Source of the DNA: Mucilaginibacter saanensis
Lineage (GTDB): Bacteria; Bacteroidota; Bacteroidia; Sphingobacteriales; Sphingobacteriaceae
Assembly (NCBI RefSeq): GCF_014200575.1
Contig: NZ_JACHBZ010000001.1
Location: forward strand, 806,001 to 870,000
Length of the DNA: 64,000 nt
Reading direction: 5' to 3'
Shown here: piece by piece, positions 1-64,000 of the stretch
How positions within the stretch are numbered: position 1 is the stretch's first letter
Layout: each line of letters opens with the position of its first letter
The notes under the pieces: generated by a model
Told to the model about the DNA's origin: nothing
Database searches by the model: none
Seen by the model: the letters and a program-made list of their open reading frames with translations, nothing else
Program-made: the position numbers and the translations under genes

Positions 1-1
1 T

Positions 2-790
2 GCAGCTAACGCCCGTATAATGCAAGGTGCCTTTAAATGGAACGTTTCGGCAAACATTACTTTTAACAGAAACAAGGTGTTAAGTCTTGATGGGGGCATA
101 ACCAACGAACGTTTTATTACCAATACCACGCTATTAAAGGTAGGCGAGCCGCTCGGCGTTTTTAAAACCTATGTTTTTGATGGAATAAATCAAACCGGGG
201 AAACTATTTTACCAGGTTATGATGGCCGTACCGGCGGATACAAAGTAAAAGACATTAACGGCGATGGGGTAATAACTGCGGCCGACCAGGTTATTACCGG
301 TAATCCAAACCCTGATTTTTTCTATGGGCTTTCGACAAACTTCAGTTATAAAAAGTTTGATTTAAGTGCGTTCTTTTCGGGAACCTATGGTAACCAGATC
401 TATAATGCCAGCAGGCTTTCCTTTGAGATGCCTTTGGGACAACGGAACATGTTTGCCGGGCTGGTTAACCGGTGGTCGCCAACTAACCCGAGTAATGAAT
501 ATGTAAGTGGCTCTCAGGGTGGGCGCTTACAGATCACCGATCACGATATTGAAAATGGATCTTATCTGCGTTGTAAAAATATAACCCTCGGATACACACT
601 CCCCCCAATAAAGGGCATCAAACAACTGCGTATTTATATAAGTGGAAATAATCTGTTTACCCTAACTAAATACAGTGGCTTTGATCCTGAGGTAAATACT
701 TATGCCGGTTCTAACACAGTAACCGGTGTCGATAATCTGGTTTATCCGCAAGCCAGATCATTTCTTGGCGGTATTCAACTTACTTTTTAA
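2..790 (+). CDS. SusC/RagA-type TonB-linked outer membrane transporter, C-terminal part
   Basis: This is the C-terminal 262 residues of a SusC-family transporter whose start lies left of the window; the frame is open from base 2. SusC proteins form the TonB-energised outer-membrane barrel that imports glycans captured by a SusD lipoprotein. The visible part is typical of the barrel end: FKWNVSANITFNRNKVLSL near the left edge, a DINGDGVIT calcium-loop-like segment, the NPNPDFFYGLSTNFSYKKFDLS strand pair, NITLGYTLP, and a terminal strand ending GGIQLTF with an aromatic last residue, the usual signal for insertion into the outer membrane. A SusD gene follows 16 bases downstream. The substrate cannot be read from this fragment. 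Confidence 0.95.
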   Translation, partial: AANARIMQGAFKWNVSANITFNRNKVLSLDGGITNERFITNTTLLKVGEPLGVFKTYVFDGINQTGETILPGYDGRTGGYKVKDINGDGVITAADQVITGNPNPDFFYGLSTNFSYKKFDLSAFFSGTYGNQIYNASRLSFEMPLGQRNMFAGLVNRWSPTNPSNEYVSGSQGGRLQITDHDIENGSYLRCKNITLGYTLPPIKGIKQLRIYISGNNLFTLTKYSGFDPEVNTYAGSNTVTGVDNLVYPQARSFLGGIQLTF

Positions 791-806
791 CCTGAATCAT
801 AATTAT

Positions 807-2291
807 ATGAAAACAATATATAACTCCGCTTTATTAATAGTTTTAGTTTTTGTGTTGCATTCCTGCAAGCTGGATGAGCATGTTTATTCGTCGGCTTATA
901 GCGAAACCTTTTATAAAACAGCTTCTGATGCCGAAAAAGCTATTATAGCCGTGTATGGGCCGCTTGCGGACATGTATGCCGGACCTGCCGCCACAATAGT
1001 GGCCGATTTCAGCGATGACCAAACCTATCCACGGGGAGTGGTTGGCAGAAACACGCTGACATTGTTCAGTTACGATCCATTTTTTACCGCCCAACGCAGT
1101 ATTGGCCGTCTGAATGAATCGCCGCAGCAAATCTGGACTTCCTCTTACAGTGGTATTGAAAAGGCCAATTGGGTAATAGCTAAAGTACCAGGAGCAGATA
1201 TGGATGCGGCCCGAAAAAAACAGATCATTGGCGAAGCGTATTTTTTGCGTGCCTTTTACCATTGGATGGTTACAAAAAACTTCGGAGATGCTCCTGTAAA
1301 AATTAAGCCCAGCATTACGCTTGAAGACGCATATGTAGCTAAAAGTGCTAAAGCCGATATTTACAAACAAATTTACAGTGACCTTGACCAGGCAGCTGCA
1401 GCAGGTTTACCATCGTACCCGGCAGTAGATAAGGGAAGACCTGCAAAGGAAGTGGTGGATGCTTTGTATGCGAAAGCTGCCTTGTATAATGAAGACTGGG
1501 CAAAAGCCCTCCAAAAGGCGCAGGCGGTTATTACTTCAGGTAAATATGCTTTAATGCCCGACGTTAGGGATGTTTACAAGTATGACAAAGAAGATGCTGC
1601 CCGTGTGGAGAATATGTTTGCTTTTGAAGCCGACCCTATTTCTCCGGGTAAACAGCACCAGCTTACCGGCTTATGCGGTCCTCCGGGGAGCGCCGGACCC
1701 GAATATGGCCGCACTACTTTTGGTTCGATGTTCGCCTACCAGGCTTTTTTTAATTCATTTAATCCGGCAGATAAAAGACGTTTGTTACTGGATACGGTTT
1801 ATGTGGATAAAAGCGGAAAAACCGTAGCACAAAAAAATATTACGCCTATTACAACTGATGGGGTTTTGATCAAAAAATATCAGGATCCGATATCAACTAT
1901 CGGTGTCATTCCCAACATACCGATCTTACGTTTGGCTGATATGTACCTTATAGCTGCCGAAGCGGAGGCCCATCTGAACGGCGCCAGTATTACCGCATAT
2001 GGTTATATTAATGTAATTCGCAATCGTGCGGGCTTACCCAATCTTACAGCGGGTTTGGGCAAGGATGCATTCATCGATGCCGTTTTGCAAGAGCGGGCCT
2101 GGGAGTTTTTTGCCGAAGGCGACCGCTGGTATGACCTTACCCGTACCGGGAAATTTCTGACTGTAATTCCAAAAGCCGTAAACAGCGTTTATCCGGTGCG
2201 TACTGTTTTGGCTAAACATAAATATTTTCCAATACCGCAGGATGAAATAAATGCTAATCCTAAATTAGTACAGAATCCCGATTGGAAATAA
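807..2291 (+). CDS. SusD/RagB-family glycan-binding lipoprotein
   Basis: A 494-residue SusD-type surface lipoprotein that would lie as a lid on the SusC barrel encoded just before it. The chosen ATG gives MKTIYNSALLIVLVFVLHSC, a lipoprotein signal peptide with the lipidated cysteine at residue 20; longer in-frame starts upstream would bury the signal in the end of susC. Family marks include the early YKTASDAEKAIIAVY helix, IIGEAYFLRAFYHWMVTKNFGD, the RLADMYLIAAEAEAHLNG segment, IRNRAGLP, and the C-terminal ERAWEFFAEGDRWYDLTRTG block, followed by FPIPQDEINANPKLVQNPDW. The length is normal for the family. Its stop overlaps the proposed start of the next gene by one base (TAATG). Confidence 0.96.
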   Translation: MKTIYNSALLIVLVFVLHSCKLDEHVYSSAYSETFYKTASDAEKAIIAVYGPLADMYAGPAATIVADFSDDQTYPRGVVGRNTLTLFSYDPFFTAQRSIGRLNESPQQIWTSSYSGIEKANWVIAKVPGADMDAARKKQIIGEAYFLRAFYHWMVTKNFGDAPVKIKPSITLEDAYVAKSAKADIYKQIYSDLDQAAAAGLPSYPAVDKGRPAKEVVDALYAKAALYNEDWAKALQKAQAVITSGKYALMPDVRDVYKYDKEDAARVENMFAFEADPISPGKQHQLTGLCGPPGSAGPEYGRTTFGSMFAYQAFFNSFNPADKRRLLLDTVYVDKSGKTVAQKNITPITTDGVLIKKYQDPISTIGVIPNIPILRLADMYLIAAEAEAHLNGASITAYGYINVIRNRAGLPNLTAGLGKDAFIDAVLQERAWEFFAEGDRWYDLTRTGKFLTVIPKAVNSVYPVRTVLAKHKYFPIPQDEINANPKLVQNPDWK

Positions 2292-4870
2292 TGAAAATCC
2301 ACACCATGAAACATAAAATATTGATTTTAGGGTTGATGATGATCTGTGCGTGTGCCCGGGCGCAATCAAATCTGACCCTGGCCAATGATCACATCCGCAT
2401 GACATGGGAAAAAAGTGAAAAGGGATGGATATTGAATTATTTTGCAGTGAATAAAAAAGGAAAATGGGAAAGTTTAAAAGATCTTTCGGGCGAGAATACA
2501 CTTTTGTATTCGGCGCAAAAGCCTAACCCCGATGCTGCACGAACCTTTGAGAAAAGTACTGGCGGTATATTCCCTGAGGCCAACTATTATTATCAGCAAA
2601 AACAATGGGCAGAGAGTACGAATGCTGTTTCGCTCAATACCGCAGGGCAAGCTATTTACTTTTATTTTCAATCGGCAAAGCAACTGGCTAAAAATCATAT
2701 TCGTTTTCAATCAGAAACAGCGCAGGCAACTGTAATAAGTGATTTTGTATTGGATGAGCGCTTTGCAGGTGATATAAAAGTGACCCAGCATATCAAATCT
2801 AAAACCGATGGATACTATTCGCTGGCTACGCCAACGTTGCTTTCTGTGCCCGAAAATCAACTGATGTGGGCTACTGTTCCAGGCTATTTTCAAGGGAGCG
2901 CGATTCAAAAAGACTTTATAAAGGCCTACGCTTACGGAATGGGTGTTCCAGAGCCGCCAGTTGTATACAGGGAGCGTTGTGCCAGTACATTATGCCCGTT
3001 GGTATCGGCCAGAAACGGCATTACTATATCTGTTATTCCTGACCCGGGTTTGGCGCGTGACCCCTGGGCTAAAGATTCCATCACTCAAACCAATTGGTTC
3101 ATTGGTCTATCGCATAAAAACCGTAAAGCTCAGCTGTCGCCAACACTGTATTATCCTGTTTTGGGGGAGGAGAAGTCCTTCATGAAAAAGGGGGATACGC
3201 TTTCATACGGGTACCGCTATAGTTTTACCGATGGCGGGTGGTTTAGGGCAATCAATCACGCTGTATATGATGTGTACCGTTTTAAAGAGTCGCTGGCGCT
3301 GCGTCAAAGCAAACAATCACTGACTAACAGGGTAGAGAGAATGCATCATTATCTCACTGATCCGGTTACTTCAATGTGGCATATTGAGGATTACAAAGGG
3401 AAAAAAATTGGAGCGCAATCGTATATGGCGGGTGTGGTAGGGTCTGACAAAGACGCCATGAAAAATGCGGATTATGGCGCTATGTGGTATCTGGCAAATT
3501 CAACAAATGATACTTTACTGAAAAAGAATGTACTGCCGTATGCGCTCAACTTTAAGCTGGCACAGCAAATAGATACCGGATTTTTTGAAGGAGCGGTGCA
3601 AGGCCAGTATTATCTGGCTAAACCTAAAAAATTTGTGGAGGAGTGGGGAAAAATAGTTGAACCCATAGCGGTAACTTATTATACAATGCTTGACATCGGT
3701 AATATGCTGTTGTTTGAACCTGGAAATACACAGCTTAAAGCCGACCTGAAGAAAGGCGCTGAGTTTTTACAGAAAACACAAAAGGCAGATGGAGGCTGGG
3801 AGGTGGCCTATGATCACGCTACACAGAAAGAGATTTTTAGAGATATCCCGGATGTTCGTCCTACATTTTATGGTTTGATTGTGGCGTATCGGATAACAAA
3901 AGAGCCCAAATATCTGGCAGCTGCCAAAAAGGGGGCAGATTGGTTTTTGAAAAACGCGGTAGAAAAAGGTTTTTATTTAGGTGTTTGCGGCGATACCCGC
4001 TATGCGCCTGATTTTGCCACCGGCCAATCGGCACAGGCACTGCTTGATCTTTTTGACCTCACAAAGGAGGTAAAATACAGAAATGCAGCCATTGATGTGG
4101 CAAAAATATATGTCAATTCTATTTACACACATCCCATTGCAAGTACTAAAATTAAAACGGTAAACGGTGTTGAGCGCCAGGATTGGGAAATTGCTCAATC
4201 TGGTTTAAGTTTTGAGCATGGCGGTATTTTGGGTTCTGCAAACCGGAATGGACCAATCCAGTTGTGTAGCCATGCCGGTTTTTTCATTCGCATGTTTCAG
4301 TTAACCAAGGAACCTATTTTTGCCGATATGGCCCGTGCCGGAGCTCTCGGACGGGATGCCTTTGTAAATCAGCAAACCAGTGTTGCTTCCTATTATTGGC
4401 GAAATATGAATGAAGGTGCCGGTCCGTATCCACACCACGCCTGGTGGCAGATTGGTTGGATCACAGATTACCTGATGGCCGAAGCTGAAATGCGTTCTGA
4501 TGGGGAAGTGGTCTTTCCGCGAGGTTTTATAACGCCAAAAGTAGGCCCGCATCAAACTTATGGTTTTGCGGCCGGTACAGTATATGGTGACAAGGCCTCA
4601 TTAATGATTACCGATGGTGCAGTAAAACCCAGTGAACCGGTGATTGATTATATTGTAGCTAAGTCACAAAAGAAGAATTGCTATTATGTTGTGTTGCTGA
4701 ATGACAGGGTTCAACAAACTACATTTACCCTTACGCTTGATCCTGAAAAGTGGAAAAAGGGCAGTGCCATAAAATCGGTAAAATCTTTAAAAAACGGAAA
4801 GATGATCGATGTGAGAAATATGGAGTTACCCGGTTTTGGGCTGGAGGTATTGGTCGTTGAATTGAACTGA
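2291..4870 (+). CDS. Secreted alpha/alpha-toroid carbohydrate-active protein (putative glycosidase or lyase)
   Basis: An 859-residue exported protein. The start at 2291 overlaps the SusD stop; an ATG at 2306 gives a cleaner signal peptide (MKHKILILGLMMICACARAQ) and is equally possible. The N-terminal third is beta-rich and resembles the sandwich domains preceding toroid glycosidases. Residues of roughly 330-720 contain repeated helical pairs with aromatic and Gly motifs (QKADGGWEVAYDH, RPTFYGLIVAYRITKEPKY, GFYLGVCGDTRYAPDFATGQSA, GPYPHHAWWQIGWITDYLM), as in six-hairpin toroid enzymes. The last 120 residues form another beta domain. Its position between SusD and a sugar symporter suggests it acts on the PUL glycan in the periplasm or at the surface. 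I cannot assign a CAZy family or catalytic residues with confidence. Confidence 0.7.
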   Translation: MKIHTMKHKILILGLMMICACARAQSNLTLANDHIRMTWEKSEKGWILNYFAVNKKGKWESLKDLSGENTLLYSAQKPNPDAARTFEKSTGGIFPEANYYYQQKQWAESTNAVSLNTAGQAIYFYFQSAKQLAKNHIRFQSETAQATVISDFVLDERFAGDIKVTQHIKSKTDGYYSLATPTLLSVPENQLMWATVPGYFQGSAIQKDFIKAYAYGMGVPEPPVVYRERCASTLCPLVSARNGITISVIPDPGLARDPWAKDSITQTNWFIGLSHKNRKAQLSPTLYYPVLGEEKSFMKKGDTLSYGYRYSFTDGGWFRAINHAVYDVYRFKESLALRQSKQSLTNRVERMHHYLTDPVTSMWHIEDYKGKKIGAQSYMAGVVGSDKDAMKNADYGAMWYLANSTNDTLLKKNVLPYALNFKLAQQIDTGFFEGAVQGQYYLAKPKKFVEEWGKIVEPIAVTYYTMLDIGNMLLFEPGNTQLKADLKKGAEFLQKTQKADGGWEVAYDHATQKEIFRDIPDVRPTFYGLIVAYRITKEPKYLAAAKKGADWFLKNAVEKGFYLGVCGDTRYAPDFATGQSAQALLDLFDLTKEVKYRNAAIDVAKIYVNSIYTHPIASTKIKTVNGVERQDWEIAQSGLSFEHGGILGSANRNGPIQLCSHAGFFIRMFQLTKEPIFADMARAGALGRDAFVNQQTSVASYYWRNMNEGAGPYPHHAWWQIGWITDYLMAEAEMRSDGEVVFPRGFITPKVGPHQTYGFAAGTVYGDKASLMITDGAVKPSEPVIDYIVAKSQKKNCYYVVLLNDRVQQTTFTLTLDPEKWKKGSAIKSVKSLKNGKMIDVRNMELPGFGLEVLVVELN

Positions 4871-4920
4871 AAAAAAGAAAATATTATCAAATTTCAATAG
4901 AAATTATCAACAAAAACAGC

Positions 4921-6633
4921 ATGCATTCCATCATAGATACTGCGGTTATATTCATCTTTTCGGCATTTGTGCTGACAATTGGTTTGCTTTTTGCCAGAAC
5001 CGGCAGAAACCTGAAATCTTTTTTCGCTGGTGGCGAAGCTGTCCCGTGGTTCATCGGCGGCTTATCACTGTTCATGTCATTCTTCTCGGCAGGTACTTTT
5101 GTGGCCTGGGGTTCCATTGCTTACAAACAGGGATGGGTGGCTGTCACCATTCAATGGACAATGTGTATAGGTGCGTTGGTCACTGCTTTATTCCTCGCTC
5201 CAAAATGGAAGGCTACAGGTAACCTTACAGCTGCCGAATTTATCCGTGCCCGCCTCGGCGAAAAGGTGCAGAAGACTTATATCGGCATATTTACGCTGGT
5301 TTCTGTATTTATTAAAGGTTCGGTATTGTATCCGGTTGCCAAACTGGTGAGTGTTTCGCTTGGGTTTCCGTTAATTGAATCAACCATTGTACTTGGTGTT
5401 TTTATGATAGCCTATACCGCTATTGGCGGGCTTTGGGCGGTTATGGTGACCGATATTCTGCAATTTGTTATCCTTACTGCTGCGGTGTTTATTTTATTGC
5501 CGCTTTCCCTTGACCGGGCAGGTGGTTTCAACCGGTTTATCCAGCATGTTCCACCAGATTTTTTTCAACCGATTAGCGGAGAGTACACACTTGGCTTTGT
5601 GCTGGCTTTTGTATTGTATCACATTTGTTATATCGGGGGTAACTGGACTTTTGTTCAGCGTTATACCAGTGTTGACAGCCCCAAATCGGCCAGGAAGGTG
5701 GCTTACCTGTTTGCAGCACTTTATTTGATATGCCCGATGATCTGGATGCTCCCGCCGATGATCTATCAGTCAATTAATCCCGCCCTAACTGGCATTGATA
5801 CAGAAAATGCTTATCTCATGGTCTGCAAACTTGTGCTTCCGCCGGGTTTACTGGGGCTTATGCTTACCGGAATGTATTTTTCTACATCGGCAAGTGCTAA
5901 TACCACGCTTAATGTAGTATCAGCCGTTTTTACCAATGATATTTATAAGGGCTTTATTAACCCGGCCGCATCAGATAAAAAACTGATCAGTGTTGCCCGG
6001 TTTTCTTCCTGGGGTTTTGGTTTAGGTATGATTATCATTGCCCTTCTGGTACCGGCAGCCGGCGGCATTGTGGAAGTAGTACTGAGTATTTCAGCTATTT
6101 CAGGTGGCCCTTTGCTTGCTCCTCCATTATGGGCTTTGTTTTCTAAACGGATCAATGGAAAAACTACCTTTTGGATCACATTGATAGGGCTTACCGTGAA
6201 CCTGTACTTCAAAGTGCTTTCGCCTTTAGTTTTTGGTATAAAATTAAGCCGTGCTGCAGAAACCATTATCGGAATTGGTTTGCCGCTGGTCTTGCTTACA
6301 GCCTATGAGTTGTATGCCCGTTACAAAGGGTTTATTGCACCAGAATATGAAGATTATCTTAAGCGGAAGACAATCAAAAAAGCAGAAGCGCTCATATTGG
6401 AAGAGGCTGTTGAAATAAAACGGCAGAATAAATTCGGGCTGCAAGTGATTGCCGGTGCGCTGATTTTTGTTGCGGCTATGTTGCTTGCACTTAGCCTGTT
6501 TACTGTTTCGGGATCGGTAATTACCGCTGCTATAGGAATAATTGTACTTTTAAGTGCGGTTATTCCATGGCGGGCTTCCCAAAAAGTTTTTATTTTATCA
6601 GAAACAGCACCTGTACAAACATTGGAAGATTAA
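4921..6633 (+). CDS. Sodium:solute symporter (SSS) family inner-membrane transporter
   Basis: A 570-residue polytopic membrane protein of the SSS family, which couples sodium entry to uptake of sugars, uronates, sialic acids or similar solutes. Seen: a first membrane helix at the N terminus, the linker RTGRNLKSFFAGGEAVPWFIGGLSLFMSFFSAGTFVAWGS, which is the conserved family opening, then about a dozen further hydrophobic segments and a C-terminal pair after a charged loop (residues 480-510). Within a PUL it is the expected inner-membrane importer for the mono- or oligosaccharides released by the neighbouring enzymes. The next gene starts 8 bases after its stop, so the two are probably co-transcribed. 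The substrate is unknown. Confidence 0.93.
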   Translation: MHSIIDTAVIFIFSAFVLTIGLLFARTGRNLKSFFAGGEAVPWFIGGLSLFMSFFSAGTFVAWGSIAYKQGWVAVTIQWTMCIGALVTALFLAPKWKATGNLTAAEFIRARLGEKVQKTYIGIFTLVSVFIKGSVLYPVAKLVSVSLGFPLIESTIVLGVFMIAYTAIGGLWAVMVTDILQFVILTAAVFILLPLSLDRAGGFNRFIQHVPPDFFQPISGEYTLGFVLAFVLYHICYIGGNWTFVQRYTSVDSPKSARKVAYLFAALYLICPMIWMLPPMIYQSINPALTGIDTENAYLMVCKLVLPPGLLGLMLTGMYFSTSASANTTLNVVSAVFTNDIYKGFINPAASDKKLISVARFSSWGFGLGMIIIALLVPAAGGIVEVVLSISAISGGPLLAPPLWALFSKRINGKTTFWITLIGLTVNLYFKVLSPLVFGIKLSRAAETIIGIGLPLVLLTAYELYARYKGFIAPEYEDYLKRKTIKKAEALILEEAVEIKRQNKFGLQVIAGALIFVAAMLLALSLFTVSGSVITAAIGIIVLLSAVIPWRASQKVFILSETAPVQTLED

Positions 6634-6641
6634 ACAGAACC

Positions 6642-8687
6642 ATGAAACATATACGCAAAATAACCCTACTGTTTTTTTTACTCATTGGAGGGTATCAAAC
6701 TTTGCTGGCTCAGTACACCATTGGTGACTCCGATGCTATTCCGCTTAATGGGAGCTGGTCTTTTGCTATGGATCCCCGGAAAATAGGTGCGGGAAAGGGT
6801 TGGTTCAATGAAAGTTTTGATACACGGCGCTGGGATGAGGTTACCGTTCCGCATTGTTTCTCGAGCGATCTGCGCTATCAGTTTTATACCGGTACGGTGT
6901 GGTATAAACGGAGTTTTCCGTGGAGAAAACAAATAGGGAAAAGAGTTATCCTGCATTTCGATGCCGTATATTATGCCTCAACCATTTGGCTAAACAATAA
7001 AAAAATAGGAAGTCATGAAGGTGGATATACGCCATTTACTTTTGATATAACTGACTTTCTGCAATCAGGCAAAAATACGATATCGATTTCGGTAGATAAT
7101 GACACCTGGCAAACCGGCAGTATACCGGGAGCAAAGGATAATGGCTTTGCCAATGATCCATTTATGGGCTGGATCAATTACGGAGGAATCACCCGTCCCG
7201 TTTATTTAACGGTAAAACCGGAAGTATATCTGGAAAATCTCAAGATCGATGCCGTTCCCGACCTGGATAAAGGAACAGCAAAATTAATTGCAAAAGCTTT
7301 TATCAGGAATGCATCAGGGAAGGATACATGGGTTAATCCCACGGTTATTGTTAGCTATCATGATCAATCTTTAAAACTCAGCTGGAACAGGCAGAAAAAG
7401 AGTATACCGGCTTCTCAAAGTGTAGTATGGCAAGCTGAAACGGTTATTAAGGCCTCAGATGTAAAACTCTGGAGTATTGATGAACCTAATCTTTATCAGA
7501 TAAAAGGCATTATTCCGGGCGATACTATATCAAACCATTTTGGTATACGAAAAGTGGAGGTACGTAATATGCAGCTTTTGTTAAACGGAGAGCCTGTAAG
7601 GATGGCGGGGGCAAACCGGGTGGTGGATTATCCCGGGCTGGGATCACTTGAACCTGATTGGCTTATTGAAAAGGATTTTCGGTTAATGAAAGAGGCTGGA
7701 ATGGTATTTCATCGGTTAACTCATTACACGCCGGCAGAGCATTTTTATGAACTGGCTGATCAATACGGTATGCTGATTATTGCCGAGCCGGGTAACTGGC
7801 AGTTAACACCCAGCCAGATGGAAAATGATACCATTCGCACAAAATTTAAACAACAGTTCACGGAAATGATGCAGCGCGACTGGAACCACCCAAGTGTAGT
7901 GGCATATAGCGTAGGGAATGAATACATGTCAGATGAGCCCGCAGGCCAACGCTGGACAAAAGATATGATCGCATTTGGCAGATTGATGGATCCTGGACGA
8001 CTTTTCACCTTTGTGAGCATGAGGCTAAACGCATTGCCGAAAAAACCAGAGGACGAAGCATCCCAATACAGTGATTTTGTATGCACAAATACCTATGGTA
8101 ATCATGTAAAAGTGCTGGATAATATTCATAGACTTTATCCTGATAAACCCGTTTTGATTAGCGAATGGGGAACAAGGGCCGATGAGCCATCAGAAGATGG
8201 GCAAATAAAAAACATAGAAGAAGTAGTGGCCGAGATCAGGAAGAGGCCATACGTGATGGGCGCTTCCTGGTGGACCTTTAATGATTATCAGAGCCGATAC
8301 GAAGGCACTAATCCAAATGGTTACCGTCCCTGGGGATTGGTGAGTCCTGACCGTATACCCAAACCGGCATATAAAACCTACCGTAAGGAAATGGCCTTGC
8401 TTACGCTTAAGAAAGTGGGCTGGCAGCCGGGCGATAATGGTCGTCATCGGCTTATCCTGAAGGTGAGCGCACGTGCGGATTTTCCATCTTATAATGTGAA
8501 AAATTATATCCTGAAAACGATTCAGGGTAGCCAGAAAATCCCTGAGTTAAAACCAGGAACATCGGTTGAAATAGGTATTCCGGTGACAGGGTTTGATCAT
8601 ACGCTTTCTGTACAGGTGGTAACGCCTACCGGATTTGCGGTGAGTGAGCAGAATTTTGAATTGACAGAAGAAAAGTCAAAAAATTAA
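6642..8687 (+). CDS. Glycoside hydrolase family 2 enzyme (beta-galactosidase/beta-glucuronidase type)
   Basis: A 681-residue secreted GH2 protein. The ATG at 6642 gives a signal peptide ending near GGYQTLLAQ; the longer frame starting inside the symporter gene is rejected. Domain order is the GH2 jelly-roll sugar-binding domain (about 30-210, with YTGTVWYKRSF and FDAVYYASTIWLNNKKIGSHEGGY), an Ig-like domain (210-320), and the TIM barrel. The general acid/base is Glu427 in SVGNEYMS and the nucleophile is Glu508 in LISEWGTRADE, as in beta-glucuronidases and beta-galactosidases. It hydrolyses terminal beta-glycosides by a retaining mechanism. SEWG resembles the SEYG of glucuronidases, but the substrate is not fixed. 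It lies between the symporter and the FAD oxidoreductase on the same strand. Confidence 0.92.
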   Translation: MKHIRKITLLFFLLIGGYQTLLAQYTIGDSDAIPLNGSWSFAMDPRKIGAGKGWFNESFDTRRWDEVTVPHCFSSDLRYQFYTGTVWYKRSFPWRKQIGKRVILHFDAVYYASTIWLNNKKIGSHEGGYTPFTFDITDFLQSGKNTISISVDNDTWQTGSIPGAKDNGFANDPFMGWINYGGITRPVYLTVKPEVYLENLKIDAVPDLDKGTAKLIAKAFIRNASGKDTWVNPTVIVSYHDQSLKLSWNRQKKSIPASQSVVWQAETVIKASDVKLWSIDEPNLYQIKGIIPGDTISNHFGIRKVEVRNMQLLLNGEPVRMAGANRVVDYPGLGSLEPDWLIEKDFRLMKEAGMVFHRLTHYTPAEHFYELADQYGMLIIAEPGNWQLTPSQMENDTIRTKFKQQFTEMMQRDWNHPSVVAYSVGNEYMSDEPAGQRWTKDMIAFGRLMDPGRLFTFVSMRLNALPKKPEDEASQYSDFVCTNTYGNHVKVLDNIHRLYPDKPVLISEWGTRADEPSEDGQIKNIEEVVAEIRKRPYVMGASWWTFNDYQSRYEGTNPNGYRPWGLVSPDRIPKPAYKTYRKEMALLTLKKVGWQPGDNGRHRLILKVSARADFPSYNVKNYILKTIQGSQKIPELKPGTSVEIGIPVTGFDHTLSVQVVTPTGFAVSEQNFELTEEKSKN

Positions 8688-8700
8688 TACGTATTGATTT

Positions 8701-10977
8701 ATGCTATTAGCTGAAGCAACTGATAAAAGAAGTCCTTTAACCATCTCTAGGTCTGCTGATCTGGTGATTATAGGCGGAGGCTTATCCGGAACGTGTACCG
8801 CCATTACCGCTGCGCGTTCGGGTATAAAGGTAGTGTTGGTTACCGACCGTCCGGTTTTGGGTGGAAATGCATCGAGCGAGGTGCGTTTGTGGGTACTTGG
8901 TGCAACATCGCACATGGGTAATAATAATCGCTGGGCGAGGGAGGGGGGTATAGTAGATGAGTTATTGGTGGAAAATATCTATCGGAATCCTGAAGGTAAC
9001 CCTTTGATATTTGATACTATTATTCTGGAAAAAGTGATTCTGGAGCCCAATATTACGTTATTACTGAATACGGCTGTTTATGAGCTGGAAAAATCAGATA
9101 ATGAAACTATCTCAAAGGTATTTGCTTTCTGCAGTCAGAATTCAACCGCGTACAAGCTTAGTGCTCCGTTATTCTGTGATACCTCGGGCGATGGGATAGT
9201 TGGCTTTTTGGCCGGTGCCGCTTTCCGTATGGGAGCCGAATCTTCGGCAGAGTTTGGTGAAAAGTTTGCTCCTACTAAAGAATATGGCGAACTGTTGGGG
9301 CATTCTCTATACTTTTATTCAAAGGATACCGGAAAGCCAGTTCGGTTTGTTCCGCCCACTTTTGCCATTGATGTAACCCAAAAAGTACCCAAATTTCAAC
9401 GTTTTAATGCGCATGAGCAGGGGTGTCAGCTGTGGTGGCTGGAATATGGTGGCCGTATGGATACGGTACATGAAACCGAAACCATAAAATGGGAACTGTG
9501 GAAAGTAGTATACGGTATCTGGAATTATATCAAAAATTCAGGCAAATTTCCCGAATCGGAAGCCATGACGCTGGAATGGGTGGGTACAATACCGGGAAAA
9601 AGGGAAAGCCGTCGTTTTGAAGGCGATTTCATATTAACCCAACCTGATATTGTGGAGCAGCGGCCACATTATGACGATATTGCCTATGGCGGCTGGAGTA
9701 TAGATCTGCACCCGGCCGATGGTATTTTTAGCGAGAAACCGGGTTGTAACCAGTGGCATAGTAAAGGCATTTATGGTATTCCGTACCGGAGTTATTATTC
9801 AAAAAATATAAAAAACCTGTTTTTGGCCGGCCGGATTATTTCAACCAGTCATGTTGCCTTTGCCTCGTCACGAGTAATGGCCACCTGTGCACTTGGTGGC
9901 CAGGCTGTGGGTATGGCCGCTGCTTTGTGCATAAAAAATAATTGGCAGCCCCGTGATCTGTCCTCGCCCGAAAAAATAAAGGTACTGCAAAATGAATTAA
10001 TGAAAATAGGTCATCATATCCCTGGCCTGTTTTTACATGATCCCGACGATCTGTCACATCAAGCCACATTTTCATCCAGTTCGGTGCTTGTGCTTAATGA
10101 ACTTATAGAAGATACCGGGCCTTTTTTAATGAAGCATTCCATAGGGCAAATGCTTCCGGTTAAAGCCGGAAAGATGCCGGTTATATCCCTGCATCCTTAT
10201 GCTAAAGAAAAAACACAACTCGTGATAGAATTGAGGCGATGTTTAAAAAACGGCAGCTATACGCCTGATGAACTATTAAAAACGCTTACCCTATCATTAG
10301 AACAAGGTCGTAATAACATCCGGTTAGATTTCGATATCTTGATTAAAGAAGATACTTATGCATTTATCATTTTTCGTAAAAACGAAAAGGTGTCCTTTAG
10401 CTATTCCCATAAACGAATAACAGGAGTTCTATCGGTTTTTAACCTCGTTAACGAAGCTGTTTCTAATTTTGGGCAACAACAGCCTCCTGAAGATATTGGA
10501 ATGGAATCTTTTGAATTTTGGTGCCCGCAAAGAAGGCCATCTGGTTTAAACATAGCCATGAAAATAGAGCCGGGAATTTGTAGTTTTGACGTAGAACATG
10601 TTAGAAACGGGGTACAGCGGCCAACAATAAAACCCAATGCGTTTGTTGCTGATTTTAACGATGTTAGTCCTGAAATTGAAATAAGCTGGCAGAAGGAACA
10701 AAAGATAAGCAGGGTTGAACTGAGTTTTGACACAGATTTTGATCATCCTATGGAAAGCGTTTTGCTGACACATCCCGAATCAGTTATGCCTTTTTGTGTT
10801 AAAAGTTTTATGATTTTAAATAACGATGGCACAGTTATTTACGAGGAAAATAATAATTATCAAACCCGTGTAACGGTGACATTCCCGGAGCCCGTCCATA
10901 CTACAATGTTGAAGATTAAATTAAAGCATCCCGGAGAAAATGTGCCGGCATCGTTGATGGAGGTTAGGATTTATTAA
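8701..10977 (+). CDS. FAD-dependent oxidoreductase, no visible signal peptide
   Basis: A 758-residue flavoprotein of the FAD_oxidored type. The dinucleotide-binding motif LVIIGGGLSGTCTAITAARSG lies at residues 21-41, followed by VTDRPVLGGNASSEVRLWVLG, the usual second FAD contact. A further nucleotide-binding block (NLFLAGRIISTSHVAFASSRVMATCALGGQAVGMAA) closes the FAD domain near residue 400. The last 120 residues look like a beta-sandwich (SFDTDFDHP...VTVTFPEPVHTTMLKIKLKHPG), perhaps discoidin-like. Unlike the enzyme genes around it, the protein has no signal peptide, so it probably acts in the cytosol on imported sugar. It starts 13 bases after the GH2 gene. Such proteins recur in PULs but their substrates are mostly unknown; oxidation of a sugar to a keto-sugar is an inference. 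Confidence 0.85.
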   Translation: MLLAEATDKRSPLTISRSADLVIIGGGLSGTCTAITAARSGIKVVLVTDRPVLGGNASSEVRLWVLGATSHMGNNNRWAREGGIVDELLVENIYRNPEGNPLIFDTIILEKVILEPNITLLLNTAVYELEKSDNETISKVFAFCSQNSTAYKLSAPLFCDTSGDGIVGFLAGAAFRMGAESSAEFGEKFAPTKEYGELLGHSLYFYSKDTGKPVRFVPPTFAIDVTQKVPKFQRFNAHEQGCQLWWLEYGGRMDTVHETETIKWELWKVVYGIWNYIKNSGKFPESEAMTLEWVGTIPGKRESRRFEGDFILTQPDIVEQRPHYDDIAYGGWSIDLHPADGIFSEKPGCNQWHSKGIYGIPYRSYYSKNIKNLFLAGRIISTSHVAFASSRVMATCALGGQAVGMAAALCIKNNWQPRDLSSPEKIKVLQNELMKIGHHIPGLFLHDPDDLSHQATFSSSSVLVLNELIEDTGPFLMKHSIGQMLPVKAGKMPVISLHPYAKEKTQLVIELRRCLKNGSYTPDELLKTLTLSLEQGRNNIRLDFDILIKEDTYAFIIFRKNEKVSFSYSHKRITGVLSVFNLVNEAVSNFGQQQPPEDIGMESFEFWCPQRRPSGLNIAMKIEPGICSFDVEHVRNGVQRPTIKPNAFVADFNDVSPEIEISWQKEQKISRVELSFDTDFDHPMESVLLTHPESVMPFCVKSFMILNNDGTVIYEENNNYQTRVTVTFPEPVHTTMLKIKLKHPGENVPASLMEVRIY

Positions 10978-11052
10978 AACTAATGGCAGATGATCATGGT
11001 GAAAGTAACAGGAAAGATATATGAACAATATTGCATGTTTTTTGAGCCGTAG

Positions 11053-13038
11053 ATGATGAGTACAATACGGGATTTTTATATGGACGCCTTTATACCAAAC
11101 CGATCAATTTATTGGTTTAAAACACTTGTTCTTATTCTATTGCTTATTACGGTGAAAACAATAGGTTTTGCACAACAAAAACCGGTGTTTGTGGCCACCG
11201 CTAAAATATTTGCCGATAATATGGTGTTTCAGCAGGGTATACCGGTAAAAATATGGGGTACGGCCACGCCGGGCGAAATTGTCAGTGTTAAACTGGGGAC
11301 AAAAACAGCAGCAATCAGAACAGCGCCAAGCGGGAAATGGTTGCTTAGTTTACCTGCTTTCAATTACGGTGGACCTTATGTTTTGCGGGTCAGCACCCTC
11401 CGGGAAGTTATCAATTATCAAAATGTCATGATTGGCGAAGTGTGGCTGGCTTCAGGCCAATCCAATATGAATTTTGCCATCGGCAGGCCGGTTGATGATA
11501 TGGAAAAAGTGTTGGCTGGAGCTGCTTACCCCATGATCAGGGAATTCAACGTGCCCGCACAGGTTAGTAAAATGCCGCTTGATGATTTGAAGGGCGGCCA
11601 ATGGCTGGTTTGTAATAGTCACAATGTGCCGGAATTTTCAGCGGTTGCTTATTTTTTTGCAAGGAAACTATATCTAAAAAAGAAAGTGGCTATTGGCATT
11701 ATTCATGCCTCTTACGGGGGCACTCCCATTGAAGCCTGGACAAGTAAAGAAGCATTGCTGGCCAATCCTGATTTTAAAAGTAAAATACCTGAGTTATTTA
11801 ATGATACCACTAACTGGGCGCAGATGCAGGCCAAAGCCGATAGCGTGAACCTGGAAAAGGATAACATTATTTCAACCGCCGCTAACGGACAGGGGTTAGG
11901 GGCGCATCAGTTGAATGATATGGACAGCAGTTGGAAGGGGCATGATTATCCGGTTCGGGTTGCTGATATTCAGGCGCCACCGTACAGCCTGATCTGGCTC
12001 CGGAAAACTGTTGTTGTACCAGCCGGAGAGGTAAACAAAGATTATGAACTGGATTTGGGTAAAGTGCTGGAATCTGATATTACCTATATTAATGGTATAG
12101 AGGTAGGCCGCAGCAAACAGCTCAATCATACTTTTTATACCATTCCGCATGGTGTGATCCGTTCTGGTGAAAATGTGATCGCTATACGGCTGGTATCCCA
12201 ATGGGGTAATGGGCAACTTGGTTCGCCGGTTGATAAGCCGGTATTGAAAAGCCTTGACCGTAAGGTGATGATCTCTCTTGGAGGTACATGGTTGTATAAC
12301 TATTTGCTGGAACCGGAGCTGCCCCTTGGTAAAGGTTATCAGGGCAAGCCCTCGGCCTTATTTAATGCCATGATCCATCCCTTAATTCCTTATGGTATAA
12401 AGGGCATACTTTGGTATCAGGGGGAAGCAAATGCCGGCGACTATGAGCAGTATAAAAATTTACAAGTCCTGATGTTTACCGATTGGCGTACCCGCTGGGC
12501 TGAGGGGGATATACCTTTTGTTTTTGTACAGTTGCCTGGCCTTCAAGGGGCAAAGTCATGGCCCTTGATGCGCGAAGCGCAGGCTTTCTCTTTAACTTAT
12601 CCCGGTACCGGAATGGCCGTATCTATTGATGTTGGCGATCCCTATGATGTACATCCGCATAACAAAAAGCCGGTAGGAGAAAGACTTGCCTTACTGGCCG
12701 GGCATATCGCTTACGGGTATAATGAGGTATATGAAGGACCGGTTTTTAATCAATCTGCCATTGAAGGAAATGCTATTCGCATCGGGTTTAAAAACACAGA
12801 AAATGGAATTGTGTTAAAAAATACTGCAGCAGGGAGCGGCTTTTTTATTGCAGGTGATGACCATGTTTTTCATTTAGCCAAGGTACAGTTACAAGGCACT
12901 TCGCTATTAATCAGTTCGCCATTAGTTGCCAAGCCCCTTGCTTTCAGGTATGCCTGGGATCCTGATCCAAATGTGACCTTATTTAATAAAATTGGATTAC
13001 CGGCCGCTCCGTTCAGAACAGATAATTGGAAGCCATAA
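11053..13038 (+). CDS. Sialate O-acetylesterase-like SGNH esterase
   Basis: A 661-residue exported esterase of the SGNH superfamily, removing acetyl groups from sugars. The N terminus has a late hydrophobic signal (WFKTLVLILLLITVKTIGFA); starts at 11053, 11056 or 11080 would all keep it. The nucleophile is Ser137 in GEVWLASGQSNMNF; the block ILWYQGEANAG and the Asp532/His534 pair in YDVHPHNKKPVGERLAL complete the site. A GH2-like jelly-roll insert sits between (about 300-410; SLIWLRKTVVVPAGEVNKDYELDLGK), a known architecture for this family. It is the last gene of the PUL on this strand, 75 bases after the oxidoreductase. Despite the family name, the target may be an acetylated plant or microbial glycan rather than sialic acid. 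Confidence 0.9.
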   Translation: MMSTIRDFYMDAFIPNRSIYWFKTLVLILLLITVKTIGFAQQKPVFVATAKIFADNMVFQQGIPVKIWGTATPGEIVSVKLGTKTAAIRTAPSGKWLLSLPAFNYGGPYVLRVSTLREVINYQNVMIGEVWLASGQSNMNFAIGRPVDDMEKVLAGAAYPMIREFNVPAQVSKMPLDDLKGGQWLVCNSHNVPEFSAVAYFFARKLYLKKKVAIGIIHASYGGTPIEAWTSKEALLANPDFKSKIPELFNDTTNWAQMQAKADSVNLEKDNIISTAANGQGLGAHQLNDMDSSWKGHDYPVRVADIQAPPYSLIWLRKTVVVPAGEVNKDYELDLGKVLESDITYINGIEVGRSKQLNHTFYTIPHGVIRSGENVIAIRLVSQWGNGQLGSPVDKPVLKSLDRKVMISLGGTWLYNYLLEPELPLGKGYQGKPSALFNAMIHPLIPYGIKGILWYQGEANAGDYEQYKNLQVLMFTDWRTRWAEGDIPFVFVQLPGLQGAKSWPLMREAQAFSLTYPGTGMAVSIDVGDPYDVHPHNKKPVGERLALLAGHIAYGYNEVYEGPVFNQSAIEGNAIRIGFKNTENGIVLKNTAAGSGFFIAGDDHVFHLAKVQLQGTSLLISSPLVAKPLAFRYAWDPDPNVTLFNKIGLPAAPFRTDNWKP

Positions 13039-13064
13039 TAGAGAAGATTCCAGTATTGGGAATT

Positions 13065-13108
13065 ATTATCCAGGCAATTGATCAGCGCGGGTTTTATTGC
13101 CGGGTAAT
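13065..13108. terminator. Hairpin between convergent esterase and dnaE2 genes
   Basis: Arms ATTATCCAGGCAAT (13065-13078) and ATTGCCGGGTAAT (13096-13108) pair along 13 positions with one bulged A and one G-U pair, around a 17-base loop. It lies between the stops of two convergent genes (13038 plus, 13127 minus), so it could terminate both. Neither side has a long T tract, which lowers confidence. Confidence 0.5.
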
Positions 13109-13126
13109 ATAATGGCATTCAAATAC

Positions 13127-16100
13127 CTACTTGAAATTCCGCCCCTTATGGAAAACGCCCGCAGCGCCATCAGTACTGGTTTGTTGCATACCTGGTGTTG
13201 TAGCTTTATCTCTCCGTGTCAGGCTCATTACCGGCAGATCGTCTTTTTCTGTCGCCGTGAGCCCGCGCAATAAACCACTCAGGTTAAAACAACGCCGCAC
13301 TACGAGGTGAATCACTTCACCCTCAATTTGTACTTTACCCTCGGCCATCAGCAGGCGCGACTGGATAATCTCTTTGCGATAGGTATTAAATAGTTTTTCC
13401 CAAACCACTAGGTTAGCATTGCCGCTTTCGTCTTCCAGTGTCATAAATACTATACCTTTAGCCGTACCAGGCCGCTGCCTTACTGTGATTAGTCCCGCTA
13501 TTTTTACGGTATCTCCATCTTTTAACAGTTTCATATCAGCAATAGGAACTGCCCGGAGTAGTTGCAGTTGGTCCCTCACAAGGGCCACCGGATGTTGTTT
13601 TAGTGAAAGGCCTGTTGAAGCATAATCCTGCACCACGTGCTCGGCTGGTGTCATTAGCGGCAGTGCTACCTGCGCCTCTGGTTGGGGTTTTCCCGCAAAT
13701 AGCGCAACCGGTTTATCTGCCAGGGCCGAAACCTGCCATAGGGCCTGTCGTCGGTCCAGCCCCATGGAACGGAAAGCATCTGCATCAGCCAGCTTTTCAA
13801 GCGCAATCAATTGAATAGGTATCTGATCTATCCGGGTATAAGTCAATTGTCTTCCGGCAACAAGTTCTTCCATATCCTCTTCCCGCAAACCCTTCACCTG
13901 CCGGAAACCCAGCTGAACCACACCCGGCGCTGATAAGGTATTATCCCAGGCCGAATGATTTACATCCACCTCCAAAACCTTTACTCCGTGGTTTTGTGCA
14001 TCAATCACAATTTGTGCAGGCTGGTAAAATCCCATCGGCTGGCTGTTGAGCAAAGCTGCACAAAACACACCCGGATAATAATATTTTAGCCAGGAGGATA
14101 TGTAAACCAGTAATGCAAACGAGGCCGCATGGCTTTCCGGGAAGCCATAGCTGCCAAAGCCCTCCAGTTGTTTAAAAATACGTCCGGCAAATTCTTCTGT
14201 ATAACCTTTGGCCATCATACCGTCTACCAGTTTTTTTCTGAAACTGCTCACCAGCCCCTTGGCCTTAAAGGTTGCCATGCTTCGTCGCAATTCATCTGCC
14301 TCGGCTGGTGTAAAACCCGCTGCCACAATTGCAATTTCCATAGCCTGTTCCTGAAATAATGGTACCCCCTTGGTGCGCCCCAGGATTTCCCTTAATTCCT
14401 TCTTTGGGTAATCCTCAGCTTCTTCCCCGTTACGCCGGCGCAGATAGGGATGCACCATATCACCCTGGATGGGGCCCGGCCTCACAATGGCTACCTCAAT
14501 CACTAAATCATAAAAACAATTCGGCCGCAAACGCGGTAGCATGGACATCTGCGCCCTGCTTTCGATTTGAAACACGCCTATCGTATCCGCATGGCTGATC
14601 ATTTCGTAAACCTTCGGGTCATCCTGTGGAACGTTGGCCAGGGTAAGGTTCAAGCCATAATGATGTTTAACCAGGTCAAAGGCTTTACGTATCATGGTCA
14701 GCATCCCCAGGCCCAGTATATCTACCTTCAAAATACCCAATGCCTCCAGGTCATCCTTGTTCCACTCCAGCTGCGTGCGCTCTGCCATACGTGCGTTCAG
14801 CACAGGGCAAAGGTCAGACAGTAGCCCGTCCGTGATCACAAAGCCACCCGTATGTTGCCCCAGTTGCCTCGGAAAACCCATTAACAGTGAAGTTAGCTCC
14901 AGTACTTTGCAAATCACCCGATCCTTCGGGTTGAGGCCCTGCTCATGCAGGCGCTTTTCATCAAAGCCCTCATCTCTAAAATCCCAAATCGTAGCGCCAA
15001 TCCGTTTGATCGTGTCCTCAGATAAGCCCATGGCCTTACCTACATCCCGGATAGCCCCACGATGCCGTTTTTGCGTAACTGTTGCTACGATGGCGGCCCG
15101 CTCACGCCCATAGTCCTGGTATATATACTGAATGATCTCCTCTCTGCGCTCATGCTCAAAATCCACATCGATATCCGGCCATTCATCCCGCGCATCAGAC
15201 ATAAATCTGGAAAATAGCAATCGGGACTTCATCGGATCGACCGCGGTAATAGACAGGCAATAGCAAACCGTGGAGTTGGCTGCAGAGCCCCTGCCCTGGT
15301 ATAGTATACCCAGTTCTTCTGCCTTTCGGGTATATTTATAAACACGTAAGAAATAGGGCGCCAGTTTCCGCTTTTCAATAAAAGCCAGCTCAAACACAAT
15401 CTGGTCTTTAACTTTTGGCGGCACCTGGTCACCATAGTGTTTGCACGCGCCCTCCCATGTAAAACGAGTAAGCCGTTCCAGGGGGCCTTCTCCGTCTACA
15501 ATAGCCTCCTCGGGCTCGATATATTTCAGTGTATCCAGAGAAAAGGTACAGGCTTCCGCAATAGCTAATGAATTCTCAATTGCTTCCGGATAGGCCCGGA
15601 ATAGCCGATGCAATTCTTCTACAGGTTTAAGATAACGTTCAGCATTGCCATGTAATTTGAAACCCGCGGTATGGATGGTGCAACGCTCCCTGATGCAGGT
15701 CAGGATATCCTGCAGTTCCCGGCGCTCCGGTTCATGGTAATGTACATCACCCGTAGCTACCATTGGTACCCCTAATTGTGCCAGCCGAAAAAGCCGTTTG
15801 GCATCATCTCCACTGTAAGAACGAATGGCCGCCACATACAGTGAATTGCTGAAAACCTGCTTGTATTCGGTAACTGTTGCTTTAAAATCCTCCTCAAAAT
15901 CAAAGCGAGTGTTCAGTGTATCCGGTGGTACTATAATAAAGATAATCCCTTCCTGGTATGCATATACATCCGCTTTATATAATTGACAGTCGCCTTTTTC
16001 TGTCCGGAGATTACCCAAAGTAAGTAAAGCCGATAAACGACCGTAAGCATCCCTGTTGGTAGGATAGGCCAGTAAAGCAGGCCCATCTAATAAATCTAAA

Positions 16101-16297
16101 CGACAAGCCGGGATAAATTTCATTCCCAGCTTTTTGGCTACGATATGCGCCCGGACAATTCCAGCCAGGCTGTTTCGGTCGGTAATAGCAATGGCAGTAT
16201 AGCCCAAAGCTGCAGCTTGTTCCGCCACCTCCTCCGGGTGCGAACCGCCCCGCAGAAAACTGAAATTAGAAGTGACCTGTAGTTCTGCGTATCTCAT
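13127..16297 (-). CDS. dnaE2: Error-prone DNA polymerase III alpha subunit DnaE2 (ImuC)
   Basis: A 1056-residue C-family polymerase of the DnaE2/ImuC type, which performs damage-tolerant, mutagenic synthesis with ImuA and ImuB. I start it at MRYAELQVTSNFSFLRGGSHPEE, the usual N terminus of the PHP domain; this ATG is 5 bases after the imuB stop. The palm has the catalytic PDIDVDF block with Asp375, Asp377 and Asp379, preceded by GRGSAANSTVCYCL. The fingers/tail include the DnaE-typical FQIESRAQMSMLPRLRP, IVRPGPIQGDMVHPYLRRR and GFGSYGFPESHAASFALLVYISSWLKYY. An OB domain (VKIAGLITVRQRPGTAKGIVFMTLEDESG) lies near residue 950. It is the last gene of the imuA-imuB-dnaE2 operon. Confidence 0.97.
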   Translation of the reverse strand: MRYAELQVTSNFSFLRGGSHPEEVAEQAAALGYTAIAITDRNSLAGIVRAHIVAKKLGMKFIPACRLDLLDGPALLAYPTNRDAYGRLSALLTLGNLRTEKGDCQLYKADVYAYQEGIIFIIVPPDTLNTRFDFEEDFKATVTEYKQVFSNSLYVAAIRSYSGDDAKRLFRLAQLGVPMVATGDVHYHEPERRELQDILTCIRERCTIHTAGFKLHGNAERYLKPVEELHRLFRAYPEAIENSLAIAEACTFSLDTLKYIEPEEAIVDGEGPLERLTRFTWEGACKHYGDQVPPKVKDQIVFELAFIEKRKLAPYFLRVYKYTRKAEELGILYQGRGSAANSTVCYCLSITAVDPMKSRLLFSRFMSDARDEWPDIDVDFEHERREEIIQYIYQDYGRERAAIVATVTQKRHRGAIRDVGKAMGLSEDTIKRIGATIWDFRDEGFDEKRLHEQGLNPKDRVICKVLELTSLLMGFPRQLGQHTGGFVITDGLLSDLCPVLNARMAERTQLEWNKDDLEALGILKVDILGLGMLTMIRKAFDLVKHHYGLNLTLANVPQDDPKVYEMISHADTIGVFQIESRAQMSMLPRLRPNCFYDLVIEVAIVRPGPIQGDMVHPYLRRRNGEEAEDYPKKELREILGRTKGVPLFQEQAMEIAIVAAGFTPAEADELRRSMATFKAKGLVSSFRKKLVDGMMAKGYTEEFAGRIFKQLEGFGSYGFPESHAASFALLVYISSWLKYYYPGVFCAALLNSQPMGFYQPAQIVIDAQNHGVKVLEVDVNHSAWDNTLSAPGVVQLGFRQVKGLREEDMEELVAGRQLTYTRIDQIPIQLIALEKLADADAFRSMGLDRRQALWQVSALADKPVALFAGKPQPEAQVALPLMTPAEHVVQDYASTGLSLKQHPVALVRDQLQLLRAVPIADMKLLKDGDTVKIAGLITVRQRPGTAKGIVFMTLEDESGNANLVVWEKLFNTYRKEIIQSRLLMAEGKVQIEGEVIHLVVRRCFNLSGLLRGLTATEKDDLPVMSLTRRDKATTPGMQQTSTDGAAGVFHKGRNFK

Positions 16298-16302
16298 CAC
16301 TA

Positions 16303-17799
16303 TTATGCAAAAAAACCATGTAAAAACCATTCCGGTGCTGTATCAAAATGGCCCGAACGGAATAGCCAGTAACGTTGGCCCTGTTCATCTTCTACCGCAT
16401 AATAGTCCCGATGTACGCCCTGATCCTGCCACCATTCCCGCTCTATGCGTTCGGGACCGTCTGCTTTAACTACCACATGCCGCCGGCCCCTGTAAGTAAA
16501 CACCTTCGGTGGATAATCTGGTAAAAGCGCCATTACCTCAATACTTTCCGGGCGAGGCAACAAACGGATAGGTCTTGGCCGGTTCGTTCGCCAGGAAGTT
16601 CCCGGCATCTCCTGCAAAGAGATCGCCGGCCTGATTGACCGCTCTGGCCAGTAATGCTCGGCAGGCAGGTAACGCCGGATGCGGTCCTGGCCCACCTTGG
16701 TAGCAATGCGGTCCAGCAGTTCGGCCAATGCATTATCTGCAAGACCCGGGTTGCCGGTCCAAAGCTTTTCCTGCAGCACCTCCACATCCTCCACTTTGGA
16801 GGCCTCCAGCAAAAAGAGTTCAATACCTAAAGCTGGTTCTATCTTCGCAATTTGTAATTCAAACAGCTTAAACAAGTGCGATACACTATGTGAGCCCCGG
16901 TTGGTACTGATCCCGGTCTGAACCATTTTGCCATCAACACGGTAGCATTTTAACACCGCCCTGCGCAAACCCTTGCCCTCATTTTGCAGCAGCAGACAAA
17001 GCCTTTCTAAAAGTTGTTGAACAGCTATCTCAATACCTGTAGCGGTACAGATTGGTTCTAAACAGGGTAGCCGTTCCACAAAAGGTACCGGCGGTACTAC
17101 AGGCAGCAGTATTTCCTCTTCCAATCCCAGGGCTTGCCTGAGCCGCAACAGTAAGCCCTCGCCAAAGCGCCGCCGTAATTCACGCTGTGGCATTAACATA
17201 AAGTTGCCTATGGTTCGCAAGCCTAATTTTTGTAAACGCTCCAGTACTGGTTGCTCCAGCCGTAAAGCTGCAGGCGGTAAAGCCAGTAAAGCCTGCGCCT
17301 GATTGCCCGCCGGAATAATAGGAGAAACTCTTCCAAAGCGTGCTACTGCCCAGGCTGTTCCCACCGTATCAGCTATTGCCGCCCGTGCATCATAACCAGA
17401 AGTACGTAATTTCAAAACAAGCTCCTTCAGGTAACCCTGTTCGCTGCCCCATAAATGTGTGCAACCTGAAATATCCAGTAGCAATGTGTCTGGTGCATCT
17501 GTAGCAACCAAAGGTGTATAACGCATGCACCATAAGCCCAGTTGCCGCAATAGCCTGGCTTCTTTCCCGGGGATAGCATCCAGTACCTGCAAATTTATCG
17601 TCATTGCCTTTGCATCGGCCGCGGCCATACCTGCAAAAATGCCTTCGGCCTCTGCCAGGTAACTGGCCGCTGTAACCACCATGCGGTTACGCTCAGGTAG
17701 TACGCAAACAAAAGGTATTTCACGCAATTCCGGCCGGCGTAGCATCAGCCAGTCTGTAACCAGATGCCTGAACCAGATTGCCATATAACGCTTAGCCAT
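16303..17799 (-). CDS. imuB: ImuB, catalytically inactive Y-family polymerase-like protein
   Basis: A 498-residue protein related to Y-family polymerases such as DinB, but lacking their paired catalytic acidic residues. In characterised mutasomes ImuB is the hub that links ImuA and DnaE2 to the beta clamp. Visible: MAKRYMAIWFRHLVTDWLMLRRPELREIPFV, then a palm-like region with LLLDISGCTHLWGSEQGYLKEL where active polymerases have their second acidic motif, an HhH-like LERLQKLGLRTIGNFMLMPQRELRRRFGEGLLLRLRQALG, and a C-terminal domain ending YWLFRSGHFDTAPEWFLHGFFA. Its start overlaps the imuA stop by 8 bases, showing translational coupling. The call rests on gene order as well as sequence. Confidence 0.95.
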   Translation of the reverse strand: MAKRYMAIWFRHLVTDWLMLRRPELREIPFVCVLPERNRMVVTAASYLAEAEGIFAGMAAADAKAMTINLQVLDAIPGKEARLLRQLGLWCMRYTPLVATDAPDTLLLDISGCTHLWGSEQGYLKELVLKLRTSGYDARAAIADTVGTAWAVARFGRVSPIIPAGNQAQALLALPPAALRLEQPVLERLQKLGLRTIGNFMLMPQRELRRRFGEGLLLRLRQALGLEEEILLPVVPPVPFVERLPCLEPICTATGIEIAVQQLLERLCLLLQNEGKGLRRAVLKCYRVDGKMVQTGISTNRGSHSVSHLFKLFELQIAKIEPALGIELFLLEASKVEDVEVLQEKLWTGNPGLADNALAELLDRIATKVGQDRIRRYLPAEHYWPERSIRPAISLQEMPGTSWRTNRPRPIRLLPRPESIEVMALLPDYPPKVFTYRGRRHVVVKADGPERIEREWWQDQGVHRDYYAVEDEQGQRYWLFRSGHFDTAPEWFLHGFFA

Positions 17800-18517
17800 A
17801 ACGCTGGCTCCTTTCTACCATCGGGTTATCAGTAATCACGCTAAACTGGCCTTCATCCCATTCCATGATCCAACTACCCAGCTGCCCGTTCCGCACTTTT
17901 AGCAATTCAATTTGCCAGCGAGGGAAGCCCAAACCCGGTAAGCCCGCTATGGCCTCACTGGGTAATGGTTTAATATGCCAGCGTGCAGCACAGGCAGTTG
18001 ACCCTGGTTTCTTTGAAGAGTTCCGCAAAATAAAACCAGTTACCCGACTTTGTTCTACCGCCAGCTGCAGGCGGCGCGATTGTTTAAAATCCAATGTTTG
18101 TACTTCGCCGATCACTGCAGCAAGGCCCGGGCATTTGAGCGCTTCTTCCATTATCCATAACACATCCTGATCCCGCAATACATTCAAAAAGATCACCTTA
18201 TCGGGCTCGATACCAAAATTTTTTAGTGCCGGAGCAAATAACATTTGCGATAGCCCGATCCATAAACACGCGCCACCCTGCTGCATCAGTACAGACAATA
18301 AGCCGGTTATAAACCCACCTGTGGCAGCTGCCTGCCCGCTATTTTCGCATACCAGTTCATGTACAGTTCCCACCGGAAATACTCCATTAGGAAAAGCTGC
18401 TTCTACGGGGCCCAGTCCAACCAGCCCATGTTTATGCGCGGGGGCAGGCTGGTAGCCTTCCCATTGCAAAATATCTTTTTGCAGCTGGCTGATGATATCT
18501 CTTTTAGACTGCGACAT
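17792..18517 (-). CDS. imuA: ImuA, RecA/SulA-like mutagenesis protein
   Basis: A 241-residue RecA-like protein, first gene of the imuA-imuB-dnaE2 cassette. I start it at MSQSKRDIISQLQKDILQWEG; an upstream in-frame ATG at 18538 would add seven residues and reach toward the operator-like palindromes. The family signature GTVHELVCENSGQAAATGGFITGLL is followed by GGACLWIGLSQMLFAPALKNFGIEPDKVIFL and VLWIMEEALKCPGLAAVIGE, the degenerate RecA fold seen in ImuA proteins. ImuA is required with ImuB and DnaE2 for damage-induced mutagenesis and inhibits RecA in some bacteria. Regulation is probably part of the DNA damage response, given the palindromes 26 bases upstream. Confidence 0.93.
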   Translation of the reverse strand: MSQSKRDIISQLQKDILQWEGYQPAPAHKHGLVGLGPVEAAFPNGVFPVGTVHELVCENSGQAAATGGFITGLLSVLMQQGGACLWIGLSQMLFAPALKNFGIEPDKVIFLNVLRDQDVLWIMEEALKCPGLAAVIGEVQTLDFKQSRRLQLAVEQSRVTGFILRNSSKKPGSTACAARWHIKPLPSEAIAGLPGLGFPRWQIELLKVRNGQLGSWIMEWDEGQFSVITDNPMVERSQRYG

Positions 18518-18542
18518 AACATTAAAATCAGACCACAAATTT

Positions 18543-18561
18543 ATGCTAATATTTTTAGCAT
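18543..18561. promoter_or_regulatory. Operator-like palindrome upstream of imuA
   Basis: ATGCTAATATTTTTAGCAT is a perfect inverted repeat with 7-base arms and a 5-base spacer. It begins 26 bases upstream of the imuA ATG and ends 42 bases before the ATG of the divergent small gene at 18603. The position and length suit a repressor operator such as a LexA-type SOS box. I cannot state the LexA consensus of this lineage, so the identity of the regulator is inference. Confidence 0.55.
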
Positions 18562-18583
18562 TTTATAAAGATAATTATAAAAT
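18560..18583. promoter_or_regulatory. Second AT-rich palindrome in the imuA divergent promoter region
   Basis: Arms ATTTTATAA (18560-18568) and TTATAAAAT (18575-18583) are a perfect 9-base inverted repeat around AGATAA. It abuts the imuA-proximal palindrome and ends 19 bases before the start of the divergent small gene. It may be a second operator or simply AT-rich promoter DNA. Confidence 0.35.
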
Positions 18584-18602
18584 ATTTTCGATTTTTGTTT
18601 TG

Positions 18603-18875
18603 ATGATGAATAACGCTTATTTAGTTAACAATGCCAGAGCCTGGGTTAAACGCAAAAATGGGCCTGATGAGGTGGTACGCATCGTAATTGACCTTGAATT
18701 TAAGGACGCAACCCTTTGTTACCAATTATTCACCGCTTATGACATCCACCCGGATTATTTGGGCCGGATATTGTTTGATAGGCAAGGTTACTGGATATAT
18801 GATGGCGAAATACTCACCATTGAGGAGCAGGAACAACTGGCTAAGTTTATCATAAACTACGTAGAAGCTGTCTGA
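18603..18875 (+). CDS. Small unknown protein divergent from imuA
   Basis: A 90-residue acidic protein starting MMNNAYLVNNARAWVKRKNG, with either of two consecutive ATGs possible. It has no signal peptide, membrane segment or familiar motif. The middle (VVRIVIDLEFKDATLCYQLF) looks like a beta strand plus helix, and the C terminus EEQEQLAKFIINYVEAV like an amphipathic helix. A longer frame from 18492 runs back through the palindromes and imuA and is unlikely. It shares its promoter region with the imu operon, so co-regulation by DNA damage is possible. I do not recognise a family and assign no function. Confidence 0.7.
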   Translation: MMNNAYLVNNARAWVKRKNGPDEVVRIVIDLEFKDATLCYQLFTAYDIHPDYLGRILFDRQGYWIYDGEILTIEEQEQLAKFIINYVEAV

Positions 18876-18961
18876 AAAAAGGAAATATGCGATTACGCAA
18901 TGCTGTTTTCTTTGCAGAGGCTGCGCATCATATCATAGCAACCGCACCGTTCCATCGCTGC

Positions 18962-19270
18962 TTAAAAATACTTTTCCGTTGATGCTACCAGCGATAACAG
19001 GTCAAGTTTAGGTTCTACCTCTAAGCTGCTGGCATGGAGTTCATTTGCGAATTTCTTAAACGAAGCAAGTTCCTGTAAAAACAGATGCGCCTCTTCATTC
19101 TCTAACTGATCAAAATGCATAAAGGTTTTACCGTCTGGTAGCAGCCAGGCTGTATATTTTATCCCCGGGTGATTAAGTGATTTTAATTCCTCTGCAATGG
19201 CTGCAATATTTTGCTGATTTACAGGAGCAAACTCCGGGCGGGTGGTATATTGAACACGTACAACTTTCAT
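18962..19270 (-). CDS. Small ABM/dimeric alpha-beta-barrel-like protein
   Basis: A 102-residue soluble protein. I use the ATG at 19270 (MKVVRVQYTTRPEFAPVNQQ) in preference to a TTG two codons upstream. The pattern of an N-terminal strand, a long helix (NIAAIAEELKSLNHPGIKYTAWLLPDG) and a strand containing KTFMHFDQLENEEAHLFLQEL resembles ferredoxin-like dimeric alpha-beta barrel proteins of the antibiotic-biosynthesis-monooxygenase superfamily, many of which are small enzymes or stress proteins of unknown substrate. It stands alone on the minus strand, convergent with the small gene at 18603. Confidence 0.7.
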   Translation of the reverse strand: MKVVRVQYTTRPEFAPVNQQNIAAIAEELKSLNHPGIKYTAWLLPDGKTFMHFDQLENEEAHLFLQELASFKKFANELHASSLEVEPKLDLLSLVASTEKYF

Positions 19271-19670
19271 ATTCAAATTTAATTACTCCTGAATTAAAGC
19301 GCAGTGTGTAAATGCGCCAAGAGTGGGGGGCTGTTGCGACATTTTTTGTGCTTTATAACCTAAGGCACAGCATTAGCTTATTACCTTATAAGAAATTAGA
19401 TAGGAGTCACGATGCCAAGGGCTAAAGCATTCCTTACCTTATCAAACGTTTGCGCTGTATAAATAGGGTTAAAATCTCTTTATCAGGAAAAATAATTTAT
19501 ACTTTCATCATGTATTTACCGTCAGTCATGACAAAAATAACCAAAGCAGAGTGCGTTCGTTACCGACTGTTATATCAGATGGGGGCGTATATGCTCCGGT
19601 GCACTGATGACGGGGTTCATGCCCGTTATATCTGGCCTTAAATAATGTTGAAAATTTTGATAAAAACTTA
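19271..19670. other. 400-base intergenic region between divergent genes
   Basis: The stretch separates the ABM-like gene (minus) from the GH20 gene (plus) and should hold both promoters. It contains a 43-codon frame from 19510 ending at 19641 (MYLPSVMTKITKAECVRYRL onward) without a recognisable family; I do not call it a gene. No strong hairpin or repeat was found. Confidence 0.5.
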
Positions 19671-22019
19671 ATGAGGAATCTGAAAAAAAGTTTACTTGCG
19701 ATAGCGCTAATAATATTTACTCCGGGCTTTTTGTTTGCGCAAAATGATAGCACTGTTGTAAAATCAGTTCCCGATATTCAGGTTGTAAATCAAGGGGATA
19801 CAAGAATTGTTTTCCCGGTAAACCCGAACGGGTATCATTTGATATTGAAGGGGAGCGATCATACACCTATTATTGACAGTACAGGGAGAATTATAAATCC
19901 ACTTGTTAGCACAAAGGTTAATTTATATTTTCAGCTGGTGAGCAATAGTACAGATACTATTAAGTACGATGTTTCAAAACAGGTAGTTGTTCCCGGAAGG
20001 TTCGCAAATAAGGGTGTTAACCCGCAGCCATTTGTGATTCCTGCTTTACGCGAATGGCATGGTGGGGCTGGTGATTTTTATTTAACACCTGCCGCACGGA
20101 TTGTTGTAAATATTGCAGATAAAGCCGTTTTACAAAAAGTAGCAGATATTTTGCAAAAAGAATTCAAGGAGCAAACAGGATTCAGTTTAAAAACAGCCAT
20201 TGGAAAGCCCCTGAAGGGCGATATATTTTTAAAGCTCCATGAGCAAGATACCACTGTTGGCGAAGAGGGGTATTACTTAAAAGTTGAAGGTATAGTTACC
20301 CTAAGTGCATTAAAATATCAGGGATTATTTTGGGGGACACGAACGTTGCTGCAATTGCTGGAACAGAAACACAACATACCTCATGGTATTGCACGTGATT
20401 ATCCTGAATTTAAAGTACGTGGTTTTGTATTGGATGATGGCCGTAAGTTTTTTAGCCTGCAATTCCTGCGGGATTATGTAAAATTCATGTCCTATTATAA
20501 AATGAATGATTTTCAGATTCATTTAAATGATAATGGCTTTAAAAAGTATTTTAATGATAATTGGGATAGTACCTATTCTGCATTTCGTTTAGAAAATACT
20601 ACTTATCCCGGGCTTACGGCCAAAGATGGTTCTTATACTAAACAGGAGTTCATCGCATTGCAGCAGCTGGCAAATGACTATGCTGTTCGCATTATTCCAG
20701 AAATAGATGTGCCCGCACATGCGCTGGCATTTACCAAGGTGGTTCCTGAAATTGGCAGCAAGCAGTACGGTATGGATCACTTGGATCTGCATAATCCGCT
20801 TGCCTACACTGTTATTGAAAACGTGTTTAAAGAGTATTTATCCGGTGATCATCCTGTATTTATAGGTAAAGAAATCCACATTGGTACCGATGAATATGCC
20901 AAAAAAGATGCCGAAGCTTTCAGGGCATTTACTGATCATTTTATTAGGTATGTACAAAGTTTTGGTAAAGATGTAAGGCTTTGGGGGGCGTTGACACATG
21001 CGCAGGGTACCACACCCGTAACCGTGAAAAATGTAACCATGAACACCTGGTATAATGGTTATGCCAACCCTGTTGCGATGAAAAAATTGGGTTATAAACA
21101 AATCAGTACTCCTGATGGATGGTTATATATAGTGCCCGCTGCAGGTTATTATTATGATTACCTGGACGTAAAGAATATTTATAATAACTGGACGCCTTAC
21201 ATGGTAGGTGATGTACATTTTCCGACAGGAGATCCGAGCATTATGGGAGGTTCTTTTGCTGAGTGGAATGACATTGTTGGTAATGGGATCACTGAAAAGG
21301 ATGTGCATGACCGTGTATTCCCGGCAATGCAGGTTCTGTCAAAAAAAATGTGGGCCGGTAATGATACGGCAATGCGATATGAAGAGTTTGAAACAATGAG
21401 CAAAAAAATAGGAGAGGGGCCATCATTGAATAGGAGAGGAAAAATAGGCCAAACCAATTCAGGGCTGGTAGCATATTTTAATTTTGATAAAGAGAATAAG
21501 CTTGTAGAAACCAGTCATGCAGCTTACGTAAAGAGTTTTAAAGGAAATGCGTTATTGTTTTCAGGCAGAAATAGTTTTGCCAAACTGCCTTATTGCGAAA
21601 TCGGGTATAACTATACGGTGTCATTCTGGATAAATCCGGGTGCTAATAATGCCGATAATGCTATTGTTTTTAAATCGCCAAATGCTGTAGTGAAGTTAAA
21701 ACAGGGAAGTACAGGTAAGTTGGGTTTTTCAAGAGAGGGGTATGATTTTGACTTTGACTTTGCTGTTCCGGAAAATACCTGGACACATATTATAGTTACG
21801 GGTACCAACAAAGGAACGAGTTTGTATGTAAATGGCAAATTACAAAAGAAACTATATGACAATTGGATCCAGTTTACAGATAAGGATAAAACGAAGATGC
21901 GTAAAGTAGAAACTTTGTTTTTTCCGCTGCAAACAATTGGAGGTTTCAACGGGAAAATAGATAATCTTAAGATATGGTCCAAAGTATTGTCAGACCAGGA
22001 AATAGACGCTATCAATTAA
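19671..22019 (+). CDS. Secreted GH20 beta-N-acetylhexosaminidase with C-terminal lectin-like domain
   Basis: A 782-residue exported enzyme releasing terminal N-acetylglucosamine or N-acetylgalactosamine. The signal peptide ends at GFLFAQ (residue 24). Domain order: a beta-sandwich (about 30-115), the GH20b mixed alpha/beta domain (125-245, ending GLFWGTRTLLQLLEQ), and the GH20 TIM barrel from VRGFVLDDGRKFFSLQFL, with YKMNDFQIHLNDNGF and the catalytic pair Asp407-Glu408 in IHIGTDEYA for substrate-assisted catalysis. From about residue 600 a concanavalin-like LamG domain follows (GLVAYFNFDKENKLVETSHA, YTVSFWINPG, WTHIIVTGTNKGTSLYVNGKLQ, VETLFFPLQTIGGFNGKIDNLKIW), probably for carbohydrate binding. 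A LytS/LytTR operon converges on it. Confidence 0.95.
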   Translation: MRNLKKSLLAIALIIFTPGFLFAQNDSTVVKSVPDIQVVNQGDTRIVFPVNPNGYHLILKGSDHTPIIDSTGRIINPLVSTKVNLYFQLVSNSTDTIKYDVSKQVVVPGRFANKGVNPQPFVIPALREWHGGAGDFYLTPAARIVVNIADKAVLQKVADILQKEFKEQTGFSLKTAIGKPLKGDIFLKLHEQDTTVGEEGYYLKVEGIVTLSALKYQGLFWGTRTLLQLLEQKHNIPHGIARDYPEFKVRGFVLDDGRKFFSLQFLRDYVKFMSYYKMNDFQIHLNDNGFKKYFNDNWDSTYSAFRLENTTYPGLTAKDGSYTKQEFIALQQLANDYAVRIIPEIDVPAHALAFTKVVPEIGSKQYGMDHLDLHNPLAYTVIENVFKEYLSGDHPVFIGKEIHIGTDEYAKKDAEAFRAFTDHFIRYVQSFGKDVRLWGALTHAQGTTPVTVKNVTMNTWYNGYANPVAMKKLGYKQISTPDGWLYIVPAAGYYYDYLDVKNIYNNWTPYMVGDVHFPTGDPSIMGGSFAEWNDIVGNGITEKDVHDRVFPAMQVLSKKMWAGNDTAMRYEEFETMSKKIGEGPSLNRRGKIGQTNSGLVAYFNFDKENKLVETSHAAYVKSFKGNALLFSGRNSFAKLPYCEIGYNYTVSFWINPGANNADNAIVFKSPNAVVKLKQGSTGKLGFSREGYDFDFDFAVPENTWTHIIVTGTNKGTSLYVNGKLQKKLYDNWIQFTDKDKTKMRKVETLFFPLQTIGGFNGKIDNLKIWSKVLSDQEIDAIN

Positions 22020-22125
22020 AGTGTTTATCTACGCCAACAAAAAATAGCCAGAATGCGAAAATGCCAGCACATAAGTAAAGACGATATTCTGCTTGATGAG
22101 AAAAGTTGTCACTATTAGTGATGAA

Positions 22126-22836
22126 TCAAAACTTATTTCTGTTAATAACCTCCATAAACCTATCCCTGAACTTTTCACTTACGGGGATTCGTTTATCGGC
22201 TATGTAAATATGGTTGTCTTCCATTTTAAAAAGATGATCATAATTAATAATATAGGAGTTATGAACCCTGATAAACGGCAATTTAAGTTGTTCCTCAATA
22301 TCTTTTAAGCGGTGGTATATTAATAGTTGTTCCTCGCCGGTAACCAGTCTTACATAGTCTTTCTCCCCCTCAAAATACTGTATATCCCTTAGGCGTATTT
22401 TCCTTAATACTTTACCTGATTTTACAAAAAAGTAATCCGGCCCGGATGCTTGATGTAAGGCTTTTTCGGGTTCGTGGTTTAAAAAATATGCTTCTATTTT
22501 TTGTACTGCTGACAGGAAACGTTTTAAGGTAATAGGTTTTAAAAGATAATCAACGGTTTGAAAAGTATAGCTTTCGGCGGCATATTCTGAATAAGCTGTG
22601 GTGAAAACAATTTTTGTTCGGGGCGGCAATAAGGTAGCCAATTCCATACCTGTTAACTGCGGCATATTAATATCCAAAAAAATAAAATCGACCGGGTTTT
22701 TCTTTAAAAATTCCAATGCCTCTAATGCGTTATAACACCGGGCCTTTAACTCCCATGTTGTGCTTTGTTTAATCAGCAGTTCAAGCAGGCTAACGGCATC
22801 TGGTTCATCATCAATAATTATGCAGCTTAAATTCAT
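22126..22836 (-). CDS. LytTR-family response regulator
   Basis: A 236-residue response regulator. The receiver domain (1-120) has the acidic pair Asp9/Asp10, phospho-acceptor Asp55 in DFIFLDINMPQLTG, the conserved Thr in VFTTAYSEYA and Lys in DYLLKPITLKRF. The C-terminal LytTR DNA-binding domain starts near 140 (YFFVKSGKVLRKIRLRDIQYFEGEKDYVRL) and ends IRVHNSYIINYDHL...RIPVSEKFRDRFMEVI. It overlaps the upstream kinase gene by 4 bases (ATGA), a standard coupled pair. Targets are unknown; the neighbouring GH20 gene is convergent rather than downstream. Confidence 0.96.
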   Translation of the reverse strand: MNLSCIIIDDEPDAVSLLELLIKQSTTWELKARCYNALEALEFLKKNPVDFIFLDINMPQLTGMELATLLPPRTKIVFTTAYSEYAAESYTFQTVDYLLKPITLKRFLSAVQKIEAYFLNHEPEKALHQASGPDYFFVKSGKVLRKIRLRDIQYFEGEKDYVRLVTGEEQLLIYHRLKDIEEQLKLPFIRVHNSYIINYDHLFKMEDNHIYIADKRIPVSEKFRDRFMEVINRNKF

Positions 22837-23855
22837 GAAAGCGGTATTTTTAAAAATGCGGTGTATAATTCTCCTTCGTTATCAATAGCCAGTTCAAATT
22901 TTGAACCATATAACATCGTAAGTCTTTTGGTTAAATTAGCTATTCCAAATCCGTTGGACTGCTGTGTTACTACCGGGGTAACTTTACGGTTGATGGTTTT
23001 AAAAAGCAAGTAATCCTCTTTTTGGATCAGTGAAATGTTAACCTGGTTTTGCTTACGCGACTTATCGATCCCGTGTTTGAAAATGTTTTCAACAAAGGTC
23101 ATGAGCAGCATGGGCGGAATGCGGAGCTCCGGATGGTAAGCTTTCTCAAAATTAACCGTAGCACCGTGCCTGATCCGGATTTTTTCAAGCGCTATATAGT
23201 TTTCAATAAACGCCACCTCCGTGTTCACTGGTACCTCGTCTTTGGGGCTTTCGTCAACAAAATACCTCATAATATCAGAGAGGCGCTCTATTAGGCCGGC
23301 CGCCTCGGGATCAACTTTGTAAACTTTGTAGTAAATATTATTGAGGGTGTTAAACAGGAAATGTGGCTGTACCTGCGATTTAAGCAAATTGAGTTCGGCC
23401 TGGCTTTTTTGCAGCATAATTTCTTCGGTTTGCTGCTTCAGGGTAAAGTATACGATAGAAATACGAAAAACCAGGCTAAGGATATAGATCAAGATTCCGC
23501 CGGGAACATAATTAAGCAAGTTCAGAAACTTTATAGGAACAGCTTTTAACTGTAAAAAGTGCTGGTAGAGCATTATGGTTGTATATCCGCGCAAAATTCC
23601 GGTTGCAACCAGCAAAAGCATTACCAGCAGGCCATACCAAACAAACCTTCCTTTTTGATAAAATAGCGGATAAAGGATCAGGATATTACCATAGATAATA
23701 ATAGCGTATGATGTTGTGTTAACTATAGTATATATGACTGATTTTCGGAATCCGTCCATAGGTAACAATGAAAAAAAGATGAGCAATAGTACAGCCACCC
23801 AGATCAGTACCTGGAGCTGAACAATATTGGGCCTGTATCGCCATATTTTCATCAC
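22833..23855 (-). CDS. LytS-type sensor histidine kinase
   Basis: A 340-residue membrane kinase of the His_kinase/LytS class. Four hydrophobic segments lie between residues 12 and 135, followed by a short coiled linker (LKQQTEEIMLQKSQAELNLL). The phospho-acceptor is His165 in QPHFLFNTLNNIYYK; a degenerate ATPase domain follows with IPPMLLMTFVENIFKHGIDK (N box) and NGFGIANLTKRLTMLYGSKF (G box). There is no recognisable extracellular sensor domain, so the signal is probably sensed in or near the membrane. It would phosphorylate the LytTR regulator whose gene overlaps its stop. Confidence 0.95.
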   Translation of the reverse strand: MMKIWRYRPNIVQLQVLIWVAVLLLIFFSLLPMDGFRKSVIYTIVNTTSYAIIIYGNILILYPLFYQKGRFVWYGLLVMLLLVATGILRGYTTIMLYQHFLQLKAVPIKFLNLLNYVPGGILIYILSLVFRISIVYFTLKQQTEEIMLQKSQAELNLLKSQVQPHFLFNTLNNIYYKVYKVDPEAAGLIERLSDIMRYFVDESPKDEVPVNTEVAFIENYIALEKIRIRHGATVNFEKAYHPELRIPPMLLMTFVENIFKHGIDKSRKQNQVNISLIQKEDYLLFKTINRKVTPVVTQQSNGFGIANLTKRLTMLYGSKFELAIDNEGELYTAFLKIPLS

Positions 23856-24137
23856 AACGGTTTGTTTTTTGAGAACGTTGAAGTTATCAGGGGTAATTTA
23901 TTCATTTCTGGTTTTCTATTCAAAAATACCAAGCTTTTATCTTCTTAGGTAGTGTTTTATGCTGGTGGGGTGCTTTTCTCTGCCATTGCAGGCAAAATTC
24001 AGATAACCGGCTGTAAAAGCATGAAAAGCCACATCGTCGAATAAATAGCCACCACTGTTAGAAATACGAGTAATTGCGTCGAAATTGTTTTTGAAAGCAA
24101 TTTGCAAAAAGCAGCTTTGGTTATCAAAATCAAAGTC

Positions 24138-24653
24138 ATGAAAAAAATTAAGAACGCATTGTTGCTTTTAGCCGCAGTAATTATTGCTGCCTCGGCTTAT
24201 GGTCAAACTGCCAAACCAAGAGTAAGCCCACCCGAAACGGTAACCGGAACAATCAATGGAGCTACCATTACTGTTAACTATAGCAGTCCTTCGGTAAAAG
24301 AACGGAAAATATGGGGCGGCTTGGTGCCTTACGACAAAGTATGGCGGGCAGGTGCCAATGAAGCCACCACATTTGAAACCGACAAGGACATTAAAATAGG
24401 GCATAAACTGCTGCCTGCTGGTAAATACGGCTTTTTTCTGGTGCAAAAGGAAAAAGGCAAATGGGTAGCTGTTTTTAATAAGGTAGCTAACCAGTGGGGA
24501 GCTTTCAAATATGACGAAACTCAGGATCAGCTTCGGGTAGATGTAAAAACAGCCCGTTTAGAAAGCCAGCAGGAAATGTTAATCTATAAACTTACTTCAA
24601 AAGGGCTTTCCTTAAACTGGGAGATGCTATCGGTTTTAATTCCGATACGCTAA
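24138..24653 (+). CDS. Exported DUF2911 family protein
   Basis: A 171-residue exported protein. The ATG at 24138 starts a clear signal peptide (MKKIKNALLLLAAVIIAASA, cleaved near YGQ); an earlier in-frame start would mask it. The body matches the DUF2911 pattern: SPPETVTGTINGATITVNYS, VKERKIWGGLVPYDKVWRAGANEATTFETDKDIKIGHKLLPAGKYGFFL and LRVDVKTARLESQQEMLIYKL. This domain is common in Bacteroidota and has no established function. The TonB-dependent receptor gene starts 34 bases downstream, so the two may be co-expressed. Confidence 0.88.
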   Translation: MKKIKNALLLLAAVIIAASAYGQTAKPRVSPPETVTGTINGATITVNYSSPSVKERKIWGGLVPYDKVWRAGANEATTFETDKDIKIGHKLLPAGKYGFFLVQKEKGKWVAVFNKVANQWGAFKYDETQDQLRVDVKTARLESQQEMLIYKLTSKGLSLNWEMLSVLIPIR

Positions 24654-24687
24654 CGGTTGCTCATTACCAATAAACTAAATTCTTGTA

Positions 24688-27168
24688 ATGGAACCATTAA
24701 AATCAATTGTAACAACTATAGCTTTTTTGAGCGTGATTGGTACTGTATATGCCCAAAACAATGGGGAAATAACAGGTAGTGTAAAAGATGCTCAAACGCT
24801 CGAAAATATTGCTTCGGCTACAGTTGCGTTAACAGACCAACATACCAAAGTTATTATCAAAGGAACGCAAACTAACCTAAACGGTAGTTTTGTTCTGGAT
24901 AAATTACCTGTGGGGACATTTACATTACAGTTAAGCTTTGTTGGGTATGATCGGATTGTTAAAGAAAACGTTGTTATTGACTCGCCAAATGATGTTTTAA
25001 GTTTGGGTGATATTCAGATGAATGCCTCCAAAGAGAAAGTATTGAACGAGGTGACAATTACAGCCAAAAAGCCTACCATACAAAACAAGGACGGAAAAAA
25101 GGTTTTCTCGGTAAACCAGAGCCTGGTGAGCCAGGGCGGTACCGCGGCAGATCTGTTGCAGAATGTGCCTACGCTGCAAATTGATGTAAATGGCAATGTT
25201 AGTTTGCGGGGATCTACCGGTGTAAAAGTCTTGATTGATGGCAAGCCCTCACTTATTGCCGGTGGTGATGTTACCCAAATTCTTCAGGCTATACCCGCCG
25301 GCTCTATTGAAAGTGTGGAGGTAATTGCCAACCCATCGGCTAAGTATGACGCCGAAGGTCAGGGGATTATCAATATTGTTCTAAAAAAGAACAGCAAGGT
25401 CGGTTTCAATGGTTCGGTAGCCCTGGCCGGGGGAACCCGCAGTAATTATAATGGTAGTGCAGCCTTAAGTTATCAAACCAATAAGATAAATCTTTACGGA
25501 AATTATAGCCTTCGCGATGGTGATACATACAGTAACGGTTTCCAGTATCTGACATTTTTAAAACCAACCGATGCTATTGTTTTTTCAAATGAAACATTTC
25601 CTTCTACCACCAGGAATAAAGTGCAAAATTTAAAAATAGGTATTGATTATTCAGTAGCACCTAAAAGTATCTTGAGTGTTTCTGGTAGCCTTAATTTACG
25701 CAATACCCACCGGGATGAGCTTTTAGATATAGATAATCTGGATGCAAGTGGCTTACCGGTACAATACAGCACCCGTAACAACACCACTCATAATAATGGG
25801 AATAGTTATGAATTGGATCTGGACTATAGTCAGCATTTTAAAAAGCCCAAAGAGGAGCTAACCTTTAATTTTACTTATTCACATGGCACATCAAGGAACT
25901 TACAGGTTTACCAAACCATCTATTCACCTCGTGTAGACAATTTGAAGACGGGCATAGCTAATTCTGAACCAGATCCGTTAGAAAGCGATATATGGAATAA
26001 TGGCAATAATTATAATATACAGGCTGATTATATATTGCCAACAGGTAAAACCGGGCAAATAGCAGCGGGGTATCGCAGCCAGATAAGTTTGGGTAATAAT
26101 AATCAATATGCTTATGACCTTAGCGGCACAAACGCCAATCCAATTTATTCCTTTACCAATCTTTTCAGCAGCAATAAACAAGTTCATGCAGTCTATTTAA
26201 ATTATTATAATCAGATCGGGAACTTTAGATATGAACTGGGTTTAAGAGGAGAAGATTCTCATTTAAACGCGACATTTCAAGGCTACGATACAAATAATTC
26301 GCTATATAGTACTTTAATAAAAGTGCCAGACAAGGGGCTATATCCCAGTATTTTCTTAACGCAAAAGCTTAATAATGATCAGCAATTGCAGTTGAGTTAT
26401 ACTAACCGGGTAACACGGCCCACCCCCAGGGAGCTCAACCCTTCAACAGATTTTTCTGACCCTACAAATTACGAAACCGGGAATCCGCATTTGATACCTG
26501 AAAGCATTAACTCTTTAGAACTTGGTTATAACAAAAACTGGCAAAATATATCATTCACATCCAGCATTTACTACAATAGGCTTAATAACGTTATTAAACA
26601 TATTGAGAGCGATCCTGTTAACGGTGTTATTACAACAACTGCTCAAAATTTAAAGCACTCCACTACTACAGGGCTTGAACTGATAGGGCATTTTGATTTA
26701 ATTAAGGCTTGGGATTTTACCGCAAATGCCAATGTTTTTGAACGCCGAAATGATGCAGCTCCTGAATATGGTATTGCCGCAAATAGTGGCCTGAGTTGGA
26801 ACGCAAACATTACGAACAATATATTGCTTGTGAAAAAGCTGTCGGTACAGATCCGGGCAGATTATCGTGCTGCCGACTTTGTAATACAGGATAGGAACCG
26901 CGCTGCATTTGGAATGGATGCCGGTGCCAAATATGATTTCGCGGGCAATAATGCTTCGTTGAGTTTTAACAGTATAGATATTTTTAACAGCCGTAAATGG
27001 GCATTTTTAAGAAGCAGCGATGGGTTGCTCCTGGATTTTGAACGCAGAACGGTAGGGTCAAGAGCTACTTTAACCTTTACTTACCGCTTTGGTAAAAGTA
27101 CAGGTGTTCACAAACAGCCAAAGAAAAAAGAAGAGAATCCGGACAGGCGAATTGACGATGCCTCTTAG
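24688..27168 (+). CDS. TonB-dependent outer membrane receptor (carboxypeptidase-regulatory-like domain plus barrel)
   Basis: An 826-residue outer-membrane receptor with a signal peptide ending near GTVYAQ. Residues 25-110 form a carboxypeptidase-regulatory-like Ig domain (NNGEITGSVKDAQTLENIAS...LDKLPVGTFTLQLSFVGY). The plug follows (VLNEVTITAKKPTIQNKDGKK, DLLQNVPTLQIDVNGNVSLRG, VLIDGKPSLIAGG, IESVEVIANPSAKYDAEGQGIINIVLKK), then a barrel with QLSYTNRVTRPTPRELNPSTDFSDPTNYETGNP, typical of the outer-membrane beta-barrel family close to TonB receptors but outside SusC. It ends in a basic tail after FTYRFGK. No SusD partner is encoded nearby. The ligand is unknown; metal chelates or small organics are possible. 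Confidence 0.92.
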   Translation: MEPLKSIVTTIAFLSVIGTVYAQNNGEITGSVKDAQTLENIASATVALTDQHTKVIIKGTQTNLNGSFVLDKLPVGTFTLQLSFVGYDRIVKENVVIDSPNDVLSLGDIQMNASKEKVLNEVTITAKKPTIQNKDGKKVFSVNQSLVSQGGTAADLLQNVPTLQIDVNGNVSLRGSTGVKVLIDGKPSLIAGGDVTQILQAIPAGSIESVEVIANPSAKYDAEGQGIINIVLKKNSKVGFNGSVALAGGTRSNYNGSAALSYQTNKINLYGNYSLRDGDTYSNGFQYLTFLKPTDAIVFSNETFPSTTRNKVQNLKIGIDYSVAPKSILSVSGSLNLRNTHRDELLDIDNLDASGLPVQYSTRNNTTHNNGNSYELDLDYSQHFKKPKEELTFNFTYSHGTSRNLQVYQTIYSPRVDNLKTGIANSEPDPLESDIWNNGNNYNIQADYILPTGKTGQIAAGYRSQISLGNNNQYAYDLSGTNANPIYSFTNLFSSNKQVHAVYLNYYNQIGNFRYELGLRGEDSHLNATFQGYDTNNSLYSTLIKVPDKGLYPSIFLTQKLNNDQQLQLSYTNRVTRPTPRELNPSTDFSDPTNYETGNPHLIPESINSLELGYNKNWQNISFTSSIYYNRLNNVIKHIESDPVNGVITTTAQNLKHSTTTGLELIGHFDLIKAWDFTANANVFERRNDAAPEYGIAANSGLSWNANITNNILLVKKLSVQIRADYRAADFVIQDRNRAAFGMDAGAKYDFAGNNASLSFNSIDIFNSRKWAFLRSSDGLLLDFERRTVGSRATLTFTYRFGKSTGVHKQPKKKEENPDRRIDDAS

Positions 27169-27190
27169 ATAAATGATTACAAAACCTTCC

Positions 27191-27222
27191 TTCAATCGTT
27201 CTTTAGATTAGTTAATAGCTAA
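27191..27222. repeat. Intergenic repeat, copy 1
   Basis: TTCAATCGTTCTTTA followed by TTAGTTAATAGCTAA after a GA insertion. A near copy occurs at 44196-44226. Both lie downstream of a plus-strand gene and both are followed within 10-12 bases by a terminator-like hairpin whose left arm contains GGCAT. The nature of the element is unknown. Confidence 0.6.
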
Positions 27223-27233
27223 TACAGTTAAAC

Positions 27234-27265
27234 AAATCAGGCATTGAGAAGGCAATGCCTGATTT
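27234..27265. terminator. Terminator-like hairpin after the TonB-dependent receptor gene
   Basis: Perfect 13-base arms AAATCAGGCATTG (27234-27246) and CAATGCCTGATTT (27253-27265) with a 6-base loop. It lies 65 bases after the receptor stop and isolates that gene from the sigma factor downstream. Confidence 0.75.
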
Positions 27266-27426
27266 AAATCTGTTACGTTATATTAATACACACCAGTTAA
27301 GATGCCTGCACGCCATCGGTATATTTAATGCCCGGTAAATGCTTTGTTGATATGATCAATGTTACTATAAATTGGGCGTTAACTGATTTTTCAACAACAT
27401 AACGGCCAATTCTTTTACAATAAGTT

Positions 27427-27434
27427 TATATTTG
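27427..27434 (+). promoter_or_regulatory. Bacteroidota -7-like box just upstream of the ECF sigma gene
   Basis: TATATTTG fits the Bacteroidota primary-sigma -7 consensus TAnnTTTG and ends 4 bases before the ATG at 27439. If used, transcription would start at or very near the start codon, giving a leaderless message. No good TTG-type -33 element was found at the usual distance, so this may be chance. Confidence 0.3.
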
Positions 27435-27438
27435 GGAA

Positions 27439-28068
27439 ATGGAAGGCCCTAACTTACATAAAATAACCTGGCTTGAGTTTAAAAGCGGGAGCGAAAAGGC
27501 TTTACATAATTTATACAAGCAACATTACCTGGGACTAATAAATTACGGAATTAAATTTAGTGGAAACAGGCAGTATTCAAATGATTGTATTGTTGAAATG
27601 TTGCTTGGCCTTTGGGAAAAACGCGCTAAATTACCTGAGGTAGAAAATGTAAGGAGTTATTTATTAACCTGTTTGCGAACCATTATGCTGCAACACATCA
27701 GGTCAGATAAATTGAGGGGGGTAAAGGAAAGTCATGCTCATTCTTTAATAGATCATCAGGAATTATCTTACGAAGAGCATATCACTAAAATCCAAACCGA
27801 TTTAATAATTAAGGATAAACTAACCAAAAGCTTAAATAAACTTACTGAAAGGCAAAAGGAGTTATTGCAGTTAAAGTTTTTTGATAACCTTGATTATGAC
27901 GAAATAGCATCGAGATGCAATATATCCAAGCGTACAGCTTATAATATTGTTTATGATGCGCTCAAAATTCTGAAAGATGATCTTAAAAAGGAAGGTAACG
28001 AGGATTCTTATTACCTGTTGTCGGTTGTAAGTTTGTTGTTGTTTGCAATGGGGGCTAATATTTCCTGA
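27439..28068 (+). CDS. ECF-type RNA polymerase sigma factor
   Basis: A 209-residue ECF sigma factor. Sigma region 2 covers roughly residues 18-90 (ALHNLYKQHYLGLINYGIKF, VENVRSYLLTCLRTIMLQHIR) and region 4 residues 135-185 (LNKLTERQKELLQLKFFDNLDYDEIASRCNISKRTAYNIVYDALKIL), with a clear helix-turn-helix. The protein ends in an unusual hydrophobic tail (YYLLSVVSLLLFAMGANIS) that could form a membrane helix. A FecR anti-sigma gene follows after 71 bases, and a SusC with an STN signalling domain after that, so it should be activated by surface signalling and transcribe the downstream transport operon. Confidence 0.94.
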   Translation: MEGPNLHKITWLEFKSGSEKALHNLYKQHYLGLINYGIKFSGNRQYSNDCIVEMLLGLWEKRAKLPEVENVRSYLLTCLRTIMLQHIRSDKLRGVKESHAHSLIDHQELSYEEHITKIQTDLIIKDKLTKSLNKLTERQKELLQLKFFDNLDYDEIASRCNISKRTAYNIVYDALKILKDDLKKEGNEDSYYLLSVVSLLLFAMGANIS

Positions 28069-28077
28069 TTTATTTCA

Positions 28078-28097
28078 AATAAAACGCTCGTTTTATT
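28078..28097. repeat. Short hairpin between sigma and anti-sigma genes
   Basis: AATAAAACG and CGTTTTATT are perfect 9-base arms with two bases between them, 9 bases after the sigma factor stop. It could reduce read-through into fecR or mark an RNA processing site; there is no T tract directly after it. Confidence 0.4.
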
Positions 28098-28139
28098 AAA
28101 TAGTTAAAAAATATTTCAATTTCTGTAGTAAAAATTGAA

Positions 28140-29270
28140 ATGCCAAGCATCAATAGGGAAATTTTAAACAAAATGAACTATTCGAAGTTTGGTATTGAGG
28201 ATTTCTTATCTGATATTTCGTTTCAGGAATATTGTTTGGGTAATAATGAACAAGCTGTAGCCTTTTGGACCGAATGGCTAATAGACCATCCTGAAAAGGC
28301 GAGTACTATTCACAGCGCCAAAGCTCTTTATTATGTTCTTAACGGAAACATCACCGATGAAAATTTCCGGGCAGACTATGAGATTTTCCAAAAAGCCTTT
28401 GGGCAGCTAAGTTTTAATCCCGTTCCGCATTTACCTTCTGAGCAAAAGGTAATTCCGCTTAAACGCTCTAATGTGAACCTGGTGATGGTCTTAACCGGCA
28501 TTGCAGCATGTTTTCTTATTGTATTTGCCGTTTACTTGTTTAAAGTCAAAAAGAGTAAAGAATCAATAACAAACGGGGCGCTTAGTTTTTCGAGCCCTTT
28601 GGGGAAAAAGAAATCAATCATCCTTACCGACGGAACAAAGATCATATTGAATGGTGGCAGTAAATTAACCGTTGCCGGTAATTATAATATCAGCCAGCGC
28701 GATGTAATACTGGAGGGCGAGGGTTATTTTGACGTGATACATAATGCTCAAAAACCATTTACAGTGCATACCGCCAAAATCAACATTAAAGATATTGGTA
28801 CCATATTCAATGTAAAGGCCTATGCCACTGATAAAACAACGGAAGCATCTTTAATAAAGGGAGCCGTTGAAATTACCTTGAACAATAAAACTAAAAGCAA
28901 AATTTTGCTAAACCCAAACCATAAACTGGTTTTGCTTAACAACAAGGATTTGAATATAGCAGAGGGTAAAAAAACGGTTAAAGAGCTGTTTATTGTGCGT
29001 AAAGTTACTAAAAACACAGATGGCAACTCGGTAGTTGAAACCGATTGGACTCAAAATAAACTGACATTTTCTGATCAGCCTTTTGACGAAATAGCAGTTC
29101 AGATGGAAAGATGGTATGGCGTTAAAATAGATATTATTAATCCCGATGTGAGGGCGTACCATTTCACGGCCACATTTGATCATGAAGACATTACACAAGT
29201 TTTAGAGGCTCTTAAATTATCCGGAAATTTCAAGTACAGAAAGGAGGATAATGTAATCAGTATTTACTAA
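28140..29270 (+). CDS. FecR-family anti-sigma factor
   Basis: A 376-residue membrane anti-sigma factor. The cytoplasmic N terminus has the FecR helical region (SFQEYCLGNNEQAVAFWTEWLIDHPEKA), then one membrane helix near residues 118-138 (VMVLTGIAACFLIVFAVYLF). The periplasmic FecR domain follows (LGKKKSIILTDGTKIILNGGSKLTV, DVILEGEGYFDVIHNAQKPFTVHTAKINIKDIGTIFNVKAY), and a C-terminal DUF4974-like domain (LTFSDQPFDEIAVQMERWYGVKIDI...VLEALKLSGNFKYRKEDNVISIY) that contacts the STN domain of the transporter. It should hold the sigma factor inactive until the SusC receptor binds ligand. Start alternatives exist at the Met in NKMNYSKFG. Confidence 0.95.
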   Translation: MPSINREILNKMNYSKFGIEDFLSDISFQEYCLGNNEQAVAFWTEWLIDHPEKASTIHSAKALYYVLNGNITDENFRADYEIFQKAFGQLSFNPVPHLPSEQKVIPLKRSNVNLVMVLTGIAACFLIVFAVYLFKVKKSKESITNGALSFSSPLGKKKSIILTDGTKIILNGGSKLTVAGNYNISQRDVILEGEGYFDVIHNAQKPFTVHTAKINIKDIGTIFNVKAYATDKTTEASLIKGAVEITLNNKTKSKILLNPNHKLVLLNNKDLNIAEGKKTVKELFIVRKVTKNTDGNSVVETDWTQNKLTFSDQPFDEIAVQMERWYGVKIDIINPDVRAYHFTATFDHEDITQVLEALKLSGNFKYRKEDNVISIY

Positions 29271-29290
29271 GATTCTCCGATCGTAAAAAA

Positions 29291-29312
29291 GGGAAATACA
29301 AACGTATTTCCC
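29291..29312. repeat. Hairpin between fecR and susC
   Basis: GGGAAATAC and GTATTTCCC are perfect 9-base arms around AAAC, 20 bases after the fecR stop and 88 before the susC ATG. It could be a terminator that lets the regulator genes and the transport operon be transcribed separately. Six As precede it and no T tract follows it, so termination on plus would be weak. Confidence 0.5.
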
Positions 29313-29400
29313 CCGCGAATTAAAATCCTCACTGAAGACAGGTTAATCAATTGGCGTTGTCGCCTGCTTCAAATGTTAAACTTTTAAATCATGTAAAATT

Positions 29401-32400
29401 ATGCAAAAAAGCACAGATAATAGTGCCGTTTTCCCTATAACCCCTATTGGTAAAATTTTGTTTGTTATGAAATTAACTTTTATGCTAATCCTCATCAGTT
29501 GCCTGTCTGTTTCGGCCACGGTATACTCCCAGGAAGTGCGTATGTCTATGAGTGTAAAGGATGCTGAGATTAGTAAAATTATAAGGAATATTGAAAAAAA
29601 TACACCTTATAAATTTGTTTACAATAACAACCTGTTTAAATCTGATACCCGGATCAATCTTTCGGTTACTGATGTAACCGTAGCTGACATATTAAACACT
29701 ATACTGCAGCATACGGGTTTCACTTACAAAGTGCTTAATAATAACCTGATTGTGCTTACCAAGCAGGAAACAGAGGCACCCGCCATTCTGATCACCGGTA
29801 TGGTTGTTGACGATAACGATCAACCGCTTCCGGGAGTTACCATCAGTATTAAAGGTAACAGATCTGTAAGTTCTGCCAGTGATTATAACGGGCATTTCAA
29901 CATCCCAGTAGCATCCGCAAACGATATTTTAGTGATTAGCTACATTGGTTTTGTTACCCAGGAAGTACCACTTTCAGGACAACGGTCAGTTAAGATTAAG
30001 CTTAAACCGGCTCAAAATGGTTTAAATGAAGTCCAGGTAATTGGCTATGGAACTACCACCAGAAGGTTAAATACAGGGTCAGTAAGTTCAATAACGGCTA
30101 CTGACTTAGGTAAGGAAACCGTAACCAATCCCTTAACCGCACTGCAAGGGCGTATACCGGGTATGCAAATAACGCAGGACAATGGTTTGCCAGGTGCTGG
30201 CGTGCGTGTAAATATCAGGGGAGCCGGTACTGCAGCGGCCGGAGGCTTGAGCTATTATACCGGTTTTGCACCGCTGTATATTATTGATGGTGTTCCTTTC
30301 ACCTTAATAAATGCCTCAGTACCGCCGTCTGATAATCTGAATGCAAGTGGTACAAGCGGCGCAAGCGGTGGCATTAGCCCGTTTAGCATGATAAACCCCG
30401 AAGATATTGAACGTATTGACGTACTGAAGGATGCTGATGCAACGGCAATTTATGGCTCGCGTGGAGCAAACGGGGTTGTATTGATAACAACAAAAAAGGG
30501 GAGCAAGGGGCATACCCGTGTTAATGTAAACTTTTATCAAGGTATTGAAAAGGTGGGGCATTTTCTAGATATGATGAATACCCAGCAATATTTAACCATG
30601 CGTAAAGAGGCCTTTGCAAACTCTGGTACTACACCAAATGCTACCAATGCGCCTGATTTAACCCTTTGGGATCAAAATGCTTATACCGATTGGCAAAAGT
30701 ATTTTATAGGCGGTACTGCTCATTCAACCAATGCTACGGCATCAGTATCAGGCGGCGATGCACAAAATACATTCCTGTTTAGTTCTACCTATCGTAAAGA
30801 AGGAACTGTTTTTCCGGGAGATTACAATGCCAACACGTTTTCAAACCGGATAAACTCAGGGCATAAAAGTGCCAACGGAAAATTTAATATTGATTTGTCT
30901 GTTAACTATACCTACATGGGTAATAACCTCCCTGTTACAGACATAAGTACATTATATAACCTGCCTCCTAACTATCCTATTTATAAGGCTGATGGCTCAC
31001 CTAACTGGACTTTGACCAACCCACTATCATACTTTTCAAAAGAGTATAAAGCGCAAACCAGTAATTTATTAAGTAACCTCAATTTAGGTTATACTATATT
31101 ACCAGGCTTAGTGGTAAAAGCAAATTTAGGGTATACGTTAACAACAATACATCAAACTAATACGAACCCGGCAAGCTCACAAAATCCGGCTACGGCAAGT
31201 TCGGCAACAAGTTCATTGGTTTATTCAGACAACCACGTAGGTAATTATATTGTAGAGCCACAGGTACAATATCAAAAAAATATTGGCAAAGGTCATTTTG
31301 ATTTATTGGTTGGTACAACATTTCAGCATACCAAGTCTGATGGGGTTTATTTAACAGGTACCGGTTACAGCAGTGAGGCTTTAATTAATACCTTATTTGC
31401 CGCTACAACAGTTACCGCATCAAACTATAATAATTACTCGGAGTACAATTACAATGCAGTATTTAGCAGGCTTAATTATAACTGGGATGATAAGTACATC
31501 ATTGATGGTACTTTCAGGCGCGATGGTTCATCCCGTTTTGGCCCCGGACGCCGCTTTGGTAATTTTGGAGCAGTTGGTGCGGCCTGGATTTTCACCAAGG
31601 AGGATTTCTTTAATGATCTTACCTTTTTAAGCTTTGGTAAATTGCGTGCCAGCTACGGACTAACAGGGAATGATCAGATACCCAGCTATCAGTATTTTGC
31701 AACAGATAGGGCGGCAGGATCTACATCAAGCTACCAGGGAACCGGTATATTGTACCAAAATAACTTAGCTAACCCTGATTTGCATTGGGAAACTACTAAG
31801 AAGATGGATGTTTCATTAGAGGTAGGTTTCCTTAAAGACCGCATTTTATTAAAAACAGACTACTACCGTAACCGTACGAGCGATTTGCTTACGTATACAA
31901 CACTGCCAAGTCAAACAACTTATTCAAGTTATGTGGCTAATCTTCCGGCAGTGGTGCAAAATTACGGATGGGAGTTTGAATTAAATACGGTAAACATTGC
32001 AAGCAGGCATTTCAAATGGACTACATCAGCCAACGTAACCATTAGCCGTAATAAGCTTGTTTCTTATCCTGGTTTGGCCCAGTCGTCATACAGTAATTCG
32101 TACTTTATAGGGAAACCATTAGATATTACTTTATTATATCATTATACAGGCGTTGACGCTCAAACAGGATTGCCAACTTTTAAAACGGCAAATGGTACAC
32201 CAAACTATACTACCGACAGGACAATGGCACCCTATGGGCATCCTTTTTATGGCGGTATCAGCAACACCATTACCTATAAAAGTTTCCAGTTAGATTTTAC
32301 TTTCCAGTTTAACCATCGCAATGGCTACCTGAATAATACCTTTTCAACCAATTTTAGCCCGTATGGTAATTTGGCCAACCAAAGTGTTGCGCTCTTAAAC

Positions 32401-32751
32401 CGCTGGACAAAACCTGGCGATAATGCGTATTATCCGGCGGCAAATTCTGGTTATTACTCAGCATATTCAGCCCTGTCATCGTCTGACTATAACTGGGGAG
32501 ATGCGTCCTTTATTAAATTTAAAACATTAAGTTTTTCTTATTCACTGCCTAAACAATTTGTTAAACATATTAATATGTCTGCCATATCTGTTTACGCGCA
32601 GGGCCAAAACCTTTATACCTGGGCCAAGCAAAAATATACTTACGATCCTGAAACTACACTGCCAGGTACTGGTGTGGCCTTAGGTACCGGTAACTATATA
32701 GCATTCCCCCAGTTGCGTACCATGGTTATAGGCCTTAATTGTTCATTTTAA
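29401..32751 (+). CDS. SusC/RagA-type TonB-linked transporter with STN signalling domain
   Basis: An 1116-residue outer-membrane transporter. After a signal sequence ending near ATVYSQ (residue 44) comes an STN domain (about 48-118; VRMSMSVKDAEISKIIRNIEKNTPYKFVYNN, VADILNTILQHTGFTYKVLNN), which signals to FecR. A carboxypeptidase-regulatory-like domain follows (ITGMVVDDNDQPLPGVTISIKG...DILVISYIGFVTQEV), then the plug (NEVQVIGYGTTTRRLNTGSVSSI, PLTALQGRIPGMQITQDNGLPG, PEDIERIDVLKDADATAIYGSRGANGVVLITTKKG) and the SusC barrel ending in IGLNCSF. It is co-directional with SusD 13 bases later. The ligand is not evident; the peptidase downstream suggests peptides. Confidence 0.97.
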   Translation: MQKSTDNSAVFPITPIGKILFVMKLTFMLILISCLSVSATVYSQEVRMSMSVKDAEISKIIRNIEKNTPYKFVYNNNLFKSDTRINLSVTDVTVADILNTILQHTGFTYKVLNNNLIVLTKQETEAPAILITGMVVDDNDQPLPGVTISIKGNRSVSSASDYNGHFNIPVASANDILVISYIGFVTQEVPLSGQRSVKIKLKPAQNGLNEVQVIGYGTTTRRLNTGSVSSITATDLGKETVTNPLTALQGRIPGMQITQDNGLPGAGVRVNIRGAGTAAAGGLSYYTGFAPLYIIDGVPFTLINASVPPSDNLNASGTSGASGGISPFSMINPEDIERIDVLKDADATAIYGSRGANGVVLITTKKGSKGHTRVNVNFYQGIEKVGHFLDMMNTQQYLTMRKEAFANSGTTPNATNAPDLTLWDQNAYTDWQKYFIGGTAHSTNATASVSGGDAQNTFLFSSTYRKEGTVFPGDYNANTFSNRINSGHKSANGKFNIDLSVNYTYMGNNLPVTDISTLYNLPPNYPIYKADGSPNWTLTNPLSYFSKEYKAQTSNLLSNLNLGYTILPGLVVKANLGYTLTTIHQTNTNPASSQNPATASSATSSLVYSDNHVGNYIVEPQVQYQKNIGKGHFDLLVGTTFQHTKSDGVYLTGTGYSSEALINTLFAATTVTASNYNNYSEYNYNAVFSRLNYNWDDKYIIDGTFRRDGSSRFGPGRRFGNFGAVGAAWIFTKEDFFNDLTFLSFGKLRASYGLTGNDQIPSYQYFATDRAAGSTSSYQGTGILYQNNLANPDLHWETTKKMDVSLEVGFLKDRILLKTDYYRNRTSDLLTYTTLPSQTTYSSYVANLPAVVQNYGWEFELNTVNIASRHFKWTTSANVTISRNKLVSYPGLAQSSYSNSYFIGKPLDITLLYHYTGVDAQTGLPTFKTANGTPNYTTDRTMAPYGHPFYGGISNTITYKSFQLDFTFQFNHRNGYLNNTFSTNFSPYGNLANQSVALLNRWTKPGDNAYYPAANSGYYSAYSALSSSDYNWGDASFIKFKTLSFSYSLPKQFVKHINMSAISVYAQGQNLYTWAKQKYTYDPETTLPGTGVALGTGNYIAFPQLRTMVIGLNCSF

Positions 32752-32764
32752 TATTTAAACAATC

Positions 32765-34147
32765 ATGAAATTGAAAAATATATTTGTTAAAAAATACACC
32801 TTAGTGCTTATTGTATTAATAAGTACGGCGTTATCGGCTTGTCAAAAATATGTGGATACTGCTATTGCGCCCACTTTAATTTCGGCAGATAATGTATATA
32901 AAACCGATGCCACTGCAACAAGTGCTGTTTTGGCCTTGTACTCTTATAACTATACCCCCAATTTTATAGGTTATAGCAGTTATTTAGGAGGGCTTAATGC
33001 CGATGAGTTACAATATACCTCAACCACGTCTGATATAATGCAGTTTGGCGCATCAAATGTGTCTGTCACAAACAGTGCTTCTGAAAGTTATTTGTGGACG
33101 TATGCATATGGCATTATTGGCGAGGCAAATCTGGCTATTAATGGTTTAACAAATTCTACCACCATAACCCCGGCGCTTAAAAATCAGCTGCTTGGCGAGG
33201 CCAAGTTTTTCAGGGCCTTTGTGTATTTTAATATGGTAAATTGTTTTGGAGGGGTGCCATTGTCATTAAGTGCGGCTCAGCTTGATAATTCTTTTTTACC
33301 CCGGTCATCTGCCGATGCTGTTTGGGCACAGGTTATAGCCGATTTGAAAGATGCACAAGGTTTATTGCCCGTGGCGTATGCTGGCATAAGTGCGCAAAAA
33401 GGCAGGGTAAATAAATGGGCGGCAACCGCTTTGCTTGCCCGTGCGTATTTGTATACTAAAGATTATGCTAACGCCGAAGCACAGGCAACCCAGGTTATAG
33501 GGTCTGGTACATATAGCCTGGATGCTTTAAGCAACGTTTTTGTTAATACAAGTACCGAAACCATATTACAGTTTGCCACCTATTATGGTTATTCAACCTT
33601 TGGTACAAACTATCGTACCAATGCCACAAGTACTACCCCGCCAACGTATGTGCTGTACCCAACGTTTACCAAGTCATTTGAAACCGGTGATAACCGTATG
33701 ACTAACTGGGTTGACTCTACTACATTAAATAATACAAAGTATTACCGCATCAATAAATATAAACTGGTAACGGCGACAGCTGGTAATGAGTTTAATGTGG
33801 TTTTACGCTTAGCAGAGCAATACCTTATCCGTGCCGAAGCAAGGGCGCAGCAAAGCAATATTTCTGGCTCACAGGCCGATTTAAACATGGTGCGCACCCG
33901 GGCTGGGCTGGCCAATACCGCTGCTGCAGATCAGGGTACATTATTGGCTGCTATTGCTAATGAACGAAAGGTGGAGCTGTTTGGTGAATTTGGTCATCGT
34001 TGGTTTGATTTAAAGCGAACAGGACAGGCCGATGCCGTAATTGGTGCATTAAAACCAACCACCTGGAAGCCGACCGCGGTATTGTTACCTATCCCTTACA
34101 ATCAAATATTACTTAACAGTAAGCTTACTCAAAATCCGGGCTATTAA
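32765..34147 (+). CDS. SusD/RagB-family lipoprotein
   Basis: A 460-residue substrate-binding lipoprotein that partners the preceding SusC. The lipobox is in LIVLISTALSAC, giving a lipidated Cys near residue 26. Family marks are SADNVYKTDATATSAVLALYSY, LLGEAKFFRAFVYFNMVNCFGGVPL, GRVNKWAATALLARAYLYTKDY, VLRLAEQYLIRAEARAQQ, MVRTRAGLAN and NERKVELFGEFGHRWFDLKRTG, ending in LLPIPYNQILLNSKLTQNPGY. The length is on the short side for SusD, as is common for RagB-type proteins. Confidence 0.96.
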   Translation: MKLKNIFVKKYTLVLIVLISTALSACQKYVDTAIAPTLISADNVYKTDATATSAVLALYSYNYTPNFIGYSSYLGGLNADELQYTSTTSDIMQFGASNVSVTNSASESYLWTYAYGIIGEANLAINGLTNSTTITPALKNQLLGEAKFFRAFVYFNMVNCFGGVPLSLSAAQLDNSFLPRSSADAVWAQVIADLKDAQGLLPVAYAGISAQKGRVNKWAATALLARAYLYTKDYANAEAQATQVIGSGTYSLDALSNVFVNTSTETILQFATYYGYSTFGTNYRTNATSTTPPTYVLYPTFTKSFETGDNRMTNWVDSTTLNNTKYYRINKYKLVTATAGNEFNVVLRLAEQYLIRAEARAQQSNISGSQADLNMVRTRAGLANTAAADQGTLLAAIANERKVELFGEFGHRWFDLKRTGQADAVIGALKPTTWKPTAVLLPIPYNQILLNSKLTQNPGY

Positions 34148-34171
34148 ATAGCCCAATTATCTAAATTAAGT

Positions 34172-35302
34172 ATGAAATTCAAAAACTTGGGTTTTACTGC
34201 TATCGGCGTTGCGCTGATAGCAGTAGTATACGCCTTTTCGGCATTTAAAAGTGGCGATGGGTTTATAATTAAAGGTCATATTGATGGTGTTACTTCAGGT
34301 AAAGTTTACCTTATCCATCAGTATTTTAAAGATGAAATTACCGATTCGGCAACAATTAAGGATGGTGATTTTGTATTCAAGGGTTCTACTCCTGAACCGT
34401 TGGAATACCGGATAAAGTTTTCAGGTAATGATCGCCAGCAAATATTTCTGTTTGTTGAGAATACGAATATTACAGTTCATGCCAATAAAGATTCGCTTTT
34501 TAAAGCAGATATTAAAGGTTCTGCCACGCAGGATACATGGAACGCCTATCTAAAAGCCTGGAAGCCGGTAACACAATATGCAGGCAAATATTATCACCTG
34601 TCTGATTCTGTTTATAAAGCGCACAATAAAAAGCCCGATTCGGCAGCTAAGGCATTTCTGAAAGCTGAAAATGTGAAACTGGAAGATCTTGATTTTAAAA
34701 TGCACCAGGAGTTTTTTAGCAGCCACCCGGCATCAATTATTTGCGCTTACGTGATCAATACGCACTTTATCCCTTATTTTCAGTTTGATAAAGCAGCTAA
34801 ATTATTTGCTTTGTTAAATGACAATGTTAAAAAATCATATTATGGCAAGCAGATAGATCAAAGTGTTGAAATTGAAAAACGATCAGGCATAGGGGCAAAG
34901 CCCGATTTTGTGATGAATGATGTAAACGGAAAGCCTGTAAAACTATCGTCATTTAAAGGGAAATACGTCCTGGTTGACTTTTGGGCCAGCTGGTGCGGGC
35001 CCTGCCGCAGGGAAAATCCTAACGTATTAGCCAACTATAATAAATACCATGATAAAGGACTGGAGATTGTGGGCGTTTCTTTGGATAAGGACAGAGCCGC
35101 ATGGTTAAAAGCCATAAAAGCCGATGGTTTGCCGTGGACACATGTATCTGACTTAAAAGGATGGAACAATGCCGCAGCTGTAGAATTTGGTGTAAAGGTA
35201 GTGCCTACCAACTTTCTGTTAGATAAAGATGGAAAGGTTATCGCCAAAAATATTCGTGAAGAGGAACTGGGTAACAAATTGAAATCGATTTTTAATAACT
35301 AA
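34172..35302 (+). CDS. TlpA-like thioredoxin-fold protein with DUF4369-type N-terminal domain
   Basis: A 376-residue exported or membrane-anchored redox protein. An N-terminal hydrophobic stretch (FTAIGVALIAVVYAFSAF) is followed by the beta-rich domain often found before Bacteroidota TlpA modules (FIIKGHIDGVTSGKVYLIHQY, TIKDGDFVFKGSTPEPLEYRIKF). The thioredoxin domain begins near residue 245 (KPDFVMNDVNGKPVKLSSFKGKYVLVDFWASWCGPC) with redox cysteines Cys275 and Cys278, and ends with VEFGVKVVPTNFLLDKDGKVIAKN, including the cis-Pro loop. It probably reduces or exchanges disulfides in the periplasm. It lies 24 bases after susD and 4 bases before the next TlpA gene. Confidence 0.92.
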   Translation: MKFKNLGFTAIGVALIAVVYAFSAFKSGDGFIIKGHIDGVTSGKVYLIHQYFKDEITDSATIKDGDFVFKGSTPEPLEYRIKFSGNDRQQIFLFVENTNITVHANKDSLFKADIKGSATQDTWNAYLKAWKPVTQYAGKYYHLSDSVYKAHNKKPDSAAKAFLKAENVKLEDLDFKMHQEFFSSHPASIICAYVINTHFIPYFQFDKAAKLFALLNDNVKKSYYGKQIDQSVEIEKRSGIGAKPDFVMNDVNGKPVKLSSFKGKYVLVDFWASWCGPCRRENPNVLANYNKYHDKGLEIVGVSLDKDRAAWLKAIKADGLPWTHVSDLKGWNNAAAVEFGVKVVPTNFLLDKDGKVIAKNIREEELGNKLKSIFNN

Positions 35303-35306
35303 TAAA

Positions 35307-36809
35307 ATGATGATTAAAAAGAAATTAATGACCGGCTTTGGCGCTCTGGCGCTCATAACGGGTATGTTTATGAATGCGGCAGCCCAAACAAAGGCTCCTG
35401 CGGATAGTACAAAAAAGTATCTGGATAAATTGCTGGCCTCAGCGGATGAGTCTGACAAGGTTTTATTGAATAACCAATTAAATAAGCTGGTTGCAAGCAG
35501 TAGTGAAAAGGATATGAGCCTGGCCATGCAATATTACTATCGCTTAAAGAATACCAAAATGGTTGATTCTGTAAGGCAAATGGAACTAAAAAAATTTCCG
35601 GAAGGCGAACAGGCAAGGGGCACAGAGCAAGAGGTTATTTATAAAGAAAAGGGTGCAGCCAACATAGAGGCGGCGTACCAAAAATGGTTTAAAAAATTCC
35701 CGCCTCAGAAGTTTATTACCGGTGAGGTAGACGAAAGATTGATATACGACTATGTAAGGAGCCTTATTGCCTCAACCTATGCAGAAGAGAAAAATACAGC
35801 AAAGGCTATTGAATATGCAAACATGCTGGAGGCTGATTTTTGGAAAGGTAACGCTTATAGTGGATTATCTCAGGCATTCCGCAAGACGGGAGATTTAGCC
35901 CATGCGGAAATCTATGCTAAAAAGGCAATGGACAGTGCCGCAGAATATACCGATGGTAAAAAAGGGGATAGCAATGCCGCTAAGTTTGCAGCTTCGGGCT
36001 ATGCCGGTTTAACCAGCACCTACGCCAATATTTTATTTGAGGAAAAGAAATACAACGAAGCCTTAAAATATTCTGAATTAGCTTACAAAAGCTCAACTGA
36101 ATTAAATCCGCAGCTTAACTACAGGTATGCGCAGATACTCATGGGGTTAAACCGTAATCAGGAGGCCTTTGACAAACTGGACGAAGTGGTTAAATCCGGA
36201 AAAGCAACACCTGAAATGTCTGATGATTTTAAAAAGCTGTACATTAAGTTGAAAGGTAGTGATGCGGGTTTTAATGAATATGCTGCTGCTATCCGTAAAG
36301 GTGTGATAGAGAATTTGAAAAAGAAGCTAACCAAAGAGATGGTTAAAGAACAAGCCGCAGGCTTTACGTTAACAGATCTGGATGGCAACAAAGTTTCCCT
36401 GGCCGATTTAAAAGGTAAGGTTGTTATTCTTGATTTTTGGGCTACCTGGTGCGGCCCCTGCAAGGCTTCGTTCCCGGCAATGCAAATGGCCGTAAATAAA
36501 TACAAAGATGATCCTAAAGTTAAATTCCTGTTCATTCATACTTGGGAAAAAACAGCTACCGCAACAAAAGACGCAGGAGATTATATAGCAGGCAAGAAAT
36601 ATAGCTTTCAGGTACTGATGGATTTAAAGGATCCTGAAACCAAAGAAAATAAAGTGGTAAGCAGCTATAAGGTATTTGGCATTCCTGCAAAGTTTGTGAT
36701 TGATGCCAATGGTAATATCCGCTTTAAACTAACCGGTTTTGATGGCAGTAACGAAGCCGCGGTTGATGAATTGTCAATGATGATTGATATGGCCAAAAGT
36801 AATTCATAA
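35307..36809 (+). CDS. Second TlpA-like thioredoxin with helical N-terminal region
   Basis: A 500-residue exported protein with a signal peptide ending near FMNAAAQ. The first ~340 residues are helical and repeat-like (AIEYANMLEADFWKGNAYSGLSQAFRKTGDLAHAEIYAKKAMDSA, NEALKYSELAYKSSTELNPQLNYRYAQILMGLNRNQEAFDKLDEV), consistent with TPR units. The thioredoxin domain follows (AAGFTLTDLDGNKVSLADLKGKVVILDFWATWCGPC, redox Cys382 and Cys385; cis-Pro loop in VFGIPAKFVIDANGN). The two adjacent TlpA proteins are not recent duplicates, since their N-terminal halves are unrelated. Their presence with an M16 peptidase suggests that disulfides in the imported substrate are reduced before cleavage. Confidence 0.92.
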   Translation: MMIKKKLMTGFGALALITGMFMNAAAQTKAPADSTKKYLDKLLASADESDKVLLNNQLNKLVASSSEKDMSLAMQYYYRLKNTKMVDSVRQMELKKFPEGEQARGTEQEVIYKEKGAANIEAAYQKWFKKFPPQKFITGEVDERLIYDYVRSLIASTYAEEKNTAKAIEYANMLEADFWKGNAYSGLSQAFRKTGDLAHAEIYAKKAMDSAAEYTDGKKGDSNAAKFAASGYAGLTSTYANILFEEKKYNEALKYSELAYKSSTELNPQLNYRYAQILMGLNRNQEAFDKLDEVVKSGKATPEMSDDFKKLYIKLKGSDAGFNEYAAAIRKGVIENLKKKLTKEMVKEQAAGFTLTDLDGNKVSLADLKGKVVILDFWATWCGPCKASFPAMQMAVNKYKDDPKVKFLFIHTWEKTATATKDAGDYIAGKKYSFQVLMDLKDPETKENKVVSSYKVFGIPAKFVIDANGNIRFKLTGFDGSNEAAVDELSMMIDMAKSNS

Positions 36810-36830
36810 CAAATACTATACATACAAAAA

Positions 36831-39782
36831 ATGAAATACAAAAAAGGGAAATATCTGTTGGCATTTACATTATTTGTTGTTACAGGTATATCAAGCGTAA
36901 ATGCCCAGGTAAAGCATGAATGGAAACAGGGCAGTGAAGCAGGTTACACCTATCGCTACGTAACCGGCGACCCCATGCATGCGCAGTTTTACAAGCTTAA
37001 AAATGGCTTAACAGTTATTCTGAGCGTTAACAAAAAGGAGCCGCGCATACAAACGCTGATCGGGGTGCGTGCAGGAAGTAACAATGACCCTAAAGATCAT
37101 ACCGGTCTTGCGCATTACTTGGAACACTTACTTTTTAAAGGAACTGATAAATACGGATCGTTAGACTGGGCTAAGGAGAAACCATACATTGACCAGATTG
37201 AGCAACTGTATGACAAGTATAACCATACTACCGATGCAGCCTCACGCAAAACCATATATCACCAGATTGATAGTGTGTCTGGTTTGGCCTCACATTATGC
37301 TATAGCCAATGAGTATGATAAACTAATGGCTGGCATGGGTGCACAAGGTACCAATGCCCACACATTTGTTGAAGAAACAGTTTATCAGGAGGACGTTCCT
37401 GCGTCATCAATAGATAAATACCTGGCAGTACAGGCAGAACGTTTCCGTTACCCGGTATTCCGTTTGTTCCACACCGAGCTGGAAGCTGTGTACGAAGAGA
37501 AAAATCGGGGATTGGATAATGACCCCCGGAAAGTGTATGCCGCCATGTTAGATGGCCTTTTCCCAACCAATAATTACGGCCAGCAAACCACTATTGGTAC
37601 GATAGAGCATTTAAAAAATCCGTCATTAATTGCAATCCGTAATTTTTACAATACCTGGTACGTACCTAACAATATGGCCATCATCATGTCGGGTGATTTT
37701 GATCCTGCTTACGTAATTAAAAAAATTGATGCTGATTTTGCCTATATGCAACCTAAGCCTTTGCATGAATATACACCAGCTCCTGAGGCGCCTATCAAAA
37801 TTCCTGTGGTTAAAGAAGTATTGGGGCCCGATGCAGAAAGCATAAATATTGCCTACCGTATGCCTGGCGTACAGGATAGCCACGCACAGGTAATGCTGGA
37901 GGTGGTAAGTCAGTTGCTGAGCAATGGCAAGGCTGGGTTGCTTGATTTGAACTTGAATCAGCAGCAAAAGGTGCAGGGGGCGGGAGCTTATAGCCAAAGC
38001 TTTAAGGACTATGCCATGCTAGTATTAAATGGCAGAGCCAAAAAAGGTCAGAGCCTTGATGAGGTTAAAGCGCTTTTGCAGGCTCAGATAGAACAAATAA
38101 AAAAAGGCGATTTTGATGCTACCCTGGTAAAAGCTATCGTAAACAATGCTCGTCTTTCAGATATCAAGGACCTCGAAAAAAATGATAATCGTGCCAATAC
38201 CCTGATGGATGCCTTTATAAAGCATAAAGGCAATAACTGGCAAAACGATGTGGGGCTGCTTGATGAAATGGCAAAAGTAAACAAGCAGCAGGTAGTTGAT
38301 TTTGCTAATCAATACCTGGGGAATAACTATGTATTGGTTTATAAGCGCATTGGCGAAGATAAAAGCATTGTAAAGGTCGAGAAGCCGGCAATTACACCAA
38401 TCTTTATCAATAAAGAAGCGCAGTCGCCATTTTTGAAAGCTATTGCCGCTATGCCGGCAACACCAGTACAGCCGCAGTGGTTAGATTATAAAAAGGATAT
38501 TCAGAAAAGTAAAGTAGGCATAGCCGAGATGCTGTATGTACAGAATAAGGACAACTCGCTCTTTACACTATCATACCGTTTTGATATGGGTAGCTGGAAC
38601 AGTAAAACGCTGCCCCTGGCTGCACAATACCTTCAGTTTTTAGGTACTGATAAAACATCGGCAGAAGCAATCATTAAAGCGTTTTATAACATTGCCTGTA
38701 ACTACAATGTAGCCGTAGGTAATGATGTAACCACGGTAACCATTACCGGTTTACAGGAAAACTTTGATAAAGCGGTATCGTTATTTGAAAACCTGATAGC
38801 TAACTGCAAAGCCGACGAAGCGGCATTTACCGCTTTTAAGGGCCGTATTGAAAAAGGAAGGGAAAATAACAAGCTTAATAAGACAATCATCATGCGCGGG
38901 CTGATACAATATGCCATGTATGGTCCCAATAACCCCTATAATTATCAATTAAGTAAAGAGGAATTGAACAGCGTAACTGCAGAGCAGCTTACCACAATGC
39001 TGCACAACTTCATGAGTTATAAACACACCGTGCTTTATTATGGTCCGGCAGCAATCACATCATTAGCAGCTACACTTGGTAAACTGCATACCATACCGGC
39101 GCAGTTTGCAACAACCCCGGTCGCCAGGGTATTTGACAAAACCAGCCAAAGCAGTAACCAGGTATTATTTGCCGATTATGACATGGTACAATCAGAAGTA
39201 TACTGGGTGCGTAACACAAGCAATTATAACCCGGATAATACCACTACCATAAATGTGTTTAATACTTATTTTGGTGCAGGCATGGGCTCTGTAGTATTTC
39301 AAACTATCAGGGAGTCGAAAGCACTGGCCTATTCAACCTTTGCGCAATATGTATCACCAGATAAAAAGGATGGGAGGTATTCGGAGGTAGCTTATGTAGG
39401 CACACAGGCCGATAAAATGAACGATGCCATACGTGGTATGAATGAGCTGTTAAACGATATGCCTGAAAATAACACGCTGTTACAAAATGCCCGGCAAGGT
39501 ATTAAGCAGGATATTGCAACAGAGCGCATTACCCAGGATGGTATTATTTACAATTACCTGGCTGCACAAAAGCTGGGATTGGATTATGATTATCGAAAAC
39601 AGGTATATGAAACAGCTGACAAGATTAATTTTGCCGATATTCAAAAGTTTCATGATGATAATCTGAAAGATAAACCTTACATCTACTGTGTTCTGGGTTC
39701 GGAAAAGAAGATCACTCCGGAAATATTAAAACAGTACGGAGATGTTAAAAAACTAACATTAGAGGAAATTTTTGGCTATTGA
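36831..39782 (+). CDS. M16-family (pitrilysin/insulinase-like) zinc peptidase
   Basis: A 983-residue exported peptidase with a signal peptide ending near SSVNAQ. The inverted zinc motif HxxEH is present: His95, Glu98 and His99 in GLAHYLEHLLFKGTDKYG, with the third-ligand region ELEAVYEEKNRGLDNDPRK about 75 residues on. The N-terminal active half is followed by an inactive half carrying the M16 partner features (VFQTIRESKALAYSTFAQYV). M16 enzymes enclose and degrade peptides of a few dozen residues, so here it would digest peptides brought in by the adjacent SusCD pair. It ends the operon; a strong bidirectional terminator follows. Confidence 0.95.
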   Translation: MKYKKGKYLLAFTLFVVTGISSVNAQVKHEWKQGSEAGYTYRYVTGDPMHAQFYKLKNGLTVILSVNKKEPRIQTLIGVRAGSNNDPKDHTGLAHYLEHLLFKGTDKYGSLDWAKEKPYIDQIEQLYDKYNHTTDAASRKTIYHQIDSVSGLASHYAIANEYDKLMAGMGAQGTNAHTFVEETVYQEDVPASSIDKYLAVQAERFRYPVFRLFHTELEAVYEEKNRGLDNDPRKVYAAMLDGLFPTNNYGQQTTIGTIEHLKNPSLIAIRNFYNTWYVPNNMAIIMSGDFDPAYVIKKIDADFAYMQPKPLHEYTPAPEAPIKIPVVKEVLGPDAESINIAYRMPGVQDSHAQVMLEVVSQLLSNGKAGLLDLNLNQQQKVQGAGAYSQSFKDYAMLVLNGRAKKGQSLDEVKALLQAQIEQIKKGDFDATLVKAIVNNARLSDIKDLEKNDNRANTLMDAFIKHKGNNWQNDVGLLDEMAKVNKQQVVDFANQYLGNNYVLVYKRIGEDKSIVKVEKPAITPIFINKEAQSPFLKAIAAMPATPVQPQWLDYKKDIQKSKVGIAEMLYVQNKDNSLFTLSYRFDMGSWNSKTLPLAAQYLQFLGTDKTSAEAIIKAFYNIACNYNVAVGNDVTTVTITGLQENFDKAVSLFENLIANCKADEAAFTAFKGRIEKGRENNKLNKTIIMRGLIQYAMYGPNNPYNYQLSKEELNSVTAEQLTTMLHNFMSYKHTVLYYGPAAITSLAATLGKLHTIPAQFATTPVARVFDKTSQSSNQVLFADYDMVQSEVYWVRNTSNYNPDNTTTINVFNTYFGAGMGSVVFQTIRESKALAYSTFAQYVSPDKKDGRYSEVAYVGTQADKMNDAIRGMNELLNDMPENNTLLQNARQGIKQDIATERITQDGIIYNYLAAQKLGLDYDYRKQVYETADKINFADIQKFHDDNLKDKPYIYCVLGSEKKITPEILKQYGDVKKLTLEEIFGY

Positions 39783-39834
39783 TATAACACAAGCCGGTAT
39801 ATAAATCACCATAAACTTCCAAATAAGTGAACTC

Positions 39835-39874
39835 ATAAAACAGGCAACATCCTTACAAGTGTTGCCTGTTTTAT
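39835..39874. terminator. Bidirectional terminator between the M16 gene and the Lrp-like gene
   Basis: Arms of 15 bases, centred on AAAACAGGCAACA (39837-39849) and TGTTGCCTGTTTT (39860-39872) and extended by two more pairs outward, around a 10-base loop. The A-run before and T-run after make it suitable for both convergent genes. Confidence 0.85.
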
Positions 39875-39887
39875 TAAATAGTAAAAT

Positions 39888-40349
39888 TTATAACGGATAT
39901 GCCGTATCGCTCTTAGTTTCAGACAAAACAAAGAAACTTTGCACAGTGGTGATATTGGGTAGGGTTGCCAGTTTGTTCCTGTAAAAATGATGATAAGCCT
40001 CCATGTCACTCGTGGCTATACGCAGGATAAAGTCAAATGTCCCGGTCATCTGGAAACATTCCATCACTTCAGGAAACTTGGCAACTTCTGCTTCAAAATT
40101 ATTTAGCGTATTGGCAGTATGGTCATTTAAAAGTACATGGCTAAAAGCAATCAGGTTTCTGTTGATCTTTTTGCTGTCAAGAATAGCTACAATACGCTTA
40201 ATGTAACCCTGGTCTTTCAACCGCCTTATCCTTTCATGAATAGTGGCAATTGATTTATGAAGCTTGTAAGATATCTCCTTGTTAGTTAATGAAGCATTTT
40301 GCTGTAAAAGCTTTAAAATTTCAAGGTCAGTTACGTCTAAATCATTCAT
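39888..40349 (-). CDS. Lrp/AsnC-family transcriptional regulator
   Basis: A 153-residue regulator. The N-terminal winged helix-turn-helix (LDVTDLEILKLLQQNASLTNKEISYKLHKSIATIHERIRRLKDQGYIKRIVAILD) is followed by the RAM ligand-binding domain (LIAFSHVLLNDHTANTLNNFEAEVAKFPEVMECFQMTGTFDFILRIATSDMEAYHHFYRN). Proteins of this class usually sense amino acids and control their metabolism. It diverges from the cysteine-synthase-like gene with 176 bases between the starts, so that gene and its own are the likely targets. The divergent region is AT-rich with TATAATTATA-type symmetry but no operator that I can fix. Confidence 0.95.
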   Translation of the reverse strand: MNDLDVTDLEILKLLQQNASLTNKEISYKLHKSIATIHERIRRLKDQGYIKRIVAILDSKKINRNLIAFSHVLLNDHTANTLNNFEAEVAKFPEVMECFQMTGTFDFILRIATSDMEAYHHFYRNKLATLPNITTVQSFFVLSETKSDTAYPL

Positions 40350-40525
40350 TTATAAAAGTTTAAAAGGTGGGCTGTTGAAAAAACATACAATGATAGGAAC
40401 TAACAATTGTAAAAGCTGAAAATAAACAAACTATAATTATAATTAGCCATAAAATTTACGGTTTTTTTGAAAATGATTGTTACTATTATAGGATATGCTG
40501 AAATTTAAGCAATAAAAATTAAAGT

Positions 40526-41587
40526 ATGAGAGACGGGGTAGCAGTATTGGATTTAACAATAAATATGGAAAAAAAGTTTCAGGACTTATGGTATCTGGTG
40601 GGCAACACGCCGATGTTAAAATTACAGTATACCTACAAGGGGAAGCCTGGAGAAATTTATGTGAAATGCGAACATTATAACCTTACGGGCAGTGTAAAGG
40701 ACAGGATGGCGCTGTATATTTTATACAAGGCTTATAAAAATGGAAATATAGCATCCGGCGATACCATTATTGAGGCCACCAGTGGCAACACGGGTATTGC
40801 TTTTGCAGCAATTGGAAGGGCGCTGGGGCACAACGTAAAGATAATTATGCCCAATTGGCTAAGTAAAGAGCGGATTGATATTATCAAAAGCATGGGGGCC
40901 GAGGTATTATTGATCAGTAAAGAACAAGGTGGTTTTTTAGGCAGTATTAAATTAAGTGAGGAATTAGCTGCTGATGGTGGCGTTTTTTTACCTAAGCAAT
41001 TTGAAAACCTTTACAATGCCGAAGCGCACGAAATGACCACCGGGCCCGAAATATGGGAGCAACTTGTTGGCCTGGGCCTTAAGCCCGATGCATTTGTGGC
41101 GGGGGTAGGTACAGGCGGAACAGTAATGGGAGCGGGCAAATATCTAAAAATGATGAACCCCGAAGTTAAGATTCATCCCCTTGAACCTGCTGAGTCGCCA
41201 ACGTTAACAACCGGACACAAAGTAGGCAGCCATCGTATACAGGGAATTTCGGATGAGTTTATACCGGCAATTGTAAAGCTGGACACCATGGACAAGGTAG
41301 TGCAGGCCAGTGATGGTGATGCCATTATTATGGCGCAAAAGTTATCTAAACAACTGGGATTGGCTGTAGGTATATCATCAGGTGCCAATGTTATCGGCGC
41401 CATTAAATTAAAGGAACAGTTGGGAGTTGATGCAGTAGTGGTTACGCTGCTATGTGATAGCAATAAAAAGTACCTGAGTACCGATCTGGTAAAAGAAGAA
41501 CCTATTAAAGAAAGCTACATATCAACAGATACGGATTTTACCGGCTACCAGCCTATTTCCCGCCTAAATGAACCCGTTATTCAATAA
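40526..41587 (+). CDS. Cysteine synthase-like PLP enzyme (fold II)
   Basis: A 353-residue PLP-dependent enzyme of the cysteine synthase/cystathionine beta-synthase family. The PLP lysine is Lys58 in [15 protein letters not shown]; the phosphate-cradle loops are [15 protein letters not shown] and [16 protein letters not shown], and [15 protein letters not shown] is also typical. It would form cysteine or a related beta-substituted amino acid. A second ATG at 40565 ([20 protein letters not shown]) matches the usual family start better, so the true protein may be 13 residues shorter. It is divergent from an Lrp-like regulator and leads an operon with split DsbD genes. Confidence 0.93.
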
Positions 41588-41605
41588 TTAATCAAGAAAA
41601 ATAAG

Positions 41606-42055
41606 ATGAAAAAAATTACAACTATAATAACCATGCTGATCTTGTTTGCCCTGCAAAGCAAATCGCAGATTTTACAACCGGTAAAGTGGAGTTATGCCGC
41701 CAAGAAAACCAGCGCAACTGAGGCAGTGGTATTTATTAAGGCAACTATTGATGCCGGCTGGCACGTATATTCCCAGTTTGTTAAAGACGGTGGCCCTGTG
41801 AAAACCACTATTGATTTTACCCCGTCAAATACTTTTACCCTGGTAGGTAAAACCACTGAACCCCAGCCTATAACCCGGATGGAAAAAGCTTTTGGAATGG
41901 AGGTTGGTTTTTTTGAAAACAGCGTGATTTTTCAGCAGAAGATTAAGCTGAAGGCCAGGCAGGTTACTGTTAGCGGTAAGTTGGAATATATGACCTGTAA
42001 CGATCAGAAGTGCTTGCCTCCGGACGATATAGACTTTAGCATACCCGTAAAATAA
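41606..42055 (+). CDS. DsbD alpha-domain-like exported protein
   Basis: A 149-residue exported protein with a signal peptide ending around ALQSKSQ. The body matches the N-terminal disulfide-accepting domain of DsbD: ILQPVKWSYAAKKTSATEAVVFIKATIDAGWHVYSQFVKDGGPVKTTIDF and the cysteine pair in LEYMTCNDQKCLPPDDIDFSI. In Escherichia coli this alpha domain is part of DsbD; here it is a separate protein, while the beta and gamma parts are encoded two genes downstream. It would pass electrons from the membrane DsbD to periplasmic partners, such as the TlpA-like proteins. It starts 18 bases after the cysteine-synthase gene. Confidence 0.88.
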   Translation: MKKITTIITMLILFALQSKSQILQPVKWSYAAKKTSATEAVVFIKATIDAGWHVYSQFVKDGGPVKTTIDFTPSNTFTLVGKTTEPQPITRMEKAFGMEVGFFENSVIFQQKIKLKARQVTVSGKLEYMTCNDQKCLPPDDIDFSIPVK

Positions 42056-42068
42056 ACCTGTAAAATTC

Positions 42069-42440
42069 ATGGAATCAATGCGGATTTGGGAGTACCCCAG
42101 GCTATGCCTTTGCCTGATTTTTTCCGGGTTCTTGCTGTCTTGCGTGGTAAAACGTCCGGTTGATGCCGTTAAACCGGAAGCATTATTGTCAGCTGCCCAT
42201 GTTTATTGGGATGTTGAAATACAGCTAAAGATAAATGTAATGGGCTTGGGATCGTCGGGTAATAGCAGCAGTTTTTTATCACCGTATGCTGTTAACCAGT
42301 TAACAGATAATTATCATCAGGCAGGAGGGCTGTTGCTCCAATATCACCTTGATAACCTTGACCAGATACAAGAATTACGTGATGAACTTGGTTCTACAGG
42401 GATTGTAACAAACATCAGGATCAAAAAAAACAAAGATTAA
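42069..42440 (+). CDS. Small putative lipoprotein of unknown function
   Basis: A 123-residue protein with a lipoprotein signal (LCLCLIFSGFLLSCVVKRP; lipidated Cys at about residue 25). The mature part has VYWDVEIQLKINVMGLGSSGNSSSFLSPYAVNQLTDNY and a charged C-terminal ENRE-free helix/strand ending IVTNIRIKKNKD; I do not recognise a domain. Its last base is shared with the ATG of the following DsbD gene (TAATG), so translation is coupled. It may be an accessory factor of the redox operon. Confidence 0.75.
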   Translation: MESMRIWEYPRLCLCLIFSGFLLSCVVKRPVDAVKPEALLSAAHVYWDVEIQLKINVMGLGSSGNSSSFLSPYAVNQLTDNYHQAGGLLLQYHLDNLDQIQELRDELGSTGIVTNIRIKKNKD

Positions 42441-44113
42441 TGAAGCGGATCATATTATTTATTTTACTAATTACAGGAATCGTGTTTGCCCAAAATGTGG
42501 TAAAGGCACAAGACACTGCTTCAAGCTCAGGTATAGAATTTACCCCTATTAATCCATCCCCGGCTGCAAAAACCACCGGGACAACAAAAGAAGACGGCAG
42601 CCGGGAAAAAGCAGTGGACAAAAAAAGTGGAAAGACCGCATTAAAAGCGGCTAAAAAAGAGCAAAGCAAACAAACCCTATGGGCCATATTTTTAGCTGGC
42701 TTGGCAGGTGGATTTGCAGCCCTGTTAATGCCCTGCATTTTCCCCATGCTTCCGTTAACGGTTAGCTATTTCACCAAATCGGGCGATAAAAAGGGGAGCC
42801 CGGTAGGCAAGGCAGCTATTTATGGCATCAGTATAATAGCCATATATGTGGTGATGGGGCTTCTGGTAACCGTAATTTTTGGCGCCGACGCCTTAAATAG
42901 TTTATCAACCAACGGCATCTTCAACTTTGGTTTCTTCCTGTTGATTGTGGCGTTCGCCGCATCTTTTCTGGGCGCTTTTGAAATTACCCTGCCTTCGGGC
43001 TGGGTAAATAAAATGGATCAGAACTCAGACAAAGGTGGCTTAGCCGGATTGTTTTTTATGGCGGCTACATTAGCGCTGGTATCCTTTAGTTGTACTGGCC
43101 CTATTATTGGCACACTGTTGGTTCAGGCCGCTACTACGGGGGCCTTATTGGGGCCAGCTATTGGTATGCTGGGTTTTGCGCTGGCGTTGGCCATACCGTT
43201 TGTATTGTTTGCTATGTTTCCCAGCTGGCTTCAGTCGTTACCAAAATCAGGCGGATGGCTTAACAGTGTAAAGGTTACATTGGGCTTTCTGGAGCTGGCG
43301 CTATCCCTCAAATTCCTGAGCAATGTTGACCTGGCTTATCACTGGCATTGGTTTGACAGGGAAATATTCCTGGTATTGTGGATTGTGATTTTTACGCTGA
43401 TGGGTTTTTATTTGCTGGGTAAACTAAAATTTAGCCATGACATCGATCTGAAGTTTATTTCGGTGCCAAGACTTTTTCTGGCCATTATTGTTTTGGCGTT
43501 CAGCATGTATATGATACCGGGGTTGTGGGGCGCGCCACTCAAATCAATCAGTGCTTTTCTTCCGCCGCAGGCTACCCAGGATTTTGACTTGTCAAATCCC
43601 GGCATGAATACCAATAATCAAAATAGTAATAATATTACCGATACCCAACCGCATAAATATGCCGATCTGTTTGATAAGCCAAAGGGGTTTAATCCCTATT
43701 TTGATTATGCTGAAGGCCTTGCTTATGCAAAAAAGGTACATAAACCGGTGATGATAGACTTTACCGGCCATGCCTGTGTAAATTGCCGTAAAATGGAAGC
43801 CAATGTGTGGCCTGACAAACAGGTGTATCAAAGAGTTACCCGGGATTATGTGTTGATACAATTATACGTTGACGATAAGACAGATCTGGCTAAAGCTGAA
43901 CAGACCACCACACCCGAAGGAAGAAAAATACAAACCATCGGCAATAAATGGAGCTACCTTCAAACTTCAAAATTTGTATCCAATTCGCAGCCGTTTTACG
44001 TGTTGCTTGATCCGGATACGGAGGAACCTTTGGTAACGCCGCAAGGGGCAGATTATGATCCGGTTAGTTATTTGAAATACCTGGATAGCGGTTTGAAAGT
44101 TTATGTTAAATAA
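42440..44113 (+). CDS. DsbD-like thiol:disulfide interchange protein (membrane plus thioredoxin domains)
   Basis: A 557-residue inner-membrane electron carrier. After a signal-like N terminus and a low-complexity charged linker, the CcdA/DsbD membrane domain begins near residue 75, with eight hydrophobic segments and the two key cysteines in ALLMPCIFPMLPLTVSYFTK and LVSFSCTGPIIGTLLVQAA. The C-terminal gamma thioredoxin domain has Cys446 and Cys449 in TGHACVNCRKMEANVW and the cis-Pro segment VSNSQPFYVLLDPD. It moves reducing power from cytoplasmic thioredoxin to the periplasm. The alpha domain is encoded separately at 41606. Gene order ties periplasmic reduction to cysteine metabolism. Confidence 0.95.
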   Translation: MKRIILFILLITGIVFAQNVVKAQDTASSSGIEFTPINPSPAAKTTGTTKEDGSREKAVDKKSGKTALKAAKKEQSKQTLWAIFLAGLAGGFAALLMPCIFPMLPLTVSYFTKSGDKKGSPVGKAAIYGISIIAIYVVMGLLVTVIFGADALNSLSTNGIFNFGFFLLIVAFAASFLGAFEITLPSGWVNKMDQNSDKGGLAGLFFMAATLALVSFSCTGPIIGTLLVQAATTGALLGPAIGMLGFALALAIPFVLFAMFPSWLQSLPKSGGWLNSVKVTLGFLELALSLKFLSNVDLAYHWHWFDREIFLVLWIVIFTLMGFYLLGKLKFSHDIDLKFISVPRLFLAIIVLAFSMYMIPGLWGAPLKSISAFLPPQATQDFDLSNPGMNTNNQNSNNITDTQPHKYADLFDKPKGFNPYFDYAEGLAYAKKVHKPVMIDFTGHACVNCRKMEANVWPDKQVYQRVTRDYVLIQLYVDDKTDLAKAEQTTTPEGRKIQTIGNKWSYLQTSKFVSNSQPFYVLLDPDTEEPLVTPQGADYDPVSYLKYLDSGLKVYVK

Positions 44114-44195
44114 TGGGTTGATACATCATTATCATCCTGATGTTACTTAGCCGTCATAAGGGCAAAGATGGGTTTGACGGAATACTATAAAAGGC

Positions 44196-44226
44196 TTCAA
44201 TCGTTCTTTATTCAGTTAATAGTTAA
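44196..44226. repeat. Intergenic repeat, copy 2
   Basis: TTCAATCGTTCTTTA then TTCAGTTAATAGTTAA. The first 15 bases are identical to the copy at 27191-27222 and the second half differs by a few bases. As there, a hairpin containing GGCAT follows, here after 9 bases. Confidence 0.6.
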
Positions 44227-44235
44227 AATAAATTG

Positions 44236-44261
44236 AAGGCATCCTCAGAAGCGGATGTCTT
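44236..44261 (+). terminator. Terminator-like hairpin downstream of dsbD
   Basis: AAGGCATCC (44236-44244) pairs with GGATGTCTT (44253-44261) with one G-U pair; an 8-base loop separates them and TTATTAATTT follows. It lies about 120 bases after the DsbD gene. Confidence 0.6.
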
Positions 44262-44407
44262 TATTAATTTGATAGGATAGCGGCATTACCTTGCAGCAAT
44301 ATCTGCTGCTTGTTTTCTCATTTAAAGTAAAATCTTTACACAGACGTTTGCGCGGTTAATAGTTCATTATATTAAGGTTTAAAAGCGGCACATTGCTAAA
44401 TAAAAAT

Positions 44408-44437
44408 CCCGGCCCTCTTATTAAAAAGAAGACCGGG
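44408..44437 (-). terminator. Intrinsic terminator for the PepSY-like lipoprotein gene
   Basis: CCCGG (44408-44412) pairs with CCGGG (44433-44437), with an inner TCTT/AAGA stem. Read on the minus strand, the hairpin is followed by ATTTTTATTT, so it fits a rho-independent terminator 27 bases beyond the minus-strand stop at 44464. Confidence 0.7.
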
Positions 44438-44463
44438 TAATTGATTATACTGATGAATTATTT

Positions 44464-45363
44464 TTAATGTACAGCAAAAGCTTTTACAAAAACGGCTCCA
44501 CCATCAAACAATATCACGTACTTAGTATTGTTTGAGGTGATCAATACAGCGTACGCTTTAACGGTTCCGTCAATGCTTGCGGCGTAAGCTTTGTCAAACA
44601 CATAACCGGGATAGGTTGTGCTCAAATAAGTGGTAATGCTTGCGGGCAGGTTGGCGGCGGCTAGCGATGTATACTTGCCAATGTTTTTGTCAATCTGTAT
44701 ACGTTTAACAAAGGTGCCGCTGGCTTTAATGGCCGTTGCAAATAATCCGTTGTTTCTACTAAACAGGATATAGGTACTGTCCGGCGCAATGGCGGCATGT
44801 AAAAGGGTATCAGTTGAGTAGTTAGCAGAAAAGTAGCTGGTAACAGCTTTGGGTAAGGCTGATAAAGCTATGGTATCCCTGTGTTTGCCATCCCTGTTAT
44901 CAAACGGGCCACCGGGGTGCCAACCTCTGCCCACCAGATCGGGCCCCTCCCTTTGTTCCAGGATGCTTACAAATGTTCCTGTTGCGGTGAACTTGAGTCC
45001 TATATAATTGCTGTTATATTTAATCAGCACAATATAGTTCACTACCGTTTTAATACTATCGGTAATGGTATAAGCCTTTTTAAAGGTATAGCCGCTGTAA
45101 TTAGCTGTAAGATAATTGCCAATGGCTGTTGGCAGGGCACTAAAGGCAACGGTGTCTTTTTTGTCATGATGACCATAGCAGCCAACCATGTACACGCTGT
45201 CGGTAGTACCCGAAGCCAGGTTAATCCCAATAGCACCGGTTGATGTAACCGTAGTTGAGCTAGTGCTTTTAGCTGCAGCCGATTTGGAAGCATTGTCTTT
45301 CTGACATGATGATAGACAGCTTAATGTGCCCATCACCACCAACATAGTGTAAATAGATTTCAT
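44464..45363 (-). CDS. Lipoprotein with three PepSY-like (BLIP-like) repeats
   Basis: A 299-residue lipoprotein; the chosen ATG gives MKSIYTMLVVMGTLSCLSSC, with the lipidated Cys at about residue 20. After a Ser/Thr-rich linker it has three related units, each starting with a Leu-Pro helix: SALPTAIGNYLTANYSGYTF, SALPKAVTSYFSANYSTDTL and ANLPASITTYLSTTYPGYVF, each followed by strands with KAY..., YIVLIK or YAVLIT. These match the PepSY-like putative beta-lactamase-inhibitor-like domains common in Bacteroidota. The family may bind or inhibit proteases or other periplasmic proteins, but no function is established. It is adjacent to, and on the same strand as, a pepsin-like lipoprotein. Confidence 0.8.
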   Translation of the reverse strand: MKSIYTMLVVMGTLSCLSSCQKDNASKSAAAKSTSSTTVTSTGAIGINLASGTTDSVYMVGCYGHHDKKDTVAFSALPTAIGNYLTANYSGYTFKKAYTITDSIKTVVNYIVLIKYNSNYIGLKFTATGTFVSILEQREGPDLVGRGWHPGGPFDNRDGKHRDTIALSALPKAVTSYFSANYSTDTLLHAAIAPDSTYILFSRNNGLFATAIKASGTFVKRIQIDKNIGKYTSLAAANLPASITTYLSTTYPGYVFDKAYAASIDGTVKAYAVLITSNNTKYVILFDGGAVFVKAFAVH

Positions 45364-45510
45364 TTTTTTTTGAATTAATTTAACAATCAATTTTATGCAG
45401 GGAGACAGGCTAATTTTGGTAGTATGAAATTAACGGAGAGGTGCTTTGCTTGTATTAATGTATCGACGAATGTGGATTTAAAATCGATAAATGAAAGATG
45501 CAGCCAGCGT

Positions 45511-46599
45511 TTAATTATTCTTTAAACCAATCTGGTGATTGCCATAATCGGTAAGATATTCATTCTTGATAAAAAAATCGATGCTGAGGATAGTCCTGTA
45601 ATCATCTGTATTGTTGGGGTTTTGTATCTCAGTAAGGTTGCCTGTGCTTGATGTGATGTAAATATAGGTAAAACCTTTGTTGGTAGTTATGGTAACTTCC
45701 GAATTTGCAGGCAGCGCACCCAAGGCGTTGGTAGCCAGTTTGTCTTCAATAATGGTAATGGATGGAGTGCCAGTGTCAAACAGAAATTGTGCAGAAATAG
45801 TTTTTCCACTGTATGAGATAGTCCCCGGTATATCAGGGGAGTAGCCGCCGCTTGAATAATAAGTAAGCGGGTGCATAATAAAATTTGATGATGACAGATC
45901 TGAGGCGGTTAATCCCATGGTAAGTAATCCGGAAACATAAGTGCCCGTGCTGCTAAATCTTGAAGCATTTAAAGTGGCCAGTTTAAAACCGCTGGTGAGT
46001 GCTGTGCCGGTTTCAAAATATCTTAACGGGCTTGTAATATTGCCATTGGCATAGCTCACGCCAGGGCCTACACCAAAAACATCGGCGGAGTGGGCAGATA
46101 ATTGCTTACCATTTCCATCAATTATTTTGTAATATAAAAAAATGGGGACACGCTTAAATGTGTAACTACCGGCTGTGTTACCTATTTTAATATTGGCGTA
46201 CGCCAGGTTACCATACTCTTTGGTAATACCGGTAGCATCGCCATAACTTACTGTACCTGTTTTTGAGGTTACGGTAATGCCACTTACAACTACCGAATCG
46301 CCTGTTATTTGTATGCCCGATGCGGTGATCATGGATGCAGGTAATATATTTGCGGCATCAATGGTCATGCCTGATGATCCGGTGTCAAATATTTCGTAAT
46401 AGTTTATTGTTTTAGTGCCGATTTGTGTAACGGGAATAAATATTCTTTTATTTACACCGCTTACATATTCATAAAGACCGATGCTAACCGGGGTAATGTT
46501 TGCTGCTACATTTTTATCTTTTTTGCAGGCGTTTAGGCACACCATAAAAAACATGCAAAGCACCGGCAAGTACCGTAAACAAATCCTGGTTAGTTTCAT
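45511..46599 (-). CDS. Lipoprotein with pepsin-like (A1-type) aspartic protease features
   Basis: A 362-residue lipoprotein: MKLTRICLRYLPVLCMFFMV leads to a lipobox ending in Cys25. Two catalytic-type motifs are present: Asp72 in FDTGSSGMTI and Asp275 in FDTGTPSITI, 203 residues apart as in bilobal pepsins. Tyr119 in TVSYGDATG sits 47 residues after the first Asp, where pepsin has its flap Tyr (43 residues after). GVGPGVSYANG, SGLLTMGLTASD and the C-terminal ILSIDFFIKNEYLTDYGNHQIGL match the order of pepsin's GLGYPS-type, LTFGG-type and ILGD-FLR-YY-FD-N-IGLA signatures. Family A1 is rare in bacteria. An inactive relative or a DUF3443-like protein is the alternative; activity is not shown. Confidence 0.72.
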   Translation of the reverse strand: MKLTRICLRYLPVLCMFFMVCLNACKKDKNVAANITPVSIGLYEYVSGVNKRIFIPVTQIGTKTINYYEIFDTGSSGMTIDAANILPASMITASGIQITGDSVVVSGITVTSKTGTVSYGDATGITKEYGNLAYANIKIGNTAGSYTFKRVPIFLYYKIIDGNGKQLSAHSADVFGVGPGVSYANGNITSPLRYFETGTALTSGFKLATLNASRFSSTGTYVSGLLTMGLTASDLSSSNFIMHPLTYYSSGGYSPDIPGTISYSGKTISAQFLFDTGTPSITIIEDKLATNALGALPANSEVTITTNKGFTYIYITSSTGNLTEIQNPNNTDDYRTILSIDFFIKNEYLTDYGNHQIGLKNN

Positions 46600-46703
46600 A
46601 CGTAGTTAAAATAACGGTATGCCAAAAATAAAATGACGCTGAAATAAGTATGGTCAAAAATCGATAAACAGCGTTTTTGAATCGACTAAGTGTAGCCCTT
46701 ACG

Positions 46704-47324
46704 TTAATTGCATTTGCTTAAACCTTCCGAGCTGGAAATATCGGCTGGTTTAATAATGAGGGCTTTTTCAAAAAATGTGCGGGCATCAGCTTTTTTACCG
46801 GCCATTAGGTTTGCCCATCCCAGCATGTGATTACCATCATAATCAAACGGATACAGGTTAACCACCGCCTTAAAGTATCTTATGGCAGCCTCATATTGCT
46901 TGCGATTGTAATAAATTGTACCTGCCCAGTAATTAGCCTGCGTATTTTGCTGGTCAATTTTTAGTACAGCCAGGTATTGTTCAAGCACCTTATCCCAACT
47001 TTGCAGGAACGAGAGGGGTTTTACATAGCCAAACTTGGCCTCAATAGCGCCGGGTTTTAAATTAACCGCTTTTTGATAGTAAGATTGTGAGGCAGTATAA
47101 TTTTTGTTAAGATAATGAAGCCAGCCTAAACGTATATTAAGCTCATAGCTATTGTCGGTATAGTAAGGGTATATATCGTTAATGGCTGCTACGTAATTCT
47201 TGTTCAATTCATCGGCATAGCTGTTATGGAAAGCTTTTTGCAATACGGCATTGGTTTGCGCCTGTAGTTTAGTTATTAATAATATTAAAAATACTGCTAT
47301 AAACGTTTTTTTTAAAATTTCCAT
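46704..47324 (-). CDS. Exported TPR protein
   Basis: A 206-residue protein with a signal peptide ending near LLITKLQAQ. At least four TPR-like units are seen: SYADELNKNYVAAINDIYPYY, LNIRLGWLHYLNKNYTASQSYYQKAVNLKPG, ANYWAGTIYYNRKQYEAAIRYFKAVVNLYP and HMLGWANLMAGKKADARTFFEKALIIKP. TPRs mediate protein contacts. It overlaps the upstream barrel gene by 13 bases and is the last gene of the pqqD-to-TPR operon, so it is probably a periplasmic partner of the barrel protein. Confidence 0.88.
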   Translation of the reverse strand: MEILKKTFIAVFLILLITKLQAQTNAVLQKAFHNSYADELNKNYVAAINDIYPYYTDNSYELNIRLGWLHYLNKNYTASQSYYQKAVNLKPGAIEAKFGYVKPLSFLQSWDKVLEQYLAVLKIDQQNTQANYWAGTIYYNRKQYEAAIRYFKAVVNLYPFDYDGNHMLGWANLMAGKKADARTFFEKALIIKPADISSSEGLSKCN

Positions 47325-48490
47325 GCGATACCTAACGTAACAGAATTTTGATTATAGTTTACAGAATGGTAAACATCTGTTTTCTTTTCATAAATATAGT
47401 TTAATTCTAATAACGCGTGGGTTGTTAACCGGTAAAAAGCGGTTTCGCCACATTTAAACTTTGTCGGATCGATGGCGTTATATACGTAAAGCCCATCCTC
47501 ATCCAGATAATCATCCTGATCCCCAAAAGTAACTGACGACTCCAACCAGGTTTTTTTTGTCAGCTTAAAACCAATTACCTGGTTATATATCCAATTGTTT
47601 TTGCCACTTAAGTTTAAAATGCTACCCCGGCTTGTGCTATACAGGTCAAGGTTGCCTAATGGATAAAAATCCACTTTGGCATTATATTGTTTAATGCTAT
47701 TGCTAATAAGCTGCCCCCAGTTAATATCGCCCTGCAAATCTAAATAACGGGTTGTATATTTTATACCCAGTAATCCTAAATTACTATTGTACGTATTACT
47801 CCGGTAATTAGTATACAGATAATGGTACGATGTTAGCAAACTGATGTTGCTGTTAAGCGCATACTTTGCCTTTACAAAGTATTCAAGCTGCCTGTCCGTT
47901 GCTCCTTTTTGATTGTTTTTGTCAATATATCTTGAGCGAAATATCCTTTGGTTAAAAGATATGACGGATTGTTCTAATTGTAACCGCCATGACAGACGAT
48001 TACTTAAGCCCAGCCGTTCATAGAAGCCATTGTCGCGCTCATTATTATCGGGCAGTTTTATCCCGCTTTCAAGCCTGCCTTCGATAAGGCCAAACGGCGA
48101 CAGTTTGATACTATGCTGCGTTTCCTTATCCAGATTGGAGGCGTAATAGGAAGCTCCGGAATAATTGTTTAAATAAGTATTGCAATAGTAGGCATAAAGC
48201 CGCGCTGTTGAACTGCGCGAATCATTACTGAGTACTTTGTTAAACTGAGAAATGGCTGCTTTATAGTTACCCGTAATAAAGTAAGCATAACCCATTTTAA
48301 AACGCAGGCCGGGAAAGTCAATACTGTCTGCTATTGATTGATTGCCATACTTGATGAGCTGTTTCCAATTGGCTGTGCTGTATAGCTGTTCGGCAACACT
48401 ATCAGCCGTAGCAAAGTTGTTCTCTTGCGCATCTGCGGCAAAAAAAGCAAAAATTAAAGCAGGAAGGATTAAATATTTTTTGTATCCCAT
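47312..48490 (-). CDS. TPR protein with YaiO-like outer-membrane beta-barrel
   Basis: A 392-residue exported protein with a signal peptide ending near FFAADAQ. Residues 30-130 carry TPR-like helices (WKQLIKYGNQSIADSIDFPGLRFKMGYAYFITGNYKAAISQFNKVLSND). The rest is a beta-barrel of alternating strands (NRLSWRLQLEQSVISFNQRIF, YFVKAKYALNSNISLLTSYHYLYTNYR, LGLLGIKYTTRYLDLQGDINWG) ending VTLGIAWKF with a terminal Phe. TPR-plus-barrel proteins resemble the YaiO family of outer-membrane proteins. It overlaps the UT-M23 gene by 22 bases and the TPR gene by 13. It would be the outer-membrane component of this operon. Confidence 0.82.
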   Translation of the reverse strand: MGYKKYLILPALIFAFFAADAQENNFATADSVAEQLYSTANWKQLIKYGNQSIADSIDFPGLRFKMGYAYFITGNYKAAISQFNKVLSNDSRSSTARLYAYYCNTYLNNYSGASYYASNLDKETQHSIKLSPFGLIEGRLESGIKLPDNNERDNGFYERLGLSNRLSWRLQLEQSVISFNQRIFRSRYIDKNNQKGATDRQLEYFVKAKYALNSNISLLTSYHYLYTNYRSNTYNSNLGLLGIKYTTRYLDLQGDINWGQLISNSIKQYNAKVDFYPLGNLDLYSTSRGSILNLSGKNNWIYNQVIGFKLTKKTWLESSVTFGDQDDYLDEDGLYVYNAIDPTKFKCGETAFYRLTTHALLELNYIYEKKTDVYHSVNYNQNSVTLGIAWKF

Positions 48491-50631
48491 TGTACTTTAA
48501 TATGATGGCCTTTTATATTTATACTAAATGCCTGTAAGTTGCCCTGGTCAATGTTCACCACGGCTTCCATTGTTTGTGATTTTTTGCCGGTAATTTCCAG
48601 GTATTGTTTTGCCCCTATGCTCAATCCCTTTTTTTGAATAAGTGCACTGCTTTGATAACTGATATTGATAAACCGGTAAAAAGGAGCCAAAAAATCCTGA
48701 AGCCACAGCAATGGTTTGTTTTCCATAACCTGTAACGGCAACTGGTCATCAGCAACTACGCCTTCGGCATCGCTAAAGACAATTTTATAGGCTGCCAGAT
48801 AAAAATAATATAGCAGCGAATGGTTACTGCCATAATAACTGGTGAAATAAAACATAGTGCCGTTGTTGATAAAATACGCAACAGCGCCGGTGTTTTTGCT
48901 GCATAGATAGGATTGACCCAGTACATCCTTAAATACCTCCCAATTCTCTGTAATGCCTTGTTCACTGACGAGTTTTGCCGTATAACCAGGCTGCAGATCG
49001 AATGCTTTTTTTATGGATTGATTGATTTGGGGATTGCTTACTACTTTTCCCTCGGTTGGTATTTTGTAGCTCTCCAGGCTATTGATTTGCGGGTTCCGGT
49101 TAAAGTAATAGGCAAAAGGGTAAGCCAGTGTTTTTGAACCAATATAGGGGGTAGCCTGTATTTGAAAATGTAGATGTGGTTCAGGCGAACGCCCTGAATT
49201 GCCGCACAAGCCCAGCATATCCCCCTGTTTTACAGCATCGCCGGGGTTAATTTTTATAGAGTTTTTTTTTAGGTGCGATACCTTTGAATACAATCCCACA
49301 GCATGGCGTAACACCGCTGTGTTGCCCCAGTTTTCTGTCAGGTTTACGCTGCCAATGGGGTTGTCGTCCACATGGTTCACTATTTGTTCTACAATGCCAT
49401 CGGCACAGGCCAATACGGGCTTATTGTAGCAGTAAAAATGTTCAGGCAGGGTACCTGGGTACTGGTAGGTATTGTGTTCATCGTCGCTGATCACAAAATC
49501 CAGCGCCTGGCCCCATTCTGCCTGATGGGTCAAAGTGCCGTTATAGCCTTGTGAAACGGTCCAGAAACCCATAAAAGGTAAGTTCAGTTTCAAGTACTTC
49601 AAATCGTTTAAACGGGTTTGATGGTTTAAAAACTGGTAAAGATTTCTTTCGGGAGAATAATGCTGTACTGTTACGAGCTGAATTTTGCCTGAGTTTTTTC
49701 CTAACCTTAAAAAATACAACAGGCTTATATTGGCTATGCAGAATGGCAGCGAAAAAACAGGCAGGAGATGGACAGCCATAAGACCGGTAAGGGCGTTAAC
49801 CAATATAAATACCACAGGGATACATAATATGGCTAACAAATAGGAGCGTAAAGACGGAATGGTGAAGAAGCTCCCGACAGCTACTGATGTCATCATAAAA
49901 TTTGCTCCTAAATGATAGTAGCTAGTACCTTCGGGATAGATATGGGTAAAGTAATTAAAACCACAGGCTGCTACGAAGCCGATAACCAGTAAGCTAAAGG
50001 ATATGCGCGAATGGATAAGCACCCCCACGCTGATGAGCATACCTGCAAAAATATGATGCTGAAATAAAACAGCACTTAAAGCTCTGAAAAATAAACTGAG
50101 CATTTTGGGCAGATGCAAGGTAAGATAACCTTCAATACCGGCAAGGTGCCCTGGGCCGTTATAAATTTCCTGTAGCAGGTAGCTGGTTTTTTGTTGCAGG
50201 CCAGTATTAAAAATACTATTTGCGGCTAATAGCACCAGCCAAAACACCAGTATAAAAGGCAAGGAAAGTACCGGTAGTCCTGATTGGGCAAGTTGTTGTA
50301 AAAGTATGCGGGCTGTAATAACCACCATGATGCAGGCAAATATCAACCAGATCACGAACATGTAGTTAACCTGGTAAAACGCCCCGAATGCTATCCCCAA
50401 TAGCAGGCTGTTAAAGCTGTAAGTACCTGTTTGCAAATCGTCTGCCGGGAATTTTAACAGGTGCCCGGTTAACAGTGAAAAAACAACGCAGCCTAAACCA
50501 GCAAATCCTGATGCGGGGTTAAAAAATGAAACAAGCAGTAAGATAATTCCTAATATCTGGTTTTGCGAAAAAAACAGGATAGCATAAGAATTAATTATCG
50601 ACTTTGTAAATAATGAAATTTGCTGTTTCAC
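48469..50631 (-). CDS. Urea transporter-like membrane domain fused to an M23 peptidase
   Basis: A 720-residue two-part protein. Residues 1-310 have about ten hydrophobic segments and match the urea-transporter family in layout: SFFNPASGFAGLGCVVFSLLTGHLL, GTYSFNSLLLGIAFGAFY and a second half with SYYHLGANFMMTSVAVGSFF, where family members carry the pore signature. From about 340 to 520 lies an M23 (LytM-like) domain with zinc-site residues His369 and Asp378 (THQAEWGQALDF) and His486/His488 in RSPEPHLHFQIQ, a G-rich GDMLGLCGNSG before it. The last 180 residues are beta-rich. The peptidase domain should face the periplasm. The start overlaps the decarboxylase stop by 4 bases. The substrate of the channel is unproven. 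Confidence 0.88.
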   Translation of the reverse strand: MKQQISLFTKSIINSYAILFFSQNQILGIILLLVSFFNPASGFAGLGCVVFSLLTGHLLKFPADDLQTGTYSFNSLLLGIAFGAFYQVNYMFVIWLIFACIMVVITARILLQQLAQSGLPVLSLPFILVFWLVLLAANSIFNTGLQQKTSYLLQEIYNGPGHLAGIEGYLTLHLPKMLSLFFRALSAVLFQHHIFAGMLISVGVLIHSRISFSLLVIGFVAACGFNYFTHIYPEGTSYYHLGANFMMTSVAVGSFFTIPSLRSYLLAILCIPVVFILVNALTGLMAVHLLPVFSLPFCIANISLLYFLRLGKNSGKIQLVTVQHYSPERNLYQFLNHQTRLNDLKYLKLNLPFMGFWTVSQGYNGTLTHQAEWGQALDFVISDDEHNTYQYPGTLPEHFYCYNKPVLACADGIVEQIVNHVDDNPIGSVNLTENWGNTAVLRHAVGLYSKVSHLKKNSIKINPGDAVKQGDMLGLCGNSGRSPEPHLHFQIQATPYIGSKTLAYPFAYYFNRNPQINSLESYKIPTEGKVVSNPQINQSIKKAFDLQPGYTAKLVSEQGITENWEVFKDVLGQSYLCSKNTGAVAYFINNGTMFYFTSYYGSNHSLLYYFYLAAYKIVFSDAEGVVADDQLPLQVMENKPLLWLQDFLAPFYRFINISYQSSALIQKKGLSIGAKQYLEITGKKSQTMEAVVNIDQGNLQAFSINIKGHHIKVQWDTKNI

Positions 50632-51983
50632 TTATCGGGTTTTAAATGGCCGGGTATAATTTCCGGTTCTTCGGTATAATGGAGTGTTTCACCTGTGCGT
50701 ATAACATGGGTATGTTGCTGTTTATCAATAAGCACCACGGCTGGCCGCAGGGTAATAAACTGCATCCATTGCGTCATGTTATATGCTCCAACCTGATGTA
50801 CCACCACCTGATCGCCTGGATCCAGTAATGGCAGGTTAATGCTTTCTCTTATCACATCAATATTCATGCACAGCGGGCCATAAATAATCATGTTTTCGTT
50901 ATGCGAGTTAAAATCCTGCGCCGGACTTATCTGATGTTCATACCAAAAGGAGGTGAATAAAATATTTACGCCAAAATCAACAATGGTGGCCCTTTTGCCA
51001 TTGCTCAGGCGTTTGTTGGCTACAACCGTGCCTAACAGGTAACCTGCATCGTCAATAAGTACCCGCCCGCTTTCCAGGATAAGCAGGGGCAGATCATCCT
51101 GTGCAAAGCCAAAATTGAGGATGGTGGACGTAATTACTTCAGCAAAGTCGTCAACAGTTGGTACCGTATCAGACCCGGGAAGATAAGCTCCCTTTAAGGT
51201 GTTGGTTGAGGGAAAACCACCTCCCATATCAATATATTCAATTTTATGATGCAACTGCGCCTTGCAGCGCATAGCCAGGTCACAAAGCTTATTTGCCGCT
51301 ATTTCATAAGCCCCGGCCGAGAGCATGTAGGTACCTATATGGCAGTGCAGGCCAACTAATTGTAGTTTGTTTGAGTTGATTGTTTTTTCAATGGCTGTCC
51401 AGGCCTCATTGTTTTCATAGTTAAATCCAAAACGGTCCCAGGATGGGTATACACCGGTATCCATGTTAACACGGATAGCTACCCTGGGTTTAGTTGCCAG
51501 TTTTTTACTTAAGACAAGCAGCTGATTTAACTCTTCAAAATGATCAATATGGATAAGGGAGTCATTGTCAATTGCTGCCTGCAAATCATCATTTGATTTG
51601 CCCGGACCATTGAAAATGATCTTGTTGCCGGGTATGCCGTTACGCAATGCTTTATGATACTCAAAACCGGATACTACCTCGGCCCAGCTGCCTTCCTGGT
51701 GAAATATCTGGCAAACGGCATTTAGATAATTGGTTTTATAGCTCCAGGCAAACTGCACTTTGGGGTAGCGGGTACTGAATGCCCTGTAAGCTGATCTGTA
51801 GTTTTTGCGGATTTTTTTTTCTGATAAAACAAAAACCGGCGATCCGTAATTTTCTATCAGGCTTTTGACCGAAACTCCATCAATTTGCTTAACTGGCTGT
51901 ATACCAGTACGGGTACCAAATTTATTCATAACCCCGGCATGGAGCTTTTTAATGTATGGTTTTTCGTAAGTCAGTTTTTCCAT
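50628..51983 (-). CDS. Fold-III PLP-dependent decarboxylase (LysA/Orn-DAP-Arg decarboxylase family)
   Basis: A 451-residue enzyme of the alanine-racemase-fold decarboxylases. I start it at MEKLTYEKPYIKKLHAGVMN, 10 bases past the ATP-grasp stop; a 41-residue upstream extension is unlikely. PLP binds Lys83 in FAWSYKTNYLNAV. Other marks are VSGFEYHKALRNG, GLHCHIGTYMLSAG, EYIDMGGGFPS, LESGRVLIDDAG (phosphate site), and the partner-subunit block GPLCMNIDVIRESINLP with QVGAYNMTQWMQF. LysA acts on meso-diaminopimelate, relatives on ornithine, arginine or carrier-bound glutamate; the substrate here is unknown. The primary lysine pathway LysA usually lies elsewhere, and the company of PqqD and ATP-grasp genes suggests a dedicated product. 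Confidence 0.9.
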   Translation of the reverse strand: MEKLTYEKPYIKKLHAGVMNKFGTRTGIQPVKQIDGVSVKSLIENYGSPVFVLSEKKIRKNYRSAYRAFSTRYPKVQFAWSYKTNYLNAVCQIFHQEGSWAEVVSGFEYHKALRNGIPGNKIIFNGPGKSNDDLQAAIDNDSLIHIDHFEELNQLLVLSKKLATKPRVAIRVNMDTGVYPSWDRFGFNYENNEAWTAIEKTINSNKLQLVGLHCHIGTYMLSAGAYEIAANKLCDLAMRCKAQLHHKIEYIDMGGGFPSTNTLKGAYLPGSDTVPTVDDFAEVITSTILNFGFAQDDLPLLILESGRVLIDDAGYLLGTVVANKRLSNGKRATIVDFGVNILFTSFWYEHQISPAQDFNSHNENMIIYGPLCMNIDVIRESINLPLLDPGDQVVVHQVGAYNMTQWMQFITLRPAVVLIDKQQHTHVIRTGETLHYTEEPEIIPGHLKPDK

Positions 51984-51993
51984 GATGATAAGG

Positions 51994-53064
51994 TTAAAAT
52001 TCTCCAAAAACTGAAATTTGCTGAAAGTCGGCAATGTCCGCAATATGATCCCATGAATACCTGATAAACAGTTTACCAGCCTGGTAATCACCATAAGGAG
52101 TAACATCTTCCCCGAGGGCCATTTTTACCAACGCGGCAGGCTGGTTATGCCCGGCCGCCACTGCCAGGTATATCCAGGCCGGAAACCGGGGGTTAACCTC
52201 CAGTATGTATAAATCGCCGTCTTCGTTTTTCATGATCTCCATTTCATAACCACCTTGCCAGTGGGTTGCGCGGGCAAAACTATCTGCCAGTTCAAGCAGT
52301 TTTGGGTCTTTAATGGTTACACCGGCCCATGCTTTGCCTTTTTCAGTAATATATAGTTTACGCATGGCTACTATGCTGGTATTATTTCCTTTACCATTGC
52401 CCAGGGCAGCAATATTAATTTCAGTTCCTTTAATAAATTGCTGAGCTATTACTGGGCCACCCCATAGCGCATTAAGCTGATGAAATGATTTAAGTGCCTG
52501 GTCAATGGTATAAACTATGTAGGCATCGTAAAATTTCCCCTTAATAACCATGGGGAAGTTAAATTCATCGGCTGCTCTCTTTACGTCTTCGGATGTAAAT
52601 AACTTATGATCAGCAGGTACGTGAAAATCATATTTTGCCCCAAAATCCTTTAAATTTAGTTTGTCCCTTAATGCAAGCTGCTGGTGCGATGGTAAAAAGC
52701 TGGCTATACCCAGCCGCTTTAACTGTGGTGCTATTTTTATAAAATTAAACAGCTCTGAATCAAAATTAGGAATGATAATATCCAGGTTTTCCTGCTGATG
52801 TACGTAAGTGAGCCGGTTAAACAAAGCCGTGCTTCCTTCGGTTGGATAGGGGATCTGATAGGTTTTTTTAACATGCTCATGCATATAAATACCCGGTTCA
52901 AGAGATTCATACGATAAGCCGATTATCTTAATACCATCACCAAATGCGGCTTTTAATGAACGTATTACCGCCATGCCCGGGCCGGGGTTGTCATTGGCGT
53001 TAAGGCCGGTAACAGCAATACATAAACACGAGTACTTTTCTGCCGTCATAGGCTTAGGTTTCAA
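51994..53064 (-). CDS. ATP-grasp ligase
   Basis: A 356-residue ATP-grasp enzyme, carboxylate-amine or carboxylate-thiol ligase type. The N-terminal Rossmann-like part has AVTGLNANDNPGPGMAVIRSLKAAFGD, the middle holds the ATP lysines (FNFPMVIKGKFYDAYIVYTIDQAL and GGPVIAQQFIKGTEINIAALG), and the metal-binding end is GGYEMEIMKNEDGDLYILEVNPRFPAWIYLAV, with the E-x-N-P-R motif complete. It is related in shape to carbamoyl-phosphate synthase ATP domains but too short for one. It overlaps the PqqD-like gene by 11 bases. In other clusters ATP-grasp enzymes add amino acids to peptides or carriers; the substrates here cannot be read. Confidence 0.9.
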   Translation of the reverse strand: MKPKPMTAEKYSCLCIAVTGLNANDNPGPGMAVIRSLKAAFGDGIKIIGLSYESLEPGIYMHEHVKKTYQIPYPTEGSTALFNRLTYVHQQENLDIIIPNFDSELFNFIKIAPQLKRLGIASFLPSHQQLALRDKLNLKDFGAKYDFHVPADHKLFTSEDVKRAADEFNFPMVIKGKFYDAYIVYTIDQALKSFHQLNALWGGPVIAQQFIKGTEINIAALGNGKGNNTSIVAMRKLYITEKGKAWAGVTIKDPKLLELADSFARATHWQGGYEMEIMKNEDGDLYILEVNPRFPAWIYLAVAAGHNQPAALVKMALGEDVTPYGDYQAGKLFIRYSWDHIADIADFQQISVFGEF

Positions 53065-53296
53065 GCAGGTTAGCTTCTTTTAACTGTGCAATCCAGTCGT
53101 CCCAATCACGTTCTAACTGGTCGGCACTCACATTGTATTTTTCCAGAATATCTTTTTTAATATCTTCTGCTGGTTTGCCGCTTTTCATAGCCAGCAGCAA
53201 TTGTGCGGCCATAGCATTGCCTGAAAAAGAATCGCCGGTGGCCGGGTTAAAAATAAATCCGTTTTCGCTGGTTGCGATATTACTTTTAATTTTCAT
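53054..53296 (-). CDS. PqqD-like small protein (RiPP recognition element type)
   Basis: An 80-residue protein with the PqqD pattern: two strands in NIATSENGFIFNPATGDSFSGN, a helix in AMAAQLLLAMKSGKPAEDIKKDILEKY, and DQLERDWDDWIAQLKEANLLE, which forms the last helices of the winged fold. PqqD-like domains bind leader peptides and present them to modifying enzymes. It is the first gene of a six-gene overlapping operon, ahead of an ATP-grasp enzyme. No convincing precursor peptide gene was seen in the 147 bases upstream, so the bound partner may be encoded elsewhere or may be a different carrier. Confidence 0.85.
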   Translation of the reverse strand: MKIKSNIATSENGFIFNPATGDSFSGNAMAAQLLLAMKSGKPAEDIKKDILEKYNVSADQLERDWDDWIAQLKEANLLET

Positions 53297-53443
53297 TTAA
53301 CAGCACCGGGTTTTAATCATCATATAAAGGCTAAACTTAACTGGTTTAAGCGAGTTTTACAAAAAACTATGTGCTATACCGGTATTATAAATAAGTTTAT
53401 ATGCGGCATTTTATTGCCTGTTGGTTTATCAAAAATACTATTG

Positions 53444-53821
53444 CTATGAAGCCATTAAATACTCCATGCGCGATGCCAGCAACTCCATATCCAAGGGCTT
53501 TACAAATAATGCGTCACACTTATACACTTCTTTTTGCGCCATTTTTGTTCTGAATGCAGTAACCACGATAATGGGTATATTCTTCAACTGGTCATCATTC
53601 CTAAAATCCTGACAAACCATAATACAATCCTGATCCGCAATCAGGTAATCCAATATCACCAGGTCAGGAGCTATAATTTTTGCCTTGTCATACACCGCAT
53701 TAGGATCATAGGTTAAATGAATATCAAAATTACCGTAATACATGATATCATCAATTACTGATAGCATCCTGCTGTTTTTGTCCAGAATCAGGATCTTTTT
53801 TTTGTTGCTACTTGTATCCAT
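53444..53821 (-). CDS. Stand-alone response regulator receiver protein
   Basis: A 125-residue CheY-like receiver domain with no output domain. The phospho-acceptor is Asp58 in DLVILDYLIADQD; the switch Thr is in IIVVTAFRTKMA and the conserved Lys in DALFVKPLDMELL. The first acidic cluster is ILILDKNS, with a single Asp at residue 14 where most receivers have two acidic residues. It would act through protein contacts. It lies upstream of, and on the same strand as, the PqqD-led operon with 147 bases between; whether it controls that operon is not known. Confidence 0.92.
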   Translation of the reverse strand: MDTSSNKKKILILDKNSRMLSVIDDIMYYGNFDIHLTYDPNAVYDKAKIIAPDLVILDYLIADQDCIMVCQDFRNDDQLKNIPIIVVTAFRTKMAQKEVYKCDALFVKPLDMELLASRMEYLMAS

Positions 53822-53934
53822 AATGCTTTAGGTTTATTTCATTATTGTAATATAAAGTTGAAATTATTCCCCCGGACATCAAACAATGTGTCGTTCAATG
53901 GTGTAAATGTGACGATGAATGTGTTGGAATACAG

Positions 53935-54630
53935 CTATTTTACCAGGTCTTTGATAAACTCGGCGTAGTTGGTTCCAACAGGTAACTCAATCTTATTTAA
54001 TTTGATCTTCCTGTTGTAAATTGACCTGATCTGAGCACGTGATACCACATAGCTCCGGTGAATCCTGATAAACAGGTTAGCGGGTAGTTTTTCAATTACG
54101 TTTTTTAAAGGCATCAGGGTTAATACCGGCTTTTCGGCATTTATCAAGTATATTTTGATGTAATCCTGCATACTCTCTATGTATTCAATATCTCTTATAC
54201 TGATCTTGATCATCCGGTATTCTGAGTGTACAAACAGGTACTCGTCGCTCCCGGCATGGCTGGTATTTTTAAACTGATAATAGTCTATAGCTTTATTTAC
54301 TGCGGCGCCAAAACGAATGTGGTTAATAGGTTTTAACAGGTAGTCAACAGCCTCCAGTTCAAAACCCTCATAGGCAAAGTTTTTATGGGCGGTAGTAAAT
54401 ATGATCATCGGCTTTTCCTGCAGGGAGCGTACCAAATCAACACCACTAATATCGGGCATGTTAATATCTATGAAAAGGATATCAACCTTGTTCTTTTCTA
54501 AATACTCTGCACCGGAAACGGCATCATCAAAGGTGTTTACCAATTTTAAGGTTTGATAATCGGCTATATATCTTTTAATGATTTCCAGTGCCAGGGGCTC
54601 GTCATCAATGGCTACACATTTTAATTGCAT
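53935..54630 (-). CDS. LytTR-family response regulator (second pair)
   Basis: A 231-residue response regulator; the ATG at 54630 (MQLKCVAIDDEPLALEIIKR) is 10 bases after the kinase stop and is preferred to an upstream TTG. The receiver has Asp9/Asp10, phospho-acceptor Asp55 in DILFIDINMPDISG, Thr in IIFTTAHKNFA and Lys in DYLLKPINHIRF. The LytTR DNA-binding domain begins near residue 130 (YLFVHSEYRMIKISIRDIEYIESMQDYIKIYL) and ends IRIHRSYVVSRAQIRSIYNRKIKL with IELPVGTNYAEFIKDLV. It is the partner of the kinase encoded just upstream. Confidence 0.96.
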   Translation of the reverse strand: MQLKCVAIDDEPLALEIIKRYIADYQTLKLVNTFDDAVSGAEYLEKNKVDILFIDINMPDISGVDLVRSLQEKPMIIFTTAHKNFAYEGFELEAVDYLLKPINHIRFGAAVNKAIDYYQFKNTSHAGSDEYLFVHSEYRMIKISIRDIEYIESMQDYIKIYLINAEKPVLTLMPLKNVIEKLPANLFIRIHRSYVVSRAQIRSIYNRKIKLNKIELPVGTNYAEFIKDLVK

Positions 54631-54640
54631 ATAATTTTCA

Positions 54641-55834
54641 TTAGGTGTCAATTTCTAATTCAACCCGGTAAAGCCCATCAACGGAACTAATATTTAACCG
54701 GTGCCTGCGAGGGTAAATATGCTGCAACCGTTGCCGGGTATTGGCAATGCCTATCCCTTTACGGTTTGAAAGCGGCCGGTTGTCAAATATGGTATTCTCG
54801 CACATAAACAGAATTTTACCGGGCAGTACCTTCAGGTCAATACGGATGGTTGATGGTTCATGCTTGCTTACCCCATATTTAAATACATTTTCAATAAAGG
54901 TCATTAGCACCAGAGGTGGTATTTTTTGCTGATTGGTATTGCCCGAATGACTGAAACTTAAAGTTGTTTTTTTGCCTAAACGGAGTTTTTGCAGATCGAT
55001 ATAATCATTTATACAATCTATTTCGTTTTGGAGTAAAACAAAGTCTTCGGTAACTTCATCCGTAACATACCGCATAATGTTGGATAGTTTCATGATACTT
55101 TCTGACGTGTGCTTGCTATCTGTAACTGACAGGGCGTAAATATTATTAAGGGTATTGAAAAGAAAATGCGGGTTGATCTGTGCCTTAAGGAACGATAGTT
55201 CGGCATGTGCTTTTTCTGCTTCGGCCCTGATTACCATTTGTTCGGTAAGCTGCCATTTTTGTACGGTGCTAACTGCAATACCCAAACCCATCACTATAAT
55301 AAAAATAAACAGGCCAACCATATCAATATTGCCCGATTGATGTATAAAAATGATACGGTTAGATGGTTTTAAACTGGGGTCCTGCATACGCAGATCCTCA
55401 TGCGGCAGCGGGCCAAAGGGCATGCTTTGTCCGGGCGTAGTGGCGCTGTCGCCCACGCTGGCAATACCAGTATGATCAGTACCAGCCTGACCCATATTAA
55501 GCTGATTGTTTTGTTTACTGCTTTTAAGCAAGTTGTGCCCAAGCAGGTTATCAAATGGTTGTAAAAAATATACGCAGCCTGAAAGCAGCAAAACAATAAG
55601 CCCGTACCAGATATATTTTTTGCGAAATACAAATTGCGGCACCAGGTACCAGGCATTAAAGTAAAACATGAAAATATATGTTAAACAGAACAGCCAGTAA
55701 TAAGGCGAAAGCATTACAATAAAAGAAAAAGTGCTGTTTTGCTGTGTACGGTTCATGAATAATAAGGGGAAGCCAAAAAATACCAGCCAGCCAGCAGCGT
55801 GAATAAAAAAATTGGTGGCTTTCGATCTGATCAT
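54641..55834 (-). CDS. LytS-type sensor histidine kinase (second pair)
   Basis: A 397-residue membrane kinase. Three hydrophobic segments lie between residues 8 and 93, then a hydrophilic loop of about 75 residues rich in Gln, Gly and Ser, and a further membrane helix (MVGLFIFIIVMGLGIAVSTV, 172-191). The phospho-acceptor is His223 in INPHFLFNTLNNIYAL; the ATPase boxes are IPPLVLMTFIENVFKYGVSK and RKGIGIANTRQRLQHIYPRR. The loop could be the sensing element, which the first LytS protein in the window lacks. The ATG directly follows a TAA that closes a 62-codon upstream frame of doubtful coding value. Confidence 0.94.
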   Translation of the reverse strand: MIRSKATNFFIHAAGWLVFFGFPLLFMNRTQQNSTFSFIVMLSPYYWLFCLTYIFMFYFNAWYLVPQFVFRKKYIWYGLIVLLLSGCVYFLQPFDNLLGHNLLKSSKQNNQLNMGQAGTDHTGIASVGDSATTPGQSMPFGPLPHEDLRMQDPSLKPSNRIIFIHQSGNIDMVGLFIFIIVMGLGIAVSTVQKWQLTEQMVIRAEAEKAHAELSFLKAQINPHFLFNTLNNIYALSVTDSKHTSESIMKLSNIMRYVTDEVTEDFVLLQNEIDCINDYIDLQKLRLGKKTTLSFSHSGNTNQQKIPPLVLMTFIENVFKYGVSKHEPSTIRIDLKVLPGKILFMCENTIFDNRPLSNRKGIGIANTRQRLQHIYPRRHRLNISSVDGLYRVELEIDT

Positions 55835-56334
55835 TTAATTAGCGTTTTGCAGAAAATAACCGTGCGTATCTGTTATCTCAACAATGGGGGTGATTAAACT
55901 GATGGAATATGTACATGCTGTACAGTAACTTATCACAAGTGCCTGCGTGTAATGCAGAACGTCAGTTTTATGATTGCAATAATGCACAAGAATCCATGAA
56001 TTGCCGGTTACCCTCTCAACCATAGGTTAAAAGTGATAAATGATCAAAGCTTTGGCAATCGTGTATCGGTGAACCGGTGCTTTGTATAGATGAAAGCCTG
56101 TTTGGAATGTGGATGTGGCAGATACCGGTGGGGCAAATGCCACTATCAAGTAGCGGCAAAGTAATGATGACCGGGGAAGCCTTAACTAACAACAAGCTAA
56201 TATTATACTTCTGTTAAATTATTAAGCTGGTAGTTTTTCAATATCTAATTGGCTGTATCTTTATAGTATTCAAAACAACCAAGGGAGCGGATGACATATT
56301 TAATGTTGATCTGTATCTACCTCATTTTAACGTC
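55835..56334. other. 500-base intergenic region upstream of the second LytS gene
   Basis: It separates the minus-strand kinase from the plus-strand small membrane gene at 56335. It contains a minus-strand frame of 62 codons (55835-56023) whose TAA abuts the kinase ATG; its His, Cys, Tyr and Thr rich composition is unlike a normal protein. A weak GTGG/CCAC hairpin lies near 56130. No repeat or RNA gene was recognised. Confidence 0.45.
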
Positions 56335-56487
56335 ATGGAAATTAATTATTTTGTAGTTGGCCTGGTTACGCTGGCTGCTATTGCTTTGATCATTTTTGTA
56401 ATCAGCAGGAACCAAAAAGATCTCAAAGAATACAAAAAAGAACTCATCAACTCAGAGTTAAAACCCGAAAGGCATGAAGGCGAGTAG
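56335..56487 (+). CDS. Small single-pass membrane protein, 50 residues
   Basis: A 50-residue frame reading MEINYFVVGLVTLAAIALII then FVISRNQKDLKEYKKELINS and a charged end HEGE. Residues 5-23 form one clear membrane helix, followed by a strongly charged cytoplasmic-type amphipathic tail, so the reading frame looks like a real protein rather than noise. Such one-helix proteins with a Lys/Glu tail occur as accessory subunits or regulators. It stands alone on the plus strand between minus-strand genes. Family and partner are unknown. Confidence 0.65.
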   Translation: MEINYFVVGLVTLAAIALIIFVISRNQKDLKEYKKELINSELKPERHEGE

Positions 56488-56536
56488 CCAAAATCATCAC
56501 GATTAAAATCTACCTCAACCTCCATGCAATAGCTTA

Positions 56537-57667
56537 TTAATGCTGTAAGGCTACGGCCGCTTTATGTACCGTAAAGGAATCAATTAAAACAGTAGAGCCA
56601 TCTGTATTTACACTGTAATAGTCGATAGTCAGCGTTAAGTCGTTTTCGGTTTTGTTGATGGTTGTTTTTAAAAAACCATGTCCGCTATCAAAATAGCTTA
56701 TGAGCTTAACATCATCAAAAGCCGGATGGGCATTGGTAAAACGTGCATCGTCAACCAGTGCTATACTATGTATTTCATCAAAGCCTCCTGCGCCCGCGAC
56801 AATAAAGGGTAGGGTTTTACCATCGGGATAGCTTTTAACAAACCTTTGGTAATTATGCACGTGGCCGCTGAAAACAATATCGGGTCTGATACCGGTTTCG
56901 TCAAATACGCTTTCTAAAAAGTTGATCATATACAAGCTTGCACCATGGTTGGTATCAGCCGAATAGGGGGCGTGGTGAACACAAAGGATCAGCATTTTAT
57001 CCGGGTTATTCAAGGCCGCATTTCTTAATTCTTCTACAAACCATGCTCGTTGCTCATCTGTTATAATGCCATATTTCGGAATATTGCTGTGCAAACCTAT
57101 AATGGTGGCCAGGGCTGTATCAAGTGTCCAGTAAATATTGGGCTGGATCATGCTGTTTCTGCTTGCATCTTTGCCTAAGGCTACCGGGCGGGGTTCTGTA
57201 TCGCAAAAAACAGTTTTGAAGGCATCAAGGCTTTGATAAGGGACTGTACTGGCAGGATTAACATCGCTGTCATGATTGCCCGCAATGGCAAAAATGGGGC
57301 CGGGATAATTACGGAAGGGTTTAAAAAACTGATCGTAATAACGATCTGCTTCGCCATGGTGATAAACCAGATCACCTAAGTGATACAGAAACCTGGGAGC
57401 ATCATCAGCATCGGCAGCCGCATCACACTGGGCAGTCATAGCCTCGGCTACTAATTGTTGTAAAGATGGGTTACGGACGCTGCCGGTATCGCCAACCATG
57501 TGAAATACTAAGCGCTTATTGCTCACCATGGGTACCACCTTTTTTAATGACAGGTGATAAGGATAGCTACCGGTTGGTGTGGGTAAGGGTAAAAACTTAT
57601 AAGTATCGTCTGGCTGATCTTTTTTTAAAACGGGGGTAATATATTTTTGTGCAGTTATAGCAGTCAT
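56537..57667 (-). CDS. Calcineurin-like metallophosphoesterase
   Basis: A 376-residue phosphoesterase with the metal-binding motif series in order: FHMVGDTGSVRNP (first Asp), FLYHLGDLVYHHGEADRYY (GD), IFAIAGNHDSD (GNHD), LCVHHAPYSADTNHG, and FSGHVHNYQRF (GHxH). The first motif lacks the usual DxH spacing, as in some members related to purple acid phosphatases. There is no obvious signal peptide (MTAITAQKYITPVLKKDQPDD). It hydrolyses an unknown phosphomonoester or diester. It lies 81 bases after a universal stress protein gene and two genes after a phosphate permease, so a role in phosphate supply is plausible. Confidence 0.88.
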   Translation of the reverse strand: MTAITAQKYITPVLKKDQPDDTYKFLPLPTPTGSYPYHLSLKKVVPMVSNKRLVFHMVGDTGSVRNPSLQQLVAEAMTAQCDAAADADDAPRFLYHLGDLVYHHGEADRYYDQFFKPFRNYPGPIFAIAGNHDSDVNPASTVPYQSLDAFKTVFCDTEPRPVALGKDASRNSMIQPNIYWTLDTALATIIGLHSNIPKYGIITDEQRAWFVEELRNAALNNPDKMLILCVHHAPYSADTNHGASLYMINFLESVFDETGIRPDIVFSGHVHNYQRFVKSYPDGKTLPFIVAGAGGFDEIHSIALVDDARFTNAHPAFDDVKLISYFDSGHGFLKTTINKTENDLTLTIDYYSVNTDGSTVLIDSFTVHKAAVALQH

Positions 57668-57748
57668 CAGGGTAATAAATAAGCTGCAAAAATAACAATG
57701 CTATATAAAGGCAGCGTTAATTATCCCTGAAGCATTAGTTATAACCGC

Positions 57749-58570
57749 TTATTCATGCAAAACCAGGATAGCCTTAACCGATCTGTTCATAACCTGATTC
57801 ACGGTGCTCCGGGTAAATAATCTGTAAACAATATTATGATGATGCTTTACCAGGCAAAGAATATCGGTTTCATGTGTCTCAATAAAATCTGTGATTCCAC
57901 TTAACGGACTGCTGTTGGTTATGTAGTTAAAATCAAGCGGGGTTTGTGCAAATAGTTCCCTAAGCCGGGTTTCGCCGTTTTGAATATGTTTTTGATCTGA
58001 TTTATCGTCAACATACAAAATCTGCATTTTTTCGGAACCAAAGGCCTTAACCATTTCGTTAAGTGCATTCACATCCTCGGCCGATAGCCGGGTTTCAAAA
58101 TCTGTAGCCAGCGTGATCATCGGTACCTTTGAGAATTTACTTTCCAGGGGAATGATGAGCGTGGGGGTTTTTACTTTGGTTACCATCATGCTGGCGTTGC
58201 TGCCAACAATGCCAGTGATGCCTGTGGAGCCGGTAATACCCATTACCAAAAGCTCTACCGGATATTCATCTACATAACGGGTAATTACATTTTTCAGAAA
58301 GCCTACGTCGCAAAGTGTAGTTACATTTACAGCGTTATAAGCTTCATCAGCGGCAAACTCTGCCGCCCATTCTTTTAAAGCCTGCCTTTTATTGTTATAA
58401 TAATCCTCAATAAAAATGGCGTTGTAGGTGCTGTTATTAATTCCTTCGGTAGGGTGTATAGCATGTATGGCACAAACATCCCTGTTTAAAATGCTGGCCA
58501 GTTCCATTGCGTAGGCCATGGCATTGGCCGCGCTTTTTGAAAAATCAGTGGCTACGAGAATCTGTTTCAT
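57749..58570 (-). CDS. Universal stress protein with two UspA domains
   Basis: A 273-residue cytosolic protein with tandem UspA folds. The first runs MKQILVATDFSKSAANAMAYAMELASIL to LLVMGITGSTGITGIVGSNASMMVTKVKTPTLIIP, where GxxGSxx(9)-type residues form the ATP-binding loop. The second is weaker: MITLATDFETRLSAEDVNALNEMVKAF to ILCLVKHHHNIVYRLFTRSTVNQVMNRSVKAILVLHE. It begins 9 bases after the Pit gene stop, so the two are co-transcribed; a regulatory link to ion or phosphate transport is inferred. Confidence 0.93.
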   Translation of the reverse strand: MKQILVATDFSKSAANAMAYAMELASILNRDVCAIHAIHPTEGINNSTYNAIFIEDYYNNKRQALKEWAAEFAADEAYNAVNVTTLCDVGFLKNVITRYVDEYPVELLVMGITGSTGITGIVGSNASMMVTKVKTPTLIIPLESKFSKVPMITLATDFETRLSAEDVNALNEMVKAFGSEKMQILYVDDKSDQKHIQNGETRLRELFAQTPLDFNYITNSSPLSGITDFIETHETDILCLVKHHHNIVYRLFTRSTVNQVMNRSVKAILVLHE

Positions 58571-58579
58571 TTTTCAGCT

Positions 58580-60004
58580 TTAAATAAACAAGTGGAATAA
58601 CATGAACAATAAAAGTGCTAAAATTATGGCTACCGGCAAAGTAAGTACCCAGGCCAGGGCAATGCTTTTTAATGTTTTGTTATTAAGATTTCCCTTGCCG
58701 CCTGATGCTACCATGGCACCAGCAATGCCGCTTGATAGCACATGTGTAGTGCTTACCGGCAGGCCAAAACCGGTACTAAGCCCAATGGTAGAAGCTGCAA
58801 TTATCTCTGAGGTGGCGCCCTGCGCATAGTTCAAGTGTTCATTGCCAATTTTTTCGCCAATGGTTACTACTATGCGTTTCCAGCCGATCATGGTGCCTAA
58901 ACCGAGCGATAAGGATATAATGGCAATAACCCATACTGGCGCAAAATCGGTTACGTGTTCCAGTTCTGTTATGGCAGCAATCAGGGTGGTTTTATCTTCA
59001 GGCTTAAGCTTGATCTGCTCATCTTTGATCACCTTCCGGGTATCCTTGATCACGCTTTCTATCTGTTTACGATAGCTGTAGGTTTTAGCTACATCTTTCT
59101 CGTTTTTAGCAGCCAGCGATATTTTGGCCTTGTCAACGGCGGCTGTCAGCATGTTCAATTCAACTTTTTGATTGTTACTAACTACCGATATTTGGGTTAA
59201 AACCTGTTCTGTTTGGTTTAGTGCAGTTAATACGTTAGCGTTGGGTATGGTATGGTTAACCGCAAAGCGTGCAGGTAAAAATGCGATAAGGATCAGCATA
59301 AATAAACCTACACCCTTTTGCCCATCGTTACTGCCATGGAAAAAGCTAACCAGGGTACAGGTAGTGATCAATAACAGCCTGATGAGGATGGGAGGGCGAT
59401 CATTTTCGCCCTTGGGGATGTGGAACAAAGCGGTGGATTTTACTACGTGCTTCAAGAACAACATAAGCAATGCCGCTGCCCCAAACCCAATGATGGGCGA
59501 TAAAATAAGCGACGAGCCGATTTCGCCGGCCTTATCCCAGTTTACACCGCTGCCGCCATAATACCAGGTAAATGCAAGTCCAGCCCCAATCATTGCGCCA
59601 ATCATGGTATGGGAGCTTGAACAGGGGATACCCAGGTACCAGGTGCCCAGATTCCAGATTATAGAGGCCAACAGTACCGATAATACCAAACAAGCCCCCA
59701 CACTCACGGGGAGCGTCATTAAGGCATCAAGGGGTACCAGTTTTAATATTCCCATAGCCACGGTAACGCCGCCCAGAAAAACACCTAAGAAATTCCAAAA
59801 CCCCGACCAGGGGATTGCATAAACCGGTTTTAACGCTTTAGTGTAAATTACCGTTGCCACGGCATTGGCAGTATCATGAAACCCATTTACAAATTCAAAA
59901 CCAACAACTGCCAGTAAACAAATAAAGAAAACAAGCAATAACGAAGTGCTCAATTCAGTTTCACCAATAAACGGAAGGGTAATTATATTTAGCAAGGAAT
60001 GCAT
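58580..60004 (-). CDS. Inorganic phosphate (Pit-type) permease
   Basis: A 474-residue membrane protein of the PiT family. I start it at MHSLLNIITLPFIGETELST; the longer frame adds 22 residues without a clear role. The duplicated family signatures are present: FEFVNGFHDTANAVATVIYTKAL in the first half and FHGSNDGQKGVGLFMLIL plus STGFGLPVSTTHVLSSGIAGAMVA in the second, with GAMIGAGLAFT between. A hydrophilic, coiled-coil-like insert (about 275-370, rich in Lys, Glu and Gln) separates the halves. It would take up phosphate by ion symport. A universal stress protein gene follows 9 bases later. Confidence 0.94.
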   Translation of the reverse strand: MHSLLNIITLPFIGETELSTSLLLVFFICLLAVVGFEFVNGFHDTANAVATVIYTKALKPVYAIPWSGFWNFLGVFLGGVTVAMGILKLVPLDALMTLPVSVGACLVLSVLLASIIWNLGTWYLGIPCSSSHTMIGAMIGAGLAFTWYYGGSGVNWDKAGEIGSSLILSPIIGFGAAALLMLFLKHVVKSTALFHIPKGENDRPPILIRLLLITTCTLVSFFHGSNDGQKGVGLFMLILIAFLPARFAVNHTIPNANVLTALNQTEQVLTQISVVSNNQKVELNMLTAAVDKAKISLAAKNEKDVAKTYSYRKQIESVIKDTRKVIKDEQIKLKPEDKTTLIAAITELEHVTDFAPVWVIAIISLSLGLGTMIGWKRIVVTIGEKIGNEHLNYAQGATSEIIAASTIGLSTGFGLPVSTTHVLSSGIAGAMVASGGKGNLNNKTLKSIALAWVLTLPVAIILALLLFMLFHLFI

Positions 60005-60367
60005 ATAGCTAACATGATTATCATCGAATGACTCCAGCCTGACGGTTGAATAAACAAATAACCATATCACATATTTGCTTGCTTAGTATTTAAGGTTAAC
60101 AAATTGTTATGATATATCGGCGCTTTGCCTGTTCTTACTAAATACCCGGTCTTTTCCTGCCCTATAAATACTTGCTCCGGTAGCTGCTGATATTTGCTGA
60201 TTTAAATAATTCATTTCGGGGTAAGGGTAAGTTCGGATCAGCGTGTTTCAAGAGAAATTAAATTAAAATGAATAAACATTCTCTTTCAAACATCTTGCCC
60301 CACCAGTTTAATCCCATCCCCAACAAATTAACAATCAGTAAATAAAAACACTCCACAAAAACACATC
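60005..60367. other. 363-base divergent intergenic region
   Basis: This region separates the Pit gene (minus) from the DUF6268-like gene (plus) and must contain both promoters. The half near the plus-strand gene is A-rich and free of obvious hairpins. A short symmetrical stretch GGTTAACAAATTGTTA occurs near 60090. I see no gene or repeat here. Confidence 0.45.
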
Positions 60368-61312
60368 ATGAAAACAAGAATCCTGTATTTAATTACCATA
60401 GCTTTAATAAGTTTTAAACTGTCGGCACAGTCACAGCAAAGCACCCCGGTAGAGCAAAGTGTTGCCGAATCTACCCCACTTCCTAAGTTAGGCTCCTTCG
60501 AAACCGATTATACTTATTCGCCATTTGTTGTTGATGGTAAAAAGATGAATATACAGCAGGTAAACGGTGCGCTTACCCTCCCTTTAATTAATAAGTTGCA
60601 AAATGGCAAGCTTGATTTTTTACTTGCCGGCGTTAGCTATAGCGGCCTGTTTTTTTCGGGGATTAGTCCGCAGTTCGGTGGCTCGGAGTTTCATGCTATT
60701 TCTGTACCACTTACGTTTCAAAAATCGTTTTCGCCTAAGTATTCCCTGTTGGTTTCGTTCATACCTACATTATCTTCCGATCTGAAGGATATTTCGGGCG
60801 ATGATATGCTTTACTCGGGAGTGGCGATGTTGAAGATCAGAACGTCAGCTAATTTCTCTTATTCGGTAGGAGCTGCCTATTCTAAACAGTTCTTTGGCAC
60901 TTTAATATTACCAGTATTTGGAATCGACTGGAATATCAGCGACAAATTAAGTTTTTCAGGTACATTACCTGTTTCCGAAAAGTTAAACTACCAGCTCTCG
61001 GGTAAAAGTGCCATTGGCTTAAATATTGATTTTGGTATTGGGGGAGGTTCATATCGTTTATCTAAAAAAATGAATGGTGATTATTTGCAGGTACAGCAAT
61101 TAAAAGGGTCATTATATTATGGGTACAACCTGGCAAAAAACTTTTCAATAAATGTAAGCGCAGGCTACAATTTTACCCAGCAGTTAGATCTGTACTCAAA
61201 AGATCAAAAAGTGAACTGGATACCTTTTAATGATCCCAATAAACGGAAATATTTAGCTGAAATGAAGAAACCCGGTGTTGCTATTCAAAGCGGCATCAGC
61301 TACCGGTTTTAA
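60368..61312 (+). CDS. DUF6268-like outer-membrane beta-barrel protein
   Basis: A 314-residue exported protein with a signal peptide ending around FKLSAQ. The remainder is made of alternating strands with aromatic ends (ETDYTYSPFVVDG, HAISVPLTFQKSFSPKYSLLVSFIPTLSSDL, YSGVAMLKIRTSANFSYSVGAAYSKQFFG, SFSGTLPVSEKLNYQL, NFSINVSAGYNFTQQLDLY) and ends in GVAIQSGISYRF with a terminal Phe, as outer-membrane barrels do. It resembles the DUF6268 family, whose function is not known. It has no operon partner on its own strand apart from the small gene at 61421. Confidence 0.82.
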   Translation: MKTRILYLITIALISFKLSAQSQQSTPVEQSVAESTPLPKLGSFETDYTYSPFVVDGKKMNIQQVNGALTLPLINKLQNGKLDFLLAGVSYSGLFFSGISPQFGGSEFHAISVPLTFQKSFSPKYSLLVSFIPTLSSDLKDISGDDMLYSGVAMLKIRTSANFSYSVGAAYSKQFFGTLILPVFGIDWNISDKLSFSGTLPVSEKLNYQLSGKSAIGLNIDFGIGGGSYRLSKKMNGDYLQVQQLKGSLYYGYNLAKNFSINVSAGYNFTQQLDLYSKDQKVNWIPFNDPNKRKYLAEMKKPGVAIQSGISYRF

Positions 61313-61323
61313 TAAACAATTAA

Positions 61324-61377
61324 GCAGTTTGAGATTCATTTGCTACCATTATTGATAGCATTTGGATTTCAAACTGC
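61324..61377. repeat. Long RNA hairpin between the barrel gene and the small gene at 61421
   Basis: GCAGTTTGA (61324-61332) pairs with TCAAACTGC (61369-61377); six more inner pairs (two of them G-U), a two-base internal mismatch, and TGCTA/TAGCA (61341-61345 with 61356-61360) extend the stem to about 20 base pairs around a 10-base loop. No T tract follows, so it is not a textbook terminator. It may be a 3' or 5' untranslated structure. Confidence 0.55.
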
Positions 61378-61420
61378 CATTATTAATTGATGATAATTTA
61401 AATTAAAATATTCAGTATCA

Positions 61421-61642
61421 ATGATAGATACAATGATTGAGGTTTTTAAAACAGATGTGCAGGATATTAAGCAGTCGGCACCCCTTATTCAGAAACTTAT
61501 AGAGCATATTCCAGACTGTCATATAAATTTTGACCTGGAGGATTGTGATCGTATTTTACGGGTTGAAGGAGAACAATTCTGTACAGATAGTATAGTGAAG
61601 TTGCTGAATAATTACGGCCATCAGTGCGAGGTGCTTATTTGA
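61421..61642 (+). CDS. Small ferredoxin-fold-like protein, possibly HMA-like
   Basis: A 73-residue protein (MIDTMIEVFKTDVQDIKQSA onward). The order strand, helix (IKQSAPLIQKLIEHIPDC), strand (HINFDLEDCDRILRVEG), helix (CTDSIVKLLNNYGHQ), strand (CEVLI) is that of a small ferredoxin-like fold, as in heavy-metal-associated domains. It lacks the CxxC metal motif; its cysteines are isolated (residues 34, 42, 55 and 70 approximately). It probably is a cytosolic binding protein. Function unknown. Confidence 0.7.
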   Translation: MIDTMIEVFKTDVQDIKQSAPLIQKLIEHIPDCHINFDLEDCDRILRVEGEQFCTDSIVKLLNNYGHQCEVLI

Positions 61643-61744
61643 CAATGCCTTGCGCTTTTTCTTATTTTAAATACTGTTGGTTAGGCTATTGACGGAGTGA
61701 ATAATAAATAGGATATTTAGATACCTGATTATAGCCGAGCAATA

Positions 61745-62293
61745 TTGAAAAAGTTAATAGCCTATATGCTGCTAATCGCCATCCTGTTTAATATAGGTGG
61801 GTATGTAGTGATACATCAGTATATGGAGTATAAGGTTTCGCGTTTTTTTATGAGCCAAACCAGCAAAGGTTTATACAATGTAAATGATTTAACAGAAGTT
61901 AAACTGCCAGCCAGCTTACCCGGTATTACCGACTGGAAACATTACGAAAATATATCCGGGCAAATCCAGCTTGCCAGCATCAGTTACAATTATGTAAAAA
62001 TGAAAATAACAAAGGATGCCATATATTTAATGTGCATCCCCAATTATAAAACCACCTGTTTAACTGATCAAAATATTTTACAGGCCAAGGGTATGCATGG
62101 CAACCCGGTTCCTCAGAAAGATCATATTCCATTTGTGAAAGGTACTATACAGTATAATGCGAATATAGTTGTAGTGAATTTTACGTTGACAATTCCGAAT
62201 AGCATATTAGTTCGGCACTTTGTTCAGTCTGCAAAACAGCTAATTCGCCGTAATCTGGATATCCCGGAGCAGCCGCCCCGGCTTTTCTGCTAA
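61745..62293 (+). CDS. Small exported or membrane-anchored protein of unknown function
   Basis: A 182-residue protein. A TTG at 61745 gives MKKLIAYMLLIAILFNIGGY, a good signal or anchor sequence; the first ATG is seven codons later (61766) and would leave MLLIAILFNIGGYVV, so the TTG start is preferred but not certain. The mature part has LPGITDWKHYENISGQIQLASISYNYVKMKITKDAIYLMCIPNYKTTC and a basic C terminus. I do not recognise a family. It sits alone between the small gene at 61421 and the AhpD-like pair. Confidence 0.65.
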   Translation: MKKLIAYMLLIAILFNIGGYVVIHQYMEYKVSRFFMSQTSKGLYNVNDLTEVKLPASLPGITDWKHYENISGQIQLASISYNYVKMKITKDAIYLMCIPNYKTTCLTDQNILQAKGMHGNPVPQKDHIPFVKGTIQYNANIVVVNFTLTIPNSILVRHFVQSAKQLIRRNLDIPEQPPRLFC

Positions 62294-62397
62294 TCTTTCC
62301 CCTTTTTTTAACACTTGATTTTTAGTTGAGGCATTGATGTCTTGGCTTCACGTGTATGTTATTGTATTTTAACTCATTTGATTTAAATAAACCAATT

Positions 62398-62976
62398 ATG
62401 CCACACATTAATTTACCACATGAATTTCCGGGTATTCGTAGCCTGTTCATGTACCGGCCAGAAACAGCCGCGCCCTTAAATTCCCTTGTGCAAACCTTGC
62501 TCCATAACCCACACCCAAGCCTCAGTGCCGGCGAACGGGAGTTGATAGCCACTTATGTATCAGGTTTAAATACCTGTAAATATTGTACAAGTATACACGG
62601 TGCCATAGCCCAGCACCAGTTGGGCAATAATGCAGCCATAGTTAAACAGGTGCTGGCCGATCCTGAAAGTGCCCCAATCAGCAATAAGCTTAAAGCTTTA
62701 TTAAAAATTGCTGCCAGCGTACAGGCCGGGGGCAAAAATGTTACCATTGCCGATGTTGAATTTGCCCGCGAGCAGGGAGCAACAGATATTGACATACATG
62801 ATACCGTATTAATAGCCGCAGCATTTTGTATGTATAACCGCTATGTTGATGGCCTTGCCACCTGGCAGCCCGATAATGATGAACTGTATGATAAAATGGG
62901 AGAACAGCGTGCCCGCGAGGGATATCTCACCGCACCTTTTAAAATAAACCGTACCGAAGAATTACAAAACCTTTAA
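62398..62976 (+). CDS. AhpD-like carboxymuconolactone decarboxylase family protein (first of tandem pair)
   Basis: A 192-residue protein of the AhpD-like/peroxidase-related family. The ATG at 62398 (MPHINLPHEFPGIRSLFMYRPETAAPLNSL) gives the same N terminus as its neighbour; a longer frame is unlikely. The redox core is ELIATYVSGLNTCKYCTSIHGAIA: Glu48, Cys60, Cys63 and His67 as in AhpD alkylhydroperoxidases. The C-terminal HDTVLIAAAFCMYNRYVDGLATW is shared with the next gene. It probably reduces peroxides or an unknown disulfide substrate. The paralogue starts 12 bases later. Confidence 0.9.
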   Translation: MPHINLPHEFPGIRSLFMYRPETAAPLNSLVQTLLHNPHPSLSAGERELIATYVSGLNTCKYCTSIHGAIAQHQLGNNAAIVKQVLADPESAPISNKLKALLKIAASVQAGGKNVTIADVEFAREQGATDIDIHDTVLIAAAFCMYNRYVDGLATWQPDNDELYDKMGEQRAREGYLTAPFKINRTEELQNL

Positions 62977-62988
62977 CTGATAAAAAAC

Positions 62989-63528
62989 ATGGCACATATT
63001 AAATTACAAAACGAAGAGCTACCCGGTATTGTTGGTTTATTGGATTACCGCCCTGAAACGGCCAAGCCATTGCTTGATCTGGCCGAAACCTTGTTACGCG
63101 GGCCATCAAGCCTTACAAGCGGCGAGCGGGAAATTATTGCAGCATCGGTATCTTATTGGAACCAATGTCATTTTTGCCATACGTCGCACGCTGCTGCTGC
63201 AGTAGCCCATTTAAAAAGCGGTATAAACCTTATTGATGACATTAAAGCAGGCCTGCCTGATACGCCAGTATCAACAAAGCTAAGGGCGCTTCTGCACATT
63301 GCCCACCAGGTGCAAGGCAACGGGAAAAATGTAACCGAAGATGATGTGGCTGCAGCCCGTGCAGAAGGGGCCACCGATAACGAGATACATGACACCGTTT
63401 TAATAGCCGCCGCATTTTGTATGTACAACCGGTATGTTGATGGTCTGGGTACCTGGGCGCCGGGCCCTAATGAAGCCTATGTAGAAATGGGCGAGCGTAT
63501 GGCCCACGTTGGTTATGTAAGGTATTAA
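62989..63528 (+). CDS. AhpD-like carboxymuconolactone decarboxylase family protein (second of tandem pair)
   Basis: A 179-residue paralogue of the preceding gene product. The core is EIIAASVSYWNQCHFCHTSHAAA with Glu48, Cys60, Cys63 and His67 at the same positions, and the same C-terminal block HDTVLIAAAFCMYNRYVDGLGTW. Identity is high at the N- and C-terminal blocks but low between them, so the duplication is old. AhpD-like proteins often work as oligomers, and the two may form a mixed complex. A perfect terminator follows after 23 bases. Confidence 0.91.
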   Translation: MAHIKLQNEELPGIVGLLDYRPETAKPLLDLAETLLRGPSSLTSGEREIIAASVSYWNQCHFCHTSHAAAAVAHLKSGINLIDDIKAGLPDTPVSTKLRALLHIAHQVQGNGKNVTEDDVAAARAEGATDNEIHDTVLIAAAFCMYNRYVDGLGTWAPGPNEAYVEMGERMAHVGYVRY

Positions 63529-63551
63529 ATAAGAGGTATTACATTTATAAC

Positions 63552-63583
63552 ATCAAAGCCCCGGCAATTGCCGGGGCTTTGAT
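63552..63583. terminator. Perfect palindromic bidirectional terminator
   Basis: A 32-base perfect inverted repeat, with arms ATCAAAGCCCCGGCAA and TTGCCGGGGCTTTGAT and no spacer. It lies between the second AhpD-like gene (plus, ends 63528) and the GH25 gene (minus, ends 63591). The GC core CCCCGG/CCGGGG makes it the strongest hairpin in the window. Confidence 0.9.
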
Positions 63584-63590
63584 ATACCGT

Positions 63591-64000
63591 TTAGGGGATG
63601 AGTAGTTTTTGAAAGGCCGTGCTGTCACCTTTAAAAACATTAAAATCAACCTTTTGATTAATGCCATTTATGCGGGCTTTATCCGAGTGCTGCCAAAATC
63701 TCCAATTTGTTTTATCGCTTATATTTAATACAGGTTCATAATAATGAGCTATCCACAAAGTATAATCATCAAAATAGCCACTCAGGTAATCCTGATAAAA
63801 ACTGATATTGGTATAAATAATGGGTTTTATGCCTGTTTGGGTCTTTATGTAATTTACAAAGGAGCTAAGCTGTGCACGCATTTTTGCGGGCGGCGTTTTG
63901 TAAAGCTGTTCCACATCAACTACCATGGGTAAATCACCTTTCTCAACCTTTACGGTTTGTAAAAAAAACCGTGCCTGCCACAATCCATTTTTTTGAGGTA
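63591..64000 (-). CDS. GH25 lysozyme-like muramidase, C-terminal part
   Basis: The last 136 or so residues of a protein whose start lies right of the window; the frame is open to the edge (PQKNGLWQARFFLQTVKV), so the ATG-like start at 63983 is not real. GH25 features: LPMVVDVEQLY with the catalytic Asp-x-Glu strand, PIIYTNISFYQDYLSGYFDDYTLWIAHYY, and the closing WRFWQHSDKARINGINQKVDFNVFKGD, the typical family C terminus. It would cleave peptidoglycan between N-acetylmuramic acid and N-acetylglucosamine. Confidence 0.92.
   Translation of the reverse strand, partial: PQKNGLWQARFFLQTVKVEKGDLPMVVDVEQLYKTPPAKMRAQLSSFVNYIKTQTGIKPIIYTNISFYQDYLSGYFDDYTLWIAHYYEPVLNISDKTNWRFWQHSDKARINGINQKVDFNVFKGDSTAFQKLLIP

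Follow-up and report, generated by a model that had tools for sequence, protein, structure and literature searches.

What would a membrane channel fused to a peptidase have to do with a ligase and a decarboxylase encoded in the same string of overlapping genes? The question is raised by six minus-strand open reading frames located within positions 46704..53296 of the window, by which we mean the whole stretch of 64,000 nt of Mucilaginibacter saanensis DNA that was analysed (GCF_014200575.1, contig NZ_JACHBZ010000001.1, 806,001-870,000 of the forward strand). In the order of their reading, these are:

53054-53296, minus strand: PqqD-like small protein of 80 aa (Pfam PF05402)
51994-53064, minus strand: CarB-like ATP-grasp ligase (Pfam PF15632/PF02655)
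50628-51983, minus strand: PLP-dependent decarboxylase of the alanine-racemase fold (fold III; Pfam PF02784/PF00278)
48469-50631, minus strand: UT-M23 fusion with a GTG start, made of a UT-family channel (residues ~1-339), an M23 metallopeptidase (~345-509) and a C-terminal domain (~510-720)
47312-48490, minus strand: outer-membrane protein (TPR-barrel) with a signal-like N-terminus, TPR-like helices and a 14-strand beta barrel
46704-47324, minus strand: TPR protein of 206 aa with a signal-like N-terminus (Pfam TPR_2)

Adjacent genes overlap by 11, 4, 22 and 13 bases, with one 10-base gap. The 11-base overlap with the PqqD gene requires that the ATP-grasp gene start from TTG at 53064; the alternative ATG at 53049 (351 aa, P0116) would leave a gap of 4 bases. 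The start of the decarboxylase is an internal ATG of a longer frame, 50628-52106. A first-pass annotation of this DNA had described six genes so spaced and had proposed that they are transcribed as one unit, a biosynthetic half being joined to an envelope half in one system. All frames were found where it had placed them and with the spacing claimed, and both the single transcription unit and the single system are supported by our results.

The case for a system rests in the first place on conservation. Among 296 sampled genomes of the phylum Bacteroidota, the UT-M23 fusion and the ATP-grasp of the type present in the window (hereafter first-type) occurred in an identical set of 27, and in every one of these the two genes share a contig, separated by a few kb; about 1 in 11 of the sampled genomes carries the six-gene system. 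In all 26 regions fetched from genomes other than the window's own, the PqqD, ATP-grasp, decarboxylase and UT-M23 genes kept a constant order and strand, with a TPR gene identifiable downstream of UT-M23 in 23 cases. A separate set of 33 loci, gathered by UT-M23 similarity, contained all six genes in the same order in 25 cases; four loci (L007, L020, L027, L033) are truncated by contig ends and agree with this order as far as they go, and another four (L028, L029, L030, L032) are devoid of the first three genes. Even the 13-base overlap of the barrel and TPR genes recurs in 27 of the 30 loci having both, when starts are set by alignment to those of the window. Scattering of the genes among relatives had been named beforehand as the refuting outcome; instead, gene order is kept across the phylum. 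The arrangement is far beyond chance, and the conserved set almost certainly constitutes a real functional system. In these counts, G267 was left out, being matched by the M23 part alone (a 322-aa protein devoid of UT), and the apparent fission of the UT/M23 gene in G005 was disregarded since the break falls at a homopolymer. The UT-M23 gene of G375, flagged for an inner TAA, reads through as a frame of 729 aa and was not treated as broken, and a YaiO-type match in L118, its frame lying ~6 kb off, was not counted. Where sources give these proteins a name, 'urea transporter' is the usual one for the channel and 'carbamoyl-phosphate synthase large subunit' a frequent one for the ligase.

What kind of chemistry the first three genes perform can be approached through their families. 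The assignment of the smallest protein to the PqqD family is supported by Pfam (PF05402, 40.1 bits against a cut-off of 23.4), and its score lies below the cut-offs of both the lasso and the HPr-rel-A PqqD subfamilies. Its N-terminal GF.F...TG region is conserved and its C-terminus is variable (54 rows); the role of a LysW-like carrier was rejected for this protein, as no conserved C-terminal attachment residue is present in the same alignment. The ligase matches ATPgrasp_Ter (43.0 bits against 29.1) and, under their cut-offs, PRK12767-type models. Its EVNPR metal site, reported earlier as intact, is indeed so: E289, N291, P292 and R293 are invariant in 19 rows.

The decarboxylase exceeds the Pfam cut-offs for Orn_Arg_deC_N (107.5 bits against 23.4) and PF00278. 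Its two-domain architecture and K83, invariant in 18 rows as is C372, bear out the proposal of a fold-III enzyme with Lys83 as the PLP lysine. Its closest families are N-citrylornithine decarboxylase FslC/FigC (NF041039, 230.0 bits, below the cut-off of 500) and LysA (TIGR01048, 227.2 bits, below 297.9), and its best solved relative is 7kh2 (E 1.7e-60). In the FslA/FslC (FigA/FigC) rhizoferrin route, as given in an excerpt of PMC7857480, citrate is ligated to ornithine and N-citrylornithine is then decarboxylated; H357, R387 and N389 of FigC are proposed there as citrate contacts. Both systems combine a ligase with an alanine-racemase-fold decarboxylase, which there acts, and here would act, on the conjugate, and the pocket residues M373, Y401, R307, Y348 and T344 are common to both; however, the ligase is an NIS synthetase in that route and an ATP-grasp here, the export genes differ, and the three FigC positions read I375, Q405 and M407. 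Our enzyme resembles an N-citrylornithine decarboxylase minus the proposed citrate contacts. The segment corresponding to the C-E-S motif of diaminopimelate (DAP) decarboxylase reads C-M-N (C372-M373-N374-I375-D376, invariant in 18 rows); in LysA, the C-E-S-x-D motif recognises the distal end of DAP. A separate LysA is encoded in the same genome (contig C19, 390 bits). Membership of the ligase and decarboxylase in standard families, the other outcome that would count against a system, was not observed, as both score under the cut-offs of the LysA, FslC and carbamoyl-phosphate-synthase-like models. On account of these scores, the separate LysA and the tight co-occurrence with UT-M23, we rejected a role in standard lysine or purine metabolism, in agreement with the earlier remark that no standard pathway combines these genes.

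The envelope half begins with the fusion protein, whose two parts, as had been noted, belong to UT (157.6 bits against 25) and Peptidase_M23 (55.1 against 28.7). The UT fold is present and the M23 domain comes after its last helix. M23 peptidases are usually extracytoplasmic, reaching peptidoglycan. Over 57 sequences, and with hand-placed loop boundaries, mean K+R counts were 1.35, 1.86, 1.19, 1.00, 1.00 and 5.84 for the segments assigned to the cytoplasmic side and 0.07, 0.16, 0.00 and 0.25 for four outer loops; the long loop on the outer side averaged 1.89, yet its D+E mean was 3.35. This charge pattern, together with the UT fold, suggests that the M23 domain sits in the cytoplasm. H369, D378, H453, H486 and H488 of this domain, comprising zinc ligands and catalytic histidines, are intact, being kept in all 77 non-gapped rows of 78.

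For the next gene, a 'YaiO-like barrel' had been proposed. The barrel stands, since the structure model consists of TPR helices and a 14-strand barrel, whose nearest folds are small-molecule channels; the name finds no library support, as Pfam and NCBIfam gave weak barrel and TPR matches only and no YaiO-named match at E 0.1. The last protein is a TPR protein, as annotated (TPR_2, 62.7 bits against 27).

The strongest evidence for a system is provided by an exchange of its biosynthetic half. One clade carries, in place of the first three genes, those of a PRK06524-type ATP-grasp, an Orn/Lys/Arg decarboxylase (PF01276) of a fold different from that of the first-type enzyme, and a VOC protein, in a module mostly divergent in orientation from UT-M23. 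When 22 UT-M23 genomes were tested, the first ATP-grasp was found in 9, the second in 11, both in none and neither in 2. UT-M23 sequences accompanied by the second module form a clade with 100% SH-aLRT support, nested among first-type sequences. The ligase and decarboxylase half has been swapped as a block for an unrelated ligase and decarboxylase half, and because such unrelated pairs replace each other beside UT-M23, ligation and decarboxylation are the constant. In G298 and G375 the module is unlinked from UT-M23, yet its genes remain together elsewhere in the genome. The second-type pair occurs in the absence of UT-M23 in 3 of the 296 genomes; in one such locus, L172, it adjoins relatives of GABA transaminase, C-N hydrolase, C45 hydrolase and succinate-semialdehyde dehydrogenase, a setting that points to diamine or GABA-like chemistry. 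Such a natural exchange amounts to a ready-made experiment, in which the choice of product is limited to compounds that both of the unrelated pairs feeding one channel are able to make. As a side observation, the surroundings of L173 and L174 resemble, by eye, those of L172.

Several known systems are similar in part. In the LysW/LysX amino-group carrier route, a substrate is attached by an ATP-grasp enzyme, modified and released by a metallopeptidase. The same attach-modify-release logic is proposed for the six genes, although no LysW-like protein was recognised here and the releasing enzyme would be a channel-fused M23. In the route of gamma-glutamylated putrescine (Puu), ligated diamine chemistry is likewise used, and the second pair of our system is also found next to relatives of GABA transaminase and semialdehyde dehydrogenase, but in UT-M23 clusters the place of these catabolic genes is taken by a channel and a barrel. 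A related decarboxylase serves the BtrK/BtrI route to the butirosin side chain (PMC7857480, excerpt). It acts, as we propose here, on a bound amino acid after ligation; there, however, a carrier protein holds the substrate, and no carrier was found in our system, the end of PqqD being unconserved. The ATP-grasp partner in butirosin synthesis is BtrJ. Compared with UT-family urea channels such as dvUT and UT-B, our fusion has additional M23 and C-terminal domains and lacks the polar residue at the dvUT Glu187 position.

The mechanism that we favour would begin with the ATP-grasp enzyme, assisted by PqqD as an adaptor, joining a carboxylate to a basic amino acid via its side-chain amine. The PLP decarboxylase, whose class is clear from its sequence, would then strip the alpha-carboxyl from this conjugate, its putative substrate. 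Since the zinc and catalytic residues of M23 are intact, this domain, placed at the cytoplasmic mouth of the UT channel, could cut the amide bond and free a small product, which would pass through the channel into the periplasm and then, by way of the TPR protein and the 14-strand barrel, across the outer membrane. We give a probability of roughly 45% to this mechanism as a whole, in which the system makes, in the cytoplasm, a decarboxylated basic-amino-acid product (a diamine or its amide) exported through both membranes; the product, the transport direction and the M23 reaction are what we infer in it. An earlier suggestion had a carrier- or peptide-bound amino acid undergo ligation and decarboxylation before export. 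We favour it, and the replacement module strengthens it; PqqD as a C-terminal carrier is given up in view of its variable C-terminus, and export is a prediction. More tentatively, these genes might encode a trans-envelope machine not described before in Bacteroidota: a cytosolic M23 on a urea-channel fold would free a ligase-made, decarboxylated amine into the pore, and the barrel would complete its export. Two unrelated ligase-decarboxylase modules would have been fitted to the same channel, and therefore the product, a diamine or diamine amide, would have been kept while its makers were exchanged. Literature searches, judged at the level of hit records, returned no description of the six-gene system. 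Should the export reading hold, an amine compound would be made and exported by a new route, an M23 peptidase would act in the cytosol, and a UT-fold channel would probably have a substrate other than urea.

Because UT proteins conduct passively, transport could run in either direction, and the same parts could serve import and salvage: a small amide or peptide would enter by the barrel and UT and be hydrolysed by the cytosolic M23, and the ATP-grasp and decarboxylase would re-ligate and decarboxylate the pieces. A cytoplasmic M23 would indeed meet an incoming substrate, and the second-module pair is found also in a catabolic-looking operon. We nevertheless regard this as unlikely: the six conserved genes include neither a TonB-dependent receptor nor a periplasmic binding protein, and ATP-costly ligation followed by decarboxylation would suit synthesis better. 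The structures nearest to PqqD in a profile search, the lasso-peptide proteins TbiB1 and TfuB1, which bind lasso leader peptides, point to another, RiPP-like scheme. Here PqqD would bind the leader of an unlinked precursor, the ATP-grasp would add an amino acid, the decarboxylase would trim it and M23 would release the product, a step compatible with a cytosolic peptidase. However, the second-type module occurs beside UT-M23 with no PqqD, and a scan of 3 kb around 60 loci gave no good precursor candidate, confirming an earlier statement for the window. It yielded 64 small-ORF clusters present in at least 4 loci. Of these, 58 fall entirely, and 1 for the most part, within or opposite longer frames; the remaining 5 comprise a cold-shock protein gene (63 aa) that follows the TPR gene in five Pedobacter loci, two frames overlapping it, and two short frames on the minus strand that belong to no family. 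The RiPP-like scheme is, in our opinion, decidedly unlikely.

Membership in the UT family and the carbamoyl-phosphate-synthase-like ATP-grasp would both fit handling of urea or a ureido compound, e.g. N-carbamoylputrescine, with the CarB-like enzyme using or making the carbamoyl group; so would a neighbour of the second pair resembling N-carbamoylputrescine amidase (80.8 bits against a cut-off of 410.25). The channel itself makes such a function very unlikely. It scores below the cut-off of NCBIfam urea_trans_yut (TIGR03441, 86.8 bits against 274.6), and Gln24 and Glu187 of dvUT, which we take to be the polar pair of the urea filter, correspond to I18 and A187 in the window protein. Across 78 rows, no acidic or amide residue occupies the Glu187 position (A 47, G 13, L 9, S 5, I 1, F 1, Y 1, gap 1), and the Gln24 position is Q in only 27 and E in 2, being otherwise mostly hydrophobic. 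Finally, the complete set of M23 ligand residues and the fold neighbours of this domain, mostly wall hydrolases or their regulators, would be expected of a periplasmic enzyme cutting peptidoglycan, whose DAP-containing fragments would be imported and decarboxylated, much as the first-pass annotation had alternatively suggested. This is the least probable of the schemes, and we hardly expect it to hold: the UT fold and charge pattern argue for a cytoplasmic M23, the genome has its own LysA, the decarboxylase scores under the LysA cut-off and reads C-M-N for C-E-S, and the enzyme replacing it is of the Orn/Lys/Arg type.

A separate problem is that of genes beyond the six. A protein with a T9SS tail, homologous among loci, immediately precedes PqqD in 8 of the 26 regions, which led us to consider type IX secretion as a partner of the system. 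PorU scored over its cut-off in 24 of the 27 cluster genomes, but not in the window's own, G119 and G266 (20 cluster-free genomes, picked non-randomly, were also checked); with 3 of 27 lacking it, type IX secretion was dropped as a core feature. Anti-phage defence, with one weak match only, was dismissed as well. Upstream of the six genes, the window also carries:

54641-55834, minus strand: histidine kinase
53935-54651, minus strand: LytTR response regulator

No match to this pair was obtained in L018-L026 and L031, some of which have short upstream stretches. It lies upstream in 15 of the 18 Sphingobacteriaceae-type loci (L001-L017, L033), the exceptions being the truncated L007 and, with no pair, L008 and L009, and its members are probably lineage-specific neighbours or regulators outside the core.

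The six-gene system is real and widespread. In the window it is laid out as follows:

46704-53296, minus strand: six-ORF cluster encoding PqqD, ATP-grasp, decarboxylase, UT-M23 (a UT-family channel fused to an M23 metallopeptidase domain), barrel and TPR proteins (ORF layout)

The arrangement proposed in the first-pass annotation was borne out: neighbouring genes overlap by 11, 4, 22 and 13 bases, and one pair is separated by a 10-base gap. The 11-base overlap between PqqD and ATP-grasp requires a TTG start of the latter; with the ATG start of the protein-database entry (351 aa), a 4-base gap replaces it. Pfam and NCBIfam back PqqD, a CarB-like ATP-grasp, a PLP decarboxylase of the alanine-racemase fold, the UT and M23 fusion and the TPR protein, while the name YaiO, previously given to the barrel protein, is without a match in these libraries. 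Downstream of the cluster (window 44464-46599), two proteins of 362 aa and 308 aa recur across several Mucilaginibacter loci, the former bearing sub-threshold similarity to aspartyl proteases.

With the UT-M23 protein as query, 33 loci were found in GTDB species genomes, among them Mucilaginibacter, Pedobacter, Hufsiella and several Chitinophagaceae. The gene neighbourhood, whose comparison had been proposed at the outset, proved to be conserved: all six genes occur in the window's order and strand in 25 of the 33 loci, four (L007, L020, L027, L033) match this order up to their contig ends, and four (L028, L029, L030, L032) are devoid of the first three genes. Among 296 sampled genomes of Bacteroidota, the UT-M23 profile matched 28 at 1e-40, one of them (G267) through an M23-only protein, and the ATP-grasp profile matched 27 at 1e-60. 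Once G267 is left out, the two sets of 27 genomes coincide, and in every one of them both genes share a contig with a few kb between them; genome G124 has an additional partial pair at the opposite end of its single contig. When the window's own genome was set aside, PqqD, ATP-grasp, decarboxylase and UT-M23 were found ordered on one strand in 26/26 regions, with a weak PqqD (40 bits) and an extra gene preceding ATP-grasp in L120, and with UT-M23 split over two frames in L118. The latter frames (L118 9444-11698, genome G005) are broken at a homopolymer, and a sequencing error may be involved. The TPR gene was recognised downstream in 23 of the 26 regions. In five Pedobacter loci (L010, L011, L013, L014, L017) a gene for a 63-aa cold-shock protein (PF00313, 71.3 bits for L010) lies about 110 bases behind it. 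In 8/26 regions (L105, L106, L107, L109, L110, L112, L113, L114) a seventh gene lies immediately upstream of PqqD; its products are homologous to one another, about 280 aa long and secreted, carry a T9SS sorting tail and are weakly similar to FG-GAP proteins.

Some barrel accompanies the cluster in 25 of these 26 regions, L118 being the exception. The TPR-barrel model matches beside the cluster in nine regions; a TPR-less barrel is placed after the TPR gene in ten and upstream in three, and in L116, L117 and L119 UT-M23 is followed by a barrel-like protein. The TPR-less barrel and that of L117 align to the window's barrel with probabilities of 96.8% and 94.2%, and the L116 protein matches the TPR-less type alone (94.7% versus 8.0% with the window's). 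Among the matches listed in two sets, both UT and M23 domains are present in 120/120 and 120/120 proteins; the named proteins listed in the second set come mostly from Ignavibacteria, the exceptions being a partial protein whose genome is labelled Desulfobulbaceae and one labelled Chlorobiaceae.

Our main finding came from the four loci in which the first three genes are missing, whose genomes (G296-G299) yielded no ATP-grasp of the window's type (first-type) at 1e-40. In L032, genes for a VOC protein, a decarboxylase and an ATP-grasp (the second-type module) are divergent from UT-M23. The decarboxylase (916 aa) belongs to the fold-I Orn/Lys/Arg family (PF01276, 270.2 bits) and the ATP-grasp (488 aa) exceeds the PRK06524 cut-off (734.6 vs 684). 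The L032 VOC protein itself has no significant Pfam match, and its assignment is based on a relative in locus L172 (PF00903, 27.6 vs cut-off 20.6; 49-53% identity). Among 80 genomes of G299 and its relatives, 19 have UT-M23, G299 being one of them, and we examined regions from the remaining 18 and from G298. VOC and decarboxylase genes adjoin UT-M23 in nine regions (L150-L158), eight of which also have the ATP-grasp; in L156 a contig end cuts the module, and the ATP-grasp of this genome lies at another contig's end. Eight regions (L159-L162, L164-L167) bear the first-type module, and in L163 and L168 UT-M23 has neither module next to it. The genomes G298 and G375 each carry their module as a block on a contig other than that of UT-M23, with one unrelated frame inside the block in G298. 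In G375 (L163/L175 and L177) no module adjoins UT-M23, and PqqD, ATP-grasp and decarboxylase share a separate contig.

Including G296-G298, the search for both ATP-grasps covered 22 UT-M23 genomes: nine have the first type, eleven the second, none both and two neither. Ten of the eleven second-type proteins exceed the family cut-off, that of G318 being cut by a contig end. The two genomes with neither are G296 (2.0 Mb) and G297 (2.9 Mb), completeness not stated; in G297, decarboxylase and VOC genes are present before the contig end (L029). In a UT-M23 tree built by a quick method with a midpoint root, with some other forks weak and long branches flagged for L116, L117 and L119, the second-type rows and those of G298 (present twice) form one 13-row clade (100% SH-aLRT), nested in a 45-row group (99%) also containing first-type rows. 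From the module distribution and this tree, it follows that the ligase-plus-decarboxylase half is swapped as a unit, with channel, TPR protein and barrel retained. Thus, the chemistry, not any one family, is the constant.

As a mechanism we propose that an amine product is made by ligation and decarboxylation, then released and exported; the product's identity, the direction of transport and the M23 reaction are inferred. The structural report on FigC, the N-citrylornithine decarboxylase, gives M355, Y383, R290, Y331 and T327 as lining the alkyl chain and amide, and H357, R387 and N389 as proposed citrate contacts (PMC7857480). In our alignment the lining residues are kept (M373, Y401, R307, Y348, T344) and the proposed citrate contacts are changed (to I375, Q405, M407); all 18 aligned rows have the stretch G-A-Y-N-M-T-Q-W-M-Q-F-I unchanged. 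The simplest reading of the sequence would be a conjugate with an acid other than citrate as the substrate. The sequence of PqqD is most like those of the lasso-peptide proteins TbiB1 and TfuB1, its N-terminal motif is kept and its C-terminus is not, and no candidate precursor peptide was found within 3 kb; PqqD thus resembles an adaptor that would serve some other partner or the ligase itself.

PRK06524-type ATP-grasps also occur outside UT-M23 clusters, in 3/296 genomes of the phylum, none of which has UT-M23. One such locus is:

L172 2209-12027: operon of possible diamine/GABA-like chemistry (NCBIfam)

Here the same decarboxylase and ATP-grasp, along with a VOC gene, stand beside relatives of 4-aminobutyrate transaminase, nitrilase-type C-N hydrolase, C45 hydrolase and succinate-semialdehyde dehydrogenase; the C45 hydrolase match is above its cut-off, and the other three are below equivalog cut-offs. 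Loci L173 and L174 have, as judged by eye, a similar operon, with the nitrilase in common (70-73% identity) and no VOC match in either. Such an operon may lead to GABA by way of ligated diamines, and would suggest that the amino acid is ornithine, arginine or lysine. Each part of the six-gene system comes from a known family; no description of the system as a whole was found in the openly licensed full texts searched.

Two further features of the window were named by eye:

13127-18538, minus strand: ImuA-ImuB-DnaE2-like mutagenesis cassette
62356-63528: two AhpD-type carboxymuconolactone decarboxylase-like genes

G+C content is raised to 0.47-0.51 at window 12001-18000. The AhpD-type genes are adjacent and similar, and probably arose by tandem duplication.
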